IMG/VR virus record: IMGVR_UViG_3300037516_001233
Location: 62,001 to 126,000 of that record
Strand: one strand, 5' to 3'
DNA: 64,000 nucleotides
From: a virus
Positions within the stretch are counted from its first letter, which is position 1, and each line of letters opens with the position of its first letter. The notes below the pieces were generated by a model. It did no database searches. It was not told the DNA's origin and was given only the letters and a program-made list of their open reading frames with translations. A program made the position numbers and the translations under genes. Of the stretch, positions 1-64,000 are shown piece after piece.

Positions 1-327
1 CAATATGTGCACATCGAATCTAATAACATCATTACTTATAGGTACGGCGTTGATAGATATGTTTTTTCCTCTAAAAATATTTTCTCTTTCTAGGGCAGTG
101 CGAATTAATTCTTTTCCAAGCTCTCCAGTTTCGGCAGATTGGGGCATTCCGTAAAGCCTGGATAAATCAACTCCAAGACTTGGATAAGCGTAGAAATCAC
201 CTGGTTCTGTCATCAGCCTAATGTAGATTTGTTGAACATCATTCTGCTTAGAGGACTGGACAACTCCAATATCTCTATTGCCATTGATGGCTAAGTCCCC
301 ATCGAGAGTTAAAAATAAATCAGACAC
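1..327 (-). CDS. Baseplate wedge protein, gp25/DUF2634-like (3' truncated by window)
   Basis: The first 109 codons are visible and the C-terminus lies beyond the window edge. It starts with GTG, overlapping the TGA of the gene before it (GGTGTCTGA), which suggests translational coupling. The product opens with a Leu-Thr-Leu-Asp-Gly-Asp-Leu stretch. It continues with IYIRLMTEPGDFYAYPSLGV and SRLYG, then a helix like ELGKELIRTALERE. This order (a short strand, a 'read-out' segment giving a flat/linear position, then a helix and strand) is typical of gp25-like or XkdS/DUF2634 wedge proteins that join the sheath to the baseplate. Its place after the tail lysozyme and an OB-fold-like protein fits. 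The exact family is an inference from a partial sequence. Confidence 0.6.
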   Translation of the reverse strand, partial: MSDLFLTLDGDLAINGNRDIGVVQSSKQNDVQQIYIRLMTEPGDFYAYPSLGVDLSRLYGMPQSAETGELGKELIRTALERENIFRGKNISINAVPISNDVIRFDVHIL

Positions 328-982
328 CTTTATCCCTTAAAGTTTTTTCCGCAGCTTGATTAAATGTAAAACCAGATTCTATTAATGTTTTCATATAATT
401 TAATTTATCCTGACTATTTGTCAGGGCATAATCCCTTAGTAGATCCTGGTCGTTCTTACTTATAGTACTTGGACTATTGCTAGGTATACCTGTATTGAAG
501 GTGTCAGGCTTGTTGGGCCTAAAGGCAAATTCTCCATTTATAGTAACTATGTTATTATTAGAATTATCTGTCTGGTCAAATTGATCTACTGCACTTAGGT
601 AATAGTCTGCATAATTAAAGCCGGAGTTTATTTCCTTAATCTCAGTAGTAACCAAAGATGGCTCATTATATGAGTCGCCGGCGTAATTTAAACTCTTATT
701 ATTCCATCTAAAACCAGAATCCTCTTTGGTATATACTTTAACAATATCTGCAAATAAAGATATTGTTCCAGTAGATGGGCTTATTATTATCCCTATTTCT
801 TCTCCGGCAAATATTTCAATTTCACCTTTGTCATTTAATTTAATAAAAGAGGAAGTATCTGGATGGGTTAATCCAACTTCTCTTCTGGAGAAAGTGCTTC
901 TTTTCTCCAGCTCAAGAGCTTCATCAAAATAACCTGGGTTTCCAGTTTCTGCATTATTTAATATATCTTTATTAACTGCCAT
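320..982 (-). CDS. Putative baseplate protein, 220 aa
   Basis: A 220-residue protein beginning MAVNKDILNN, just downstream of the OB-fold-like gene (the TAA of that gene lies 1 nt before this ATG) and overlapping the following gp25-like gene. I do not recognise the family. The middle (about residues 50-85) alternates hydrophobic and polar residues (EIEIFAGEEIGIIISPSTG), consistent with a beta-sheet domain. The C-terminal third is polar and ends in a helix (NYMKTLIESGFTFNQAAEKTL). No signal peptide or membrane segment is visible. Its position inside the baseplate block suggests a baseplate or spike accessory role, which is inference only. Confidence 0.7.
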   Translation of the reverse strand: MAVNKDILNNAETGNPGYFDEALELEKRSTFSRREVGLTHPDTSSFIKLNDKGEIEIFAGEEIGIIISPSTGTISLFADIVKVYTKEDSGFRWNNKSLNYAGDSYNEPSLVTTEIKEINSGFNYADYYLSAVDQFDQTDNSNNNIVTINGEFAFRPNKPDTFNTGIPSNSPSTISKNDQDLLRDYALTNSQDKLNYMKTLIESGFTFNQAAEKTLRDKGV

Positions 983-983
983 T

Positions 984-1347
984 TTAAATCATAAACCTAG
1001 GTATGCCGGTGTTTGCTATATTCATATTTGTAGTCCTGCCATTATAAAAATCATTTATAAAGGTGACTATGTATGCATATCTTTCATTGTCATCTTTAAA
1101 CCCTACAATACATCTATCGCCTGGTTCTGGGCTAACCATTTGAAGTCCGGTATACTATTGGGCAAGATACGTTCTTAATTATACCACCAATAGTATCTGA
1201 GTAATTTGATTCTAGTATAATTACCGCAGTGTTTGCATGCTTATCGTACTGAGCAATAGTTCCCATTCTAGTCTTAGCTCTCTGCATGTGGGCTGACTGA
1301 ATTTGCTCATCTATTTTTTTATCAAATTTTGGATAATTTATAGCCAT
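984..1347 (-). CDS. OB-fold-like baseplate/spike protein, 120 aa, read through a CGGA +1 recoding site
   Basis: Two overlapping frames join into one protein. The first frame starts at the ATG at 1347, preceded by AAAGGAAATATA, and runs 66 codons to ...CPIVY. CGG would then be followed after three more codons by TAG. If CGGA (1146-1149) is read as one unit, or the C is skipped, the chain continues LQMVSPEPGDRCIVGFKDD to a TAA at 984, giving 120 residues. The combined sequence has the strand pattern of the OB-fold of phage gp5-like hub or spike proteins: GTIAQYDKHANTAVIIL, then a PxPGDxxxVGF turn, then AYIVTF. Neither half alone makes such a domain. It lies directly downstream of the tail peptidoglycan hydrolase. 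The fold assignment is moderate; the joined reading is well supported. Confidence 0.75.
1146..1149 (-). other. CGGA recoding site 1 (TAC CGGA CTT)
   Basis: The in-frame CGG is followed by A. Zero-frame reading stops three codons later. The +1 reading gives Tyr-[Gly or other]-Leu-Gln-Met and opens the PEPGD turn expected in an OB-like domain. No prfB-like or homopolymer slip sequence is present in the P site. Confidence 0.75.
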
Positions 1348-1357
1348 TATATTTCCT

Positions 1358-4061
1358 TTACCAAACCGGAGAAGATCCGACATATGTATAATTACTTCCA
1401 GGCCAAATCTGACCACCTAATGGTTTAGGTGTAGTTGCCGTTGTGGGTGTGGGTGAATTGGTGACGTGTTGATCTATAAAAGTTTTATCGCCTAACGAAA
1501 TAGCTACGTGACCATAGTTACTATTACCCCCAGTGCCACCGGTCCAAAATACTAAATACCCAGCTGGAGGATTGTCCCCATATAATGTACCTGGTTTACA
1601 AAAGGATGTACGATCTTTTATTGATTCGTAATGCGATTGCGCAGTATCATGTGAAGTCAGATTGCTAGATGGTCTTTTATCTCCATCTTTCCTATCCCAT
1701 TCTTTTGTAAACAAATCTCTTTTGACTGGACCAAATAAACCAATTCCAGCACCGAGCCTACTAGCAAAAGCCTCGCAGCCAAAGGCATTACCAGTCCTTG
1801 CCTCCCATGGATCTAACCTATTAGTCCTTAACCAAATTGCAGCTTCTTTAATTTGTGTTTTAGTAAATGTTGGAATCCCTCCAGCAGCTGTTTCTGGTAC
1901 TGTCGATATGTCACCGTTAGTTTTAAATACATACCCTGCTAACCATTGGTCTAAAAATTCTTTACTGGATCTAAGATTCTTGTCTGTTCCCTTTTTCTTT
2001 ACCCAAGACTTAAGGTCTTCCGCTGTTTTCCCTGGATTATTGGCTAGATAATAGTTTACCGCTGTTTGGAACTTAAGCCCCCTTAGCCACCCTGCTGGTG
2101 GTCTTTTGCTTGCACTGTACGCTTCTCCAACTTTTCCTTCTGTCCCATATTCTCCCCAGTTCCACCACATCCACATATCTTTTCTTTTGGCGGTTAATTC
2201 TGACAACAAGAATATTTGGGTTAGGGCATTCCATAATCTTGGGTCAGAATGCAACTTTCCTTCACTAATACCATAATCATCTGGCTTTTTAGGATTAACC
2301 TTATACCATTCTTTCATTTTTGCTATTGCAGTAGTTTGATCTTTCGTCCCATTTGCTTCCCAATCTTTGTCGATTAATTTATAACCACGACCAAGTACTT
2401 TTACTAATTTTGTGTTTGTTGAATCTAAGCTAACTAAAGTTAAGGCTTTAGTCAATAGACTTGGAATTCCTAAAAAGTTTACTTGCCAAAGACCAATTGA
2501 ATAATCACTAGTGCCCTTTGGCGTACCGGAACTGTCGTTAACTAGGCCATTGAATCCGCCAGGGCTAAAATTACTTTCTCTTTCCGCTATGCACATCCAT
2601 ATTGCAGCTGCTGCTGCACTGTATCCACCATATGTTACTAATGCTTTGTAGAGTGCGTTCTTATTCTTCAATGCATGTGTTGATGTTGGCCCTTGAGCGT
2701 AGCTTTGGCCAAGCTCGGAGATATCACCGGCATCTCCAGCAGGAGGGTCACCAGCATCTGGATCACCTTCACCTGATGAACCTTCATCTGAATCTACCCA
2801 GTCTTCATAAGAGCCAGCTCTTGCTGGGCCAAATGACATATGTATATGATCCCTATGTCCTGCATCTCCGGAAAAATTTATTCTAACTAACTCAGGGTAA
2901 TTTTTTATTATTAATGCAGCATTAGTGCTTGCAAAATCACCTTCAAAGCCATTGCCTATCCCATACTCAGTCATAAGTTGATCGTGAATCACTATTAAAT
3001 CAGGATGAAGATACTCTGGGACTGTCTTAAGCTTAGCTAATATTAGGTTTAATGCAGTTCTGTAAACATCTACGTTCTTACCAGCAAGACTAACTGCATC
3101 TGAGCTAGACCTTCCTACCATAGTTATGTCAAAAGCTCTACCAAATGTATGGTCAGATACAGTACCCTGATCCAACATGTTTCCTTGAGCTGCACCAGTA
3201 AAACCATTAGTAGCACCCAAGCTACCTTTTACATATAGCCCCGACCCACTGGACCCAAGGCAGAGTAAGAGCTCTACCATTGAAGCACAAGTGTAGGCTA
3301 CTTTACCGTCAATCCCCGTCCAATAGCTTTGATCAGTATTCAATATCGGGTTATTATTGTTATTAACCCCTCTAGATGCCGTAAGGTATATTTTTGAAGT
3401 AGAAGGTATTTTTGCTGAGTCAGTTGCCCTAAAAGTAAAAGCTAGTTGATTAATATCACTGACAATGCCAGTTGAAACTACCTGTTTCATTCTTTCCTCA
3501 AAAATAGTTTTTTCTTCGGGAGTTAATTGACTTGCTATTGTAACTGCTCTACCTGCACCAGATGCTGCTGTAGTCGGGTTAAAGCTACCAACCGTATCGC
3601 TATGCGGAGCTCCATCTGGGCCAACGCTATTGGATAAGTCGGTAAGAACGTTGGGCAGGTTATAACCTAGGCCTTGTTTGCCCAAGGACCCACTAGCCAC
3701 TATTTGGCTAAAGGCAGTAGATCCGAGTTAGGGTTGCATTGGCATTTTGTGAATTTGGGTCTGATATAACAATGCCCTTCCCTGATGCATCAGTTCCTGG
3801 GTTGGCTGCTAGTATTGAGGCAATGCTTGATTCTGTATTTTTTTGACTTATCTGTAGGGCAAAGTTTGGGCTTCTATATAATGCGTCTCCACCTAATATG
3901 CTTTGCAAGTCCCTTTGAGTCAGATGCCTGCTTGCTGCATTAGGGTCTTGGGAATAGGAAGTTTTTAATGGTTCTCCAGTTGGATAAAAACTTTCTGCTA
4001 CTTTTTTAGTTATTGTAGATGAGTCAGCCAAGTCATCTACATTAAATTTTAAATCATCCAT
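1358..4061 (-). CDS. Tail-associated peptidoglycan hydrolase with M15-like, lytic-transglycosylase-like and NlpC/P60- or CHAP-like domains, 900 aa, CGGA recoded
   Basis: The ATG at 4061 follows GGAGCATAAAAA. After 112 codons the frame reaches CGG (3723-3725) and then a stop five codons later. Reading CGGA as one unit continues into a long frame ending at 1358, 900 residues in all. Three enzyme-like regions follow. Around residues 300-410 are SDHTFGRAFD and GHRDHIH, the metal-binding pattern of M15/VanY peptidases. Around 490-530 are a Glu in AERES and DYSIGLWQVN, as in lysozyme-like transglycosylases. Around 760-855 are CEAFASRLG and YGHVAISLGD, the Cys/His pair of CHAP or NlpC/P60 peptidases. 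It probably opens the cell wall at the baseplate during DNA entry. The M15 and transglycosylase calls are firm; the third is likely. A start at 3700 without recoding would lose the N-terminal 120 residues and its ribosome site. Confidence 0.8.
3722..3725 (-). other. CGGA recoding site 2 (ACT CGGA TCT)
   Basis: This site sits in the tail hydrolase at codon 113. Zero frame would give Arg-Ile-Tyr-Cys-Leu-stop. The +1 reading gives Thr-[Gly]-Ser-Thr-Ala-Phe and runs on for 788 residues. The upstream part has its own ATG and ribosome site and no identity as a separate short gene. Confidence 0.75.
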
Positions 4062-4064
4062 TTT

Positions 4065-7000
4065 TTATGCTCCGTTTTTTCCTATTGCTAAAGTTTCACT
4101 TGATGTATTTATTGACGGCTGCTCTACTAATAGTCCGGAAGTATAAACTTTAGCTAAATTATTTACCACAAGTTCCCAGTTCAAAGAAGCTGGAGTCCCA
4201 TCATCATAGTATTCATCCCAAGCTATATTTGGCCAATCTGAAACTTTTTGATATATATCTCTGATTACTCTCATTGCAAAATATGTATTATATATCTTTA
4301 TTCTTGCATTTGTAGTACTTATAAAATTAGTTTTGCTCGCTGCATATAACTTGTAGTAGTCGACTAAAGACGTTGTTGATGTTGCGTCATAAATTTCAGT
4401 AAATCTATCATGAAACACTCCATCGTAGAAACTGTTTTTTAATTGAATTTTTATATCTGTATCTGATAAAGTTTTGTTTTTTACAAATAAATTATTTATT
4501 TCTAAACTTAAAGAATCTATTATTTTTTGAGTAGTTTTATAGAATATAGTTCCCAATACTCTTGACCCATAAATATCCTTACCATAGGAAACATAAGTAT
4601 TCTTTTGGGCTCCGGCTTCGAAGTCATCTTCGCCAACTATTGCTGTTATTTTTTTGGTATCTGGATTAACTCTTAACACTATTACCTTGTCTTTAATTGC
4701 ATTTAAGGTAAACAATGTTGAAGCTCCACCTGGCGATGTATTAAGTTTAAATTCAGTAGACTTATATGAATATACTGTTACGTTGCCAGTATAATTTTTT
4801 TCTTGAACATCTGCGTGCCTATATGGGATTGTTATATATCCATTTAAAAAGAGTCTATTACTTACAGCATAAACTGCTGATGCAGTAGTTCCAGATTTAT
4901 TATCTACGTTTACAGAAATGCCATAATCATTAGCTGCTGGATTGGAATCTACCTGAGTTACTACTCCTTCCATCCAATTAACTTCTGGAGAATTTTTGTT
5001 ATATATCTTAACTCTAGATCCAACATAAAAATCAGAATTAACAGCACTGGAAGATAGCTTAAATCTTTGTACGCCATTAGTAAAACTTGGAGTAATTGTA
5101 GTAGTATCTTTTATAGTTTCATATTGCTTTCCATTAATTGCTATTGTTCCATCTAGTATTAATGGTGATCCATTAAAGTTTGGAATTGAAATTCTAACTT
5201 TATCCCCAGTTTTACCATCATTTTCATCAGACCCTTGAAAGTAATTACTTGGGCTGTCAACTAAATCGCTAAATTCTTTAAGTGTTAAATCAAATTTAAT
5301 AAACATAATATTATTTTTAATTTTAATAGATTTTACATTAACAGTCTTAGGAGGAAGAGTGTCAGTATTAGATTTTACGATAGCTAATTCAGGTGTATCT
5401 ATTCCATCAAATCTAACCCTAAATGGGACCTCAGCCTTATCAAATATGTCTATAACATCAATTGTGTCACCGTCAATTACTTTACTGACTTTGCATATCA
5501 CTTTGAAAAATCTATTTAATCCTGTTTTTTCTGGTCCTATGCCAGAGTACTTCAACACCTGAGCATTAACCAATGCGTTCTCAAGGCTTATATATCTAGT
5601 AAGATCATTTATTTCTTTTTCTCTCCATCCAAGATTCTTAAGAAGATCATCAGTTCTAATATATTCATATCCTTCAACTGTTCTCACCTTAGTTGATGCG
5701 CCTAATATTCCTGGAAGAAGTTTCTTAGTAGCATATCTTCCCACTACCATTCCTTGGCCGCTTTGATTAAGTCCTGCGTCCATAGCTTGACCATTCTTAT
5801 TCAAGTATTGTATATAACATCCGTGTTGGTCAAGAACGTTATCTCTAATCCAACTCCAACCCTTCCAGGCGAGGCCTCCACCAGCACTACCTCCTATTAA
5901 GGCTGCACCACCAGCAAGCAATGCCCCACTACCAGGAACTGCAAGGGTTGCTATCGCTGTAGCAGCAGCTCCAAGACCAGTCATTGCCGCAAACATTGAA
6001 CCCACTCCACCTTTAGCAGATGGGTTATTAGTCTTATTGGCAACCATAGTCCTTACATTGTCATTAATATCTTGAAAACCTTCAGCAGTAAAACTCGCCA
6101 TTGCATCTTTTGCTATCGATGATGCTCCATGGGTGTATTGTATCCCGCCTACCATTTGAGTTTGCAATGATGAGGCCAAACCATCTACGCTTACTTGGGC
6201 TGATGCGGTAACGCCAGAACCTAAAGAGTTCATATATAGTCTAGTATCATTTCTTAAGGCTTGCATATGAAACCAAGTGCCAACCCATGAAGACATGAAC
6301 CATCTAGATGGATCATTAACTGTAACTAATGCGTTAGGAGTTATAGAAGTAATGAATCCAAGCTCAGAAGTAAAGTGATGTACTACTTGTTCTACTTCAA
6401 ACATGCCATACATTCTTTCATAAACATCAGCTAGATAGACAAGGTCGTGAGGTCTTATGTCGGCATTTCCCACTACTACAATCTCTCCACCATATATATC
6501 TTTTAGAGATTCCTTAAGGTGAGCTAGAGCTACTCTTCTAGCAGAAAGTTCATCCGGAGTTCCTTGAGCAAACTTTGAAATGCCTCTAGCAAATTCAAAA
6601 GGATGAAGTATTGGTTGAAGAGCTCCGAAGAGACCAGACCCACTTACGTTGTCGTAATACAAGCCAGTTTCTACTGTTTTTTCTACTTGCCTTTCAGACG
6701 GAGTAGATTTATCCATAGCTACAGTTACTGGGTATTTTCCATCCGATACTGCAGTGATACTAGTTGCAACTCCAGAAATATTTTCCTGAATTCCATTAGA
6801 TATGATGTGCGAGAAAGAACTAATGTAATGCATCCTCTGGAATGGTTCTCTGATTTCTACAACTGGCTCACCATATTCTCTTGTGAACGGATTATCTACA
6901 GCTCTTAATAGAGAGCCAGGTCTGCCCAAAGAATAATAAATCGAATCATTTAAAGCTTTGTTTAATATGTTAGCTTGTTTTGACATTTGACCAACTTGGC

Positions 7001-10000
7001 CAAGACCGTATCCCAACTGCATCATTGACATTCTAAATAAGTTAATTAAGCCAGACAAGCTGTCCCCAAGAGCGGTAAAAAGTGGACCAATATTTGCATC
7101 CCAGAAACCATCTATCTCTTCTCCCGCTTTGCCAACAATATTGGTAGCACTAGAACCTTCTCCTCTATTTTCTGCAAGTAACTTTCTAAATTTTTGAGCA
7201 TCTTTGCCATAGGTGGAGTTAGGATCTATGTAAGCTTGAAATATTTTTAGAACAGGATTAAAATCCCATTGATCATGACCTCTCATTTTACGGTTTGGCT
7301 TTAGCACTAGCCATGCTCTAGCATAAGGGTCCGACCACATTGTGTTTCTAAAAGCCCCTACTAAATATAGGAAAAGTTGTTTTGGAGTTTCTACAGTTCC
7401 TAAATAATCTTCTGGATCAACCCCAGCTAATTTTATTCCATCTGAAATGATACTCTTAATACCTTCTACCTTAGATGTAACTAGGTCATTAAAATATTCT
7501 ATTAGTCCGTCATTTTCTATTGATCCATCTATAAACTTCTGCCTAGACAAGTCAAGAGCCTGCTTAATCTTATCTCCATTTATCCCGGTTAGACCACGAC
7601 TTCTTTCCACTGAACTTACTGTTGTAGTAGCAAAGAAATCTTCACCAAACACTGCAGTAAACTCATCATCAGCACTATCGCCTGTATCCCCATACTTTTT
7701 AAAAATACTACTAGCACTAGTGGTATTTGCTCCGGAATCAGGTGGTGGAGTATCTGTGCCTATAGCAGCGCCAAGTGAACCAAGATCAATTAACTTCTCT
7801 TCGCTATCTGGGTCTAGCCCGTAGGCATTTTGGAAAGCTTCTTTTACATTGGTATATGTATGGTATCCTAATCTAAATTGATCCCAAATATCTGCTGCTT
7901 GCTGTAGCGTTCTTCCATCTCCAGCTAATACGCTTACTGATTGATCAAAATCTTCGTCATATAATTTTCTTGCATCTATTGAAACCATATCAGTTTCTGT
8001 GTAGACTCCAACAAATCTTTTTCTACCAATTGCTTCTTTGCCTTCTCCAGAATCAGCTGTCTCTTTATCTAAGATTGCTTTTAGCGAATCTCTAGAAAGT
8101 TCAGTATATTTGTTTTTCTTAACCAAGTCAAAATATCCACCCGTGGAAAGTCCTTCTTTACCCATTATATTTCCTGCTAGTTTTGCACTTCCCATAACTT
8201 CTATGGCAGTAGTATAGTCACTTGTTGTTTTATCGAAAGTAAATTGATAAGATTCTTTACCATTAATAAAATTTGGATTGATAATACTTTTGTTTCCCTT
8301 AAAACTTCCAAAGCCAATTATTTTTTTAGGCTTAACAAGTTCGCTAAGGTCTGTTGGTCTTTCAAATTCTTTTGATGGCAAAAATACATCTGGGACAACG
8401 CCCAATGGGGTGTCATCAGGGACAAATGCATAGAGGCATTTTCTTGGAACTGGGAACGGAGCTATGTTTGCTTTAGCCGCATTGATGATCGCAGTCTCTG
8501 CTCCGTGCCAAGAATCTTCCGACTTAGAGCTGTCCCCATCTTGCCAGAAAGTTGTTTCATTTGCAGTTAGATTTAACATACCCAAAAAATAAGCTGCATC
8601 GGGTGAGACTATTGCATCCAGTTCGACATCCAGTCCTAAGCCTAAAGCATTACCCCCACTACCCCCACTCTCCGTTTTTGGTTCTACAGTATTGCCGAAT
8701 TCATCTATGCCATCTCTAAGTCCTGCGTCTTCTGCATCGCTGTCTACCGTAGGTGCAAGTATGCTAACTTTTTTGTCGCCCCATAAAAAATAAGCTGGTT
8801 TACAAACTACTGCTATTCCAGTTGTAGGGCTATATACTAATACTTTTCTAGACTTATAATCTTGGACACTACCGTAAGTATCAGTTATGTTATGAATTAG
8901 TTTAAAGTTTTCTACACTCCAGTCATTAAGTCCTTCGCCTGGATTATATGGCCATCTCATAGCTATGTAGAATTGCTCCTCCAACGCCGTCATTGGAGAT
9001 CCCCATTCCATTATGGAAGCAGCGTTGTTTGCTCGATTGATTGTTTTTCCAATAATCGCATACTCTCTATCGGCTCCGTCTATTACAGGCGCATTATTTT
9101 TTCTTAGGTCTGGGTACGGCATTCTGATAACGTTTTCAGATCCCATTGTTGTTTTATTTTTTTCAGAATAAATATAAGCTGATGCGTCTTCTAGTTCATT
9201 GTTGAAAGAAAGAGTAGCACTTAACTTAAACTTTAATCCTATCCCAACCTCATTTGAGTTTCTGGTGTTTGTAGTATCTACTGTATTGATGCCTGTAAAA
9301 ATAGAAGCTTCTAGTTTTAACAGTTTGATCCATTCAGTTTCCTCTTTTTTTGCGCCTACAGTGCCATAGGCCCAATCATCTACTGCCAAAGTCATATAAT
9401 CAGCTCTGTGATTATTCCATTTACCAAGTTGATTGCTTAAAGCATAATATGCATAGTCCTCTAATACTATTCCATCTTCTCTGTCGGTAAAAAATGGAAA
9501 CCTATATCTGTAAGGAAGTTGATCTATTTGTTTATGCTGCGCTAGTTGTTCTTTACTTAAATCTACTACGATATCTGTCCCATTTCCAGTTATAGGTAGG
9601 TGATAGCCAACAGTAGCATATCCCGAATCAGAAGGGAGTTTAGATACTACTTTGCCATCTTTCTTATAATAGATTGAAGATGCAACACCAAATGCTACAA
9701 GTCTTCCAGCCAACTTCTTACCTGGGGCATATAGCTCTATATTGCCAGATGTTCCACCTTGTGCTCCTAGTATAGTGTCTATTGGTACTAGGGTTTGATT
9801 GGCATTTCTAAATGCTTCTGCATCAGCGAAAGGGTTAGATTCCTTATTCAATGAGTTGATAATCTCTTGAGTATTCTGGTCTATGTCAACCATTCTTGGA
9901 TAATTTACTCCGGCATTTTGAGCTCTTTGGTCAGTGTCAAAACCAGCAGTAAGTGGTACTACGCCTGATGTGTACAGCCAATGAGGCTTTCCGTAAAATA

Positions 10001-13000
10001 CAGTAGATCTATCTTCAAATGGTCTAATCGCCACAATGTAATTTGGAAGAAGTCTTGCGCAAGTTTGAAATAAGTCCCAAACACTTCTCATATAAGTTTG
10101 TGCTCTAAAAGATACTTCATCTAAACCAGGAAGATCATCATCCATCCCAGAAGTAATGCCCATCGCATTAAATATATTAGCTCCACCCCTACCACTTAAA
10201 ACACCCGTTAAACCAATAGCTGCGCCAAATACTGGAGCTCCAAGAGCAGCAACACCAACACCTGCAAGCACTATCCCTCCACTGATTATGCCACTTGTTA
10301 AAGAGGCTGATCCATTACTGTTTCTAAGCTCGTTACCTACATTGTAAGCGTCCATTACTGAAGTTGCAGTTTGGTTACCTTGTCCATATGCAGTAGTTAA
10401 GTTGTTCCAAGCTACATCTGTGGCTCTTCCTATATAATTAATTCTTTCGTTAGGTTTATCTTCTGGAGTTAAGCTTGCAATTGTAGACCAACCGTCCCCT
10501 AAGTCTCCGCCTAAGAACTGGGCAATGCCTGTCCCATTGCCTGGGTATATATTTCTTTTGAATATTTCAAAATCTCTTTGGGTAGAAAAATTAGCCCATA
10601 AAGTTTTCATTAAAGAAACGCCAGGAACTCTAATTTCTGGGCCAATTCCATTTAAAGATCCTTCTCCATCATTGGTTCCGGAACTCAATACCCCAATAAC
10701 AGAACCTGCCCCAAATAGATTTCCACTTCCAGTACCTAGAGATTCAAAGGCATCCTTGACAGATGCAGTGACTGCATCATTTTTTGCTTGTTCTAAATCA
10801 TTTAAAGGCTGATAAAGTATCGAACCAAAATGTCTAATTCCAAATTTATTTTCAGAAAAAATAGTTCCTCTAGTTGCATGAGCTAAAGCTTCTCTACTCC
10901 TGGAGGAACCCATAGACAATAGTCTAACCATTAAATCTCTGGGTTCCGATAACCAAAACCCAGTATTGATTCCACCATCAATCTTGCCGCTATCACCTTT
11001 TTTATTAGTACTATTAACGATAGGGCTTAGCTCTATTGCATCTGACTGAGCAGTGATGGTAACTATTTCTCCGTTTTCAACTTGGGTGATAACTCCATTG
11101 AAGACTGTTTGTAGCGAATTGGGATTAGACCCATAACCAGCTCTTAAGTGTACTCTAACACCAGGTTTAAGTCTAATATTATTTATGTCAACAACAAATG
11201 TGCTGTCCATATGATTCTGTAAATTCATTGATCTGTTTAGGACATTGGCAATTACTGAATCCATAGCATCTTGAGTTGATACTTGATCATTATAAGATTC
11301 ATCTGTTTTATCAAATAATGAATTTGAAGCTGGTGTTGTTAGCTTGGAATAAAGATTAGAAACTCTTAACATCAAAGTGTCTCCAAGAATATCTTCAGAT
11401 TGAACTATAGAAAAATCTATAATAGATTGAAGTCCATAAAAATTATCAAAAAGTTTTACTCCGGCAAAATATCCACCTTCATCAATTAACCAAAGCATAT
11501 AAGTTGGGAACGCTCTCAGCATTCTTCCAGATATATCCCTGTATTGAGTATCTATAAGCATCTTTTCCCAATGCTTAGTGGTACTAGGCACTTTGGACTT
11601 TGTAGCCATTACCTCTGGTTTATCTGCACTGCCGTTAGAGTAAGGGTCTGCATAGTCGGCTGGGGTTGATCCAGCAACACCGGTGTGTGTTTTTTGTCCT
11701 GGCGAATAGGATTTGGATGGAGAGTCTACGTCCTGATGAGATATAGGGATTGGCCTATATCCAATTTGTCCGGTACTTTCTGATTTAGTAACCTCTACTC
11801 CGTCAATAGTTAAATAGAATTTATTATTCAGTTTACTCATGTAGCCTAAGTGATAGCCCATAGCGGTGGTAAATATTGCAGGGACTTTATCTTCCGATGT
11901 ATTCTCCTGTGCTGGCAATAGAGTAATTACGTGATGTATTCCTAAATTGTCTGGGTTAAAAGATATGTAACCGTCTTCATCTCCTGTACCTTTTGCTCCT
12001 GATAAATAGGAATTTAATTCATTAATCTTAGATTGATCACTAGATACAATGTCTCCAGCTTTTAATTCTATTCCAGTAGCATTAGAACCTATTTCATATT
12101 CGCTACCAAAAATAGCTACAGTGCCATCAATTTCAGGGAATTCTTTTATATAATCAATTATCAATTGCTTTTTTTGATTATTAAAAAATTGTTTAATTGC
12201 GCCCTCTACGTATGATACTGATTCTCTTGCGCCAATTCCTTGTTCTTCAAAATATTTTTTTAGTTCTGATATTTTATCATTTTTTACAAAATCTTTAATT
12301 GCATTCATAATAGCTACATCAGCTTTAGCTTGTTCTGAACTTGAAGCAGTATTATATTGTTTTGGAGTTATAATAAAATCTTTATTTTTTTCAGTTTGAA
12401 CAGTTATGTTATTTATAATATCTCTATCAAACATTTCAAAAGATCTAAAATAATAATCAGGATCTAAACATCCTACTACTTCCCCTTGATCATCTTTTAT
12501 AGTCAAAGGGAAGTCGGGGTAGGCGTTGAATGCTCCCCATAGTTGCTTTATTCTTAGAAATGGATTTTTTTTAGTTTTAAAAGTATCTACCATTTCCTGT
12601 TGTTGCTTGGAAGAAAGCTGCTCTCGTTGTTGCTGAAATATATCAAAGTCTACAAAGGACATTTTTACATCATAAACATGAGGGAAATTTGGTATTGTAT
12701 TAACCTCATAACTTAGTGGCATAACATATTTCATGCCTGCTAAACCAGCTATGATATTTTTGATTCCCATAAAACCTATTACGCCAGCAGCGTGCTCTAA
12801 TCTAGCTAAGCCATTTATATGTTCAAAAACATTTCTTATTTTTATTAATTCTTTTTCACCAAATATAGTCATTGATATATTAAGATAAGTGTCTTTTCCA
12901 CCTATGTGTTGATAGGTTGGTTCTTCCTGCATTTGAAGTTGCATTTTAGCTAGGTTATTTCCAAGGGTTACTGAAACTCCATTGACAATAACAGATTTAG

Positions 13001-16000
13001 GGTCAAGGTCAACCTTAATCATTGGGACTTCCCACTCATTAAAGGTTGCTACACCATTGCCAAAAATTCCTCCATCGCCAGATCGACTCCTGCTTAATCT
13101 ATATTTTTCTAGAGTATCTTGCATTGGTCCACTCTTGAAAAATCTATTATAAAATAAAACAGTAAATGCTCTACCTATATCTTTTTCAGAATCCTCTAAA
13201 AATTTACTTATTGGTAAACCAGTTCTTAAAGATTTTTCTGTAGCGTCTTGTAGCGCCAAGCTATCCAAATAGGATTCAGTTCCCTTGGAACTTTTTTCAA
13301 ACAATATTCTAACTTCTTGCAAGTTATAGCTTTGATTAGGTTGGCCTTGTCTTTCCAGAATGAGGTTTTTATTTTTGAACTTATATACCTGAGCCCTAGT
13401 AGTAAAGTGTTGTGGTATTTTATTTTTTTCTGCTGGAACAACTCTTAAATAATTGATTTCATTTTGGTTTAATTTATTTTTATTTTCTAGAACAAATGAA
13501 GTAACAAGATACTCATATATCCTTTCATTATATTCACTTTCTTTTATTGATACTTTTAGAGAATTAGCTGATGGCGCGGAATCAAATGTAACCGTAATCG
13601 ATCTATTAGAAGTTGCTTCCCAAGCGGTTGGAATTAAACCATTTGGAGAAGCTGCTTCTATAACGGTCACGCTTACATTTTTGGTATTAAAATTATGCGG
13701 AATAACAAATGAAGTCTTTGTTCCATCCCCTATTGTTACGATTTTAGCTGGCCCAGATAAAAGAGGAGAGGTTGCCCCTGCTACTATTAATTCTATTGCA
13801 TTTAGAACTAACTTTCTAGCGCTAGGTGCTACTGATCCTTCTATTGAAGTTTCAACTACAGAATCTAAATCTCTATGATACTTAGATGACTGGTTAATAT
13901 CAATTCCCAAAGATTTTAATCTAGCATCCCAGAAAGATCCTCCTAAATCTTCCATTTCTCTTTCTTGAATCGATCTAAAAGAAGATGTATCAGGAGTGAA
14001 TAATTTACTTTGAGTTTGAGCTGGAATAAATAAACTTATATTGTTTCCATTTTTCCACTCTTTAATAACGTTTGTATTAAAGACGTCGTTGGTAAAAGGA
14101 TTTGTTAAAAGATCTGGTTCATATATATTCTCTATATTAGAATCAGATGGTGGCACAGGGGTAAGTGAGTTTGATATCGTAAGACCATCTTGAGTTAACC
14201 CTGGTGAGTAGTTTGCCGAACCAGGAGAAAGTGAAGCAGGAGTTACGGTTGTCGCATCAGGGACTGCTTTTTCCATAAAGAACGAGGCATTAACATATGA
14301 GTGGAGTGATCCTGCGGCTTTGCCCATATAATGTCTATACTTGCCCCAATGTACTGCTTGATTAAAATCCTTAATCATTGGAAGGAAAGGCTTATGGTTA
14401 AAATTCAATAGCTCAAGATCTACTACAACAGCAAACGGATAGTTTGGTATTGTAGAAATACTCATTGAAGAAAGAGCAACTCCGGTAATGCCATGTACGG
14501 TATTGAGATAATGATTCTTAACTGGAAGTATTGGAGCATACTTAAACGCTGCAATTAAACCCCTTAAGGAGGATAAGAACTTATCTATCTTCTCTTCTGA
14601 TTCTCCTCCAACTTTAAAGTCAATCTTAAAGTCATTAGTAAGCTTAACTTCCTTAATGCCATCAATTGTTATTCCCCAAATTTCTTCATAGTTAGGGAAA
14701 AATAACTTTAGATTAATCGAAGTCTGTTTGTATCCAGCGTTAAACTTGGGAGAACTTTTTTGTCTAATTGCACCACCTGTAAGACTACCTGTTTTGAATT
14801 GAGAATTTACTTCTATTGAAATTGGTGGAACATAAAAGTTTGCAGCACCTAATCTAAAATGAAAAATATCTGGAGTTTTTGGTGGTATATTTTCCCTAAA
14901 AGGAAATTGCTCTAAAGCTTTTCTTATCTTTTGTCCGGTATTTTCTATTGCCCAAGCAGCTTGGAAAATAGGCTTTCCATCTTTATCAGTGCCAAATGCT
15001 CTTAATAAACTTCTTGCTAATTCGTCCGGATTATTTATAGGATCGTCTTGACTACCTGCGCTAGGATTGTAATCTGCCGCAGCTGCTATTGCATTAAAAA
15101 ATAATGTAATTAGGTTAGGAAAGTATTTTTGTATTACAGCTAGTGTTATTGGATCTCTAGTTAGATTAGTAATGGCATTGGTAAGATCGTTCAACCACAT
15201 AGTGTCTCTTACCGGGTCTATTGCATTTGCTATAGTACCTTTAGCTCCAACCGTAAGATTTGTTCCTACGCTAAACCTTTTCCTGGCAAAATCTGAAATC
15301 GAATTTACCTGCAAAGCTAACTCTAGCAAACCGCTCAATTTAATTCTATTCCAAATATTTTTTACATATTTATTATTATCATCAATATTATTTAAATCTT
15401 CGGCAAATATTCTATAAAAACTTTTTTTAGTTTTATCTAGCTTAGGATCATCCCTAAGAACCCCTGGATACCTTGTTGCAACTTCTGACCTTAAATCAAA
15501 ACCAATTCCCGCTTCAGCCATAAAGTTTTTGAATTGAGACTCAGCAACCACTGAGTTAGCATCTTCTACGGCATCAGCTTCTGGGGTAGCTACAAATTCC
15601 GCAGCACCTGGTTCGTAATTTTGTAACTTATCTTTAATAGCTCTTAATGCAGCGAGCGATCCAGCAAAACTATCTCGATAAGCAACTTTTACAAAATTAT
15701 TAACACCAGTTACCCTGACAGCATTTTCCACATAAATATTAGCATCAGAAGCGTCAAATGCTTCTTTTTTAAGAAAAACCCTAAACATGTAATCTGTTAT
15801 AGCTTTGTTGCCATAAACGTCGTTTAATTTTGTAGTTGCAAAGACATTATCAAAAATAAAAATATTAACAAATACCTCCGATGGAACCTGTACAATAATG
15901 CCACCATCTCGAGGCTCAGTAACTGGATACCTTGGAGTACCCTTTCCTGCATCTTCTATTGCTTTAATTTTTGCATAAACTGCTTTTATTTTAGTTATAG

Positions 16001-16280
16001 TTGCTGGACTTCCTGGCTTTAGATTTGTCCCATCATTAAAGCCTTCATAGCCATTTTTTAAAGACTTCCAGGTATAGAAAAATAAATTATTTTCATCATT
16101 TATATTATTATATTTATTTTTAAATGCTGTACTTGAATCTGATTGTATAATTGATTTTATTTCATTCAAAGCCCTTTGGCCTATGTTTATTAGATTAGTT
16201 ACATCAGCTAAAATTGCATCATATTTAGCTTTGTCCAAAGCCTTCATGAACGCAGTTACTTGAGTATTTAAACTAGTCAT
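4065..16280 (-). CDS. Giant baseplate hub / tail tip protein, 4,071 aa, with a split thermonuclease-like domain
   Basis: One uninterrupted frame of 4,071 codons without a single CGG. Visible regions in order: two related beta-rich modules (about residues 470-660 and 1090-1240) that both contain a 'YxxxxIPNFPxVxxVxxxFxxF'-like pattern; between them (about 843-910) a small beta domain with GDGTKTSFVIPHNF; a hub-like segment (about 1640-1755) with VDINNIRLKPGVRVHLRAGY and VFNGVITQVENGEIVTITA, as in gp44/late-control-D-type hub proteins; Gly/Ala-rich hydrophobic stretches at about 1990-2035 and 3430-3477; and near 3587-3637 a thermonuclease signature (KVIDGDTIDVI, VRFDGIDTPE). It overlaps the start of nothing downstream but is only 3 nt from the tail hydrolase. 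It probably forms the central tail tip or hub; the size is exceptional. The hub role is inferred from position and the central motif. Confidence 0.7.
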   Translation of the reverse strand: MTSLNTQVTAFMKALDKAKYDAILADVTNLINIGQRALNEIKSIIQSDSSTAFKNKYNNINDENNLFFYTWKSLKNGYEGFNDGTNLKPGSPATITKIKAVYAKIKAIEDAGKGTPRYPVTEPRDGGIIVQVPSEVFVNIFIFDNVFATTKLNDVYGNKAITDYMFRVFLKKEAFDASDANIYVENAVRVTGVNNFVKVAYRDSFAGSLAALRAIKDKLQNYEPGAAEFVATPEADAVEDANSVVAESQFKNFMAEAGIGFDLRSEVATRYPGVLRDDPKLDKTKKSFYRIFAEDLNNIDDNNKYVKNIWNRIKLSGLLELALQVNSISDFARKRFSVGTNLTVGAKGTIANAIDPVRDTMWLNDLTNAITNLTRDPITLAVIQKYFPNLITLFFNAIAAAADYNPSAGSQDDPINNPDELARSLLRAFGTDKDGKPIFQAAWAIENTGQKIRKALEQFPFRENIPPKTPDIFHFRLGAANFYVPPISIEVNSQFKTGSLTGGAIRQKSSPKFNAGYKQTSINLKLFFPNYEEIWGITIDGIKEVKLTNDFKIDFKVGGESEEKIDKFLSSLRGLIAAFKYAPILPVKNHYLNTVHGITGVALSSMSISTIPNYPFAVVVDLELLNFNHKPFLPMIKDFNQAVHWGKYRHYMGKAAGSLHSYVNASFFMEKAVPDATTVTPASLSPGSANYSPGLTQDGLTISNSLTPVPPSDSNIENIYEPDLLTNPFTNDVFNTNVIKEWKNGNNISLFIPAQTQSKLFTPDTSSFRSIQEREMEDLGGSFWDARLKSLGIDINQSSKYHRDLDSVVETSIEGSVAPSARKLVLNAIELIVAGATSPLLSGPAKIVTIGDGTKTSFVIPHNFNTKNVSVTVIEAASPNGLIPTAWEATSNRSITVTFDSAPSANSLKVSIKESEYNERIYEYLVTSFVLENKNKLNQNEINYLRVVPAEKNKIPQHFTTRAQVYKFKNKNLILERQGQPNQSYNLQEVRILFEKSSKGTESYLDSLALQDATEKSLRTGLPISKFLEDSEKDIGRAFTVLFYNRFFKSGPMQDTLEKYRLSRSRSGDGGIFGNGVATFNEWEVPMIKVDLDPKSVIVNGVSVTLGNNLAKMQLQMQEEPTYQHIGGKDTYLNISMTIFGEKELIKIRNVFEHINGLARLEHAAGVIGFMGIKNIIAGLAGMKYVMPLSYEVNTIPNFPHVYDVKMSFVDFDIFQQQREQLSSKQQQEMVDTFKTKKNPFLRIKQLWGAFNAYPDFPLTIKDDQGEVVGCLDPDYYFRSFEMFDRDIINNITVQTEKNKDFIITPKQYNTASSSEQAKADVAIMNAIKDFVKNDKISELKKYFEEQGIGARESVSYVEGAIKQFFNNQKKQLIIDYIKEFPEIDGTVAIFGSEYEIGSNATGIELKAGDIVSSDQSKINELNSYLSGAKGTGDEDGYISFNPDNLGIHHVITLLPAQENTSEDKVPAIFTTAMGYHLGYMSKLNNKFYLTIDGVEVTKSESTGQIGYRPIPISHQDVDSPSKSYSPGQKTHTGVAGSTPADYADPYSNGSADKPEVMATKSKVPSTTKHWEKMLIDTQYRDISGRMLRAFPTYMLWLIDEGGYFAGVKLFDNFYGLQSIIDFSIVQSEDILGDTLMLRVSNLYSKLTTPASNSLFDKTDESYNDQVSTQDAMDSVIANVLNRSMNLQNHMDSTFVVDINNIRLKPGVRVHLRAGYGSNPNSLQTVFNGVITQVENGEIVTITAQSDAIELSPIVNSTNKKGDSGKIDGGINTGFWLSEPRDLMVRLLSMGSSRSREALAHATRGTIFSENKFGIRHFGSILYQPLNDLEQAKNDAVTASVKDAFESLGTGSGNLFGAGSVIGVLSSGTNDGEGSLNGIGPEIRVPGVSLMKTLWANFSTQRDFEIFKRNIYPGNGTGIAQFLGGDLGDGWSTIASLTPEDKPNERINYIGRATDVAWNNLTTAYGQGNQTATSVMDAYNVGNELRNSNGSASLTSGIISGGIVLAGVGVAALGAPVFGAAIGLTGVLSGRGGANIFNAMGITSGMDDDLPGLDEVSFRAQTYMRSVWDLFQTCARLLPNYIVAIRPFEDRSTVFYGKPHWLYTSGVVPLTAGFDTDQRAQNAGVNYPRMVDIDQNTQEIINSLNKESNPFADAEAFRNANQTLVPIDTILGAQGGTSGNIELYAPGKKLAGRLVAFGVASSIYYKKDGKVVSKLPSDSGYATVGYHLPITGNGTDIVVDLSKEQLAQHKQIDQLPYRYRFPFFTDREDGIVLEDYAYYALSNQLGKWNNHRADYMTLAVDDWAYGTVGAKKEETEWIKLLKLEASIFTGINTVDTTNTRNSNEVGIGLKFKLSATLSFNNELEDASAYIYSEKNKTTMGSENVIRMPYPDLRKNNAPVIDGADREYAIIGKTINRANNAASIMEWGSPMTALEEQFYIAMRWPYNPGEGLNDWSVENFKLIHNITDTYGSVQDYKSRKVLVYSPTTGIAVVCKPAYFLWGDKKVSILAPTVDSDAEDAGLRDGIDEFGNTVEPKTESGGSGGNALGLGLDVELDAIVSPDAAYFLGMLNLTANETTFWQDGDSSKSEDSWHGAETAIINAAKANIAPFPVPRKCLYAFVPDDTPLGVVPDVFLPSKEFERPTDLSELVKPKKIIGFGSFKGNKSIINPNFINGKESYQFTFDKTTSDYTTAIEVMGSAKLAGNIMGKEGLSTGGYFDLVKKNKYTELSRDSLKAILDKETADSGEGKEAIGRKRFVGVYTETDMVSIDARKLYDEDFDQSVSVLAGDGRTLQQAADIWDQFRLGYHTYTNVKEAFQNAYGLDPDSEEKLIDLGSLGAAIGTDTPPPDSGANTTSASSIFKKYGDTGDSADDEFTAVFGEDFFATTTVSSVERSRGLTGINGDKIKQALDLSRQKFIDGSIENDGLIEYFNDLVTSKVEGIKSIISDGIKLAGVDPEDYLGTVETPKQLFLYLVGAFRNTMWSDPYARAWLVLKPNRKMRGHDQWDFNPVLKIFQAYIDPNSTYGKDAQKFRKLLAENRGEGSSATNIVGKAGEEIDGFWDANIGPLFTALGDSLSGLINLFRMSMMQLGYGLGQVGQMSKQANILNKALNDSIYYSLGRPGSLLRAVDNPFTREYGEPVVEIREPFQRMHYISSFSHIISNGIQENISGVATSITAVSDGKYPVTVAMDKSTPSERQVEKTVETGLYYDNVSGSGLFGALQPILHPFEFARGISKFAQGTPDELSARRVALAHLKESLKDIYGGEIVVVGNADIRPHDLVYLADVYERMYGMFEVEQVVHHFTSELGFITSITPNALVTVNDPSRWFMSSWVGTWFHMQALRNDTRLYMNSLGSGVTASAQVSVDGLASSLQTQMVGGIQYTHGASSIAKDAMASFTAEGFQDINDNVRTMVANKTNNPSAKGGVGSMFAAMTGLGAAATAIATLAVPGSGALLAGGAALIGGSAGGGLAWKGWSWIRDNVLDQHGCYIQYLNKNGQAMDAGLNQSGQGMVVGRYATKKLLPGILGASTKVRTVEGYEYIRTDDLLKNLGWREKEINDLTRYISLENALVNAQVLKYSGIGPEKTGLNRFFKVICKVSKVIDGDTIDVIDIFDKAEVPFRVRFDGIDTPELAIVKSNTDTLPPKTVNVKSIKIKNNIMFIKFDLTLKEFSDLVDSPSNYFQGSDENDGKTGDKVRISIPNFNGSPLILDGTIAINGKQYETIKDTTTITPSFTNGVQRFKLSSSAVNSDFYVGSRVKIYNKNSPEVNWMEGVVTQVDSNPAANDYGISVNVDNKSGTTASAVYAVSNRLFLNGYITIPYRHADVQEKNYTGNVTVYSYKSTEFKLNTSPGGASTLFTLNAIKDKVIVLRVNPDTKKITAIVGEDDFEAGAQKNTYVSYGKDIYGSRVLGTIFYKTTQKIIDSLSLEINNLFVKNKTLSDTDIKIQLKNSFYDGVFHDRFTEIYDATSTTSLVDYYKLYAASKTNFISTTNARIKIYNTYFAMRVIRDIYQKVSDWPNIAWDEYYDDGTPASLNWELVVNNLAKVYTSGLLVEQPSINTSSETLAIGKNGA

Positions 16281-16732
16281 TAAAACATACCATTCAATCT
16301 TGTTCTGTCGTTGAGCCTGCTACTGGATGTTCCAGCTGCAGTGACTCCACTGTAGTTCTCTATTATACTCTTAAAACCCATGTTTGTAAAGGAAAGACTA
16401 GACCCACTTGCTGGTTCTATGTTTTTATTCCTATTTCCATATCTAGCTGTTTGCAAAGCTGGATTAGCATACCCTACTCCATTTTGCTGTATGTGTGCTG
16501 ATTTTCCTGTATCCAAACCTTCAAAAGATCCCTTCATTGGATCTGGTTGGCCATCGTTTATCTTTTGTCTAGATTGATGTACCGTATTGGATCCACCAGA
16601 TCCTCCACCTGATTTGCTTGTAGATATAGCAGCAGAGTAGTGATTAGCTGTTTTGGTCTTAGCAGTTGGATTAGATTTAATCTTTGCTGCAGCACGTAAG
16701 TTTTTGTTTTGGTTGTCAGCACCAAGTATCAT
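16280..16732 (-). CDS. Small tail protein of unknown function, 150 aa
   Basis: A 150-residue, Ser/Gly/Asn-rich protein (about residues 25-60 contain STSKSGGGSGGSN) with no domain I recognise. Its last codon overlaps the ATG of the giant hub gene (TAATG arrangement), so the two are probably translated together. It ends with a short, more ordered segment, SLSFTNMGFKSIIENYSG. The lack of hydrophobic core suggests a flexible linker or accessory to the hub or tape-measure proteins. Confidence 0.65.
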   Translation of the reverse strand: MILGADNQNKNLRAAAKIKSNPTAKTKTANHYSAAISTSKSGGGSGGSNTVHQSRQKINDGQPDPMKGSFEGLDTGKSAHIQQNGVGYANPALQTARYGNRNKNIEPASGSSLSFTNMGFKSIIENYSGVTAAGTSSSRLNDRTRLNGMF

Positions 16733-16743
16733 AAGAAATCAAC

Positions 16744-19700
16744 CTAAAAGGAACTCGCTATTTGCGAATAGGGGTCGGAGCCAAGATTGGGCAATCCCTT
16801 ATACATAGTACTGTTCACGGAGCCTGGTGCAACAGATCCAGCTGCAGATCTAAAACTATTTATTTGGTCCGAACTTCCCTCTAGGTTTACTGAATAAGAA
16901 GTACCTTGATTATAGCCTGAGAACATAGAAGTCTGAGGCATTTGAGGAGATCTTTGAGGCATTTGTTCATAGGCTGATCCACCAGGAAGAAGAGGTGGCC
17001 CTCCTACGTCTTCAGGAGTTCTCCCCTTTGAATGTTGATAGGCGAAGCTGGCAGCAATTATGGCCAAACCAGCGTAACCAGCTTTTCTAATTGTGGGATT
17101 TTCAAAAGCTTTTTTCATCGCTCCATCTCTAAAAGAATCACCTATTCTTTTATAATTATTACCAATACCGCCACCACCGCCAACACCATCCATAGCTTCG
17201 TCACCAACCATGGCAGCCCTGTCCAAATCATCTAAGACGCTAGGGGCGAGGTTTATCGCACTTCCTCTTTGAGATAATAGGTCTTGAAGTTCTGGGGTCA
17301 AACTTTCCCTAATTCTACTAGCACTCCTTATATCCCTAACTTGATTAGCAAAATTGTCAGATAGACCTAAATCCTTGATATCTTTATCGTCTCCAACTTT
17401 TAAAGCTTCCATAGCTAAATTTATTTCTGGTTCAAATCCATATGCTTTTCTATATGTATTAAGGGTATCATAAGCGATTAATTGCTTTTTTGGTACACCA
17501 GAACTTTTAAGAGCATCGTATTGATCGACCAAATCCATCAAACCATTTTTCCTCTTATAGTGAGACATCGCTCTAGAATCCCTAGCACCCTGTACTAACT
17601 TTGCTAATTCATCTGGGTCATCTCCGCCAGATCTATAGCTAGTTAGATCCATACCTCTTCGCATTGAACTCATTGTATCTATACTGTCTATAACTTCTTG
17701 AATGCTACTGTTTGTGTTTTTTGCGGAATCCAATATAGATGCATGAAGTTTTTGTCCCATCATTTCGCTTTCAATAGAATTTCGAAAAGCGGCTTGTTCA
17801 GACATATCTGCTGCTCCATTAACTGCTCCGCTAAACATTTCATCTAACTCTTGAGACATTTTATCTTGCAAATTTAGGACTTGAGATGCAGCTTTTCTAC
17901 CTTCAGCAGTTAAAACAGCTTCCCCCATAAAAGGTTTTCCTCTATCCATCCCAAAAGTTTGACCAGCTGCTCTTATCCCAGCTGTAACTCTGGCTGCATT
18001 TTCTGACATTTGAGAAAGAGCAGCATACTTTCCTGATCTAATACCTATTGTGTTAACTAAAGTATTATTAATTTCTGTGTCGCTGTCCCCAGCATTTCTT
18101 AAAGTGTTTATAAATTTATTAGCTAATTCATTTGCTGGATCTATTTCGCTACTATTTGCTTCGAATCCTTCAATTATACCCCTTAAATAAGCAGCATTGT
18201 CGCCGGCTTTAAGTCTTTGTTTTAACATCAGTTGATCAACTCCGGCCAAAAGATCAGGATCCTCTATTCCCTTTTTATAAGCTAAAGCTCTTAACGCTCC
18301 AATATATCTACCTTGTTCTTCTATTGCTTGAGTGCCTACTTGATTTAAAACTCCTGTAGCGTCGCTACCTGCTTTGCCTGTTAACTTAGCTAAGGCAAGT
18401 TGAATGCCTCTTAAGTCAGCTCCCTTTTCGGTACTGTTGCGTATTGAAGAAGTGAGTGCATTATAAACTTCTTCGGTATAATGTTGTCTACTTATATTTG
18501 CATCTACACTTGCTCTGCTATTCATGGTAATAGCATAGTCAATTGCTTGACCAGGATCTATTAATCCAACTTTATAATTTTGTTTTAATTTTAGAACATC
18601 AGCGGCATCTAAGTGCTTTAGTATTTCGTCACCTTGTCTAGTTGAAGCTGTTACCATGGTTAATCTATTTATATAAAGTCCAAGAGAATCTGCTGTTTCT
18701 GCCGCTCTTAATTGTTTTATCCCAAATTCCCTAGCTGTTAAATTAGAAATAAAAAGTTCCTTTTTAGCAACTTGTTCCGGTGTTCCAGTTTGCATCATCT
18801 TGGCTAAAGCACTTTGTATTTTTACACCCTCGCCGTCAATTGCCGATAGTCTTCCTATCTCAGCTCTTTCGGAAGAAGAAAATAAACTAGTTTCATCAAG
18901 TATTTGTTGAATGGAATCTTTTTCAAAATCATAAGCTCCCGACTCCGCAAACAATTTAAAAATATTACCTTGTCTGTAATTCGCCATTAATTGTTTTTCA
19001 TCAAATCCAGCTCCTAGCAAACGATCATATTTATCTTTACTCATAGCTAACGTAGAACCATATTTTTCGCCAATTAAATCATTAACAATATCTTGGCTAA
19101 TTCTTGCTATTGGAGTTTCAGATTGCTCCATAGTTTTAATCATTGTCTCGTGAATTGATGCTTGATTTCTAAACATTTGCGCATGACGCGTATCAAATGC
19201 CATCATTTCTTTTGCTGTCATATCTTCTGGAGAAACAATTCTATGAAGCAGTTGTTGATCTAGGGTAGCGGTTCCATCAGCTACAACTCTATTTAAGGTA
19301 GCAACGTAACTTTGATTTTTTCCAAATGTAGCTCTAATTGTTTCTGTGTCAAATTGAGCCATAGACAATACATATTCTGCAGGTCCAGTTGGTTGACGAA
19401 TTGTAAAGAATCCAATTCTTTCGCCAATTTTTTCTCCACGTTCACCAAAAATATCCATGACTCTCATCATTGGAATACCTTTGTCGTCTAAGTCAAATGT
19501 TCCCAAAGAATGGTGAAATATATTAGCAGCGTTTCCGGAGGTTAACATTTTATGCCCTCTAATTTTAAAATTCATTAAACCAATTTCTTGTGCTCCAGAT
19601 TTAGATGATAGTCGAAAATTACTAACATCTTCTAAAGTAGCTTTTTCTATGCCAGTAGTTTTTCTACCTGAGTAATAAGCTAGTTCCGAGTCAATTGAAA

Positions 19701-21543
19701 ATCTAAAAACATTTTCCATGACTGGCTCCATTATTCCTTTTCTATCTCTAGCTACTTCAGATTGAACAAAGCTCATTAAGTAGTTCGACAATTGCGGCAT
19801 TTGTCTTATGTCTCTACCGCTTTCTAAGGCTTCAATTAGAAGATTAGCATAGCGTTTAGATCTTTCTGCACTTGTTCTAAACTCGGAAGGGAGTGCATCA
19901 ACCGCCATATCTGATGCTGCATAAATTTGTTTTCTTAATCTTTTATCTATATTACCTGTCTTTAAAGCCTCTTGATAAGAAGCTAGAATTCTATTGCCTC
20001 TTTCCATGGTAGAATCTATTGCTTCTTGTGAAGAAAAAATTTCACCATGGAAAGCAGGTGCAAGTGGATCTTGAAAAACTAAATCTTTTGCCTTGCCCTG
20101 TAGGATTATATTAGCCATATCAGTTTTACCCATAATAGCTAATTCTTTTTTTATATTAGCCTTAGAGGTAACTGTAGTATATCGACTTAATCTAGAATCT
20201 AGTTCAGCTGTTGTTCCAACTCCTTTAATGTTAAATGTTCTACCATTTCTCATGAAATTAAATCGAATAGTTTCTGAGTCCATTCCTGATGCAGAATTGG
20301 CTATATCACTTCTTAGAAATTTCATTTTTTCATATTCTTCTGGACTTAGATTGGCAGTTCCCTTCTTCTCTAGCACTTTCAGTTCTGCTTGCATGTTTTT
20401 TCGTATGCCGTCTAAAAATTTTTTGTTTATAAGAGTAGAACCATCATATGGCCTTTGGAATTGCTCCATTAAGTTTTCATACCTTTTTAATGCTTCTCCC
20501 TTTAAGTCTTTTGCTTTTGATGGATCTTTTAATGCTTCTATTATTTCCGGGTAATCATTTGTTAATCTTGCTATGCCTCCATCTTTAGTTGATACAATAC
20601 CAAGGCTTTCCATAGAATTTAATGCAGATTGAACAGCATTGGAATTTCCATAATAAGCAGCTGCTTCATTTATTTCTCTAGCGGAAAGTCCAAACATTGC
20701 TTTCTTAACTAAAGCTTCTCCACTAAGAGATGTATCTTCTAAATAAGCTAAAGCTATTTTGGTTAAATCACTTGATGTATCAAATATTTTAATAGAATCA
20801 CCAAAGGTACTATGAGTAGAATCCAAGCCCTTAGCTAAGCTAAGTAAATCGTTTCCAGCTAAAGAAATTCCATCTAAAGAAAAAATACCCTTACCTCTCT
20901 TGGCTGCTTTTTGAAACAGTTCTCCCAACTTCCCCTCTTGCAGAGATTTGAGTATTTGCTCATTTGAGAATAATCCACCGGCACCATCACTAGTTTTATA
21001 TAAAAGTTCGTTGAGTTGAACATCAGTTAGTTCTTCCCCATTAACAAAAGCTCTAACAAAGGTTCCAGAGTCTTTTGTTTGAAACATAAATCCTCTTCCT
21101 TCTGAAACATCTTTCAAAACATTTTTTGCTGTTTCTTTAGCTCCTTCTGGGATTCTAGCTGACCCTATACTGAAGCTTAGTTGATCAGCCGGAGAATTAA
21201 TAAAAGAAAGAGAATCCCTAAGAGTACTATCAGTTCTTAACATTTCCCTCATAGATCTAACTCTTTCGTTAAATCCCCCTAATCCTCTCATCGAACCGGA
21301 CTGTCCAGGGCCGCCTCCTGTCACTCTAGCGAAACCAGTTAAACCAGAAGTATCTGCTGCGTTGAATGCTTCTTCATAGGTATTGAATCTTATCCCAGTA
21401 GCATTCATAACATAAGTTATTTTTCCAGAATCAATTTCTACCTTGATAACATTACCTGAACCGTAGATAGTATTCTTCAAGGCTCTTCTATGCATTTGAA
21501 GATATTCAGGAGCATAATAACTAGGAGGAAAATTCATTGGCAT
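16744..21543 (-). CDS. Large tail/internal virion protein, 1,599 aa, tape-measure-like
   Basis: A 1,599-residue, mostly helical protein rich in Ala, Leu, Glu and Lys, with a C-terminal hydrophobic helix (KAGYAGLAIIAASFAY, about 1475-1490) followed by a Pro/Gly/Ser-rich tail. It starts at the ATG overlapping the stop of the 2,214-residue gene upstream (TAATG). No catalytic motif was found. Its size, helix content and place between the larger tape-measure candidate and the hub suggest a second component of the tape measure or a protein ejected with the DNA. Both this gene and its upstream neighbour end with a hydrophobic segment and a Gly/Pro-rich tail, so they may share a design. The assignment is contextual. 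Confidence 0.55.
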   Translation of the reverse strand: MPMNFPPSYYAPEYLQMHRRALKNTIYGSGNVIKVEIDSGKITYVMNATGIRFNTYEEAFNAADTSGLTGFARVTGGGPGQSGSMRGLGGFNERVRSMREMLRTDSTLRDSLSFINSPADQLSFSIGSARIPEGAKETAKNVLKDVSEGRGFMFQTKDSGTFVRAFVNGEELTDVQLNELLYKTSDGAGGLFSNEQILKSLQEGKLGELFQKAAKRGKGIFSLDGISLAGNDLLSLAKGLDSTHSTFGDSIKIFDTSSDLTKIALAYLEDTSLSGEALVKKAMFGLSAREINEAAAYYGNSNAVQSALNSMESLGIVSTKDGGIARLTNDYPEIIEALKDPSKAKDLKGEALKRYENLMEQFQRPYDGSTLINKKFLDGIRKNMQAELKVLEKKGTANLSPEEYEKMKFLRSDIANSASGMDSETIRFNFMRNGRTFNIKGVGTTAELDSRLSRYTTVTSKANIKKELAIMGKTDMANIILQGKAKDLVFQDPLAPAFHGEIFSSQEAIDSTMERGNRILASYQEALKTGNIDKRLRKQIYAASDMAVDALPSEFRTSAERSKRYANLLIEALESGRDIRQMPQLSNYLMSFVQSEVARDRKGIMEPVMENVFRFSIDSELAYYSGRKTTGIEKATLEDVSNFRLSSKSGAQEIGLMNFKIRGHKMLTSGNAANIFHHSLGTFDLDDKGIPMMRVMDIFGERGEKIGERIGFFTIRQPTGPAEYVLSMAQFDTETIRATFGKNQSYVATLNRVVADGTATLDQQLLHRIVSPEDMTAKEMMAFDTRHAQMFRNQASIHETMIKTMEQSETPIARISQDIVNDLIGEKYGSTLAMSKDKYDRLLGAGFDEKQLMANYRQGNIFKLFAESGAYDFEKDSIQQILDETSLFSSSERAEIGRLSAIDGEGVKIQSALAKMMQTGTPEQVAKKELFISNLTAREFGIKQLRAAETADSLGLYINRLTMVTASTRQGDEILKHLDAADVLKLKQNYKVGLIDPGQAIDYAITMNSRASVDANISRQHYTEEVYNALTSSIRNSTEKGADLRGIQLALAKLTGKAGSDATGVLNQVGTQAIEEQGRYIGALRALAYKKGIEDPDLLAGVDQLMLKQRLKAGDNAAYLRGIIEGFEANSSEIDPANELANKFINTLRNAGDSDTEINNTLVNTIGIRSGKYAALSQMSENAARVTAGIRAAGQTFGMDRGKPFMGEAVLTAEGRKAASQVLNLQDKMSQELDEMFSGAVNGAADMSEQAAFRNSIESEMMGQKLHASILDSAKNTNSSIQEVIDSIDTMSSMRRGMDLTSYRSGGDDPDELAKLVQGARDSRAMSHYKRKNGLMDLVDQYDALKSSGVPKKQLIAYDTLNTYRKAYGFEPEINLAMEALKVGDDKDIKDLGLSDNFANQVRDIRSASRIRESLTPELQDLLSQRGSAINLAPSVLDDLDRAAMVGDEAMDGVGGGGGIGNNYKRIGDSFRDGAMKKAFENPTIRKAGYAGLAIIAASFAYQHSKGRTPEDVGGPPLLPGGSAYEQMPQRSPQMPQTSMFSGYNQGTSYSVNLEGSSDQINSFRSAAGSVAPGSVNSTMYKGLPNLGSDPYSQIASSF

Positions 21544-24500
21544 TATCTAACTCCTGCATTAATATTAATTGAATTTGATCCATAAGGATTTTTTACCGGC
21601 GATACTGATCCAGAAACTCCCATGCGAGACATCATTGCTCTAAGCTGAGCTCCCGTATCTTGACTATTGTTTCCTCCAAAGAAAGAAGGATAAGATGGAT
21701 TAGCTAAATTAGCTTCACGTATCTGTTGTGGATAGTAACCCATTTGAGACATTTCAAGACCCATTGAAGCACCAGTTTTAATCTTTACATGTTCAAGATT
21801 GGTATTTGGGTGCCAACCTTCCCAGTTTTGAGATGGCAATTCGTGTCTAGAAAAATAATCAGCTAAATCAGGCTTTTCTTCTACTGGCATTCCCCAAGCT
21901 GATTGATAAATTCTTCTTTCCAATCTTCCTGCTGTTGAAAGAATTTTTTCTCTTTCATTTTCTGGAGCATTAATCATTGCCTTAAAGTGTTCTCTTTTTC
22001 TTTTTGGAACTGAAAGGGAAAGTGTTTCTAATGATGGAGTTTCTAAATCAGCTCCATACATAGTTCTTTTTGCTGCTGTTTGGAAACTAGTTGCTGCTGC
22101 TGCATCTCCTGATGCTTGAGCTTGATTTGCTAAACTTGTATTTTTTACATAACTTAAAATATCAGTATATTCTTCAAGTGCTAATTCTTTTTTTCTTGTT
22201 TCTGGGATAAACCTATCACCAGTTATAGCTTCATGCAAGTTGCCTCTTATTGAGGAAGCAAAGCCAGCTGCTCCGCCTATGATGGAGCCTAAAGTCTTAC
22301 CTCTCATGCCTTTACCAAACATAGAGCCTGCTGCTGCCATTGCTGCTGTTGCAACTATTGGATTTCTTTGAGAAGCTTTATTAACCATTGGTTCAATAAA
22401 ACTCTCATATGGCCTTTGCCACTCAGGGAAAGTAGAGCCATAAACATTTCTTCTTTCCCAATCTTCAGTGGCAGTTCTTTTGTTCATGAATTTAGTATTA
22501 AAGAAAGTATCTCTATGTGCTAAGTATTCTCCAATTCTACTTGCTGTATGAAGTCTAGGATTCATCCCCATTTCTTCAGCTGTAGAATCTTTATACTTAT
22601 ATGGAGTAAAATCATATTTACTTGTAGTGTCTGCTACTTGATCTCTTATTGTTTGTACTTTTAATTTTTCATCAGGAGAAAGAGAACCAGTTTGTATTTG
22701 ATTATTTAAAGATCTAAATTGCTTAGAATAAGGAGCTATATCAGCAAGGATATCTAATTGGTTTAGCTTTCCATATTTTCCAGTTTCGTCAGCGGAGACT
22801 GTATTAAATCTTTCGTACCCCTTTCCAGGAAGTCTGATTTCTCCATCAGCAACTTTTGTAAATGGATCTCCTCTTTGAAAGTCAGTAAAATATTCAGCTC
22901 CTGGCAAGAACGGATATTTCTCTCCCATAGTATTTCTAATTGGGTTAATATAATTAACATTAGATCTTTCTTTTGGAATAAATCTTCTAACCACTTCAGA
23001 AACTTCAAGATTACCAAGAGCTCCTTCTCCACCCATAGGAGCATCACCAAGTCCACCTAAGTTAAGGTCCCAGAATGATCTCGTTGAGCCATACCCCTTT
23101 GCTGCTGATTGTAAAACTGATCTTTGAGGCTCATAGTCACTTTGTCCAAATCCAAATGATTCTCTTACTTGACCAAAAGCAAAACCATAGATACCAGCCA
23201 TTTCTTGGGCTCTATACCCTAATTCTCCAGCTTGTATTCCTAGCTTATTGGACTCAACTGGTTCCCCAGCGGGAACTAACGAAGGACTCATTATGCCACT
23301 TACTTTAGGTGGACCATAGCCAACGGCATCTCTTAGGGTAGAGTTATATCCACCAATAGTTGACTTAACCTGCCTGCTAGCAGTTCCCATTGGGGCGGAA
23401 GCCTGAGATAATCTTGAGTTATAGTTCCCAATAGCCATCGTTGAGGAGCCGTATAAGCCACCTCCAGAGGATCCAGTGCCACCGTACCCCATGCCACCGC
23501 CAAAACCCCCCTGAGAAGCTCCCATGTAGCCTGTGGAGTCATATGCTCCAGACTCTCCAGCTCTTTGGTAGCTAGCTAAACCTTGCTTTAGCTCATCTTC
23601 GTGCATTTTAATTTGAGGCTTAAGCAGTTTTCCAACTGTCATATTGGCTAGAGCAGTAGCTGGACCAAATGGTCCCGTAAAGTATTCGCCACTAACCGGG
23701 TAAGGTCTATCTTCGTAGTGTTGACGCTCAAATCGATATGGGTCAAGTGGCCTTAATGGAGAGAAATCATACCCATAAGCTAACTTTTCTAAAGGAGACT
23801 CAAATGAATCAGATGTGTAGGTTCCAGCTTCTTTAAGTTTGCGATAATACGATGGACGATAGTACATTGTTTTTCCACCCATAAAAGGTGTACTACCCAG
23901 AGGCCAAAATCTACCTTGCTTAATAGGAACTTCGCCCTCAAGAAGTTGTTTCTTCTTTTCTTCGGCTGACATTCCACCAGGAATTAAACCTGCTCCTATA
24001 GCTTGGGTCTCAACTAGACCCCTTGCTATCTTTGTTGTAAAGAATGGAGAATAAACTCTTTCTCCATTTTTATCTTTTTCATTTGTATAGCCACCGATAG
24101 TTCTATCTGCAGCTAGTAATGTTGTACCTCCAGCAACAATTGGTAATACTCTTTTGCCGACCATGCCACGCATGTACATGTCGACTGGTCCGCCATATTT
24201 ACTTTGATCTAATTGTAAACCGAACGTACCAAAATATTTATTAACTCTAGAAACAAGATGAGAGCTAGCTACTGATCCAGTAGAGAATGCATCTTGGTTT
24301 TTATAGGTTCCAAATCCCATTGCGCTTTTAATGGCAGCTGCTGGGCCTCTCTCAAGAGCTGTTCCAAAAGTTGGGATAAAAGTAAAGTCTTGACCAGTAC
24401 CAAGAGTGTTGACAGCGTCTTCGCTTATTTGGTATGGAGCAGAACCAAATCTTCTTTTTACAAACGGTAAAGCTCTAGAGAATGGCCTTCTGATTGAAGC

Positions 24501-27500
24501 TCCAACCATAGAATCTGCACCTGTTGTAAAAGGAGAGAATAATGAAGCTATATCTTCACTAGATTGAGTTCTTCTTGATACTTCCCTAAGAGCATTTTTT
24601 GCATTTGCTACTGCAGACAATTCTCCCTTAAATGTTGCGTGTGCACTAAAGTTGAATAGATTTCCTAAAGCTCCTATCCTAGCTTCTATAGCGTCATTTA
24701 AACCTATCTTGCCTTGCTTTTGAAGATCTCTAATTGCTTTTGTAGTCTGAGTAAATATATCTTCTGTCTCATTGAGCATTTGGTTTTTTAGTGATATTAA
24801 CCTGAATACTTCATTTGACGCTTCATCTAACCTTGTGTTGATGACTCCTGATCTAGCAGATAATTGAGACGAAGCATTGAAGTAAGACTGGTCTAAATAT
24901 TTATTTAGCTTAGAATGAGCTGCTATTATTTCTCTTGGATCTTTTCCAGCATTTCTTATCTTTGATACTGTATTTGCTAGGTCTCCAAATAGTTTTTCAT
25001 ATACATCTTTAAAGCTTTGATGAGATGTTACTTGGGAAGAACTTACTCCATTTGATGTGAATAGATTTGGCCTAGAAGCTTCAAGCTCAGATCTAACTTT
25101 AGAATGAATCCCAGATCCAAAAGTTCTAGCTCTAAAGCTATCAACTGCAGATAATATTTCTCTTTGATTGAATCTAACATTACCAAGATCATCAACTACA
25201 GATAGAGCTGCCTTAGGATCGTCTAGCCCTTGTAGTGTTAATCTTGTAGTTTGACCCTTTTGCCTGTAGGTAATTGACTTGTCTCTGATAAGCTTAGCCA
25301 TTGTAGCTGGATTTTCAATATCATAAGAACGTTTTCTAAACCTTTGAGCTAATCTAAATAAAGAGTTTGGTTGCTCTGAATCAATATCAAAAGCTTTTCT
25401 AAACCTAGCCATTCTTCCAGTTGTACCCGCTATTTCATCAGCTGATTGTCCACTTAACCCTGCTGCATTTCTTGCTTCTCGACTAATTAATTCTGTACTA
25501 GAAGAAGATATTGGCCTATATGAACCAGCTAATCTTTGAGCATTAAGTATTCCTCTTTCGTCTTGTGAGAAACCTGTTAAAGAACCTTTAGAGCCTTTAT
25601 TCTTTGTAAATAGATAAAAATCTGGTCTAGCAGATTCTGCCCCCAAAAATGGTTGAACGGATCTAGAGGAAACATATTGCATAAGAGGAGCTTCTTTAGC
25701 AGCTCTTAAGGATTGATAGCCAAACATATCAGCTGGGTTAAAGTTGAGAATTGGAACTTTAAACTCAGAAGCCATGAAATCTTTAGCGTTGGAGAAAACG
25801 CTCTTAACTTTAGTGAAGTCTAATATTTCTCCATTTCTAGTTTGGTAGACTCCGCCAACTCTTGTTTGCCCAAGAGTTTCAGTCGCTGAGCCAAGTCCTC
25901 TAGTTAATGGATCTCTACTAGCCTGCAGAGAAGCTATTTGATTAATTGCTTGTTGTTGCTCTTCCGACAAGTGAGAGAACATTCCTCTTTCAACAGCCTC
26001 ATCTATTAGAACTGGTCTTAAACCAAATATACTTCCAGACCCAGAAAAAAATCCTGTTGTTAAACCCTTATTTTCAAGAAGGTAATCTCTCATGTATCCA
26101 AAGTCAGTTGGATCAAAACCTTTTTGCGCTATGCTTTTAGATAAAACGTTTTCGGAAAGTAACTTGCCATTAGATTCCGTTAATGGAATACCTAATGTTT
26201 TTGCAGTTTTTCTTAATAGAAAACTTTTCTTTTCACTAGTTAAATCTCCAACAAAGTCAGTATAACTTTGTTTAGTTGGCTTTAGTATTGAAGATACTTG
26301 TTCCCCAATTTGATTTTTAGATACTTGATTCCATTGAGAACGAATATTTAAATCTAAATTTTTTCTAAAGTCTTGAGATACAAATAATCTATCAACTTCT
26401 TCTAGAGATTCTCTAAGAGCACTGCCTTTAGGAATTGCACTAGCAAAATCTTTTCCACCTTTTATTCCTTGAGAACGTTTAATGATTTCATCAAAAAATT
26501 CATCACCCTCTAAGTTGATTGCTTTTCTTCCTAATGCAATTCTTTTATCTAAAGATACCGAAGAATTTCTTCTAGGTAGTTCATTAACCTTTAAGTTATC
26601 TACAAAACTTTTTGCAGTTTTTCTATCAATACTATGCCTAGATACTAATTTGTTTTCTAATTGATCTTTGTATTCATCTCTTAGCCTACCTTGATAAAAG
26701 CTACTTGATGTAAATCTTTCTGAAGATGGACCACCCTTACCTAAAGCATCGAAGTCGTGTGCTAGTCTTGTTAAGTTGCTTGAATGTTGTGATTGTATTT
26801 TATTTATAGAATTATCTAAAATAGTTTTAGAATCAGTTCCAGTAAGTCCTTTAAGTTTTAGCCTAGTATGGTTTTGTTTTAAAGCTTCATCTAAGATATC
26901 TGGTTTATCTAAACTAAACTTTTTTGTTAGGTTACCTAAAGCTTGTTCTCTTGTTAGTTTTCCGGAAACAACATCATGTGCAACACCAAGCGCATGAAAC
27001 TGGTTTTTAAATCCTTTAAAGCCAGAAGACATTCCTCTTAGGCCAGGAAAAGAATCTAAAACTCCAAAGCCATCATCAGACTCAGCTACAAAAAAAGATT
27101 TTGCTCCAGCTGTTAATGTTTTTAATTTACCAGCGTTTGCGTCAGAAGCTCTTCTGCTGGCATCTTGTGCACCGTGTCTAGCAGCTCTCCAAGCTTGCAA
27201 AAATTCAGGCTGAGATTTATCTGCTTCCTGAACTCCAGCAGCAAATGCTCCACTTGTTCTTGAAGAAAGTTTGATACCTTTATTCAACACATCTGAAGCA
27301 TCGTGTCCAACTTCAGCAAGGAGTGATCTTAGATCAAATGCAAATGCTGCTGTCTTTTGTTTTATTGGACTTAAGGCACTCAAGTCATTCATAGAGCTGG
27401 CCAAAGTTGTTAGCGAACTCTTTCCAGCAGCTCCAGCAGCCCCTAAAGCCTCAAATGGCAAAATCATTGTAGCTACGTTGATTGTAGATGTTTTAACAAA

Positions 27501-28187
27501 ATCAGTTAAAACGTCTGCTGGATTATACCAATTAACTTTCTTCTTATCTTGATTGTGGCCAAACAGAGGTTCAGTAACTGCTTTTTGTGTTACATATAGT
27601 GCTGGAAGTTCGTACGGCATTCTTCTGCCTGCTCGAACTAACTGCTTCTGGATTTGATCCCTCATCAAGAATGCTTCGCTTGATTCGCTACTTACGCCAG
27701 TTCCAGTAGTCTTCCTACCCTGTTCACTGAGGGGTGCAAAGAATTTTCTAGCACTCCTTCTTCCATCATACCCAGTGGTTAATTTTCCATCAACTTTTTC
27801 AACTAATCTAGAATAATCATCTACTCCACCAATTTGGCGATTTACGGATTCTAATTCATCAAGACCCTGTCTAAGGTCTAAGATTCCTTTTACCAGTCTA
27901 GTAGATGGTCTATCTAAATGGCCAGCTTTAATTGCTGCGTCAGAGGAATCTTGTAAAAACTTTCCTAGTCTTAGCCCACCTGATTTGGTTAATCTGGATG
28001 CTACAGTTGTAACTACCATTGCGGTAGCTGCAGAACCCAAGAACTTCATCATTGGGTGGCCATCAAGGGCCTTTGCTATCCTGCCACTGCCAGGACTTGG
28101 CGTCTCTGTTTCGCCTTCTTCGGAAGGTAGTTCACGAGAAGATACGCCATAACCTATGTTATGTATTGGCCCTCTATCTCTGAACAC
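21543..28187 (-). CDS. Tape measure protein candidate, 2,214 aa
   Basis: A 2,214-residue protein directly after two tail-assembly-chaperone-like genes, the standard place of the tape measure in tailed phages. It is long, helical and rich in Arg, Ser, Leu and Ala, with a hydrophobic patch near the N-terminus (KFLGSAATAMVVTTVASRL), a second near residue 1410 (VGKRVLPIVAGGTTLLAAD) and a third near 1960 (IVATAAMAAAGSMFG), plus a Gly/Tyr/Ser-rich stretch near 1555-1600. Using the rule of about 1.5 angstrom per residue, it would match a tail of roughly 300 nm, which is inference only. No peptidoglycan hydrolase motif was seen; that activity lies in the gene at 1358-4061. No in-frame CGG occurs in its codons. 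Confidence 0.65.
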   Translation of the reverse strand: MFRDRGPIHNIGYGVSSRELPSEEGETETPSPGSGRIAKALDGHPMMKFLGSAATAMVVTTVASRLTKSGGLRLGKFLQDSSDAAIKAGHLDRPSTRLVKGILDLRQGLDELESVNRQIGGVDDYSRLVEKVDGKLTTGYDGRRSARKFFAPLSEQGRKTTGTGVSSESSEAFLMRDQIQKQLVRAGRRMPYELPALYVTQKAVTEPLFGHNQDKKKVNWYNPADVLTDFVKTSTINVATMILPFEALGAAGAAGKSSLTTLASSMNDLSALSPIKQKTAAFAFDLRSLLAEVGHDASDVLNKGIKLSSRTSGAFAAGVQEADKSQPEFLQAWRAARHGAQDASRRASDANAGKLKTLTAGAKSFFVAESDDGFGVLDSFPGLRGMSSGFKGFKNQFHALGVAHDVVSGKLTREQALGNLTKKFSLDKPDILDEALKQNHTRLKLKGLTGTDSKTILDNSINKIQSQHSSNLTRLAHDFDALGKGGPSSERFTSSSFYQGRLRDEYKDQLENKLVSRHSIDRKTAKSFVDNLKVNELPRRNSSVSLDKRIALGRKAINLEGDEFFDEIIKRSQGIKGGKDFASAIPKGSALRESLEEVDRLFVSQDFRKNLDLNIRSQWNQVSKNQIGEQVSSILKPTKQSYTDFVGDLTSEKKSFLLRKTAKTLGIPLTESNGKLLSENVLSKSIAQKGFDPTDFGYMRDYLLENKGLTTGFFSGSGSIFGLRPVLIDEAVERGMFSHLSEEQQQAINQIASLQASRDPLTRGLGSATETLGQTRVGGVYQTRNGEILDFTKVKSVFSNAKDFMASEFKVPILNFNPADMFGYQSLRAAKEAPLMQYVSSRSVQPFLGAESARPDFYLFTKNKGSKGSLTGFSQDERGILNAQRLAGSYRPISSSSTELISREARNAAGLSGQSADEIAGTTGRMARFRKAFDIDSEQPNSLFRLAQRFRKRSYDIENPATMAKLIRDKSITYRQKGQTTRLTLQGLDDPKAALSVVDDLGNVRFNQREILSAVDSFRARTFGSGIHSKVRSELEASRPNLFTSNGVSSSQVTSHQSFKDVYEKLFGDLANTVSKIRNAGKDPREIIAAHSKLNKYLDQSYFNASSQLSARSGVINTRLDEASNEVFRLISLKNQMLNETEDIFTQTTKAIRDLQKQGKIGLNDAIEARIGALGNLFNFSAHATFKGELSAVANAKNALREVSRRTQSSEDIASLFSPFTTGADSMVGASIRRPFSRALPFVKRRFGSAPYQISEDAVNTLGTGQDFTFIPTFGTALERGPAAAIKSAMGFGTYKNQDAFSTGSVASSHLVSRVNKYFGTFGLQLDQSKYGGPVDMYMRGMVGKRVLPIVAGGTTLLAADRTIGGYTNEKDKNGERVYSPFFTTKIARGLVETQAIGAGLIPGGMSAEEKKKQLLEGEVPIKQGRFWPLGSTPFMGGKTMYYRPSYYRKLKEAGTYTSDSFESPLEKLAYGYDFSPLRPLDPYRFERQHYEDRPYPVSGEYFTGPFGPATALANMTVGKLLKPQIKMHEDELKQGLASYQRAGESGAYDSTGYMGASQGGFGGGMGYGGTGSSGGGLYGSSTMAIGNYNSRLSQASAPMGTASRQVKSTIGGYNSTLRDAVGYGPPKVSGIMSPSLVPAGEPVESNKLGIQAGELGYRAQEMAGIYGFAFGQVRESFGFGQSDYEPQRSVLQSAAKGYGSTRSFWDLNLGGLGDAPMGGEGALGNLEVSEVVRRFIPKERSNVNYINPIRNTMGEKYPFLPGAEYFTDFQRGDPFTKVADGEIRLPGKGYERFNTVSADETGKYGKLNQLDILADIAPYSKQFRSLNNQIQTGSLSPDEKLKVQTIRDQVADTTSKYDFTPYKYKDSTAEEMGMNPRLHTASRIGEYLAHRDTFFNTKFMNKRTATEDWERRNVYGSTFPEWQRPYESFIEPMVNKASQRNPIVATAAMAAAGSMFGKGMRGKTLGSIIGGAAGFASSIRGNLHEAITGDRFIPETRKKELALEEYTDILSYVKNTSLANQAQASGDAAAATSFQTAAKRTMYGADLETPSLETLSLSVPKRKREHFKAMINAPENEREKILSTAGRLERRIYQSAWGMPVEEKPDLADYFSRHELPSQNWEGWHPNTNLEHVKIKTGASMGLEMSQMGYYPQQIREANLANPSYPSFFGGNNSQDTGAQLRAMMSRMGVSGSVSPVKNPYGSNSININAGVR

Positions 28188-28202
28188 TTTTTTCTCCTAA
28201 GT

Positions 28203-28832
28203 TTACAAACTACCCATAAGTTTTTGGGCAATCGGATCGTTATAGCGTGCTTCGCCTTCTTTGCGTTTCGCATCGTGTTGAGCAGCTATCGCCTGCTGCT
28301 TCATCATCTCTTCTTCTGGATCAATGATGTCTAGTTTAATTTGCGTTGGCTCAATGCCATAAGTTGATTGCTGGATTTCTATAATTTTTTCAGCTAATGC
28401 AACTCTTTCTGCTAATTGAGAAAAAGTAAAATTATCTAAGTCTTCTGGGGTATATGTGTTAATAGTAGCGAGTACAAAGGCTTTCATCAATGATCTTACT
28501 TCGCCGGCCTCAGACCTCTTTTGGTCCATGATCCTTTTTGCTACACGGGCAGAAGCAAAGCCGGAAGCATCTAAAACTTCTTCAGATATTGCGCTTACAG
28601 CTCCTGCTGGAATTTTATCTATATTAAAATTCTCAGGATATACTACCGTTTTTTCTAGGATGAAATCCTCGGCATCGGCGGAAGAATAACCATCTGAATT
28701 TTGGTATTCTGATATTCTGTCGAACTCTCCAAAAGTTAATTCTCGAAAGAGAAGATCAATCCCCTTTACGCTAACGCTATAAAGGGGACCATATTTAATC
28801 TTTAATTCTACAAGAACTTCAGGATCTATCAT
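28203..28832 (-). CDS. Tail assembly chaperone-like protein (second of a pair), 209 aa
   Basis: A 209-residue protein whose ATG directly abuts the stop of the upstream gene (TAAATG). It shares a motif with that gene: AISEEVLDASGFASARVA here against LLSQEILEASGFVALEV there, so the two are probably paralogues or two forms of the same chaperone. The C-terminal 30 residues are charged and helical. In many phages the tape measure is preceded by two chaperone products made by a -1 frameshift; here they are two adjacent complete genes. The role is inferred from position and the paralogy. Confidence 0.6.
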   Translation of the reverse strand: MIDPEVLVELKIKYGPLYSVSVKGIDLLFRELTFGEFDRISEYQNSDGYSSADAEDFILEKTVVYPENFNIDKIPAGAVSAISEEVLDASGFASARVAKRIMDQKRSEAGEVRSLMKAFVLATINTYTPEDLDNFTFSQLAERVALAEKIIEIQQSTYGIEPTQIKLDIIDPEEEMMKQQAIAAQHDAKRKEGEARYNDPIAQKLMGSL

Positions 28833-29342
28833 TTAAAGCTGGCGCACCTCAAGTGCTACGAAACCAGATGCCTCAAGAATTTCTTGAGATAGAAGCGAAG
28901 GAATTCCAGCCATATCGTCTGCCATAGATACTTTAGTGTAGTCCGGGAATAGTAAGCAGATCTCTGTAATTGCTTCTTCGTTCCAAAGATTAGCTTCTGC
29001 AGTAGATAATTGACCAGCTTGGACAAGCTGCTCCATCTTCTTAACCAATTGCTTGTATTCGCTACGAGCCAAAGTTCTCCAAACAACATGCTTTTCAAAA
29101 GTTAAAGAAGTAACATATACATCGCCATGAAGTTCTTTCCATGCTTTAATCATGCCAGCAGTTGGGCCATTGTCCCAAATTTCTTCAGCGTCGTCTAAGT
29201 CTTCTACGGACTGAGGACCTAAGTCATCATTGATTTGATCGTCTAACATAGATGGGATTTCAGAAGTAGCAACCTCTTCAAGATTAAGCTCTTCAATAGT
29301 GTCTTCGTCTGCAGAGATGACTACCTTTTTTTCATTTGACAT
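28833..29342 (-). CDS. Tail assembly chaperone-like protein (first of a pair), 169 aa
   Basis: A 169-residue protein with a very acidic N-terminus (about residues 8-55, many Asp/Glu), followed by a helical part (LARSEYKQLVKKMEQLVQ). It ends with SLLSQEILEASGFVALEV, which resembles a segment of the next gene. The start has a clear ribosome site (AAGGAGTAAAA), and an extended -10 promoter element lies 28-36 nt upstream. Position just before the tape measure supports a tail assembly chaperone role. No frameshift into the next gene is needed to explain that gene. Confidence 0.6.
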   Translation of the reverse strand: MSNEKKVVISADEDTIEELNLEEVATSEIPSMLDDQINDDLGPQSVEDLDDAEEIWDNGPTAGMIKAWKELHGDVYVTSLTFEKHVVWRTLARSEYKQLVKKMEQLVQAGQLSTAEANLWNEEAITEICLLFPDYTKVSMADDMAGIPSLLSQEILEASGFVALEVRQL

Positions 29343-29369
29343 TTTTACTCCTTAAAAGTATGTTCTAGA

Positions 29370-29378
29370 ATTATATCA
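29370..29378 (-). promoter_or_regulatory. Extended -10 promoter element TGATATAAT
   Basis: On the minus strand the gap before the chaperone gene holds TGATATAAT (perfect TATAAT with the TG extension). No convincing -35 hexamer lies 16-18 nt upstream. The expected transcript would start about 20 nt before the ATG, leaving room for the AAGGAG site. Confidence 0.5.
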
Positions 29379-29410
29379 TAATACCATTAAAACTTTGCCT
29401 GAGCAAGTTA

Positions 29411-30448
29411 TTAAGGTTGTGTGCCAGTTCCAGAAACTTGTACTCCAGCTGTGGTAGTTGAAGTTGTTGTCCCTGTAGTCGCAGTGTTTTCCGTTGCACT
29501 TGGCACAGTGGCTGACTTATCCATAAATGGCTTATCGCCTATGTCAGCATTGGAGAAGTAGAAGTCTCTAGCTATAAATTGATAATTTTCAACTAGGGGT
29601 TGGCCTCCACTTTGATAGGCGGTAGACATCGATACTAGTTGTACATTTTGTAAAACAATTTTCATTGGACTATTACTGGCACTAATAGAGCTTCTTTCAT
29701 TGATGTCCGTAGCTAAAATTCTATCAGAATTTAATTGTTGATTAATTTCAGTACCAGATTTATAAGTTAAAATAGAATTAGATGTAATTCCTGTTTCTTC
29801 TACTCCATAAAATATAACTAAGTTAAATGGTGGATGAGCGCTAAAAATATTATGACCACCATCTTCATGATCCGCTATGCTCATTTGACCTGACCTATCA
29901 GAGGTTACTCTATCTAATTGAGTGCTAGTCCAATATTTATTTATATTTACTTCGTCAGCTTGAGATTCATTTGATGAGTTTAAAGAAGAAATTACGGAAG
30001 ATGGTGGATTAGTTCCTGAACTTTCAGATCTTACCTTTGCAGCTTTTTCCAATAAGGAAGTCATCCTTCTTGGGTATCTAGAGTATATTGAAAATTCTCC
30101 AGTAATTAATCTAGTACCATTCATCATGGCATCGTAGTTATACGACCAAAAGCCATACAACGGTTGCTTTTCTTGCTTGACTACGTAGGCCATAGAGGCT
30201 ATATCCATTTCGTCAGCTGGATCAAATAATCCATCTATAAATATTTTTACATCTTCTCCAGAAAAAAAATAATCATAATAATTATTGAAAGCTTCGTCTT
30301 GCCTAGCTCCACCCCATTGGAGATCTATTTCTTGATTTAATGGGTCAAAAAAACCATTTCCATTTCCTCCACTAATTGGAGTAGTCTTTAAATCATAAGG
30401 AAGGAATGAAGTAAATGGACGATACGGAGACCTATTTGTTGGAGCCAT
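29411..30448 (-). CDS. Tail-tube-like virion protein (third paralogue), 345 aa
   Basis: A 345-residue protein. The core (about residues 65-135) contains DVKIFIDGLF, IASMAYVVKQEKQPLYGFWS and NGTRLITGEFSIYSRYP. This matches the layout of the two genes upstream: an 'I..SYS..RE..P' strand followed by 'G.R.I.GSL.F..F'. I read it as a larger member of the same tube-like family. It has a Thr/Ser-rich C-terminal tail (about 320-345). The start overlaps the stop of the 246-residue gene by one base. It may cap or extend the tube, or act in the baseplate. Confidence 0.6.
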   Translation of the reverse strand: MAPTNRSPYRPFTSFLPYDLKTTPISGGNGNGFFDPLNQEIDLQWGGARQDEAFNNYYDYFFSGEDVKIFIDGLFDPADEMDIASMAYVVKQEKQPLYGFWSYNYDAMMNGTRLITGEFSIYSRYPRRMTSLLEKAAKVRSESSGTNPPSSVISSLNSSNESQADEVNINKYWTSTQLDRVTSDRSGQMSIADHEDGGHNIFSAHPPFNLVIFYGVEETGITSNSILTYKSGTEINQQLNSDRILATDINERSSISASNSPMKIVLQNVQLVSMSTAYQSGGQPLVENYQFIARDFYFSNADIGDKPFMDKSATVPSATENTATTGTTTSTTTAGVQVSGTGTQP

Positions 30449-31188
30449 TAAAGCCTCGATATTCTTTGATTAATAAAGTTTTTATAAGCTGCCACGTTAT
30501 CTCCAAAAAAATTAGTAGATATAGTTGTTTCAGCTGTCTGTTGAGCAACTAGTGCAGCATCGGGGTTGTCAGAATAAATATTTCTATCTTCTGCAGCATC
30601 TAATTGTAGCATAGGCTGAATACCTCTGGCCATATAGGTGTATGTTTGCTCTGTAATTAAGTCATCTACCGACATTGTTTGACCTTCGTCTACAATGGTT
30701 AATCCAAAAAGTTTCATTTTAGCAGCTAGGCCATATTCGTTAAAGAAAGTTAACACAACGTCAAATGGGGGCAGCATGTCTGCTAAAGGGGAGTAGTTTT
30801 TTTCAGCTAATGCTTTTTTGAACTCAGCAATTCTATAGAAAGCATATTCGTTAAATACAGTAAAAATTAAAGATCCAGCTATAGTTCTAGAGCCTTTGAC
30901 AAATCCTCTAGCGTTTACATGGCCTAAAGTTCTTACCGGGGAGTTTTCTCTATGTATGGAATAAGATATTGTTTGAAGCTCGCCAAGTTCAATGAAGTCT
31001 CCAACCGAGCTAGAAGTATCGTCTCCAATTCTCGGGAGAACCATTGTAGCCTGAATGTCAACTCCAGCAAAGGACATATTGGAGAATGGATCGGGAAGAC
31101 CCTTATCTCTTCTAACCGAAGATATCGTATTGTTGTAGTCAGATATTTGTCTTTTCTCTAGCTTAAGTTCATCAATATCTTTTCTCAT
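30448..31188 (-). CDS. Tail-tube-like virion protein (second paralogue), 246 aa
   Basis: Residues about 35-100 contain FAGVDIQATMVLP, ISYSIHRENSPVRTLGHV and GSRTIAGSLIFTVFNEYAFY, closely parallel to the tail-tube gene just upstream. A second common block is PPFDVVLTFFNEYGLAAKMKLFG, with ...YTYMARGIQPM further on. The N-terminus is longer and more charged than in the 230-residue paralogue. It lies after a strong terminator, so it may be transcribed less than the main tube gene. It is probably a tail-tube initiator or tail-tip tube protein, by analogy with other phages that carry several tube-fold proteins. Confidence 0.65.
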   Translation of the reverse strand: MRKDIDELKLEKRQISDYNNTISSVRRDKGLPDPFSNMSFAGVDIQATMVLPRIGDDTSSSVGDFIELGELQTISYSIHRENSPVRTLGHVNARGFVKGSRTIAGSLIFTVFNEYAFYRIAEFKKALAEKNYSPLADMLPPFDVVLTFFNEYGLAAKMKLFGLTIVDEGQTMSVDDLITEQTYTYMARGIQPMLQLDAAEDRNIYSDNPDAALVAQQTAETTISTNFFGDNVAAYKNFINQRISRL

Positions 31189-31203
31189 TTATATCCTTAA
31201 AGT

Positions 31204-31243
31204 AAAAAGAGACGTGGAGGATAAAGCTCATCCTCCACGTCTC
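31204..31243 (-). terminator. Rho-independent terminator after the tail tube gene
   Basis: A perfect 13-bp inverted repeat (31209-31221 and 31231-31243, GAGACGTGGAGGA against its complement) has a 9-nt loop. On the minus strand it is followed at once by five T residues. It sits in the only intergenic space downstream of the tube gene and would uncouple the abundant sheath/tube transcript from the rarer tail proteins further on. Confidence 0.9.
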
Positions 31244-31267
31244 AAGATTTCTAATACTGCTATTTAA

Positions 31268-31960
31268 TTATGGTCTGATAATCTCAGTGTTTAAACCGCT
31301 TGAGGTTACTGCATCTTGAGAGATTATATCAGAAAGGCTTCCGTTAAATCTTTGAAGTTGCGAGTTAGAGATGGTATACATTGGTCCGATTTCGCGGGCT
31401 ACGTAAGTCATGGTTTCCTCAATTACGATGTCGTCCATTGAAGCTCCAGAACCTTCGTTCAAAAGCTCAACTCCATAAATTGATCTCACTGCACCTTGGC
31501 CATATTCGTTGGCAAAGGTTACTGTAATGTCAAATGGTGGAATTTGGTCAGCGTAGTATGGAACCTTGCTTACGACGTCTCTGCTCTGATCATCAAACTC
31601 AGCAATTCCTCTTCTGTGATTTGGATCACCTGGAAGAGTGTTGCTGGATCTTGTCCAGTATTTCATTTCCTGTGCAGTTCCATGATGCGATTCAAGCATC
31701 TGGTAGAGAGCTGGGCGGTCAAAGACTGTGAAAATCAATGAACCAGCAATACCTCTTTTGCCTCTAGAAAATGATCTTGGGTTTGGAGAACCCATTGTGT
31801 AGATTGGTGCTTTTTCTCTTGTTACTGAAAATGTAATACCTGAAAGAGCGCCAATCTCTTTCCCGCCAAAAGTGGCAACAATATCTGCACCAGAAAATGT
31901 GGTGTAAGTATTAAGGTATTTATTTACAGCTGAGTCGTAGTATTCGCCGTTATTTGGCAT
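31268..31960 (-). CDS. Tail tube protein, 230 aa
   Basis: A 230-residue protein with FSGADIVATFGGKEIG, ITFSVTREKAPIYTMGSP and GKRGIAGSLIFTVFDRPALY. These blocks are typical of the tube-like structural proteins of contractile-tailed phages. IPPFDITVTFANEYGQGAVR and TMTYVAREIGPMYTI close the fold. It comes directly after the sheath gene and is followed by a strong terminator, as expected for a high-copy virion protein. Codon use is richer in GC-ending codons than in the surrounding tail genes, as in the capsid genes. Confidence 0.8.
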   Translation of the reverse strand: MPNNGEYYDSAVNKYLNTYTTFSGADIVATFGGKEIGALSGITFSVTREKAPIYTMGSPNPRSFSRGKRGIAGSLIFTVFDRPALYQMLESHHGTAQEMKYWTRSSNTLPGDPNHRRGIAEFDDQSRDVVSKVPYYADQIPPFDITVTFANEYGQGAVRSIYGVELLNEGSGASMDDIVIEETMTYVAREIGPMYTISNSQLQRFNGSLSDIISQDAVTSSGLNTEIIRP

Positions 31961-31997
31961 CTTTTACCCTCCTATAGGTGTATTTAATATATTATTA

Positions 31998-33266
31998 TTA
32001 AAGGCTGACAGATATACTGACTTCGATGCTCTTAAGCTCGAAGGCAGGTGTCAGGACCAGGTCAATGATAGCCTTGTTCTGAGATGGGACGTAAGAGACC
32101 GTGAAGTCACTGTCCAACAAAGCACCGAGCTGTTGCATTCCGCGCAAGCCTGATGTAATGGCTGTTTCCATTGAGTTACGAACCTGCAATGTTGAAGGTT
32201 CGCCAACGAATTTTTGACATACTTGACGAACTACCATAGCAGCTTCGTTTACGATTCTTGAAGTAGAAATACGTGTGTAGTCTGATGTATCTGGTGCAAA
32301 AGAGCAACCCTCTGCAAAAATGGGCACTTTATTAAAGTTAAGAACTATAGCATTAACGCCCTTATCTACAACGCCAGTGTTAGTGTTGTTGGTAAGTGTG
32401 CTTCTAGTTGCGTTGTAACGAAGTCTAGTGACGTTATAAGCTGTCTTGTTGACAGGGCTTACGTAAGAAGCCATTCTGCTCAAAGCAGCTGCAAATGTCG
32501 TTGCTCCGTTAGCATATCCGTAGTCGGGATTGTTAGCTGATGCATATCCTACTGGCTTAAGCTCTGCAGCGATAACATAGACATAACGACCATTATCTTT
32601 CCAGATATAATCAGTGCCTGATTTTGCATTTCTGTCAGGAAGAGTTGCAAGAGACAAGTGTGTAGAAACATTGGCTGGAGTCATAACTTCACCGGTTCCA
32701 AGGTATGGCTTAAGCCCCAAGACTGCGAAACATGGGCTAGTATTTTCACTAATTTCTTTTACTTTAGCACCGATCAGGTAAGCCCAGTTCTTAGTATAGT
32801 CGGTTGTGTTGTTTGCATTGAATCCAAGTGCTTCATCATCGCCAGGGGTTGCTGGGTTGTTCCAGTCAGCAGCGTTTCCGCCTCTACCCCAAGGAACGAT
32901 AATATCTGGCATAGAAGCTTCAGCAGCAGCAAATGCGTCATCAAACACATCAGTGCCACCTGAAGTTACAGTGCCTGCACCTTGATTCCAGGTAGTGTTG
33001 CTTGGAAGAGGAACCATGAAGATTCTATCTGCTCCAGCAGCTATAAGCTCAAGATATGCTCTATGAAGTTGAGATCCCTCACCAAAAGCGGTGACGACAT
33101 CTTCTTCTCTAGTTACTTGCACAACGTCAAGATCGGCAACGTTGCCGGTCCCATCAGCCGTGCTGCGCTTAGCTATAACGCAGATTCTTGGACCAACAGG
33201 AGTATCCTGTCTTGATATGCTATAAAAGCTATCTTTAATTATTGTTTTTACGCCAGGTAGAGCCAT
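31998..33266 (-). CDS. Tail sheath protein, 422 aa
   Basis: A 422-residue protein with a sheath-type N-terminus (MALPGVKTIIKD) and a TREEDVVTAFGEGSQLHRAY segment in the position usually taken by the ring/interval motif of sheath proteins. The C-terminal region has VRNSMETAITSGLRGMQQLGA and a strand KAIIDLVLTPAFELKSIEVS, matching the C-terminal core domain that clasps the tube. It lies next to the tube gene. The codons are rich in GTT/GCT/GCA/CTT and include CGT/CGC arginine but never CGG. Together with the tube it supports a contractile tail. Confidence 0.8.
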   Translation of the reverse strand: MALPGVKTIIKDSFYSISRQDTPVGPRICVIAKRSTADGTGNVADLDVVQVTREEDVVTAFGEGSQLHRAYLELIAAGADRIFMVPLPSNTTWNQGAGTVTSGGTDVFDDAFAAAEASMPDIIVPWGRGGNAADWNNPATPGDDEALGFNANNTTDYTKNWAYLIGAKVKEISENTSPCFAVLGLKPYLGTGEVMTPANVSTHLSLATLPDRNAKSGTDYIWKDNGRYVYVIAAELKPVGYASANNPDYGYANGATTFAAALSRMASYVSPVNKTAYNVTRLRYNATRSTLTNNTNTGVVDKGVNAIVLNFNKVPIFAEGCSFAPDTSDYTRISTSRIVNEAAMVVRQVCQKFVGEPSTLQVRNSMETAITSGLRGMQQLGALLDSDFTVSYVPSQNKAIIDLVLTPAFELKSIEVSISVSL

Positions 33267-33365
33267 TGAATTTCGAACCTCCGGTTTGCCTATATTAGGT
33301 CTGTTCCCAAACTATAGTAACGCACAACCTATAAAAACAACTACGTTTAATATTTTACTTGGATT

Positions 33366-34139
33366 TTATATAGCGTATGGAAAATTGCCAGAAGCGCTTG
33401 GAGTAGCACTATAAAGATCGACTATTTGAACTGGAGTATCGCTATAATCTGGAGTAGATTTATTAAAGAGTATTTCCTGTGGGGTTGTAATCAAACCTGC
33501 CTCATAAGACATCGCAGTTCTTACGTCTATGGCTACTTTTTCTATGACAGAAACAGATGTCTGGATTAACTTTTCTGTAGTCAACAAATAAGTAATTGTT
33601 CTTTTAATAATGTCTATATTAGATCTGGTTTCTTCAGAGTCCGCTAATCTTCTAGCATATACTAATTCTGAAGCACCAAGTCTCTTAAATACAGGAGTGT
33701 ACTCTAGCATAAAATCTTCGAATACTTCAGCTAACGCATCAGCCACTTCGGCCCCTACGTATCGACCGTCATCTAAGTTTGAAGCAGAAGAAGCTCTATC
33801 CCCTTTGGTAACAACAGTAAATGAAACTACGTTTTGAAATCTTTGTCCAAATATCATGTGATCATTTTCAACAACTTGTCTACTTCTTGGCTTTGGTTCT
33901 ACAGTGTGGGGTTTTCTAATTTCTAGACCATAGATTATTGAAGGGAAAGAGGCATAGGATCCGCTGTGATTGGGCTTGATTGGAATGTCGGGATGTATGT
34001 TCTCCCACAACAATTTTACTACAGCTATAAACTCAAGATAAGTTAAATTTCCAGCTGCTTGGAGTGGTGCCCCAAAAGCTCTGTTAATTGATACATCGTT
34101 AATTCTTGGTTCTGGAAAACCAAAAGCATTCTGCGCCAT
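33366..34139 (-). CDS. Neck/tail terminator-like protein, 257 aa
   Basis: A 257-residue protein between two sheath genes. It contains YLEFIAVVKLLWENIHPDIP, then SIIYGLEIRKPH, then FQNVVSFTVVTKGDR and a helix EVADALAEVFEDFMLEYT. An alpha/beta arrangement that starts with a helix and follows with a 'read-out' strand is usual for tail terminators that cap the tube and sheath. I do not see a diagnostic motif. The gene ends just before a 99-nt non-coding gap upstream of the sheath, which holds no clear promoter. Confidence 0.5.
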   Translation of the reverse strand: MAQNAFGFPEPRINDVSINRAFGAPLQAAGNLTYLEFIAVVKLLWENIHPDIPIKPNHSGSYASFPSIIYGLEIRKPHTVEPKPRSRQVVENDHMIFGQRFQNVVSFTVVTKGDRASSASNLDDGRYVGAEVADALAEVFEDFMLEYTPVFKRLGASELVYARRLADSEETRSNIDIIKRTITYLLTTEKLIQTSVSVIEKVAIDVRTAMSYEAGLITTPQEILFNKSTPDYSDTPVQIVDLYSATPSASGNFPYAI

Positions 34140-34140
34140 T

Positions 34141-35796
34141 CTATGCTCCTTGTCCTGAGGAAATACTAAAAGATATTTTTCTTAAACCTAAAGAAGAAGT
34201 TAAATTAATATCAAAATAAATCTTTCCTTTGACTAAAGAATCAGCGTATGCTTCTAATGCATAATCTCTAATTATATTGTTAGTTTTTAGAAATTGTAAC
34301 ATTTTCTTTACATCTTCAATTAATTTTTGAGCACTAAATCTACTAATTGAATTATCCCCAAGTGCTCTTATTTCATTTATCACCATTGATATAAGCCTCA
34401 TTTGAGGAGCCTTTGCATAGGTAGAATTAGCTTTAGCCATAGTATGATCGTTAGTCAAATAAATTTCATAGGAGTTTCCTCTTCTGCTCCTATTATTGCG
34501 GATAATAGTATTAACACCCAATGCATCTAATCTGTCCACTTCAGCTTGACTTAAGTTAACTCCGCTCAAACCAAAAGCTGAAGGAATTTTTTTTCTTATT
34601 AAACTTTGATTTACTGCTGTTTCAGACAGCAAACCGGCTACAGAAGCAGCAGCGCTAGAGGTGTATGATATGTTTAAGAAATTATGATTGATAATAATCT
34701 CTCCGTATATTGGTATTACAAACTTACCCATATCTCCGGCTATTGAATTATCTGGGTTATACATAGTGTACTTATCAGTAAAATTAATATCTTCTTCAAA
34801 AACCTCTATATTGCTAGGACTTATGCCATCTGATCTAGACCCAATTACTCCTAACATAATTGCTCCAGTTTCATCATGAAAATTTTGACAATGTGTAGCT
34901 AGCTGAGTAACAAAATCTACATTCCCAGTGCCGATGATACTGGCCTCTAACGGAACTATTATGTCTATATTGTCGTATCTTTCTAAGGATGCGTAGGTAT
35001 TTATTAATCTGTCATAATATTTTTGATAGAAATTCATCAATATAGGGGTAGCATCTTCATACGAATGAGTTGGGATAGGGTTTAATCTATCCCCCGTTAT
35101 TGCAACGTATTCCTTCATTGGAGCGGCCGAGCATATGTATATGTCTCTTGCCCCACACGCGTACGCATCAAAAATTCCCCTTAGCAAAGGCGAATTAAAA
35201 TCAGCTTTTAGAAGGTCAATTCCTTCTTGAATAGAACCAATTCTTACAGGTGCGTTTATTTCGATAGCATCTGAGTGACCTATCAAAAGAATAGAATTTG
35301 TTTTATATTGTTCTAGAGATTGAAAAGACGGACGGTAAGAAGTACTCAATTCCTTTGCCCCTCCAGCATAAGACCCAACTATATTCATGCTCCCTTGAGG
35401 GACTTGAAACTGAGCAGTATACTGAAAAATATTTGCACCGTCGTATGTGGTTGCTACTACTGAGTAATTACCTTGGAACAAATTTTGAGGTATTGTATAA
35501 TGAAATATAAATTTAGTTAGATTATATGTAGAAATATTTTGCCCAGGTATATCACCATAATCACCATAGTAGAAAGTGTTATTGGAGCTTTTTTCAATAT
35601 AATTACCAGCTGAATCTACATTTTGCTGGAAGTAAGAATATGGTCCATCTATGATTGCACCTGCTCCAAAATCACCTCTGTAAACAGAAACAATCACATC
35701 AGAAGGGGTTGCGCCTAAAGTTGGATCATAAAAATTACCATTTTGATTAAATATAAATTCAAAATTACCAGTTTGACCAGGTGATAAAATTAACAT
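34141..35796 (-). CDS. Second tail-sheath-like protein, 551 aa
   Basis: A 551-residue protein. The N-terminal 130 residues (SPGQTGNFEFIFNQNG, then a segment like VIVSVYRGDFGAGAIIDGPY) look like a beta-sandwich. From about residue 165 it has sheath features: NSILLIGHSDAIEINAPVRI, IQEGIDLLKADFNSPLLRGI, YACGARDIYICSA, and a late segment RLISMVINEIRALGDNSISR followed by ISFSISSG. The order and spacing match sheath proteins with an added N-terminal domain. Having two sheath-type genes in one module is unusual. It may be a sheath-terminator or a distal sheath ring. Confidence 0.6.
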   Translation of the reverse strand: MLILSPGQTGNFEFIFNQNGNFYDPTLGATPSDVIVSVYRGDFGAGAIIDGPYSYFQQNVDSAGNYIEKSSNNTFYYGDYGDIPGQNISTYNLTKFIFHYTIPQNLFQGNYSVVATTYDGANIFQYTAQFQVPQGSMNIVGSYAGGAKELSTSYRPSFQSLEQYKTNSILLIGHSDAIEINAPVRIGSIQEGIDLLKADFNSPLLRGIFDAYACGARDIYICSAAPMKEYVAITGDRLNPIPTHSYEDATPILMNFYQKYYDRLINTYASLERYDNIDIIVPLEASIIGTGNVDFVTQLATHCQNFHDETGAIMLGVIGSRSDGISPSNIEVFEEDINFTDKYTMYNPDNSIAGDMGKFVIPIYGEIIINHNFLNISYTSSAAASVAGLLSETAVNQSLIRKKIPSAFGLSGVNLSQAEVDRLDALGVNTIIRNNRSRRGNSYEIYLTNDHTMAKANSTYAKAPQMRLISMVINEIRALGDNSISRFSAQKLIEDVKKMLQFLKTNNIIRDYALEAYADSLVKGKIYFDINLTSSLGLRKISFSISSGQGA

Positions 35797-36173
35797 TAAC
35801 TAGGTCTTTCCTTAGTGGCTCCAGCTATCCAGTATACTATCTTTCCAAATTTTCCGCGTACCGGAGCTGCAAAGTCTATATAATAAAGGTTTGCTCCGTT
35901 AATATTATTAGTTCCTTCTTCGTAAATTCTATCATTCTGCTTTGGATTTACGTCAGCTTCAAAATAGAAAACCAAGTCAATACCTGTAGTTATGCCTTCT
36001 ATGTCTTCTCTTTGGAGTTGAGCCATAGCTTCATTGGAAGGAAAATAGTGCCTGGTAGTTACTTGTTCAAATGTTTCTGAGTATAAAAAATCATCATCTA
36101 ATCTTCTTTGAATCAAAACATCATGACCGTATTCCCTTAAGATGCGTTTAATAGTTTTAGCAGGATCAATCAT
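35796..36173 (-). CDS. Head-tail connector/stopper-like protein, 125 aa
   Basis: A 125-residue protein containing IKRILREYGHDVLIQRR near the N-terminus and IDFAAPVRGKFGKIVYWIAG near the end. It has the size and strand-rich layout of the head-closure or connector proteins that lie between adaptor and sheath. Its ATG overlaps the end of the adaptor gene, and its stop overlaps the start of the second sheath gene, so translation is coupled through the neck module. The role is inferred from position and fold layout. Confidence 0.55.
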   Translation of the reverse strand: MIDPAKTIKRILREYGHDVLIQRRLDDDFLYSETFEQVTTRHYFPSNEAMAQLQREDIEGITTGIDLVFYFEADVNPKQNDRIYEEGTNNINGANLYYIDFAAPVRGKFGKIVYWIAGATKERPS

Positions 36174-37092
36174 ACTGCTTCAATCCCCTTGTCGGTATAG
36201 GTCCACCTTGGAAAGTGTCATTCATAACAGATCCATATTGATCTCTGCCAGGAAGATAAACTACAGCACCTGTTAATGGATAGATAACCGTTCCAGTTAA
36301 AGGATCAAAGTTGAGACCAGAAGCAGAAACCTTTTGACTTGGAAGTCCCTTTGGTATTACTGCACGCATACCTATTCTTGAAGCTGCAACTTCTTTTCTT
36401 AATGCTGCTGCTATTTGGCACCAAGTTACAGCATTTCCTCTATTGACACTTTGTCTTGGATTAGTTCTATTTGTAATACTCAAATCCGCCAACTTAAGGC
36501 TTAATTCATCGTCGCCACCATAGCCATAACTTCTACTTAACTCACAGCATGCGGAAGCCTTAATGTATTCAGATAATGTGAAATTAAGAGTAGAGCCATC
36601 ATCTAATTCTTGAAGCCTAAACATTTGTTTTATTTCCATAGAGTAGTGATGTATTAACTCCCCAACCTCCAACAATGACGCATCTGGAAAAAAATACAAT
36701 ACTTCTTCAGGGTCTAAATACAATGGAGATATGTCTGCTGCAAATGATATAGTTTCATCCGCCTTTAGGGTTACCGAAGGCTTATATTTGCTATCAGTAT
36801 CATTAACGTATAGGACTTGCTTAACTATAATTGTACTAGAATCTTCTAATATCCCTACGAATTCTACTGTATATTTACCTGGAGTAGTTGGAGTAAACTC
36901 AATATAATATTCATATCCGCTTACCTGAGTTAATGGATACTTAGCTGCATCGACTAGTGCGTTAAGATAGTCTTTTACACTTACCGTAACAGTAGCCGGA
37001 CTTACGTTGACCTGCTCTCCAGTAACTGGATTATTATCTACAAATTTAACTTTAATTTGAACTTTATCATTAACTAAAACGCTGGTACTCAT
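36166..37092 (-). CDS. Head-tail adaptor-like protein with an N-terminal Ig-like domain, 308 aa
   Basis: Residues about 1-95 look like an Ig-type beta-sandwich (KVQIKVKFVDNNPVTGEQ, YEYYIEFTPTTPGKYTVEFV). From about 125 a helical part begins (LYLDPEEVLYFFPDASLLEV, ELIHHYSMEIKQMF, LSEYIKASACCELSRSYG) of the type used by gp15-like head-tail adaptors that bind the portal. The C-terminal part is Gly/Pro-rich and lacks a clear fold. TGGAGAAAACATG gives a reasonable ribosome site. It is the first recognisable neck gene after the accessory island. Confidence 0.6.
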   Translation of the reverse strand: MSTSVLVNDKVQIKVKFVDNNPVTGEQVNVSPATVTVSVKDYLNALVDAAKYPLTQVSGYEYYIEFTPTTPGKYTVEFVGILEDSSTIIVKQVLYVNDTDSKYKPSVTLKADETISFAADISPLYLDPEEVLYFFPDASLLEVGELIHHYSMEIKQMFRLQELDDGSTLNFTLSEYIKASACCELSRSYGYGGDDELSLKLADLSITNRTNPRQSVNRGNAVTWCQIAAALRKEVAASRIGMRAVIPKGLPSQKVSASGLNFDPLTGTVIYPLTGAVVYLPGRDQYGSVMNDTFQGGPIPTRGLKQYD

Positions 37093-37173
37093 GTTTTCTC
37101 CATTTATCCGCCATAAAAATATAGTACTGGCAGTTGTGTGTTTATCCTAAAGTTGACTTTTAGGGAAGTAATT

Positions 37174-37468
37174 TTAATTAGATATTAAAATACTAGCTTC
37201 AGCGGTAGGGCCTATTACCAAGCTGGAAGACTGTATGATTGCTGATGCTTGGGCATTAGTGGCTTGTATTGTTACATACCCATTGGATACTGAATCTATT
37301 GTTATCATTCCAATGGTAGTGCTATTGCTATAGTCAGTGAGGCCATTTAAATATATATTAATATTATTTAAAATTAAAGGAATTGATATTCCGTGGAATC
37401 CTTATCTCTAAGGTACCTAAAAAACTATAACCAGGCTGCTCATAGCCTATTGCTTCGTTATACAGCAT
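37174..37468 (-). CDS. Small protein of unknown function, 97 aa, visible only when a CGGA site is read through
   Basis: In zero frame the ATG at 37468 gives a 34-codon peptide with CGG as codon 26. Reading CGGA (37390-37393) as one unit gives a 97-residue protein (MLYNEAIGYEQPGYSFLGTL ... to SILISN) that ends at a TAA at 37174. This fills an otherwise empty stretch between the adaptor gene and the oxygenases. The recoded part is strand-rich (IPLILNNINIYLNGL, IGMITIDSV, GYVTIQATNAQASAII), as in a small beta-domain. Ribosome site: only a weak TTAGG. I do not recognise the family. The gene is real if the recoding is real; independent support is its single-domain beta-strand pattern without stops. 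Confidence 0.6.
37390..37393 (-). other. CGGA recoding site 3 (CCA CGGA ATA)
   Basis: Codon 26 of the small gene. Zero frame ends nine codons later. The +1 frame continues for 71 residues after the site. The preceding codon is CCA, as in site 6. Confidence 0.65.
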
Positions 37469-37540
37469 GTATTATATTACCTAACTAAAAACAGAGAACT
37501 ATATTATTAGTAATCCATTATAGCCATTTTGACTACTTAA

Positions 37541-38347
37541 TTAAAGGGAGTAATCTTTTAAAGATATCTTTTTTTGATAATCTTCTATTAGTTTGGGCAT
37601 CCACGCTTTATGCCCATTTTCTTGCCCAACCACTTCTGGCTGATCAAAAGAAGTCCCATAGCAGGCAGTGCTCAAATAGGCATATCTTTCACCCTTGGTT
37701 ACTGGAAGAACCTCATGTCTGCCAATATAGGACGAAGGATATATTGCTACAGAACCAGCTTTTGGTTTCCATACTGCGGGTATGTTAGGGAAGTGTAATT
37801 CTCCGCCAGTGTAATTGTTGTCATTTAACTGATTTTCTGTTTCTGTACAATTATTTAAATAAAGATTAATACTTGAGCTATTGTGCATTGAGCCTTGGTT
37901 TCCGGTTGGCTTACCCCATTCGTAAGGGACTTGATCATCACAATGTTGGCCTATGCCCTGCCCACTTTTATATCCTACTATGTGACCGTTTGGTCTCCAC
38001 CAAGAAGTTCCTGCTGCGTCCGGAAAATAGCAGCAGTATTCTACAAGAGCATTATAGATCGCATCTTCTAGTGAATCTATAAAATCTATGTATCTTTGAG
38101 GAGCTTTAATACCTGACTGGTTACCTTTTGTGTCCAAAAATCTTTCAGGAGCTTTTTCTATATCAGATAAATTAAATTTAAAACCACTTTTATTAATGGC
38201 GTATTTAACTCCATTTTCTTCGTGATAAGTAAAAGTACTTTCTTGATTTTTGCGAATCCAGCTTATATATTCGGAAAGGAGATCTTGATCTATATTGATT
38301 AAATCTTCAATTATAACTACGCCCATGCCAATGTGTTTTGATTTCAC
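37541..38347 (-). CDS. 2OG-Fe(II) oxygenase, prolyl-4-hydroxylase type, 268 aa
   Basis: The cupin core is visible: GIGQHCDD supplies the His-x-Asp pair, GGELHFPNI is the typical strand after it, AGSVAIYPSSYIGRHEV carries the distal His, and GERYAYLSTACYG holds the Arg that binds 2-oxoglutarate. The enzyme would use Fe(II), O2 and 2-oxoglutarate to hydroxylate a protein or small molecule. Its N-terminal 100 residues are poorly conserved and may choose the substrate. It is the last of three consecutive related genes on the minus strand. The substrate is unknown. Confidence 0.85.
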   Translation of the reverse strand: MKSKHIGMGVVIIEDLINIDQDLLSEYISWIRKNQESTFTYHEENGVKYAINKSGFKFNLSDIEKAPERFLDTKGNQSGIKAPQRYIDFIDSLEDAIYNALVEYCCYFPDAAGTSWWRPNGHIVGYKSGQGIGQHCDDQVPYEWGKPTGNQGSMHNSSSINLYLNNCTETENQLNDNNYTGGELHFPNIPAVWKPKAGSVAIYPSSYIGRHEVLPVTKGERYAYLSTACYGTSFDQPEVVGQENGHKAWMPKLIEDYQKKISLKDYSL

Positions 38348-38355
38348 GATGTTCC

Positions 38356-39237
38356 TTAGTAATTAGATTTAGTTATATAAAATTGAGGAGAATCTTCTTT
38401 GTATCCAGACTCTAGTAAGTGATTTTTTAAGTCTTCTCTTAGGGTTGGCATATAGACGTTAGTCGACTTTCGAGATAATTCTGGTTCTTTCAAAGGATCG
38501 GCAACGTACTCGTGAACTGCCGGGTTGGGAGTTCCCTGACTATACCATCCAAGATAGCTATATCTAAAGCCTTCTGTGACTGTTTTAACTTCATGTGCAG
38601 CCATATAGTTAGATGGGAAAAACATTATATCTCCCTTTTTGGGAGAGTAGTCTATGTCTAAGTAGTTAAAGAAATGATGGCCACCCATATAATTATTGCC
38701 ATCTAATCCTTCTTTTGTGTCAACAGAGTCATTAAAGTAAACCAAGCTAGTAATTACATTTCTTAATGCTAATTGATCCTGTGGCTCTAGAACTCCATAT
38801 ATATAATCTCCACTAGTATCTGAATGAGAGCCAAGATGGACATCTTTTGGATACTGAAGAATATGACCCTTCACTTTCCACCATACGCACTTATAGGCTA
38901 AAGGGAATAATTCAAAGTACTGAAGAAGGCATTTGTCTTTTGATGATTCTATAAAAGAAAAAATACTACGAAGATCATCATTGTCCTTATAGTGAATTGC
39001 GCTTGCTCTCTTCGGCATTATATCGATACTATGCTTATGGAAGAAGTAACCGCTTTTATTTACATATATTTCTTCATTCGTTTCAGGGTTAACTCCGGGA
39101 GAATACATTTCGCTCCACTCTTCCTGAATTAAATCATCAGATCTTTTTAGTAAATTATCCCAATCTAAATCTAAACAGGCTTCAAAAAGTACTACTCCAC
39201 CACCTAAGTGTTTAGGATCTACTTTGTTAAAAATCAT
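38356..39237 (-). CDS. 2OG-Fe(II) oxygenase, prolyl-4-hydroxylase type, 293 aa
   Basis: Second of three tandem homologues. Key residues: LGSHSDTSGD (His-x-Asp), NNYMGGHHFFNYLD in place of the usual GGEL segment, KKGDIMFFPSNYMAAHEV (distal His), and GFRYSYLGWYSQG (2OG Arg). The replaced GGEL glutamate (GGHH) is a difference from its neighbours and may change metal surroundings or substrate. The ATG overlaps the stop of the upstream oxygenase gene by four bases, so they are co-translated. Confidence 0.85.
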   Translation of the reverse strand: MIFNKVDPKHLGGGVVLFEACLDLDWDNLLKRSDDLIQEEWSEMYSPGVNPETNEEIYVNKSGYFFHKHSIDIMPKRASAIHYKDNDDLRSIFSFIESSKDKCLLQYFELFPLAYKCVWWKVKGHILQYPKDVHLGSHSDTSGDYIYGVLEPQDQLALRNVITSLVYFNDSVDTKEGLDGNNYMGGHHFFNYLDIDYSPKKGDIMFFPSNYMAAHEVKTVTEGFRYSYLGWYSQGTPNPAVHEYVADPLKEPELSRKSTNVYMPTLREDLKNHLLESGYKEDSPQFYITKSNY

Positions 39238-40160
39238 ACTTTACCTATTTCTCTATTAGTGTCATTACTAGTCATTGCCCTATTTGCTGCTTCAGTTAAT
39301 AGCGAAAGTGATTTTTCATCTGTATTATGATGTCTTTTTTCTATAGATTTTAGATAATCTTCTACGATATTTGGCATCCATACTTGTCCACTATCTATAA
39401 CCTTTGAAGGTTGTCTTATGTTAATGCCCTTTTCTATATGGTTAGAGCCTTGTGCAAAATACCCGACATAGGCATATCTTTCACCTTCTTTGCATTCTGA
39501 TACCATATGGGTTCCTAGGTAGTTGGAGGGAAACAATAATACGTCTCCAGCTTTTGGAGAATAAGTAAAGTCTGCGTAGGAAAACGCTATTTCTCCGCCT
39601 ACATAATCATTTTTATTTTTCATCTGATCCAAAGAAGATACGGAGTTATTGAAATAAATTAATCCACCTAAAACATTTCTTATAGCAAGTTGCTGATCTG
39701 GTTCTGCTCCTGGTTGATAGTTAATATCATTGTCGCAATGTTTTCCAAATCTTCCGCCTTTTCCATATCCAACTATATGGCCTTGCGTTCTCCACCATAA
39801 GCAGGGCAGCATCATAGGATAAAATTCTACATATCGAAGCATGCACTGATATAACACATCTTCGCAAGCTTGAAAAAAGTTATGATATTCTTTATCAGAG
39901 GTATCATCAAGAAAATTCATTATATGATTACAAGCTATTTCCATCGACTCTAATGAATATCTATGGCCACTTCTGTTGATACCATAAATTGGATTACCTA
40001 ATTCATCGTTAATTATAGTAAAATCATCCTTCAAAGCCTTAAGTCTTAGCGATCTTGCAAAGTCTAATATATACTCATGGTCTTCCATCGGAATTACGTT
40101 CTTAAAAAGAACAATTCCCATTTTGTGCACTTCTATATTTTCTTCTTTAATTTCAAACAT
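39234..40160 (-). CDS. 2OG-Fe(II) oxygenase, prolyl-4-hydroxylase type, 308 aa
   Basis: First of three tandem homologues on this strand. It shows RFGKHCDNDINY (His-x-Asp), YVGGEIAFSYADF, AGDVLLFPSNYLGTHMV (distal His) and GERYAYVGYFAQGS (2OG Arg). The C-terminal 40 residues extend beyond the fold and are polar. About 40 nt separate it from the unknown 389-residue gene upstream, with TTAGGGCC as a ribosome site. All three enzymes are likely soluble. Possible targets include phage structural proteins such as the collagen-like fibre (inference). Confidence 0.85.
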   Translation of the reverse strand: MFEIKEENIEVHKMGIVLFKNVIPMEDHEYILDFARSLRLKALKDDFTIINDELGNPIYGINRSGHRYSLESMEIACNHIMNFLDDTSDKEYHNFFQACEDVLYQCMLRYVEFYPMMLPCLWWRTQGHIVGYGKGGRFGKHCDNDINYQPGAEPDQQLAIRNVLGGLIYFNNSVSSLDQMKNKNDYVGGEIAFSYADFTYSPKAGDVLLFPSNYLGTHMVSECKEGERYAYVGYFAQGSNHIEKGINIRQPSKVIDSGQVWMPNIVEDYLKSIEKRHHNTDEKSLSLLTEAANRAMTSNDTNREIGKV

Positions 40161-40198
40161 TTGGCCCTAAACTGCCTTTGACAACTTGACTGTATAAT

Positions 40199-41368
40199 TT
40201 AATTGTTAACACCTGGAGAAATATATATATCCATTTTAAGTTCTGGATTTGTCAACATTGACTTTCTGATTATATCAGTAATGCTATTGTTTACTCCCTC
40301 GTATTTCAAACCATGAGCTATCATAGATATTTCTGCCAAATCTACAGTTTTTATATCTAAACTATTTTCTATGCAAAATTTATACATCATCAATTCAAAA
40401 AAATTATTTTCTTTATCTATAAATGATTGAGGGATCGATGTACCTAGTGGATGAATTGAAGATAAAGATCCTAAAGTTCTATATCTTAAATTTGAGATAA
40501 ACCAATTTTTAAAATTAGAAGGAAGAATTTGATCTTCTTCTATTTTTCTTCTTGGATCAGGATCGTTGCTTAGGTATCTCTCTAGCACGGTGGGAAAACT
40601 AAAATTTTCTATTTCAGAAATAATTTCTTCTGAAAAATCAAGGTCTATCATTGCCTGATTGCATTTTATTGGAAGTGATCCTGTATTATGCCATGGCTCG
40701 TTAGCACACTTGGCCCATTGGTATGCTGACTTCAAAGCTCCGAACAAGGTCCTATTTACACCCGTGCAACCCAGCCAATTCAAGTAAGCTTCATCCGGCA
40801 TGTCTTTGCATTTAAGCTTAACTATGTGCATGTTGCCAACTGAATTAATAATAGAAACAAAAGATAATATATTGTCACTACCAAAGTATGCTGCATCGAG
40901 GAGAGCATCTTCTAAGCCTTCAATCATATCATGAAAACCTAGAACTCCAAATTCCTCTAAGTCACATCTTCTAGCTTGCAACCCAATAAAATTATCTTTA
41001 AAAGCTGGATCATTCAATAACGTTTCGTAGTTTTCCACAATTTTTGCAACAGAGTTCAATAAAACAAACACAGTTTTATCTTTTTGATAATCGCCATTTA
41101 TTACATCTATTACCCATTCGTAATATTGATGACTGATTTTTTCAGTTTTATTATCCGATACAACATAGTATGTAAAGTTATCTTTATAAATTCCCATGTC
41201 GTAAAAACATATTAGTGTTTGGTCACCAACATCATATAGATCGTAGCCGATATATTCAATAAAACCACTTGGATAAAGAAGGTTTATTTTAAAATCTTCC
41301 TTAATACTAGTTAAGGCGTAACCAGCATAGTTGCTGGGATTATATTCTTCGTGTGTCTTGATCTGCAT
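40199..41368 (-). CDS. Unknown protein of the oxygenase island, 389 aa
   Basis: A 389-residue protein (MQIKTHEEYNPSNYAGYALT...). I do not recognise the family. It has an alpha/beta look, Cys residues at scattered positions (one in QARRCDL, one in LKCKDMP, one in NWLGCTG) and no signal peptide or membrane segment. It contains YDLYDVGDQTLICFYD near residue 40 and a helical C-terminus. It lies between a pair of tiny paralogues and the three oxygenases, with short gaps, so it probably belongs to the same transcription unit. Confidence 0.65.
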   Translation of the reverse strand: MQIKTHEEYNPSNYAGYALTSIKEDFKINLLYPSGFIEYIGYDLYDVGDQTLICFYDMGIYKDNFTYYVVSDNKTEKISHQYYEWVIDVINGDYQKDKTVFVLLNSVAKIVENYETLLNDPAFKDNFIGLQARRCDLEEFGVLGFHDMIEGLEDALLDAAYFGSDNILSFVSIINSVGNMHIVKLKCKDMPDEAYLNWLGCTGVNRTLFGALKSAYQWAKCANEPWHNTGSLPIKCNQAMIDLDFSEEIISEIENFSFPTVLERYLSNDPDPRRKIEEDQILPSNFKNWFISNLRYRTLGSLSSIHPLGTSIPQSFIDKENNFFELMMYKFCIENSLDIKTVDLAEISMIAHGLKYEGVNNSITDIIRKSMLTNPELKMDIYISPGVNN

Positions 41369-41380
41369 CTTGACTCCTAG

Positions 41381-41602
41381 TTACAGTGAAGATATTTTAT
41401 TGTCTATATCTTTTATCTTACAGATTATATCATAGATATCTTTTTGAGCCGTGCTGTTTTCGGCGGGTATGAAACTATCTTCATCAAACTCTTCCGGGTC
41501 TATCTCTAATATAGATAGCCTTAAGATTAAAGCTCTTTCAAATTCTATTTTTACAGATTCATACGCTTCTTTTTTCTGTTCAGAAGATAAACTAAATCGC
41601 AT
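41381..41602 (-). CDS. Small acidic helical protein, 73 aa (paralogue A)
   Basis: A 73-residue acidic protein with EIDPEEFDEDSF in the middle, flanked by helices (KKEAYESVKIEFERALILRL and ICKIKDIDNKISSL). The next gene upstream shares AIDPMTFDEDSF at the same relative place and a similar helix layout, so they are tandem duplicates. No function can be assigned. It is spaced by 2 nt from its paralogue. Confidence 0.65.
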   Translation of the reverse strand: MRFSLSSEQKKEAYESVKIEFERALILRLSILEIDPEEFDEDSFIPAENSTAQKDIYDIICKIKDIDNKISSL

Positions 41603-41604
41603 GC

Positions 41605-41862
41605 TTATACTTCTAAACTTGCAATTTCCTGCTTGATTAAACGAATAGCATCTAACTCTTTTTTTAATTTATTACGAAAAGCTTTAGTTTCAAAATCATC
41701 TTCATTAATCAATGGGTCTTCTTCTTCAAAGCTATCTTCATCAAATGTCATTGGGTCAATCGCTAGTTGTATAAGAAGGTGATAAACATTTTTTTCATAT
41801 TTTGGGATAACTTCTTCTAAAATTTGTATTTTTTCGCTTTTAGGTACATTATTAAAGAGCAT
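41605..41862 (-). CDS. Small acidic helical protein, 85 aa (paralogue B)
   Basis: An 85-residue acidic protein. The core IDPMTFDEDSFEEEDPL aligns with the 73-residue neighbour. The helices around it (EEVIPKYEKNVYHLLIQL and ELDAIRLIKQEIASLEV) could pair as a coiled coil. The ribosome site GAAGGAACGCTT precedes the ATG, and a promoter-like sequence lies 28-55 nt upstream. Confidence 0.65.
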   Translation of the reverse strand: MLFNNVPKSEKIQILEEVIPKYEKNVYHLLIQLAIDPMTFDEDSFEEEDPLINEDDFETKAFRNKLKKELDAIRLIKQEIASLEV

Positions 41863-41889
41863 AAGCGTTCCTTCGGATTCTGGGCATAT

Positions 41890-41917
41890 AGTATATATAG
41901 TACTAAAATTTTTGTAA
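41890..41917 (-). promoter_or_regulatory. Sigma70-like promoter candidate before the small paralogues
   Basis: On the minus strand TTACAA (41912-41917) and TATACT (41890-41895) are separated by 16 nt, about 28 nt upstream of the start at 41862. The surrounding gap is very AT-rich, so chance matches are possible. Confidence 0.35.
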
Positions 41918-41928
41918 TTGTACTATTT

Positions 41929-42642
41929 TTAGACAATATCTGAATTTAACCCAGTAAGTTTTAAAAGCCCATCGTGCTTTGGGCCAATTTGGTTGCCATT
42001 TTCATCTAACCCACTCCTAATCCCATTCATCCAGGTCCAAGGCTGCTCATGAAGTTTTTTCATTTTTGCGTCACCATATGATTGGCGTTTTGCCATTAAC
42101 TCTGGTTTATCCCAAAGGTTTTCAACTGCTATTTCTGTATTCCCCAAAAGATTGTTGTCGTAGATATTAAAAAACATAAACGGCATTCCGGCTTCAAATT
42201 TAACTGGTTCGCCAATTTTAGTAATTTTCCAGTTCATATTAAATTCATCTGGCCACCAAGAACTTGGTATGGTAGCAGACAACGGTACTGCTCCATCTAT
42301 AAAGTAATTTGGGGATCCTGTTATCCAAGTATCATAACCTTCTTCGGTATTAATTGCCCATCCTGTTGCAAAAGAAACGATACCAATTATAGAAGGAATT
42401 ACCACAGGTCTTCCGTTTAAAAATTCTCCCTCTAGTATTCTAGGGGTAGTGTTGCCTCCATCCCACTGAACTACAACATCCTGCTGCAGGACAAGCTCCC
42501 ATCCGTTTACATTTGCAGCTGACATGGGCAAGCACTTGTATGCATGCTTATTATACGTCTCGTCCATCCAATCTCTCTTAAGTCTAGACTGTTGTATGTT
42601 TGGTGGATTTTGATGAGTCTTAGTTAGAGTTATCTTCGTCAT
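41929..42642 (-). CDS. DUF6065-like protein, 237 aa
   Basis: A 237-residue protein with RDWMDETYNKHAYKCLPMS, then AANVNGWELVLQQDVVVQWDG near residues 42-62. Later parts are GIVSFATGWAINTEEGYDTW and EPVKFEAGMPFMFFNIYD. This pattern (DWMD..., CLP, N..GW, G..SF..GW) recalls a conserved family of unknown function, DUF6065, that I associate with phages and bacteria carrying oxygenase clusters. It probably has a cupin-like or jelly-roll fold (inference). Its start overlaps the end of the peroxidase-like gene by 23 nt. Confidence 0.6.
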   Translation of the reverse strand: MTKITLTKTHQNPPNIQQSRLKRDWMDETYNKHAYKCLPMSAANVNGWELVLQQDVVVQWDGGNTTPRILEGEFLNGRPVVIPSIIGIVSFATGWAINTEEGYDTWITGSPNYFIDGAVPLSATIPSSWWPDEFNMNWKITKIGEPVKFEAGMPFMFFNIYDNNLLGNTEIAVENLWDKPELMAKRQSYGDAKMKKLHEQPWTWMNGIRSGLDENGNQIGPKHDGLLKLTGLNSDIV

Positions 42643-43300
42643 ATTGTTCTTTTATAAATTGCTCTATAGCTTTTTTGATATTTTGTAAAGCTTGTTCTGG
42701 AGAATGACTTGTTTCTCCACTATTATAACCCATGTCCAATAAGTCAGAGTTACAAAACCTTATATATTTAGACCCATCTTTAGAAACAATAAACTTTTCA
42801 AAATTTCCATGAATTTGATTTTTATTCTTTTGAAACTGTGCAAAAAGTGGATGCATATCTCCTTTTGGTTCATAATATTGGATATCTGCTTTACCGTTTT
42901 CTTCCTTGATTCTTTTATGCTCTTCTGAATCAATAAATGGATCTAAGATATTTACCATCTCAGAAAATGGAAGATCTGTATTATAGAGATTTTTCATGTG
43001 TTCTCTCATATTCTCAGCACTGGTGTTAGAGTTTGCAAATTCGCCGTAAGCGTCTTGGCAGAAATCTGTGCTCGGGATTGCTAAAACTTCAAATCCTAAG
43101 TCTTTGTATTCATCATATATATTTTGAATAATTGTATACTGAGGAGAGTTTGCGCATTCTCCAGTTACATTAAATAACATAGAAACTTTACCCTTTAGGC
43201 TTTTGAGAACGCCGTCTTCTCCATCTATAGATTTAAGTGGGAAATCGTATATGTTATTTTCAACATATTCTACATTTGATTGTTCTACATTTTTATCCAT
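42620..43300 (-). CDS. Glutathione-peroxidase-like protein, 226 aa
   Basis: The thioredoxin-like peroxidase core is clear: IYDFPLKSIDGEDG, KGKVSMLFNVTGECANSPQY with the peroxidatic Cys at residue 49, then YDEYKDLGFEVLAIPSTDF, and FEKFIVSKDG. In classical enzymes the Cys works with Gln, Trp and Asn; here the Gln loop reads PSTDF and the Trp position before NF is Gly, so activity may be altered. A long insert (about residues 90-140) is unusual. I chose the ATG at 43300 because it follows the stop of the upstream gene by one base. The extended frame to 43342 overlaps that gene and includes a CGG that is not followed by A. Confidence 0.75.
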   Translation of the reverse strand: MDKNVEQSNVEYVENNIYDFPLKSIDGEDGVLKSLKGKVSMLFNVTGECANSPQYTIIQNIYDEYKDLGFEVLAIPSTDFCQDAYGEFANSNTSAENMREHMKNLYNTDLPFSEMVNILDPFIDSEEHKRIKEENGKADIQYYEPKGDMHPLFAQFQKNKNQIHGNFEKFIVSKDGSKYIRFCNSDLLDMGYNSGETSHSPEQALQNIKKAIEQFIKEQYDEDNSN

Positions 43301-43301
43301 T

Positions 43302-43976
43302 TTAATCAGCTTTCGATAAAACCGGCAGTGATAATATCCCAATTCCAGAAACTGGCGTATTTGCTTGACCTATTTCATTATAATTAAACATTGTTACAGC
43401 ACTATATTTTATGCCGTTAATTACTTCCTTAGAGCCATGTGCGTATATGTATGTGGATGGGAAAAATAATACATCTCCTTTTTGCGGTTTAAATGTAAGA
43501 TTTAAGTAAGGAAACCATAACTCCCCTCCATCATAGTCATCATTAAACCAGCCAACAGAAGAAAGAGTGCAAAAATAAGAAAATCCAGAATCAGTATGAA
43601 CGTTAAAGTGTTGCCCTGGATTGTACTTAACAAAATTAATAGATTCCATAAATTCCATTTTAAAATTATATCTAGCTTCATAGTCGGCTAAACACTTGCT
43701 TAAAACTGAATTATAATCATCGTAAATATTCTTAATGTCAGATAGGTCCTCGGTTAAATGATCCCAATGAGCTGGTCCCACCTTGAGATCTGAGCAGTCT
43801 CTGTATTCTGGCATGCTAGTATTATGTCCTACCATCGCTTCATTCCACTTAAAATAATCATGCTTACTATCTTTTAATACTATCTCTAATCTTTCTGGAA
43901 TATTGGAATCTACAGGGATAGCATCTCTGTAGAGTATTATTCCAAGTTTAGGATCTTCTACGTTATAAATTTCCAT
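43302..43976 (-). CDS. 2OG-Fe(II) oxygenase, prolyl-4-hydroxylase type, 224 aa
   Basis: A compact member: PGQHFNVHTDSGFSYF (His-x-Asp), DGGELWFPYLNLTF, KGDVLFFPSTYIYAHGS (distal His) and GIKYSAVTMFNY, where Lys rather than Arg stands at the usual 2OG-binding position (GIKY in place of GERY). This could affect the co-substrate. The gene is first in the leftward unit, behind a promoter with a good 17-nt spacer and an AAGGAA ribosome site. Confidence 0.8.
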   Translation of the reverse strand: MEIYNVEDPKLGIILYRDAIPVDSNIPERLEIVLKDSKHDYFKWNEAMVGHNTSMPEYRDCSDLKVGPAHWDHLTEDLSDIKNIYDDYNSVLSKCLADYEARYNFKMEFMESINFVKYNPGQHFNVHTDSGFSYFCTLSSVGWFNDDYDGGELWFPYLNLTFKPQKGDVLFFPSTYIYAHGSKEVINGIKYSAVTMFNYNEIGQANTPVSGIGILSLPVLSKAD

Positions 43977-44006
43977 TTTTTCCTTAGGGGTAATTATTTT
44001 TTGGTT

Positions 44007-44042
44007 ATGCTACAATATAGCATAGGGCAATAGTCAAATCAA
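44007..44042. promoter_or_regulatory. Divergent promoters sharing an operator-like palindrome
   Basis: Leftward: TTGATT (44037-44042 on the minus strand), a 17-nt spacer and TATATT (44014-44019). Rightward: the extended -10 TGCTACAAT (44008-44016) without a clear -35. Both -10 boxes lie inside the inverted repeat ATGCTA-CAATA-TAGCAT (44007-44023), so a dimeric regulator could shut both directions. The region separates the only divergent gene pair in the window. Confidence 0.6.
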
Positions 44043-44066
44043 ATTGCCGGAATAAAGGGCATAGAT

Positions 44067-44687
44067 ATGGAACAATCACTCGTTAAGCCAGGTCATTTTG
44101 GTGATTCTGTTAGCAATATAAAAATATTTAATAATTTCATAGAGCTAGATGATCTTAAGATAATTCAAAAGTTTCTTCCAACTATTAATGAATGGATGGA
44201 TTCTGGAGAAAACCAATATGCGGAAGATGGAACATGCATTTATGACTCTTCCTATTGGGCTAACAGACAGTGTAGCTGGGATATTTTACAACGAATTAAT
44301 ATAGATGTTTTTAACATAATAGATAAATATATTGGAAAAATGAAAGCTTGTTTAGAAGATTGTTTTAACGTAAATCTTTCTGCTAGGCCGCCAGTTATTA
44401 TTAAATGGAGAACTGGTATGGAACAAAGACCTCATGCCGACAAGCAGATGAATGATGGGAGACCTAATCCTTTCCCAACATATGATATAAATTCATTATT
44501 TTATTATAATGATGATTTTAAAGGTGGAGAATTATATTACCCTGATTATGACTTAGTAGTTAAGCCTAAGCCGGGTTTGGCAGTCGCTCATCCTGGTGAT
44601 ATAAATTATCTTCATGGAGTAAAGCCAATTCTGTCTGGAGAAAGATACACCACAACTTCATTCTATACTATTACCGAATTAAGATAA
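44067..44687 (+). CDS. 2OG-Fe(II) oxygenase, prolyl-4-hydroxylase type, 206 aa
   Basis: First plus-strand gene. The motifs are RPHADKQ (His123, Asp125), LFYYNDDFKGGELYYPDYDL, PGLAVAHPGDINYLHGV (distal His) and GERYTTTSFYTI (2OG Arg). AAAGGGCATAGAT precedes the ATG. It is followed after one base by the TauD-like gene. The divergent arrangement suggests that this sub-operon is controlled separately from the minus-strand oxygenases. Confidence 0.85.
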   Translation: MEQSLVKPGHFGDSVSNIKIFNNFIELDDLKIIQKFLPTINEWMDSGENQYAEDGTCIYDSSYWANRQCSWDILQRINIDVFNIIDKYIGKMKACLEDCFNVNLSARPPVIIKWRTGMEQRPHADKQMNDGRPNPFPTYDINSLFYYNDDFKGGELYYPDYDLVVKPKPGLAVAHPGDINYLHGVKPILSGERYTTTSFYTITELR

Positions 44688-44688
44688 A

Positions 44689-45504
44689 ATGAACAGTATA
44701 ATAACCAATTCTTCTTTAAAAGATATTAAATCCAATATAGATGAGTATATAAAGTTATTCTTAGAAAATGGTTTACTTATATTCCCTAGAATAAACTTAT
44801 ACGATAGGGAACAATTGGACTTTATGCATTTGTTCGGCCAAAAGCTAAACTGGGGTTATATTGATAAGTCTTATACGGAAGATCATATGGTGACTTTTGA
44901 AATGATTAAAGATGACGAACGTTCTGCTGATGATCTTTTTATAGGCTGGCATTTAGAGCACGTAGAGAGACCTAGACCTCAAGTAGCAGCTTCATGGAAT
45001 ATGGATAAATTTACTTGCTCTAATGAATTTGGCGCAACAGGTTTTATTGATTCTTCTGCCCTGTATTATAGGTTGAATGATGACTGGCAAGCATTTTTGG
45101 ACAATTGTTTTATAAAAAATCCATATAGCTTAAATACAGAAAGACCTTGTGTTATCTCTCATTCTAATAATGGTAAAAAAATACTAAGACTAGATCCATA
45201 CCCTGGCGATGAAATACTTTGTAGAGTTGGGATAAGTGAACCTTCTAGTTTGGACATTAAATTATATCAAGAAATTACTCAATGGGTTTCTAAAGAAATT
45301 GTAGAAAAACAACAAGATTCTTTTTGGTGGAATTGGAGTGAAGGAGATTTTATCTTAATAGACTTATCTAGAATGGTTCATGCAGTTAAAGGAGGATTTT
45401 TGCCTGAAGAAAGATCTTTTAGTAGACATTGGGCCTATCAAGATAAGGTCGACTATAAACTATATTCTAAGCCAATGTTTCATAAGGGAGCTAGTCTTGG
45501 ATAA
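44689..45504 (+). CDS. TauD/TfdA-type 2OG-Fe(II) dioxygenase, 271 aa
   Basis: This enzyme belongs to another oxygenase class than its neighbours. GWHLEHVERPRP provides a His-x-Glu pair (His88, Glu90) in place of the more usual His-x-Asp. ATGFIDSSALYYRL matches the TauD strand-helix after the active site. LSRMVHAVKGG gives the distal His near residue 231, and ERSFSRHWAY the 2OG-binding Arg. Members act on small molecules such as taurine, alkylsulfates or carnitine precursors; the substrate here is unknown. Confidence 0.8.
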   Translation: MNSIITNSSLKDIKSNIDEYIKLFLENGLLIFPRINLYDREQLDFMHLFGQKLNWGYIDKSYTEDHMVTFEMIKDDERSADDLFIGWHLEHVERPRPQVAASWNMDKFTCSNEFGATGFIDSSALYYRLNDDWQAFLDNCFIKNPYSLNTERPCVISHSNNGKKILRLDPYPGDEILCRVGISEPSSLDIKLYQEITQWVSKEIVEKQQDSFWWNWSEGDFILIDLSRMVHAVKGGFLPEERSFSRHWAYQDKVDYKLYSKPMFHKGASLG

Positions 45505-46039
45505 GATTTATATTACTAAAAATATTATAGAAAAAAAAGATTTAGAACAAATTATAATATACTTAAAAAATACTCCAGTTATGATTGATAAATCTGGATA
45601 TTCTCCGTTTGGAGCATATGCGGGTTACGGTGACCCAACTTTGCCTAACTTACTAAGTAAATACCATGATACTTTAAAGATAATTATAGAAACTTCTTTT
45701 GATTGTAGAGTTTATGACGAAGAAGTAGTTAGTGTAGTCGAAATGAAAACTGGGGATTTAATGCCAGTTCATTTAGATCATGGGCCTGCTCAAAATAAAA
45801 ATGTTGTATTCAAGACTGGAGCTGGATATCCAACTAGAGATCTTAGTTCGGTACTCTACTACAATGATGATTACGAAGGTGGAGAGATTTACTTTCCTGA
45901 GCAAGATTTATTAATTAAACCAGAACCTGGAATGTTTATATGCTTTCCAGCTAAAGATGGATTCCCGCATCAAGTCAAGGAAATCAAAAGTGGATACCGT
46001 TGGTGCTCTACTAACTTTTGGTGTATTAAAAAAGATTAA
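45497..46039 (+). CDS. 2OG-Fe(II) oxygenase, prolyl-4-hydroxylase type, 180 aa, TTG start
   Basis: The frame is open far upstream into the TauD gene, but the likely start is the TTG at 45497: AAGGGAG lies 6 nt before it and its first codons overlap the stop of the previous gene (TTGGATAA). The protein has LMPVHLDHG (His-x-Asp), [35 protein letters not shown] (distal His) and [10 protein letters not shown] (2OG Arg). It ends convergently, overlapping the last codon of the collagen-like gene on the other strand, with no terminator between them. Confidence 0.8.
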
Positions 46040-48012
46040 GCTTGCAAGTCACCTAATGCAACCCAGGTATCTGTAGCTCTTTTTATTAAAGTAACAGAAG
46101 ACCACTGTGCTCTAAGCTTAAGTCCTGGGGTAGCGTTTATTGTTACTCCACCAGTTGCGGTAATTGTAGTCATTCCTGCTCCTGTTTGAAGTATTGTTAT
46201 TTGCGTTCCAACGGGAAAAGCTACAGAAGAGTTTAAAGGAACAGTTAAGGTATTAGCTGAAGCATTACTCACTTCTACTAGTTTATCTTTATCCGCCAAG
46301 ACCAGTGTATAGCTAGCTACCTGAGCGTTAGTTACGACATTGGAAGAAGCAAAGTCTAATGATATTGTTCCATTGCCTACTCTTATTTTTTTATTTGTAG
46401 AATCCCAAAAAATTCTAGCATCAGTTGTTGATGCACTTGTTGAAAGAGTAAGGAACGGTGTGTCAACTGCTGGACTGGTGAGAGTCTTGTTGGTTAGAAT
46501 TTCCATTCCGTCAAGAGTCGAGAGAGTGCCAGTCGTTGGAAGAGTTACAGATGTTGTAGCAGTTGCCGTTAATGTAGTTGCAAATGCACCTGACGTAGTA
46601 AAATTTCCACCAAAGGTAAGAGTTTTATTTCCATTTACTACTAGATTATTATTTATTGTCGTTGTTCCAGTTGCGGCACCAATGTTCAATGTTGTTGCTG
46701 CTCCAGCAAAGTTTATAGTTGTTTGACCAACGTTCAGCAAGGTGAAGGTAGAACTTAGGCTATTTAACGAGGTTTCAATAGCTGGACTTGTTAAAGTTTT
46801 ATTAGTAAAAGTTTCAGTTCCTGCGAGTGTTGCTAATGTACCGGTCTCTGGCAGTGTTATGCTAGTGTTGTCTGTAGTTGCAAGTGTGGTTGAATAAGCA
46901 CCGTCTTCTGTAGTAATTGTAAAGTTTCCGCCAAGAGTAATAGTTTTATCATAATTGACCCAATTGGTTCCATTGTATCTTAGCATTTGACCAATTGATG
47001 ATGATGTTATTACGGTGTCGGAAAGATCATTTAATACTGCTGAACCAATACTTCCAGTCGGACCAGTCGGACCAGTAATACCAACCTCGCCCTGCAAACC
47101 CGCAAGGGAGACAGAGGCAGAGCTAAAAGAACCTTCACCTGCTTCATAGTCAGAGTAAACACTGAAACTAGTATCTTGAACAAGGGCTGTAATTTCACCG
47201 GTAATATATCCTGCTGCTGCATTAACTTTTACGTGATTACCTAAAGCAAAAGCTCCAGTGTTAGCGGAAGTGAATACATAGGTAGTGCCAATAGTTCCAT
47301 CAATGGAAGTTGCACATGATGCAGTAACTCCAGCATAAGCGCGTCCTGTAGAACCTGTTGGGCCTGTGGGTCCTGTATCTCCAGTTAACCCAGTTGGTCC
47401 TGTAGGACCTTCTGCCCCAGTAGGACCTGGTGCTCCTTCTGCTCCAGCAGCTCCTGGTGCACCTTCAGCACCAGTAGGACCAGTTGGTCCTGTAGGACCT
47501 TCTGCCCCAGTTGGACCTGGTGCTCCTTCTGCTCCAGCAGCTCCTGGTGCACCTTCAGCACCAGTAGGACCAGTTGGTCCTGTAGGACCTTCTGCCCCAG
47601 TTGGCCCCGTAGGACCGACCTCAAGGCCTGCTACGGCTATATAAACCGACACCCTGACTGAACTAGAAGCTGGGGGAGAATCAAAATAAACCGTAATAGT
47701 ATTACTAGATGTAGCTTCCCAGGAAGTTAAAATTAAACCATACGGAGAAGCAGCTTCCCTAACAGTTACACTTACATCTCTGCTTCCAAAATTATGAGTG
47801 ACAACAAACGAAGTATTAGTTCCATCGCCTACAGTTGTATTATAAACTGTGCCAGCTAAACTAACGGCACTAGTAAACTCAACAATAGCATTGGAGCTAT
47901 TCTTGTAGAATATTTTTCCATCTGCGTAGTTTAGCGCCAGCTCACCATGATCCAGGGTTGTTGGAGCTTGAGTTGGAGTTGCTGATCTTTTTATTTTAAT
48001 AGTGTTAGCCAT
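46036..48012 (-). CDS. Collagen-like tail fibre protein, 658 aa
   Basis: Begins [17 protein letters not shown], the same type of N-terminus as the fibre gene at 48517, probably the attachment domain. Residues about 60-128 form a beta domain with [15 protein letters not shown] and [16 protein letters not shown], which is also found inside the giant hub. A collagen-type Gly-x-y region ([19 protein letters not shown]) spans about 130-220 and resumes briefly near 320. The rest is a repetitive fibre: [13 protein letters not shown] twice, with similar TTTLNIG and GTLST units, and a C-terminal head from about 570. Gly-x-y regions with Pro-Thr would be natural substrates for the prolyl hydroxylases next door (inference). 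Confidence 0.8.
47391..47609 (-). repeat. 90-nt tandem repeat coding for the collagen-like Gly-x-y region
   Basis: The unit beginning AGTTGGTCCTGTAGGACC on the plus strand recurs at about 47391, 47481 and 47571, nearly identical, giving a 90-nt (30-residue) period inside the fibre gene. It keeps the frame and could expand or shrink by recombination. Confidence 0.85.
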
Positions 48013-48024
48013 AGTGAATATCTT

Positions 48025-48436
48025 TTACTTGAAAAGCGGAGGGCCAAAGAATGGAGGAAAGTATGGGGGGAAATACGGAGGAAAGTATGGAGGGAAATAT
48101 GGAGGGAAATACGGAGGGAAATACGGAGGGAAGTATGGTGGGAAGTAGGGAGGGAAGTATGGAGGAAAGTAGGGAGGAAAGTAGGGAGAATACTTAGTAT
48201 AAGCTACATCTTCTTTTCTTGGATAAACCGTATTAGCTGCAGGGGATTCAGATATAATCTCATCTAGCCTAGTTAAGTTGCCACCAGAAGGATCGTTTAG
48301 GTTAGTATTTGATACAACTCCGTACGTCAAAACCTGCTGCTGTGAGCTTAGGATCGGCAACGACTGGCTTATCTCCAACTATGTTGGGTACGTTATTTTT
48401 TCTTGGCCCTGATGAATTTCCACTACTAATAGCCAT
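48025..48436 (-). CDS. Pro-Tyr-Phe repeat protein, 136 aa, CGGA recoded
   Basis: The natural start is the ATG at 48436 (CAACAGGTTAAATT before it). It reads MAISSGNSSGPRKNNVPNIV ... AAGFDV over 38 codons and then meets CGG. Read as CGGA (48319-48322), it continues VVSNTNLNDPSGGNLTRLDE and then enters a run of about eleven PYFP units, ending FGPPLFK. Without recoding the first 38 residues are a dead-end 43-residue peptide and the rest has only an internal start without its own ribosome site. No family is recognised. Its position between two fibre genes suggests a virion or fibre-tip role, perhaps a linker with aromatic stacking (inference). Confidence 0.7.
48053..48190 (-). repeat. 12-nt tandem repeat encoding (PYFP)n
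   Basis: About eleven copies of a 12-nt unit (GGAGGGAAATAC-like on the plus strand, variants with GTA or GTAGG), each coding Pro-Tyr-Phe-Pro. Variation is mostly at silent positions, so selection on the protein is likely. Confidence 0.85.
48319..48322 (-). other. CGGA recoding site 4 (GTA CGGA GTT)
   Basis: Codon 39 of the PYFP gene. Zero frame ends with Arg-Ser-Cys-Ile-Lys-Tyr-stop. The +1 frame joins AGFDV to VVSNTNLNDPSGG. Confidence 0.75.
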
Positions 48437-48479
48437 AATTTAACCTGTTGACAAATAATATATTATATTGACTTGCCAT
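48426..48479 (-). CDS. Possible 17-codon leader peptide upstream of the PYFP gene
   Basis: An ATG at 48479 has a good ribosome site (GGAGTAAAA) and gives the peptide MASQYNILFVNRLNYGY. Its stop TAG lies inside the first codons of the PYFP gene, eight bases past that ATG. It could couple translation or simply be chance. Confidence 0.3.
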   Translation of the reverse strand: MASQYNILFVNRLNYGY

Positions 48480-48516
48480 TTTTACTCCATAGATAAAGTT
48501 TCAGTTAATTATAGTC

Positions 48517-50580
48517 CTAGAACGTTCCACCGTCAAGTATATAGTTACCAGCAGCTACGTCAGCTAAAACAGAGCTATAAGCCTGTACATTGGTCCCAAT
48601 GGCCAATCCAAGGGCTGTACGAGCATCTCCAGCATTTGCTGAGCCGGTACCACCGTTAGCAATAGCTATTGACGTACCAGTCCAAGTACCAGTGGTAATT
48701 GTTCCAAGGGTTGTAATGCTGTCATCACCAGTATACGTACCACCAGCCACTGCAGCGAGTGTAGAGTTGTAGGCCTGTACGTTAGTGCCAATTGCTAATC
48801 CAAGAGCCGTACGAGCTGCTCCAGCGTCTGTAGAGCCGGTTCCACCGTTAGCTATGGCTATTGCGGTACCATTCCATACACCAGTTGCAATTGTTCCAAC
48901 TGAAGTAAGGCTTGATGCGGTTACCCCTGAACCAAGAGTAGTGGCGTTAAGTACGGAAGTTCCTGCGATTAACAATGACTTGCCAGTTAGAAGGTTGAGA
49001 TTCTCAGATGAAGTCCATGCGTCAGTTGCATCAATCCAGTTAAAGGTCTTGTCCGTATCGCCCTTAAGGGTAATACCGCCACCGTCTGCACCTGCATCTG
49101 TTGGAGAGGCACTTGAACCAAGCTCAAGGTTCTTGTCATCAACACTTACAGTAGTTGAGTTAATTGTAGTTGTTGTACCGTTGACTGTCAGATCACCTGA
49201 AAGGGTAAGAGATGTACCAGTAGCAGCACCAATGTTTGGCGTTACAAGTGTTGGCGTATTAGCGAATACTAATGCACCAGTACCAGTTTCATCCGAAAGG
49301 ACTCCAGCAAGTTCTGATGAAGAAGTGGCTGCAAAATCCGAAAGCTTATTGTTAGTAAGTGCTACTGTACCAGTTGCATCTGGAAGTGTGATTGTTCTAT
49401 CTGCGGTTGGATCTGTGACAGCAAGTGTTGTCTCATGGGCATCAGCTGTCGCACCTTCAAAAACCACCGAACCATCATTAAATACTGCTCCAGTAATTAC
49501 TGGACTAGTAAGCGTCTTGTTGGTTAGAGTTTGAGTGTTTGTGGTTCCAACTACTGCACCAGTTGCACCATGTGCTTCTGTTGCAGATGTATGAGTCGTT
49601 AAGTTTCCTGCGACTGTTGAAGCTGAACCATACGCGTCGTAAGTATTTGCTGTTACTGAAATTGCACCTGTTCCATCAGTGTAGGTAAGACCTGTGCCAA
49701 CTGCATTTCCAACTGCATCTTGAGCAGCTTCATTGAAGTCTGTAACTGCACTTGCTGGAATAGCAATTGTTGCTGTTCCAGCTGCTGTCAAACGACCCTG
49801 AGCATCAACCGTAAAGGTTGAAACAGCTGTAGCTGAACCAAATGAACCCGCTGTTACTGCGGTGTTATCAAGATCCAAAGTAAGAGTGTCGGTTGCAGAA
49901 GCTGTCGACGTTAGGCCTGTACCACCAACTATAACAAATGTATCTCCACCAGAAATGGTTAGATTGTCACCACTATCTGCGTCTACTGTAAATGAAGTAG
50001 ATATAGAAGCTGTTCCAGCTGCTGTCAAACGACCTTGAGCATCAACCGTAAAGGTTGGGATTGCGCTAGCTGAGCCATAAGAACCAGCTGTAACGGCAGT
50101 GTTGTCAAGGTTAACCGTAACGGTATCTGTTGCTGAAACAACTGAGCTTAAACCTGTGCCACCAGAAACTGTTAACGTATTGCCATTGGCAATTGTTTCA
50201 GTAGTTCCAGTGTCTCCAGCAAAAGATAGCCCAGTAAATGAGCCACTTGCGCTAACTGCTGAGTCTACATATGCAGTAGTTGCTACTGAAGTAGAGTTAT
50301 TATTAGCAGACTTTGTTGTTGCTGTTGCAGAAGCACCAAGTGCAATAGTTCCTGAGAATGTTTTATTACCAGTGATCGTTTGAGTGCCGGAAAGACCTAC
50401 ATAAGCACCTGAGCCACCGATAGCTTCAACCGTGGTGGCCGTACCCCCTAAACCGCCTGCGCCTTTACCATAGTAAAGAACATCATCAACTTCGTTGTAC
50501 GCAAGTTCAGCATTAGCGAGTGATCCTGGTGCACCAGCATTACCTGACGCTCTTCTTTTGATCCTGATTGTATTTGCCAT
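48517..50580 (-). CDS. Tail fibre protein with repetitive beta-shaft, 687 aa
   Basis: Starts MANTIRIKRRASGNAGAPG at the ATG at 50580, which follows the stop of the upstream gene by one base; the longer frame from 50598 would add six residues overlapping it. The N-terminus resembles that of the collagen-like gene. The rest is a long beta-shaft made of repeats typical of phage fibres: ITGNKTFSGTIALG, a repeated 'TAAGTA.I..FTVDA' block, [14 protein letters not shown], and at the end two copies of TALGLAIGTNVQAY preceded by AIANGGTGS. No enzymatic domain is visible. Confidence 0.8.
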   Translation of the reverse strand: MANTIRIKRRASGNAGAPGSLANAELAYNEVDDVLYYGKGAGGLGGTATTVEAIGGSGAYVGLSGTQTITGNKTFSGTIALGASATATTKSANNNSTSVATTAYVDSAVSASGSFTGLSFAGDTGTTETIANGNTLTVSGGTGLSSVVSATDTVTVNLDNTAVTAGSYGSASAIPTFTVDAQGRLTAAGTASISTSFTVDADSGDNLTISGGDTFVIVGGTGLTSTASATDTLTLDLDNTAVTAGSFGSATAVSTFTVDAQGRLTAAGTATIAIPASAVTDFNEAAQDAVGNAVGTGLTYTDGTGAISVTANTYDAYGSASTVAGNLTTHTSATEAHGATGAVVGTTNTQTLTNKTLTSPVITGAVFNDGSVVFEGATADAHETTLAVTDPTADRTITLPDATGTVALTNNKLSDFAATSSSELAGVLSDETGTGALVFANTPTLVTPNIGAATGTSLTLSGDLTVNGTTTTINSTTVSVDDKNLELGSSASPTDAGADGGGITLKGDTDKTFNWIDATDAWTSSENLNLLTGKSLLIAGTSVLNATTLGSGVTASSLTSVGTIATGVWNGTAIAIANGGTGSTDAGAARTALGLAIGTNVQAYNSTLAAVAGGTYTGDDSITTLGTITTGTWTGTSIAIANGGTGSANAGDARTALGLAIGTNVQAYSSVLADVAAGNYILDGGTF

Positions 50581-50581
50581 T

Positions 50582-50899
50582 TTAGAAATTTCCCCCATCG
50601 GTTAGATTAGTTTCAACGTAATTGACCCATTTTGAGCCGTTGTATCTTAGTACATTGCCCGCTGCAACAGAAGTAATAGTAACGTCGTTTAACCCATTTA
50701 AAGCTTCCGAAGCTGCCATTCTATCTTTTATTGTTAAATAGTTACCAGATGGGTTAAGTCCCAATATAGTTTGAACAGCCTCCATAGCATCATTAAGGTT
50801 GGCGTGCTGTTCAGCATGGGGTACTACTGTAGAGTTTAAGTTATCTGTTGCAGTAGGATTTATTAAAATATCTAGAGAGTTAGGATAATTAGTGGCCAT
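50582..50899 (-). CDS. Small virion protein, 105 aa
   Basis: A 105-residue protein with VVPHAEQHANLNDAMEAVQT, a segment often seen at the N-termini of phage fibre or adhesin proteins. It ends VLRYNGSKWVNYVETNL, a sequence also found inside the collagen-like fibre as '[16 protein letters not shown]', so the two genes share a module. It lies directly before the fibre gene and probably contributes to the fibre base. Confidence 0.65.
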   Translation of the reverse strand: MATNYPNSLDILINPTATDNLNSTVVPHAEQHANLNDAMEAVQTILGLNPSGNYLTIKDRMAASEALNGLNDVTITSVAAGNVLRYNGSKWVNYVETNLTDGGNF

Positions 50900-50908
50900 T
50901 TTACACTC

Positions 50909-51322
50909 CTATATTGATAATATTTTTGTTGAATTATTTTCCCAAACTATAGTTAAACTAGAGCCTATAGGTGAACCTACGAATGGTAAATTAAATCCAG
51001 TATCTATATAAAATAGTAGCCTAGAAGTAGCCGGATTACCAGAAGATTGAAATAAAATTATTGCATTGAATGTAGTATTAGCTTCTAGGTAAATTGATAT
51101 GTCCTGAGCATCTATTACCCCAAGGGTGTTTGTTACTCCAGTAATAGCAGCACTGGTGGCAACTATGGCACTATTATTGATCCCTGAAAGAAACTCATCT
51201 GACGATTCCGCTGCTGTATAATTTGCAGTATTTACAAATAGTAGTTTAAATTGATTAGAAGAAAAATTTATTTGTCCATTTAATATTGCTTCTTTTGCTT
51301 TTTTGTAAACAAAATTAGACAT
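50909..51322 (-). CDS. Virion structural protein, 137 aa
   Basis: A 137-residue protein: FVYKKAKEAILNGQINFSSN, QFKLLFVNTANYTAAESSDE, LSGI, then strands ISIYLEANTTFNAIILFQSSG and LLFYIDTGFNLPF. This is the layout of a widespread small structural protein of unknown role in tailed phages (a lone 'alanine/Asp-rich' beta-sandwich with the sequence 'K..LL.G.I......K..LV'). Probably a decoration or adaptor of the capsid or fibres. Confidence 0.6.
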   Translation of the reverse strand: MSNFVYKKAKEAILNGQINFSSNQFKLLFVNTANYTAAESSDEFLSGINNSAIVATSAAITGVTNTLGVIDAQDISIYLEANTTFNAIILFQSSGNPATSRLLFYIDTGFNLPFVGSPIGSSLTIVWENNSTKILSI

Positions 51323-51323
51323 A

Positions 51324-52106
51324 TTAAATACCTATATCTTTAGATATTATAATCCTATATTTATAGCCAGTTTCATAATATTCTTTGTCGCTTGGATAGA
51401 ACACAGGAGTAGCATCTGTAGAAGGCATATCTAAATACACTTCTGGCTCCCAGGAATGAATTGAGACATTAGCTGAAACTGTTTCCCATCTAGATGGTAT
51501 TCTTTGAATTTTTTTTCTTTGTACTTTAAAGTAATCATTATTAAGAAAGTTAGAAGCTGGGCGAGCGTTAAAGGTAATTGTGACTCTGCCGTTGTTATGG
51601 GAGTTGTCTATATAAAATGAACCATTTTCTGGATCTATTGATTTTATAAAAAAATTGGGATTCTTAGCAATAATTTGAACTGTAGAAAAAGCATCTATTC
51701 TTAAAGATTTATCTTCAATTAAAATCTCTTCATAATCAGGTTCTTGGAATGAAGTTATATTAGCTATTACCGTAGATGGAGTAGCATCGTCATTCTTTGT
51801 AAAGACTATACTTTCTGATGGTATCTTTTCGTTTACGGCATCAAAGAGATTGGTTACTTTTATCTTATATTCTTTATTAGCAGTTAACTGCTGGTCCCAA
51901 AATAATCTTAATGTTCTAGAGATCTGATTATAATCAGTAATTGTATTGATAGGGGCAAATGGACTATTGACAACAATTGGAGTTGCGTCAGTGCTTTCTA
52001 CCGTAAAGTTTGGATTAATTAGAGTACTGATTTTAACAGTTCTACCAAACTTAATTATTACTACGTCAGCGTCTACACTAGCGTGCTCTATTAAATATAG
52101 TGCCAC
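51324..52106 (-). CDS. Virion structural protein, 260 aa
   Basis: A 260-residue beta-rich protein with two sandwich-like parts: ADVVIIKFGRTVKISTLINP and LRLFWDQQLTANKEYKIKV in the first, ATPSTVIANITSFQEPD and FYIDNSHNNGRVTITFNARP in the second. This resembles tandem Ig/FN3-like domains that decorate virions. It is the first gene after the capsid terminator. The family is not recognised. Confidence 0.6.
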   Translation of the reverse strand: MALYLIEHASVDADVVIIKFGRTVKISTLINPNFTVESTDATPIVVNSPFAPINTITDYNQISRTLRLFWDQQLTANKEYKIKVTNLFDAVNEKIPSESIVFTKNDDATPSTVIANITSFQEPDYEEILIEDKSLRIDAFSTVQIIAKNPNFFIKSIDPENGSFYIDNSHNNGRVTITFNARPASNFLNNDYFKVQRKKIQRIPSRWETVSANVSIHSWEPEVYLDMPSTDATPVFYPSDKEYYETGYKYRIIISKDIGI

Positions 52107-52152
52107 ATTATCTCCTTATTTGCCTATACATTTAGTAACCTTGTTTGGAAAA

Positions 52153-52183
52153 AGAACAAGGGACGGTAGTTACCTACCGTCCC
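52153..52183 (-). terminator. Rho-independent terminator after the major capsid gene
   Basis: A perfect 10-bp stem (52160-52169 with 52174-52183, GGGACGGTAG and its complement) with a 4-nt loop. On the minus strand a T-rich run (TTGTTCTTTTT) follows. It ends the high-expression head transcript. A second, 5-bp inverted repeat (GTCAC CAAA GTGAC, 52200-52213) lies just upstream. Confidence 0.85.
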
Positions 52184-52235
52184 AAATCCCTTAGGTTTAG
52201 TCACCAAAGTGACCGCAACTATAATTGTCCTAAGA

Positions 52236-53294
52236 TTAGGCTGTTTCGTTAGTAACGAGAACCTCGTAGTTACGGCTGAGGTTAACGTTCTTAGCAACAG
52301 TGATACCCTCACCATCGCCAAGCATTACGATGTCGTAGCGCTCTTTCATCTTCAATTGACGGATGTCACGTGAAGGATCATCGAACTGGTCGGTGGACAT
52401 ATCGTCCTTGACCAACAATGAACCAACTTCGTTTCTATCAATCAAGAAGAGGTCAGACTTAGCTGCCGTAGCACCGCTCTTGGCTGTGAAGCTTACGAAT
52501 GGTGAGACAAGGACATTAAGGCCCATAGGTGCAGTTGCGTTAAGTGCGCCATCTGCATTTGATGGACGGTAGCCCCAACTTGTATTGACTGCAGATGCTG
52601 CTCCACCGTAGTGGAAGATTGCATCTTTAAGGAATACTGACCACATCAATGGGTGAAGGATGAAGTCGGTTGGAACATGCTTTTCTGCCATGAGAACTGC
52701 TGCCATGTCGACGATATCGTCCCACGTGATGGTGTCATTGAAGGCACCGGTAATGTCACGACCAGTTGTGTCATCGTATGAACCACTGTCATTGTCGAAG
52801 ACAATAGTTGCGGCGTCTTTGAAACGACTTAGTGCGATCTGCTCTTTCAAGCGAGCCATTGCACGACCTGCTGCGCGGACGTGAAGACCAACGATGTCCC
52901 AAAGGGAGTCAGCGATGACTTCCTCTGTAAAGGAGAGCTTAACGCCCTTCTTCGACACTTTGCCTTCAATCTGCTTCGCAAATGCGAGTGACTGCTCTGG
53001 GTACTCTTGTCCTTCAGGGATCTCTGCTGCTTGGATTGCATTAACTGCTGGGAATTCTAATGAACGGCCCTTTCCAAGGCGAACAGTAGAAAGTAAGGGT
53101 GTGATCAACAATTGTGGCTCTGCAGCCTCTCTTAGAGTGCGAGAGATAACTTTAGGGAAAAGTGCTGCTGCATCTGGTGATGCAAAAGCTTCCTTGACAG
53201 TAACTCTGTTGTCTTCGTCGATGTACCCATCCTCTGATAATGCGGTTTCCCAAGCTGGGAGGCCGGAAAGGAGTTCTTGGATTGTTTTACTCAT
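52236..53294 (-). CDS. Major capsid protein, HK97-fold type, 352 aa
   Basis: A 352-residue protein with features of HK97-type capsids: an N-terminal helical part with LFPKVISRTLREAAEP, a strand ELPVI-like region at GRSLEFPAVNAIQAAEIPEG, a long 'spine' helix (ADSLWDIVGLHVRAAGRAMA), and a later HPLMWSVFLKD segment. It is flanked by a decoration-like gene and a terminator, and its codons are richer in GC-ending and CGT/CGC arginine codons than the surrounding genes, as in highly expressed genes. It contains no CGG. Confidence 0.85.
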   Translation of the reverse strand: MSKTIQELLSGLPAWETALSEDGYIDEDNRVTVKEAFASPDAAALFPKVISRTLREAAEPQLLITPLLSTVRLGKGRSLEFPAVNAIQAAEIPEGQEYPEQSLAFAKQIEGKVSKKGVKLSFTEEVIADSLWDIVGLHVRAAGRAMARLKEQIALSRFKDAATIVFDNDSGSYDDTTGRDITGAFNDTITWDDIVDMAAVLMAEKHVPTDFILHPLMWSVFLKDAIFHYGGAASAVNTSWGYRPSNADGALNATAPMGLNVLVSPFVSFTAKSGATAAKSDLFLIDRNEVGSLLVKDDMSTDQFDDPSRDIRQLKMKERYDIVMLGDGEGITVAKNVNLSRNYEVLVTNETA

Positions 53295-53318
53295 CTTAGG
53301 GTTTTCCTTCTTTTCTTT

Positions 53319-54080
53319 TTATAAGGTTAGGTTGACGCGGAATGCGCCAATGACATTGTTTACATCCAGGTTTGAACGGATGCCCAACTTGCCGTTGAAT
53401 GGACCACTTTGCGTGATTTCAAAAACGGTTTTGAGAGCGCCCGGATCTGAAGGCAACTGCATGTAGGAGAGGAGGCCGTCATCAAAATTGGTGGCGAACT
53501 TCTCTACTTCAATTACCTTACCAACTTGCAACCATGGGTATGATCCACAGTCAGCAGCTGATAATGCTCTTGGGCGACCCATAAAGTCTGGAGCGATTAA
53601 TGAACCGACTGTTACGTCGTTGTTAATGCCATTGACCATTGGGTACTCTACGTATCCATGAGTGATGAAACCAGCACCCTGTGAAGTGCCCTTGTCAAAA
53701 GGACGGTAGAGATCGTATTGTGCAACGCCGACTGGAACGCTTCTTACTGCTACTTCAATGCTGTCAGTAGCGCCTGAGCTGTACGCAGGGGTTGCACCTG
53801 TAAGTGGAGACCATGAGTCTGGCATGTTGTCGCCCCAGGTTACTGCAGAGCCAGAACCATTAGCTGGAACTACTCTTGCATCACCATTAGCGTCAGCAAT
53901 AACTGAAATGATTGTACCCTTAGGGATTACAATTTCAAAACGATCATCTTCACTGTCTGAATAAAAGGTCGGGAGACCTGGGTGTGTTAGGAGGTAAGCT
54001 GCTGGAGCGATACCCTCTGAGACTACTAAACGGCCTGTGCCGGTCTTAGTCCCTACTTTACGAAATTTTGCTAAACTCAT
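53319..54080 (-). CDS. Capsid decoration or head-stabilising protein, 253 aa
   Basis: A 253-residue protein between protease/scaffold and capsid genes, the usual place of a decoration protein. It has a beta-rich N-terminal part (GRLVVSEGIAPAAYLLTHPG, DRFEIVIPKGTIISVI) and a 'DGLLSYMQLPSDPG' segment near the end. It shares the high-expression codon bias of the capsid gene. CTAAGGAGAAATTTAA precedes its ATG. No diagnostic family signature is seen. Confidence 0.6.
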   Translation of the reverse strand: MSLAKFRKVGTKTGTGRLVVSEGIAPAAYLLTHPGLPTFYSDSEDDRFEIVIPKGTIISVIADANGDARVVPANGSGSAVTWGDNMPDSWSPLTGATPAYSSGATDSIEVAVRSVPVGVAQYDLYRPFDKGTSQGAGFITHGYVEYPMVNGINNDVTVGSLIAPDFMGRPRALSAADCGSYPWLQVGKVIEVEKFATNFDDGLLSYMQLPSDPGALKTVFEITQSGPFNGKLGIRSNLDVNNVIGAFRVNLTL

Positions 54081-54103
54081 TTAAATTTCTCCTTAGATTA
54101 TGA

Positions 54104-55958
54104 TTAAAGTTTACGGCGGCCCATTAAGGCATCTACAAATAACTGCTCTGGAGTATTTGTCACTTTTTCTTCGACTACTTCTTCTTCTCCGTTAATGGTG
54201 ATGACGTTTTCTTCACCCTCAATAACTTCGATTTCTGAATTCATCTCTAACATCATTCCAGCTATTTTCTTGGTAGCTGGCATTTTTGCCAGATCTCTCA
54301 GAGAGTCGGCAAGAGATGAAGCCGAACGGCTAACATGTTCCTGAATAAGAGACTCTCTAATTTCTTGTGATTCAACTCCAGCTGCAATCTTTGCGTCTAC
54401 AACTCTTTCAACAAGAGTTCTATGTAATGCATTTTTGAGCTTCTGGTTTTCTTCTTCAAGAGATTGAAGCTTGCTAGCATTAACATTTTCCTCAGAGGCG
54501 CTTTCGTTGCCAGTGAGCTCTGCTTTTGCTACTTCTATTTCTTGATCTTCTTTTGAAACTTCAGGATTAGCTGAATCAACTACAACGAGTTCTTCTGCTG
54601 ATTCTGAAACTTCTTCAGACTTTGCTATTCTCCATGATTCATCAGCTGGTTCTCCAGCTTCCATCTTGAGGAAAGACTTTAACTGCCATAGCCACTTTTT
54701 ATGCTGGCCATCTTGTTCGGTCAAGATATCGGCAGTTTCTTTTTGATTTAATTCATTTGCTACCAAAAGAGCAGCAGCAGTGCTAGCATCAACTGTAGCA
54801 GCATCTTCTAGAATCTTTTGAATAGCTTCTAATAATGCTTCGTTTTCAACTACAGCTTTATCACTTGCTTCTTCACCCTTAACTGATTCTTCTGCAGCTT
54901 CTGGGACTTCTTCATTAGCGGTCTCTTCTTTGGGAGCCTCTTCTACTTCTGGTGCTTCTGTCTCAGGAGCCTCTTCTGCAGGGGTCTCTTCTGATTCTTC
55001 TACTGTTCCAGAAGCTATAGCTGAAAGATCTTGACTTAGATCTTCAACAGCAGCGAGTATGTCCTCGCTTACAACATTTGCGTCCATATTTGATTTCTCC
55101 TGTGGATTAATATCTTTTTCAACTTCTCCGCTAGATAGTAATGAATTAGCTTCACTATGTGCACTTTCGCTCTCCTGTATTGCCATGGCAGTAAGGAAAG
55201 CGCCTTTGAGGTGCAGATAAAGAGGCTTTGATTCTTTCTTTTTCATATTTTTCAATAAAGATTCATGCTCATCAAAAGAGTAAATATCTTCTTCGTTCAT
55301 GTGTAGAACGAAAGCAGAACTCTTAGCTACCCAGCCTTCTGAGGTTGGTTTTTTGTTTTCATCGTCCACTACAGTAGTGGATCTAACCCCGGACTTACCG
55401 TCAGCGGGTTGGTTTACGAAAGAATATTCCTTAAAGGAAATGTCTTGCATATCTATGAATGCAAGCTTACCCTTGTAGACTTGACCTCTACGATATTTAG
55501 GAGCAGCTGGTCTTCCTGATGCGTTCTCGGTTGCGAGATCTTCTCCAGAAATGGAACAAACTGCTTTTCCTGCTCTACCGCCAACTGAACCAGTAAGATA
55601 TCTCTTGTCGAGGATCTTTTGCGCAGCAACTGGATCTGTAATTGCAACTTGCAATCTCACGAAAGGACTTCCGTCACCTTCTTTATCCATCTTTGCTGCC
55701 ATAACACGACCAATAGGCTCTGTGTTAAGATCATGATTCATGATTATTGGCTTAGGGTATGGCTCAACCCAAGACTGCAAGGCTTTTTCAAGTTCTGCAG
55801 CGGAATAGTTATTGTAATTAGAAGTCAATCCGTTCATGGATTGCAGCAACTTCAATAATTAAACCATAATTAGCATTAAATGATTCCGAGAAATTATAGT
55901 TGCTCTCGCTGATATCTGGAAGTTGAACGGTAAAGTTCTCCGTGAATTCAAAAGTCAT
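54104..55958 (-). CDS. Prohead protease fused to an acidic scaffold region, 617 aa, CGGA recoded
   Basis: The ATG at 55958 has the best ribosome site in the region (AGGGAGAACAAATA). After 42 codons CGG appears, followed after three more codons by a stop. Read as CGGA (55829-55832), it gives ...IIEVAAIHE-[Gly]-LTSNYNNYSAAELEKALQSW, continuous with a prohead-protease-type domain: PKPIIMNHD (His75), GRVMAAK, LTGSVGGRAGKAVCSISG and ISFKEYSFVNQPAD (about 174-186). The C-terminal half is very acidic with long Glu/Ala/Pro runs, as in scaffold proteins. The enzyme would mature the prohead and degrade the scaffold. An alternative start at an internal ATG at 55837 lacks a ribosome site and would remove the first 41 residues. 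Confidence 0.8.
55829..55832 (-). other. CGGA recoding site 5 (GAA CGGA TTG)
   Basis: Codon 43 of the prohead protease. Zero frame gives Arg-Ile-Asp-Phe-stop. The +1 reading joins IHE to LTSNYNNYS, the start of the protease domain; family members commonly have a small residue such as Gly at this joint (recalled, not searched). Confidence 0.75.
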
Positions 55959-56026
55959 TTATTTGTTCTCCCTAAAGAGCAGTTTAAACTAAACATTATA
56001 GTAAGTTAAGTTATTATAAACTAAAC

Positions 56027-56042
56027 ATTCTTATATAAGAAT
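56027..56042. other. Perfect 16-nt palindrome between protease and glycosyltransferase genes
   Basis: ATTCTTATATAAGAAT, fully self-complementary, one base outside the stop of the glycosyltransferase gene. It might be an operator or part of a weak terminator; the AT-rich context makes chance possible. Confidence 0.35.
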
Positions 56043-56043
56043 A

Positions 56044-56823
56044 TCATACTTTAGATAAAGATTGCAACACATCTTTATGTCTTAAATCGCCATTTTTAAC
56101 AAAATCATTAAACATGGCTTTACTCATTATATGGGGAGCATACATGTAAGATGCACTAAACAGTTTATATCCCATTTTTCCACAGTTCCCAGACCAGCCA
56201 AGATCTTCTCCCTGCTCATGTATTTGATAGTTTATATTTTGATATACATTTTTTGACATCATTTTTGCTGCCATTATAATGTCTGATTGGAAGTAAGTCC
56301 CTAGAGGAAAGTTATCGATTCTCATTGCCTTTTTGCCTACTTCGCCAATCCACTTCATAACACTAGGAAATCTCATTCCTACAGGAGTCATAAACATAAG
56401 TGGGCTTACAGCATCAGCTCCATCTTTTATATGGGCTATCAATAATTCAATAGTGCTTGGATTAGTTAATAGGATATCTGAGTCTAGGCTAAAGAAATAA
56501 TCAGGCTCATATTCTCTAACTTTATTTAAAAGAATATTTCTTAAATTAGTCATATTCTCATATTTAGAGATAGTCCATTGACGCATTCCTTCTTCGTGTG
56601 AAGAATGGTTTAAAGTATCTGCCGATATAAAATCAACAAAAGGGATTTCTGGATGAACTGATTTCCATCTTTCAATCATAGCTATAGTCCCAGTATCGTC
56701 TTTACTCCCAACAAAAACAAAACCTATTTCACTTAATGGAAAAGATTGATTTTCTATGCAAGATGCCCAAGCTGGGAATATCCATTCCCTATCATATATA
56801 GGGCAACCTATAATGAGCTTCAT
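56044..56823 (-). CDS. GT-A-type glycosyltransferase, 259 aa
   Basis: Begins MKLIIGCPIYDREWIFPAWA at the ATG at 56823, immediately after the stop of the upstream gene; the longer frame to 56910 overlaps that gene and is improbable. The fold shows a nucleotide-sugar site: FVGSKDDTG, helix NLRNILLNK, then the DxD motif in YFFSLDSDILL, and later EQGEDLGWSG as a likely catalytic/acceptor loop. It would transfer a sugar to a phage protein or to DNA or host surface. Its place in the head module suggests capsid or fibre glycosylation (inference). Confidence 0.75.
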   Translation of the reverse strand: MKLIIGCPIYDREWIFPAWASCIENQSFPLSEIGFVFVGSKDDTGTIAMIERWKSVHPEIPFVDFISADTLNHSSHEEGMRQWTISKYENMTNLRNILLNKVREYEPDYFFSLDSDILLTNPSTIELLIAHIKDGADAVSPLMFMTPVGMRFPSVMKWIGEVGKKAMRIDNFPLGTYFQSDIIMAAKMMSKNVYQNINYQIHEQGEDLGWSGNCGKMGYKLFSASYMYAPHIMSKAMFNDFVKNGDLRHKDVLQSLSKV

Positions 56824-56824
56824 T

Positions 56825-57172
56825 TTACTTTTCGGTAGTGGCTTCTTTGGGAGCAACTTTGTTTCTAGATTGAACTTCTTGTTCTTTCGTAAGAGGCTTT
56901 GATTCTTCAACCTTAGGTGCTTCTGCTTCTACTGCGGGCACAGCTGCAGGCGCGGGTACATCTGCAGGTGTGATAATTTCTTCGACGGCAACAACATCTT
57001 CTTTTTTATTGGCCGCTTCAAGTTCATCAATTTTGTCTGCAAAAGCAACAACAATATCAACTAGAATTTGCAGGCCCAATCTAGCTTGACCATTATCTAC
57101 TGCCGTCAAGAATGCATCAATTGCATTATCGCCGTATCTCATTTGCTTGCCTATTTCTGATTCAATATACAT
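56825..57172 (-). CDS. Small head-associated protein with an acidic Ala/Pro-rich tail, 115 aa
   Basis: Residues 1-55 are helical (RYGDNAIDAFLTAVDNGQAR, LQILVDIVVAFADKIDELEA). The rest is a disordered Glu/Pro/Ala/Val tail (about 58-115). The start overlaps the portal stop by one base. It may be a portal- or scaffold-associated protein. The family is not recognised. Confidence 0.65.
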   Translation of the reverse strand: MYIESEIGKQMRYGDNAIDAFLTAVDNGQARLGLQILVDIVVAFADKIDELEAANKKEDVVAVEEIITPADVPAPAAVPAVEAEAPKVEESKPLTKEQEVQSRNKVAPKEATTEK

Positions 57173-58821
57173 TAATCTACCTGTTCGTTTCGTTCGACTG
57201 TTTCGTCTTGCTCATATACATTATACTCGTCTTTGAGTGCATTTTCAATCATTGGGAGCCAAGAAAGATCAGATCTTCTTATATTAGGAGAAGTTCTTCT
57301 GCCCTGCTGATTTGCTGGGCGAATTACATTGCCAGCACCTTTTCTCTTTGATGGCAGATTCTTCTGGCCCTTAGGAGCAGGTTTTTGTTTATCTGAATTC
57401 TGAGCCCCTGCTGTTACTGGAGGAGCGTTGTCTGCTACTACTTCTGCTTGATTCTTTGCTATCTCCATTTGGATATCAGCTTGAATACCTGTAAACAATT
57501 CGTCTCTATCATACTCTGGATCCATGCCAAGTTGTATTCTAGCTTCTGGTAAAGTGATTGTTGAGTTAGTATACTTTTGTATTATGTGAGTTTCTTTTTT
57601 AACTTGAGTATCAACGTCAATCTCATTAAATTTAAAGTAACATCTATCAGAAAGACCTGTTTCCATTGGGTTCACGATTGGATCAAATCCGCCCTCAAAC
57701 AATAATTCATTGAAGAAATGTAATCTAATCATCTCGGACATTTGCTTTTGATATTGCTTAACCTTGTCATATAGCGCAGTATCTAATCTGTCGGTCATGG
57801 CTCTATTGCCACCGTTCATAGACATGCCTAGGTGATGAGGTGCCACTCCAAGTCCAATAGCTACTCTTTCCTTGAAGTGGTTGAGGTAACCCTCAGCATT
57901 GAGTGAAGCGTTATTTGCGCCTATAACTTCTACGTCATGTCTGTAAGGAAGGATCAATCCACCTTCAGCTCGCATACTTTCAATCTCAGAAGATGCTCTC
58001 TCTATTTCCTCTGGCTCAGCTGGTTGATCGGCTGTTCCAATCTTGTATTTATAAAGAGGGAATAATTCTCTATGAACTAAGTTTTGAATATCTTCTTCAA
58101 GCTGTCTTAAAGCGATAATGTCATCTAGGGCTGCACTAATAAATGGAGTGCCAAACGCACGTCCGGTCTTCTTGTCGAAATGTAAGTGGATTACCTTCTC
58201 AGCGTCCCATACAGGGTCTTTGTCTGTCGGCATGTAGGTCCAGGGGTTAGTCTGCTGTCTATAGGCCTTAGGCTTATTGTGCTTGTCTCGTAAGATTCTA
58301 ACCTGCTCAGTTGGGATAATATAATAACCAACAATTGGTTGAGTGCCATTTATTGGAGTTAAAGGAGTTGGGAAGTACTGAGACATGTCAGCTCTTGCCT
58401 TAACTATAAAAACATTGGAGAATTTAATTAGATGATCTGTTACCTCAAGAAGAAAATCACTAAATGGTCTCTTCATGGCTATTTCCATGAAGTCAATTCT
58501 TTGATTGATATAGGCAACAGCCTCTGGATTTTCTCCAGTAATCTTCCAGCCTTCTTTCCAGAACAGCTCTTTATATTTAAGCATGCCTTGCTTGGCGTAG
58601 GAGTCTGTATCTAGAGCTTGTAGTATTCTTTCAAAGTTATAGGGCGATGGTTCAAAGGTAGCCCTAACGTTATAATAATAAGTTGTGCCACGAAAGCCCA
58701 AAGCCAAAGCTGCTGGTTTAAGCGTCTTGGACAAAGACTTGACCTGATCTGGTTCTATGGACTTTGCTAGAAAATCGGCAGAACTATTCTGGACAAATGG
58801 AAGATAATCTTTTAAAGCCAT
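57172..58821 (-). CDS. Portal protein, 549 aa
   Basis: A 549-residue protein with the portal layout: N-terminal clip/wing region (MLKYKELFWKEGWKITG, INQRIDFMEIAMKRP), a stem-like 'DHLIKFSNVFIVKARAD', the loop segment KVIHLHFDKKTGRAFGTPFI followed by ALRQLEEDIQNLVHRE-type helix, and near residue 330 GLGVAPHHLGMSMNGGNRAM. It would form the dodecameric ring at the capsid vertex. The C-terminal 80 residues are Lys/Pro/Asn-rich and likely flexible. The ribosome site is AGGAGAATATAA. Confidence 0.85.
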   Translation of the reverse strand: MALKDYLPFVQNSSADFLAKSIEPDQVKSLSKTLKPAALALGFRGTTYYYNVRATFEPSPYNFERILQALDTDSYAKQGMLKYKELFWKEGWKITGENPEAVAYINQRIDFMEIAMKRPFSDFLLEVTDHLIKFSNVFIVKARADMSQYFPTPLTPINGTQPIVGYYIIPTEQVRILRDKHNKPKAYRQQTNPWTYMPTDKDPVWDAEKVIHLHFDKKTGRAFGTPFISAALDDIIALRQLEEDIQNLVHRELFPLYKYKIGTADQPAEPEEIERASSEIESMRAEGGLILPYRHDVEVIGANNASLNAEGYLNHFKERVAIGLGVAPHHLGMSMNGGNRAMTDRLDTALYDKVKQYQKQMSEMIRLHFFNELLFEGGFDPIVNPMETGLSDRCYFKFNEIDVDTQVKKETHIIQKYTNSTITLPEARIQLGMDPEYDRDELFTGIQADIQMEIAKNQAEVVADNAPPVTAGAQNSDKQKPAPKGQKNLPSKRKGAGNVIRPANQQGRRTSPNIRRSDLSWLPMIENALKDEYNVYEQDETVERNEQVD

Positions 58822-58885
58822 TTATATTCTCCTGTTTAAATATATAAGTTAATAGTAGTATTTAAAACTACAAAGGAGAAGTTAA

Positions 58886-59125
58886 CTATTGAGCTTGTAA
58901 TTCTGTAGCCTCAAAAGCTCTTTTAACAATAAGAGCCTTAACTGACTCCAGCCAAAAAACTGTTTCAGCCTCGTTGAAATCACTTTTATAACCAAGGTTT
59001 TGATCGCTAATTGTAATAGAGATAGCAAAATCTTTTTTAGGCTGTACTGGCGTTTCTACAGTTTCTTCTACTGGAGCTTGTTCTACTGGAGCTTGTTCTG
59101 TTGTAGCTTTTATTTGTTTTGACAT
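58886..59125 (-). CDS. Small acidic protein, 79 aa
   Basis: A 79-residue protein. The first 30 residues are low-complexity (APVEQAPVEETVETPVQP), with a short repeat coding for APVEQ; the rest is a compact FAISITISDQNLGYKSDFNE and a helix WLESVKALIVKRAFEA. Its start overlaps the stop of the upstream coiled-coil gene by one base. The function is unknown. Confidence 0.6.
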   Translation of the reverse strand: MSKQIKATTEQAPVEQAPVEETVETPVQPKKDFAISITISDQNLGYKSDFNEAETVFWLESVKALIVKRAFEATELQAQ

Positions 59126-59310
59126 TATTTTACTTTTTCCTTTGGATTGGTTGGTATTTCGAATGCATCTGACGATGATTGGGCTAGATTTAACTGTATG
59201 GTTAGTTGCTTTATTGTAGCTTCTTTAATCACTAATTCTGTTATTAACTGGCCTACTTTTTCTTGAAAAGCTTGCATGATGATATTGATATCTAAATTTT
59301 GTTCATTCAT
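59125..59310 (-). CDS. Small coiled-coil protein, 61 aa, probably leaderless mRNA
   Basis: A 61-residue helical protein with heptad-like hydrophobics (INIIMQAFQEKVGQLITELV, then IKQLTIQLNLAQ). No ribosome site precedes the ATG. A strong promoter ends 7 nt before the ATG, so transcription would start at or near the start codon. It is the first gene of the leftward head unit. Confidence 0.6.
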   Translation of the reverse strand: MNEQNLDINIIMQAFQEKVGQLITELVIKEATIKQLTIQLNLAQSSSDAFEIPTNPKEKVK

Positions 59311-59317
59311 AACAAGT

Positions 59318-59347
59318 ATTATATCAGAGTAAATTGTAGTTAATCAA
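59318..59347 (-). promoter_or_regulatory. Strong sigma70-like promoter at the head of the capsid gene unit
   Basis: On the minus strand TTGATT (59342-59347), 18-nt spacer, TATAAT (59318-59323) with the TG extension (TGATATAAT). The match is the best in the window. The start site would fall at the ATG of the 61-residue gene. Confidence 0.75.
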
Positions 59348-59372
59348 GATTTAGCTAGATAATTTGATTATA

Positions 59373-61061
59373 TTAATAATATGCAGTATCCGATTGATAA
59401 TTTTCTGGAGCCCATTCTCTTTCCAGTATCTGTATGTCTCGAATAATTGCCCTATAACTACTTGTAGTAGCATTCGGCCACCTATCCATCCCCCAAATAT
59501 AAAGCCTTACGTAATAAGTTCTACCTGAATGTTGTTTTACGTTTGTAAAATTAAATGTATCGTAATTTCCTGTGTCATTATAGGTTGAAGTGGCCACATA
59601 TTTATACCCTTGTATAGTCCCTGTTCCTTGCCATGTTACTACTCCACTAGCATTAGCTATGCCAATATGCAAAGAATAACTTTGTGCATACCCAGATCTA
59701 ATTCTTATTTGCCCTATTTCCGTATAATGTGTAGTAGAGGATTCACCGCTTTGGCCACCTGTACCCTGTCCTTCAATGTAAGGTAAAACACTAGAGCCAG
59801 AGCTTCCTGCAGACGAAAACCCGGTAGAGACCCAGGCTGTAGATGCGTTATTGTCGCCAACATTTTCTGCTACGTATATACTGCTAAAATTACCACTTGA
59901 TGTTATCGTATCGGCATAACCGAACTCTAGCCAATTATCTACGTATGCTTGTCTTACGTCCGTAATTGCAACTGAATTATAGTTATCTGTTGTTACCGAA
60001 GCTGTTGTCCCAGATATTTCTTCGCCTTCATTGTCTACTGATACTAATCTAACTTTATATGTAGTATTATAGCTTAATGCCGTAAATTCATATGTTAGAG
60101 TTGTTGCCGATGTCACTAAATCAAAATTATCGCTAGTCTCCAAGGAACCATCCGCAGAATCTAAAAGCTCAAAGTAGCAATACTGATTATTGGCTTTACC
60201 ATTGTAGGACAAAGAGCAAGATATACTCCTAGTTACACTGGCCAAGGTATCGGTGCCTGCATCTATATCGGATTGCAATACTGCATAGTCTGTACTGGTC
60301 CAACCATCATTTCCCTTAGTAAGAGTTGGAGCTGCTGGAGTTGGAGGTAATGTATAAGATGAGGTGGTGTCGTCTGCTGTGTTTCCTCCGGTATCTTCAA
60401 TCCTAACTACTAGATTGTAAAAATCTCCAGCAGTTAGCCCAGTAAAAGTATAAGATCTCAATGAAGAATTAGTTGAGTTGACCCAGGTAGATCCGCCATT
60501 GCTAGAAAATCTCCACCTTAAAAAGTCTCCTGGAATAACATCAAAATCCCAACTTACTGATAATGATGTTTGAGTTCTTGAATCTACAGTTAAGTTATAC
60601 GGAGCTTCTGGGGGAACATTATCTGTTGTCAATAATTGTATTGCCTGAGCGGTTTTTCCAGCTGTGTCAACCATTCTAACACCAATGTAATAGGATGTTC
60701 CTTCGTTTAATCCTGTTATAGTTTTTTGTCTTAAAAATTTATTTGTATCATCTTCAATCCAGGTTGAGCCATTATTCTTGGTAAATTGCCATTTTACAAA
60801 ATCAAAAGGAACCTCATCAAAATCTCCTGATTCCCAAGTGATTGTTATTTGTCTTTCATCTTCTACGCTATTAGTAATTGCCGGCGTTGGAGGTATTCTA
60901 TTCCATGCCTGTGTCCACGTTGTTGCTCCAGTTTTAACATAAACAATTTCAGCTTTTGGCCAAATATCTTCTTCTATATTAAGGGCAAAATTAGAAGAAT
61001 TATTTTCAGAAACTTGAGACCATGTAGATGCTCCCGTTTTAACCCAAAGACCTTTAGTCAT
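59373..61061 (-). CDS. Fibronectin type III tail/fibre protein, 562 aa
   Basis: Starts with two copies of a short strand motif (VKTGASTWSQV and VKTGATTWTQAW). FN3-like domains follow: one with ITITWESGDFDEVPFDFVKW and SYYIGVRMVD, another with LSVSWDFDVIPGDFLRWRFS and YNLVVRIEDTGGN, and a third near 300-360 with TTYKVRLVSVDNEGEE. From about residue 375 a different beta domain rich in Tyr/Ser/Thr/Gly begins (LEFGYADTITSSGNFSSIY). It probably serves as a carbohydrate-contacting fibre or tail-side decoration. The three FN3 domains link it to the following gene's N-terminus. Confidence 0.75.
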   Translation of the reverse strand: MTKGLWVKTGASTWSQVSENNSSNFALNIEEDIWPKAEIVYVKTGATTWTQAWNRIPPTPAITNSVEDERQITITWESGDFDEVPFDFVKWQFTKNNGSTWIEDDTNKFLRQKTITGLNEGTSYYIGVRMVDTAGKTAQAIQLLTTDNVPPEAPYNLTVDSRTQTSLSVSWDFDVIPGDFLRWRFSSNGGSTWVNSTNSSLRSYTFTGLTAGDFYNLVVRIEDTGGNTADDTTSSYTLPPTPAAPTLTKGNDGWTSTDYAVLQSDIDAGTDTLASVTRSISCSLSYNGKANNQYCYFELLDSADGSLETSDNFDLVTSATTLTYEFTALSYNTTYKVRLVSVDNEGEEISGTTASVTTDNYNSVAITDVRQAYVDNWLEFGYADTITSSGNFSSIYVAENVGDNNASTAWVSTGFSSAGSSGSSVLPYIEGQGTGGQSGESSTTHYTEIGQIRIRSGYAQSYSLHIGIANASGVVTWQGTGTIQGYKYVATSTYNDTGNYDTFNFTNVKQHSGRTYYVRLYIWGMDRWPNATTSSYRAIIRDIQILEREWAPENYQSDTAYY

Positions 61062-61070
61062 TTTACTATC

Positions 61071-62769
61071 CTAATATGCTATCCAAATATCGCCAACTGC
61101 ACCTGTTCCTGCTGGAGGTTCAGTTCCATTTGATAGCCATATTGCTCTTGGACTTGGAGCTCCGTTATACGCCCCGCCTACTGAAATAATACCACCACTA
61201 GAACCTGCTGAACCAACTGATATTGTATTCACTTTTAGATTGCCATCTGAGTCTAATGAAAAGTTTGCCTCTGCTGGATCTTCAGCTCCAGACCATATTC
61301 TATATGATGTTCCTCCACCAGCTGATGCATTATCAAAAAATGTAATTATTGGCTTTGTTGCTGCAGAGGAAAAGTCGTATAAATTTTGTAAATTATTTTC
61401 ATGTATTTCATCAAGATCTTGGTCTTCTCCATAAATAGCTATTATGACTCTGTTCCCTGGCAAATTAGCCCCTGCTGTAGCATCATCAGATGTAAGGGTA
61501 TAGTCTTGTTCATAAACAGATTGAATAGCAAATCTTTTATTATTTAATATAGTTAACGTTGAAGTAAATCCACTTAAAGTTACTAAAGTATTTTCCAATA
61601 AGCTTGTGTTAGCTTCTATTGCTGCAGGGAGTTGGCTTTTATCCAATTTGATATATAACGTAGAAAAATAAGGAGGCGATGTTTGGTTATAAACGTCTGC
61701 TTCATCATCAATCAAAATTGATACAATGTCATTTTGTACGAATACTCCAGTGTAACTAGTGTTCCCTGATGCTAGCCCAATAGTACTTTCCCCTACGCCT
61801 GAGATTAAAATTCCATCATCTCCAAACAACCAACCGTTATTGCCTCCAATCCAACCTCTATCTGCTTGAATTTCTCCAGTAATAGATAAGCCATCTTCTT
61901 CTCTAAATGTCAATTTTCGACCTAAACTAAATTGTCCTTCTGCGTCTGCATAAAAAGACGTATGATCAGTACTCCAACTTGGTGCCAATTCTCCTATTAC
62001 AATACTTATAGAATCATTTCCCTGATCAGATGACTCTAATAAGATTTTATTTGTGCCTGATCCCGTAATTTTTAGATTGCCAAATTCTGCATCCCCGTTA
62101 CCTTTGATGATCCAACCAGAGTATGGGTCATTAGAATAGTCTGATGATCTAATAATTGCTTGACTAGCAATATCTGTATAATCTGTTACCGGACCAGCTT
62201 GAGATAGTATTATTTGATGCGCACCAATTGTACCAGCAGTAATCTTGCTAGCAGTTAAACTATTTATAAACTGGCTTTCAATCAATGGAGTATCTTGTTC
62301 ACTTAGTGCTAGGTTTGTCCATTCGCTGTAATTAGCTGAAGTATCAGCAGCTTTTAATCTTCCATAATATCTTTTAGGCACTAACGCCCCAGTAGTTGGA
62401 TCTGTAGAAGAGTTAGCTACAGCAACGGTGAAAACATTAGCTGTTGCGTATCCAGTTACTACTGGATCTCCTGTAATAACATAATTGCTAGATGTTCCCG
62501 TAACTTGACTTTGTAGATAAACTTCATATATATAATTAGAAAGATCGGAATCTATTCCGTTATCAAAAACAAACATTACCGTTTCATAAGACGCGTAAAG
62601 CTTTAGATTGGTTGGCGCATCTGGGATAGTGCTGTCTTTTGGTATCTGGAATCTGATAGTATCTACGTAGTCAGAAACTATATTTAATTCTGGATCTTTA
62701 GCTCTTACTGATACTAGGTATTCTTTTCCGTGGTTTTAGGTCTTGTACGGTTCTTTTAACATTTGCCAT
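61071..62769 (-). CDS. FN3-containing fibre protein, 565 aa, CGGA recoded after 13 codons
   Basis: The ATG at 62769 has a strong ribosome site (GGGAGGAATACGATA) and overlaps the stop of the upstream gene. It reads MANVKRTVQDLKP and then CGG, ten codons before a stop. Read as CGGA (62727-62730), it continues KEYLVSVRAKDPELNIVSDY, so that the joint becomes LKPGKEYLVSV, a normal FN3 strand-turn (L.PG..Y.v.V). FN3-like and fibre segments follow (YYGRLKAADTSANYSEW, a coiled or repetitive stretch and a C-terminal beta part) up to 61071. The visible frame from the ATG alone makes 23 residues. Without recoding the long frame would lack any ribosome site. Confidence 0.8.
62727..62730 (-). other. CGGA recoding site 6 (CCA CGGA AAA)
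   Basis: Codon 14 of the FN3 fibre protein. The recoded Gly matches the common FN3 turn L-x-P-G-x-x-Y. The site lies very close to the start, so the full product depends on near-complete read-through. Confidence 0.8.
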
Positions 62770-63785
62770 TATCGTATTCCTCCCACTTTAACAAAAGATA
62801 AATCTGGATTAAATTCTTCTTTTTCATAAATTAATTTATAATTAGGAGAAAACATATATTTGTCTATTTTAACATAGTTAGATTGAGACATTATATTTTT
62901 GTCAGCTAAAGTTTCAATTTCAAATATATATTTTTTATATTCTAAATTAGAATTTTGATATAAAATTTCAGACTCTAACAAAGTAGAACTGTAACAATCT
63001 ATTTCTGTCCAATCTAAAATAACATTTTTTGAAATAGAATTATCATCATATAAAGATAGTATTCTTATTTTGAACTTACCAGACCTAGGACCTGATTCTC
63101 CATAAATTGAAAACCCTGGGCCATCAAAAATCCCAAAAGCTTTAGATCCTGGATTTATGGAATAATTATCTTTCCAGTCAGTTCCATTGTTATACAATGC
63201 TAGTTGATAGCTTTTACTTGAAGAAGTTGTAGCTGAATAAGTATACGATGAGAAAGTCTCGGGGTCTAAATCATAATAAGCACCCTCTACATACATAATA
63301 GATCCAGGATTGGAAACCATCTTATATACAATTTGGTCATCTGCTGTCATAAATTGTTCTAAAAATTTAAGATATTTTGTAGAATAATAAATAGAATAAG
63401 ACATAAAACTTTTGGTGTTTTTATTGTGTTTTTCAGCTGCTTTAAAATAAATTATATTATCTATAGCTTTACTGTCAACAACTTCTCCTGAAGCATCGGA
63501 TTCGCTATTTTCATATACTACAATATAAGAATCTTGGCTTGTTTGAAGCTCTAAAGTGTCATCATAATATTGGTTTATAAACTTAGTTCCCAAATTAACA
63601 TATACAACTTCGCCGGCCTCAATATCTTCTTCTAGATCGTCTATCAAGACTCTTCTTCTTAAAGCAGGAGCCGCATACTCTAAGGTATCGGGAGCATTTG
63701 ATATTGTTGTTATTCTTAAATCTAATTCCGAAGTAGTTATTGCTACTCCTGTATTAGTTCCTTTTATATATCTAAACCAACTCAT
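62769..63785 (-). CDS. Virion structural protein of unknown family, 338 aa
   Basis: A 338-residue beta-rich protein (MSWFRYIKGTNTGVAITTSE...) with many Tyr/Ser/Asn strands (SYQLALYNNGTDWKDNY, GKFKIRILSLYDDNSI, YKKYIFEIETLADKNIM). There are no enzyme motifs. It is next to FN3 fibre genes and its stop overlaps the next start (TAATG). It probably is a baseplate, fibre or fibre-attachment protein. Confidence 0.65.
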   Translation of the reverse strand: MSWFRYIKGTNTGVAITTSELDLRITTISNAPDTLEYAAPALRRRVLIDDLEEDIEAGEVVYVNLGTKFINQYYDDTLELQTSQDSYIVVYENSESDASGEVVDSKAIDNIIYFKAAEKHNKNTKSFMSYSIYYSTKYLKFLEQFMTADDQIVYKMVSNPGSIMYVEGAYYDLDPETFSSYTYSATTSSSKSYQLALYNNGTDWKDNYSINPGSKAFGIFDGPGFSIYGESGPRSGKFKIRILSLYDDNSISKNVILDWTEIDCYSSTLLESEILYQNSNLEYKKYIFEIETLADKNIMSQSNYVKIDKYMFSPNYKLIYEKEEFNPDLSFVKVGGIR

Positions 63786-63786
63786 A

Positions 63787-64000
63787 TCAGATCTCTATAT
63801 ACACAATTTCGTATTCATATCTACCGTCTATTTCATCTGGAATTTGAATATTTAAAACTACGTCAACTACAGGTACGCCACCGGTCCTTATGTCGGGAAT
63901 GAATGAGCTAACCGTTACTTGCATTTCTCCAACTGTACTTGTTGAGAATAAGTCAACTTCTTCCCTAGGAGTATCGTAGTCTATATCTGTTGATTTTATT
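63787..64000 (-). CDS. C-terminal part of an unknown structural protein
   Basis: The last 70 codons of a gene whose start lies beyond the right window edge. It has strands TSTVGEMQVTVSSFIPDIR and VVDVVLNIQIPDEIDGRYEY, and ends YEIVYIEI. No family is recognised. The stop TGA lies 1 nt before the next ATG. Confidence 0.6.
   Translation of the reverse strand, partial: IKSTDIDYDTPREEVDLFSTSTVGEMQVTVSSFIPDIRTGGVPVVDVVLNIQIPDEIDGRYEYEIVYIEI

What the first reader, a model, noticed from the sequence alone, without database searches (positions are those of the whole stretch)
4065..16280. A 4,071-residue tail hub with a split thermonuclease-like domain
Near residues 3587-3637 the sequence KVIDGDTIDVI ... 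VRFDGIDTPE is the classic start of a staphylococcal-nuclease-type domain. The expected later part (YGR-like) seems to appear only about 270 residues on, in YGKDIYGSRVLG (about residue 3903), so the domain may be split by a beta-rich insert. A nuclease fold at the end of a tail-tip protein could degrade host DNA or have become a structural module.
Basis: partly seen in the sequence, partly recalled or inferred. Interest (0 to 1): 0.6.

Follow-up and report, generated by a model that had tools for sequence, protein, structure and literature searches.

The report
Nuclease domain in phage tail hub
The giant protein at the tip of this bacterial virus's tail ends in a DNA- or RNA-cutting enzyme fold that two inserted stretches cut into three pieces yet that keeps its cutting residues, and the same enzyme recurs in the tail tips of many related viruses, so it very probably does a job at the moment of infection that nobody has yet explained.

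Summary
The 4,071-residue ORF (minus strand) is a contractile-tail baseplate hub, and its C-terminus is a staphylococcal-nuclease (SNase) fold in three pieces. A is b1-b3 with D19, D21, R35, D40 and E43. B is a1-b4-b5 with the R87 equivalent at residue 3907. C is the a2 helix. A nested ~216-residue insert separates A from B; ~109 residues separate B from C.

A predicted structure of an insert-free relative gives SNase as its top PDB hits (probability 1.00). Profile comparison agrees (E ~1e-6). Of 57 unique relatives, 40, the window included, keep D21, T22, R35, E43 and R87 together. The other 17 form one clade that lost T22, E43 and R87 but keeps a constrained domain.

In a wider survey of 57 non-redundant hubs, 42 carry the SNase in the hub ORF (22 C-terminal, 20 N-terminal), 2 more carry it on a neighbouring ORF, and about 12 truly lack it. 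Acinetobacter phage ME3 has it mid-protein.

One instance was published in 2007 with function "not obvious". My best reading is a functional virion nuclease acting at the cell envelope; activity and target are inferred. New variant of a known kind.

The parts
4065..16280 (-). Giant baseplate hub protein, 4071 aa
   Evidence: ORF; PHROG 20474 and 8809 families shared with ME3, KLEB27-3 and MTATph1 hubs; tblastn to those hubs; BFVD top hit of the C-terminal model is a named 'Baseplate hub protein', 82% identical
10824..11570 (-). Hub core shared with 0305phi8-36-type hubs, residues 1571-1819
   Evidence: HMM match and alignment A5 with hubs of KLEB27-3, MTATph1 and Bacillus/Paenibacillus phage-plasmids
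5385..5510 (-). SNase piece A (b1-b3), residues 3591-3632, with D19, D21, T22, R35, D40, T41, E43
   Evidence: PHROG 452; Foldseek to SNase entries, 34-36% identity over ~40 residues, rmsd ~1.8 A; hhalign
4737..5384 (-). Insert 1 in the b3-a1 loop, 216 residues (3633-3848), beta-rich
   Evidence: Absent or 15-42 residues in most relatives; gained once in a 13-row clade
4845..5117 (-). Inner insert nested in insert 1, residues 3722-3812
   Evidence: Only in window, L002-L004; cleanly absent in L005/L006
4533..4736 (-). SNase piece B (a1-b4-b5), residues 3849-3916, with R87 equivalent R3907
   Evidence: Family alignment; hhalign of short-insert relatives aligns YxRxLGxI to YGRxLAxV
4206..4532 (-). 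Insert 2, helical, residues 3917-4025, ends in conserved SxWPxxxWDEYY
   Evidence: About 45 residues in L203, L206, L208 and L194; predicted helices
4128..4205 (-). SNase piece C (a2 helix), residues 4026-4051, DGTPASLNWELVVNNLAKVY
   Evidence: Aligns to LNxDIVxxGLA of free-standing SNase; 1 of 200 column shuffles scores as high; same placement
1358..3700 (-). Downstream gene, 780 aa, weak tail-lysozyme and CHAP/NlpC-like matches: probable wall hydrolase beside the hub
   Evidence: Pfam sub-threshold hits E 0.001-0.1
21543..28187 (-). Upstream 2214-aa protein, probably tape measure, by position
   Evidence: Size and order between sheath genes and hub; inference

Best explanation
The protein is the central baseplate hub of a contractile-tailed phage, of the 0305phi8-36 type (a T4 gp27 / P2 gpD-like core with exchangeable side domains). 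Its C-terminus is a catalytically competent SNase-fold nuclease. The fold is assembled from three sequence pieces; a beta-rich module sits in the b3-a1 loop and a helical module between b5 and a2. I think the enzyme works on the outside: held at the tail tip, in the slot where sister hubs carry wall-cutting domains, it cuts DNA or RNA met at the cell surface or in the envelope while the tail attaches and penetrates. SNases are normally secreted and need millimolar calcium, which would make the enzyme active outside the cell and nearly silent in the cytoplasm, so the phage's own DNA passing the hub would be spared. Shown here: fold, residues, recurrence, selective constraint. Inferred: activity, calcium need, substrate, place of action.
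For: SNase fold: Foldseek of the insert-free relative, top hits SNase, probability 1.00, and all of the top 32 SNase-fold; hhalign E 1.9e-6 and 2.9e-6. Catalysis: D21, T22, R35, E43 and R87 kept together in 40 of 57 unique relatives and T22/E43/R87 lost as a set in 17, with no partial row; that loss is one event on the tree. Recurrence: N-terminal SNases in hubs of KLEB27-3, MTATph1 and two Bacillaceae phage-plasmids, mid-protein in ME3 at Pfam E 4.7e-14; 42 of 57 non-redundant hub cores carry the domain in the same ORF. Constraint: dN/dS 0.05-0.10 on pieces A and B between window and L002/L003. Hub identity. Slot: hubs of one clade without SNase are annotated as glucosaminidase or lysozyme proteins, and published hub gp147 carries wall-degrading domains there (PMC2147016).
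Against: No activity has been measured here or, as far as I found, anywhere. Pfam SNase does not reach its cut-off on the window domain. A 17-member clade lost the active site but kept a constrained domain, so the domain has value without catalysis. Most of these phages also have a free-standing SNase gene, so a hub copy is not needed merely to have the enzyme. Insert 1 lies next to the active site and could block it.
Confidence: 0.55

Rival explanations
1. The nuclease is an injected effector: the hub domain (or a fragment of it) enters the host cytoplasm with the DNA and attacks the chromosome or competing phage DNA early in infection.
For: The hub is the last portal before the cell; the active site is conserved; in relatives L203 and L188 the SNase is on its own ORF next to the hub, a form that could be released.
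Against: The host cytoplasm holds little free calcium; the phage's own DNA would be exposed; in the window the domain is covalently part of a 4,071-aa structural protein with no cleavage site identified.
Confidence: 0.2
2. The domain is a structural OB-fold module in the window lineage too; the conserved residues are kept for folding or nucleic-acid binding, not catalysis.
For: The dead clade keeps the domain under purifying selection; a second N-terminal group (L145, L154, L170) and L212 also look decayed; hubs commonly use OB-like modules.
Against: T22, E43 and R87 vanish together where one vanishes, as expected if they serve one reaction; the same residues are kept in N-terminal and mid-protein copies of other hubs.
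Confidence: 0.2
3. Two unrelated folds that happen to carry SNase-like words.
For: Pfam silence; 270-residue gap; the window model alone aligned only the first half to SNase.
Against: Insert-free and short-insert relatives form one contiguous SNase domain.
Confidence: 0.03
4. The nuclease acts on the phage's own nucleic acid during assembly or DNA exit rather than on host or environmental nucleic acid.
For: The hub sits on the DNA path (general knowledge of contractile tails; no tool result bears on it).
Against: No cleaved genome product is known; many hubs lack the domain (about 12 of 57).
Confidence: 0.05

Closest known systems
Baseplate hub of Bacillus thuringiensis israelensis phage-like element BtI1, homologue of 0305phi8-36 gp147 (Hardies et al. 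2007, PMC2147016)
   Same: Hub of the same family with an SNase domain attached; the authors wrote that it is not obvious why it carries one.
   Different: There the domain is N-terminal in one sequence. Here it is C-terminal, interrupted by two inserts with a third nested inside, and shown to recur across dozens of hubs with conserved catalytic residues and one clade-wide loss. I did not fetch the BtI1 sequence.
Acinetobacter phage ME3 hub ME3_37 (KU935715)
   Same: Hub family member with an SNase domain, Pfam E 4.7e-14.
   Different: SNase in the middle of the chain, next to an M23 peptidase; no large insert.
Bacillus phage vB_BauM_KLEB27-3 hub gp035 and Bacillaceae phage-plasmid hubs (pAD3, pN497-ZHONG)
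   Same: Hub core about 31% identical to the window in the aligned KLEB27-3 core; SNase present with R35, E43 and R87.
   Different: SNase near residue 150, before the hub core.
Staphylococcal nuclease (1STN, 2SNS) and free-standing phage SNases (PHROG 452)
   Same: Fold, order of strands and helices, D21/R35/E43/R87.
   Different: Free-standing, uninterrupted, ~140 residues; the window genome has one too at G000:C1:32336-32629.

Membership tests
Staphylococcal nuclease (SNase) superfamily | SNase OB-fold barrel with following helices | tested here: met
   Insert-free relative L059, pTM 0.79; top 32 PDB hits all SNase fold, best E 5.6e-4, probability 1.00. For the window itself only the first half aligned, because the insert interrupts it.
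Staphylococcal nuclease (SNase) superfamily | Catalytic R35, E43, R87 | tested here: met
   R3623, E3631, R3907 in the window; kept together in 40 of 57 unique relatives
Staphylococcal nuclease (SNase) superfamily | Calcium ligands D21 and D40 | tested here: met
   D3605 and D3628 in the window. Position 40 is N in many relatives and also in all the free-standing phage SNases compared, so N is not taken as decay.
Staphylococcal nuclease (SNase) superfamily | Pfam PF00565 curated score in a single-sequence scan (operational criterion) | tested here: not met
   No SNase hit on the window protein; 6 of 42 relatives hit at E 0.002-0.1. PHROG 452 does hit. I call it an SNase-fold domain homologous to the superfamily, not a canonical PF00565 member.
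Staphylococcal nuclease (SNase) superfamily | Calcium-dependent DNase/RNase activity | not testable with these tools
   Needs protein
0305phi8-36-type baseplate hub (T4 gp27 / P2 gpD relative) | Homologous hub core | tested here: met
   tblastn to KLEB27-3, MTATph1 and ME3 hubs; alignment A5; PHROG 20474/8809; BFVD name
0305phi8-36-type baseplate hub (T4 gp27 / P2 gpD relative) | Contractile tail and gene order sheath, tape measure, hub, lysin | tested here: met
   Two sheath genes at 31998-33266 and 34141-35796; large proteins, hub, then a lysin-like gene. The tape measure is assigned by size and place only.
0305phi8-36-type baseplate hub (T4 gp27 / P2 gpD relative) | Direct fold match to T4 gp27 | not tested
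0305phi8-36-type baseplate hub (T4 gp27 / P2 gpD relative) | Present in the virion | not testable with these tools
   Uncultured virus

The most novel reading that the evidence does not exclude
Tail-tip nucleases are a general, unrecognised part of infection in this large group of long-tailed myophages: a virion-borne SNase, placed N-terminally, mid-protein or C-terminally in the hub or on a neighbouring gene, attacks host or competitor nucleic acid at entry, with repeated insertion of modules into one loop tuning it and occasional decay to a purely structural form.
Probability: 0.3. Interest if true: 0.8.

Novelty: new variant of a known kind. Interest (0 to 1): 0.55.

Why it matters
A puzzle noted once in 2007 (why a phage baseplate hub carries a nuclease) turns out to concern a widespread family. 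The natural contrast between a clade with an intact active site and a sister clade that lost it as a set, both with the fold kept, makes the question testable. If the enzyme is active it would be a virion-carried nuclease at the tail tip, bearing on how large phages get through DNA-rich surroundings or treat host DNA at entry, and on how a phage keeps a nuclease beside the exit of its own genome. It also shows a compact enzyme fold tolerating two inserts, one nested.

Tried and rejected
Pfam alone: silent on the window domain. PDB by sequence profile: nothing meaningful. tblastn of the C-terminus in named phages: no match. Cellular genomes: 71 pattern matches, no relative, so no host clue. Foldseek with the window's own model: dominated by the insert, only the first half matched SNase; replaced by the insert-free relative. 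Reading N at position 40 as decay: rejected, because the free-standing SNases compared in these phages have N there too. Insert identity: weak E1_FCCH, phage-tail and Tudor-like hits only, so left as beta-rich and probably fibre-like; the inner insert has no match in named phages or elsewhere in the loci held at that point. Adding piece C to the joint A+B profile did not raise the score; its support comes from its placement, the shuffle test and the short-insert relatives. Whether hub copies came from the free-standing gene of the same phage: not tested, domain too short. Papers on virion nucleases of this kind: none found beyond PMC2147016. Full-text search covers open-licence papers only.

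Full report
WHAT IS THERE. The ORF at 4065-16280 is on the minus strand and encodes 4,071 residues. The window is part of a 154,849-base virus record. The gene lies downstream of two tail-sheath genes (31998-33266, 34141-35796) and two very large proteins, and just upstream of a gene with weak lysozyme/CHAP-like matches. Its middle matches the hub proteins of Bacillus phage KLEB27-3 ('putative baseplate protein'), Moorella phage MTATph1 and Acinetobacter phage ME3 ('baseplate hub protein', noted by its depositors as homologous to the hub of Bacillus phage 0305phi8-36). An alignment of the core with seven named phage and phage-plasmid hubs shows many shared positions. The nearest predicted viral structure to the C-terminal domain is a named 'Baseplate hub protein', 82% identical. 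'Tail hub' is therefore well founded.

THE NUCLEASE DOMAIN. Residues 3591-3632 carry D19, D21, T22, R35, D40, T41, E43 in SNase numbering, and the later motif DIYGSRVLGTIF places an arginine at 3907. The signature occurs once in the protein and in none of 2000 shuffles. PHROG 452 (endonuclease) matches the first half in the window and in 30 of 42 relatives.

Relatives fetched from viral contigs show what the long gap is. The stretch between TPEL and SPGG is 216 residues in the window, 219-220 in L002/L003, 119 in L005/L006, about 100-110 in L016-L026, and 15-42 in the rest. The inner ~91 residues (3722-3812) are present only in the window, L002 and L003/L004, so the insert is nested.

A predicted structure of the insert-free relative L059 (pTM 0.79) has staphylococcal nuclease entries as its top PDB matches with probability 1.00, and all of the first 32 matches are SNase-fold proteins, Tudor-SN included. 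The window's own model matched SNase over about 40 residues of the first half, at probabilities up to 0.92. Profile-profile comparison with free-standing phage SNases gives E 1.9e-6.

A SECOND SPLIT. The conserved end DGTPxxLNWELVxNxLAxVY resembles the SNase a2 region. Alone it aligns to LNxDIVxxGLA of the free-standing enzymes, with 1 of 200 column shuffles scoring as high; adding it to the joint A+B profile did not improve that score. Relatives L194, L203, L206 and L208 have only about 45 residues between b5 and this helix. There an unprompted hhalign runs from b1 to b5, pairs YxRxLGxI with YGRxLAxV (E 2.9e-6), and puts LNWDLVTKGLAN on the a2 helix as the next alignment. I conclude that the SNase fold in the window is in three pieces, with inserts of 216 and 109 residues; piece C is the least firmly placed.

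IS THE ACTIVE SITE KEPT? In 57 unique relatives, 40 (window included) have D21, T22, R35, E43 and R87 all present. The other 17 lack T22, E43 and R87 together, and two of them also lack R35 and D21. On a tree built without those columns the 17 form one clade (support 99) and the large insert was gained once, in a different clade that keeps the active site. Position 40 is D in the window and N in many relatives; the free-standing SNases compared also have N, so this is not decay. Pieces A and B have dN/dS near 0.05-0.10 between the window and L002/L003, and equally low values where measurable in the dead clade, while the insert has 0.12-0.29 among window, L002 and L003. The fold is therefore constrained with or without the active site.

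HOW WIDESPREAD. Hubs of KLEB27-3, MTATph1, a Cytobacillus and a Bacillus velezensis phage-plasmid carry an SNase near the N-terminus; ME3 carries it mid-protein. A scan with the hub core gave 195 relatives, 80 fetched. After removing near-copies, 57 hub cores remain: 22 have the domain C-terminally, 20 N-terminally, 15 not on the same ORF. ME3 is not among these 57 because its core match was too short. Of the 15, L188 and L203 have it on a neighbouring ORF and L191 is cut off, leaving about 12, eleven of them one clade. Named members of that clade are annotated as glucosaminidase or lysozyme proteins. A second N-terminal group (L144-L196) also has a long insert after E43, and part of it (L145, L154, L170) looks decayed. 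Other C-terminal hubs have inserts of 112-172 residues in the same loop with the first-half residues intact. Insertion into this loop and loss of the active site have each probably happened more than once; the number of events outside the two mapped on the tree was not counted.

WHAT IT DOES. Shown: fold, residues, recurrence, constraint. Inferred: that it cuts nucleic acid, that it needs calcium, and where it acts. I favour action at the cell surface or in the envelope. From general knowledge of the family, SNases are secreted calcium enzymes, and cytoplasmic calcium is low; the domain sits where sister hubs and published gp147 carry wall-cutting domains (PMC2147016). Injection into the cytoplasm and a purely structural role remain open.

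WHAT WAS KNOWN. Hardies and colleagues (PMC2147016) reported an SNase domain in one hub (BtI1), wrote that the reason was not obvious, and suspected transfer from stand-alone genes. No other report was found in the held library. New here: the breadth, the variable position, the split and nested architecture, and the clade-wide loss. I rate it a new variant of a known kind, interest 0.55.

Noticed in passing
window 37541-45504 and 46036-48012: Five 2OG-Fe(II) oxygenase genes of the prolyl-hydroxylase-like Pfam family PF13640 and one TauD-like gene lie next to a collagen-repeat protein (PF01391). Hydroxylation of a collagen-like tail fibre is a possible link.
   Followed up: partly
window hub residues 848-912 (about 13545-13739) and ORF 46036-48012: The same module (VGDGTxTSFVVxHNFxxxxVSVTVxEAASPxGLI..WEAT) appears in the hub and in the collagen-like fibre protein of this genome, and matches PHROG 2647 'head decoration'. 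It suggests module sharing between virion proteins.
   Followed up: no
G000:C1:32336-32629 (outside window; L001): Free-standing SNase gene with N at position 40; similar ~137-aa genes are present in most related viral records.
   Followed up: partly
L007 657-11155; L188 5651-16797; L203 1029-10921: In some relatives the hub is spread over three consecutive ORFs; in L203 the SNase is a 218-aa ORF of its own. Real gene splits, introns or sequencing errors were not told apart.
   Followed up: partly
window 31998-33266 and 34141-35796: Two different tail-sheath-like genes in one phage.
   Followed up: no
window 48025-48378: Small ORF ending in about a dozen PYFPPYFPP repeats.
   Followed up: no
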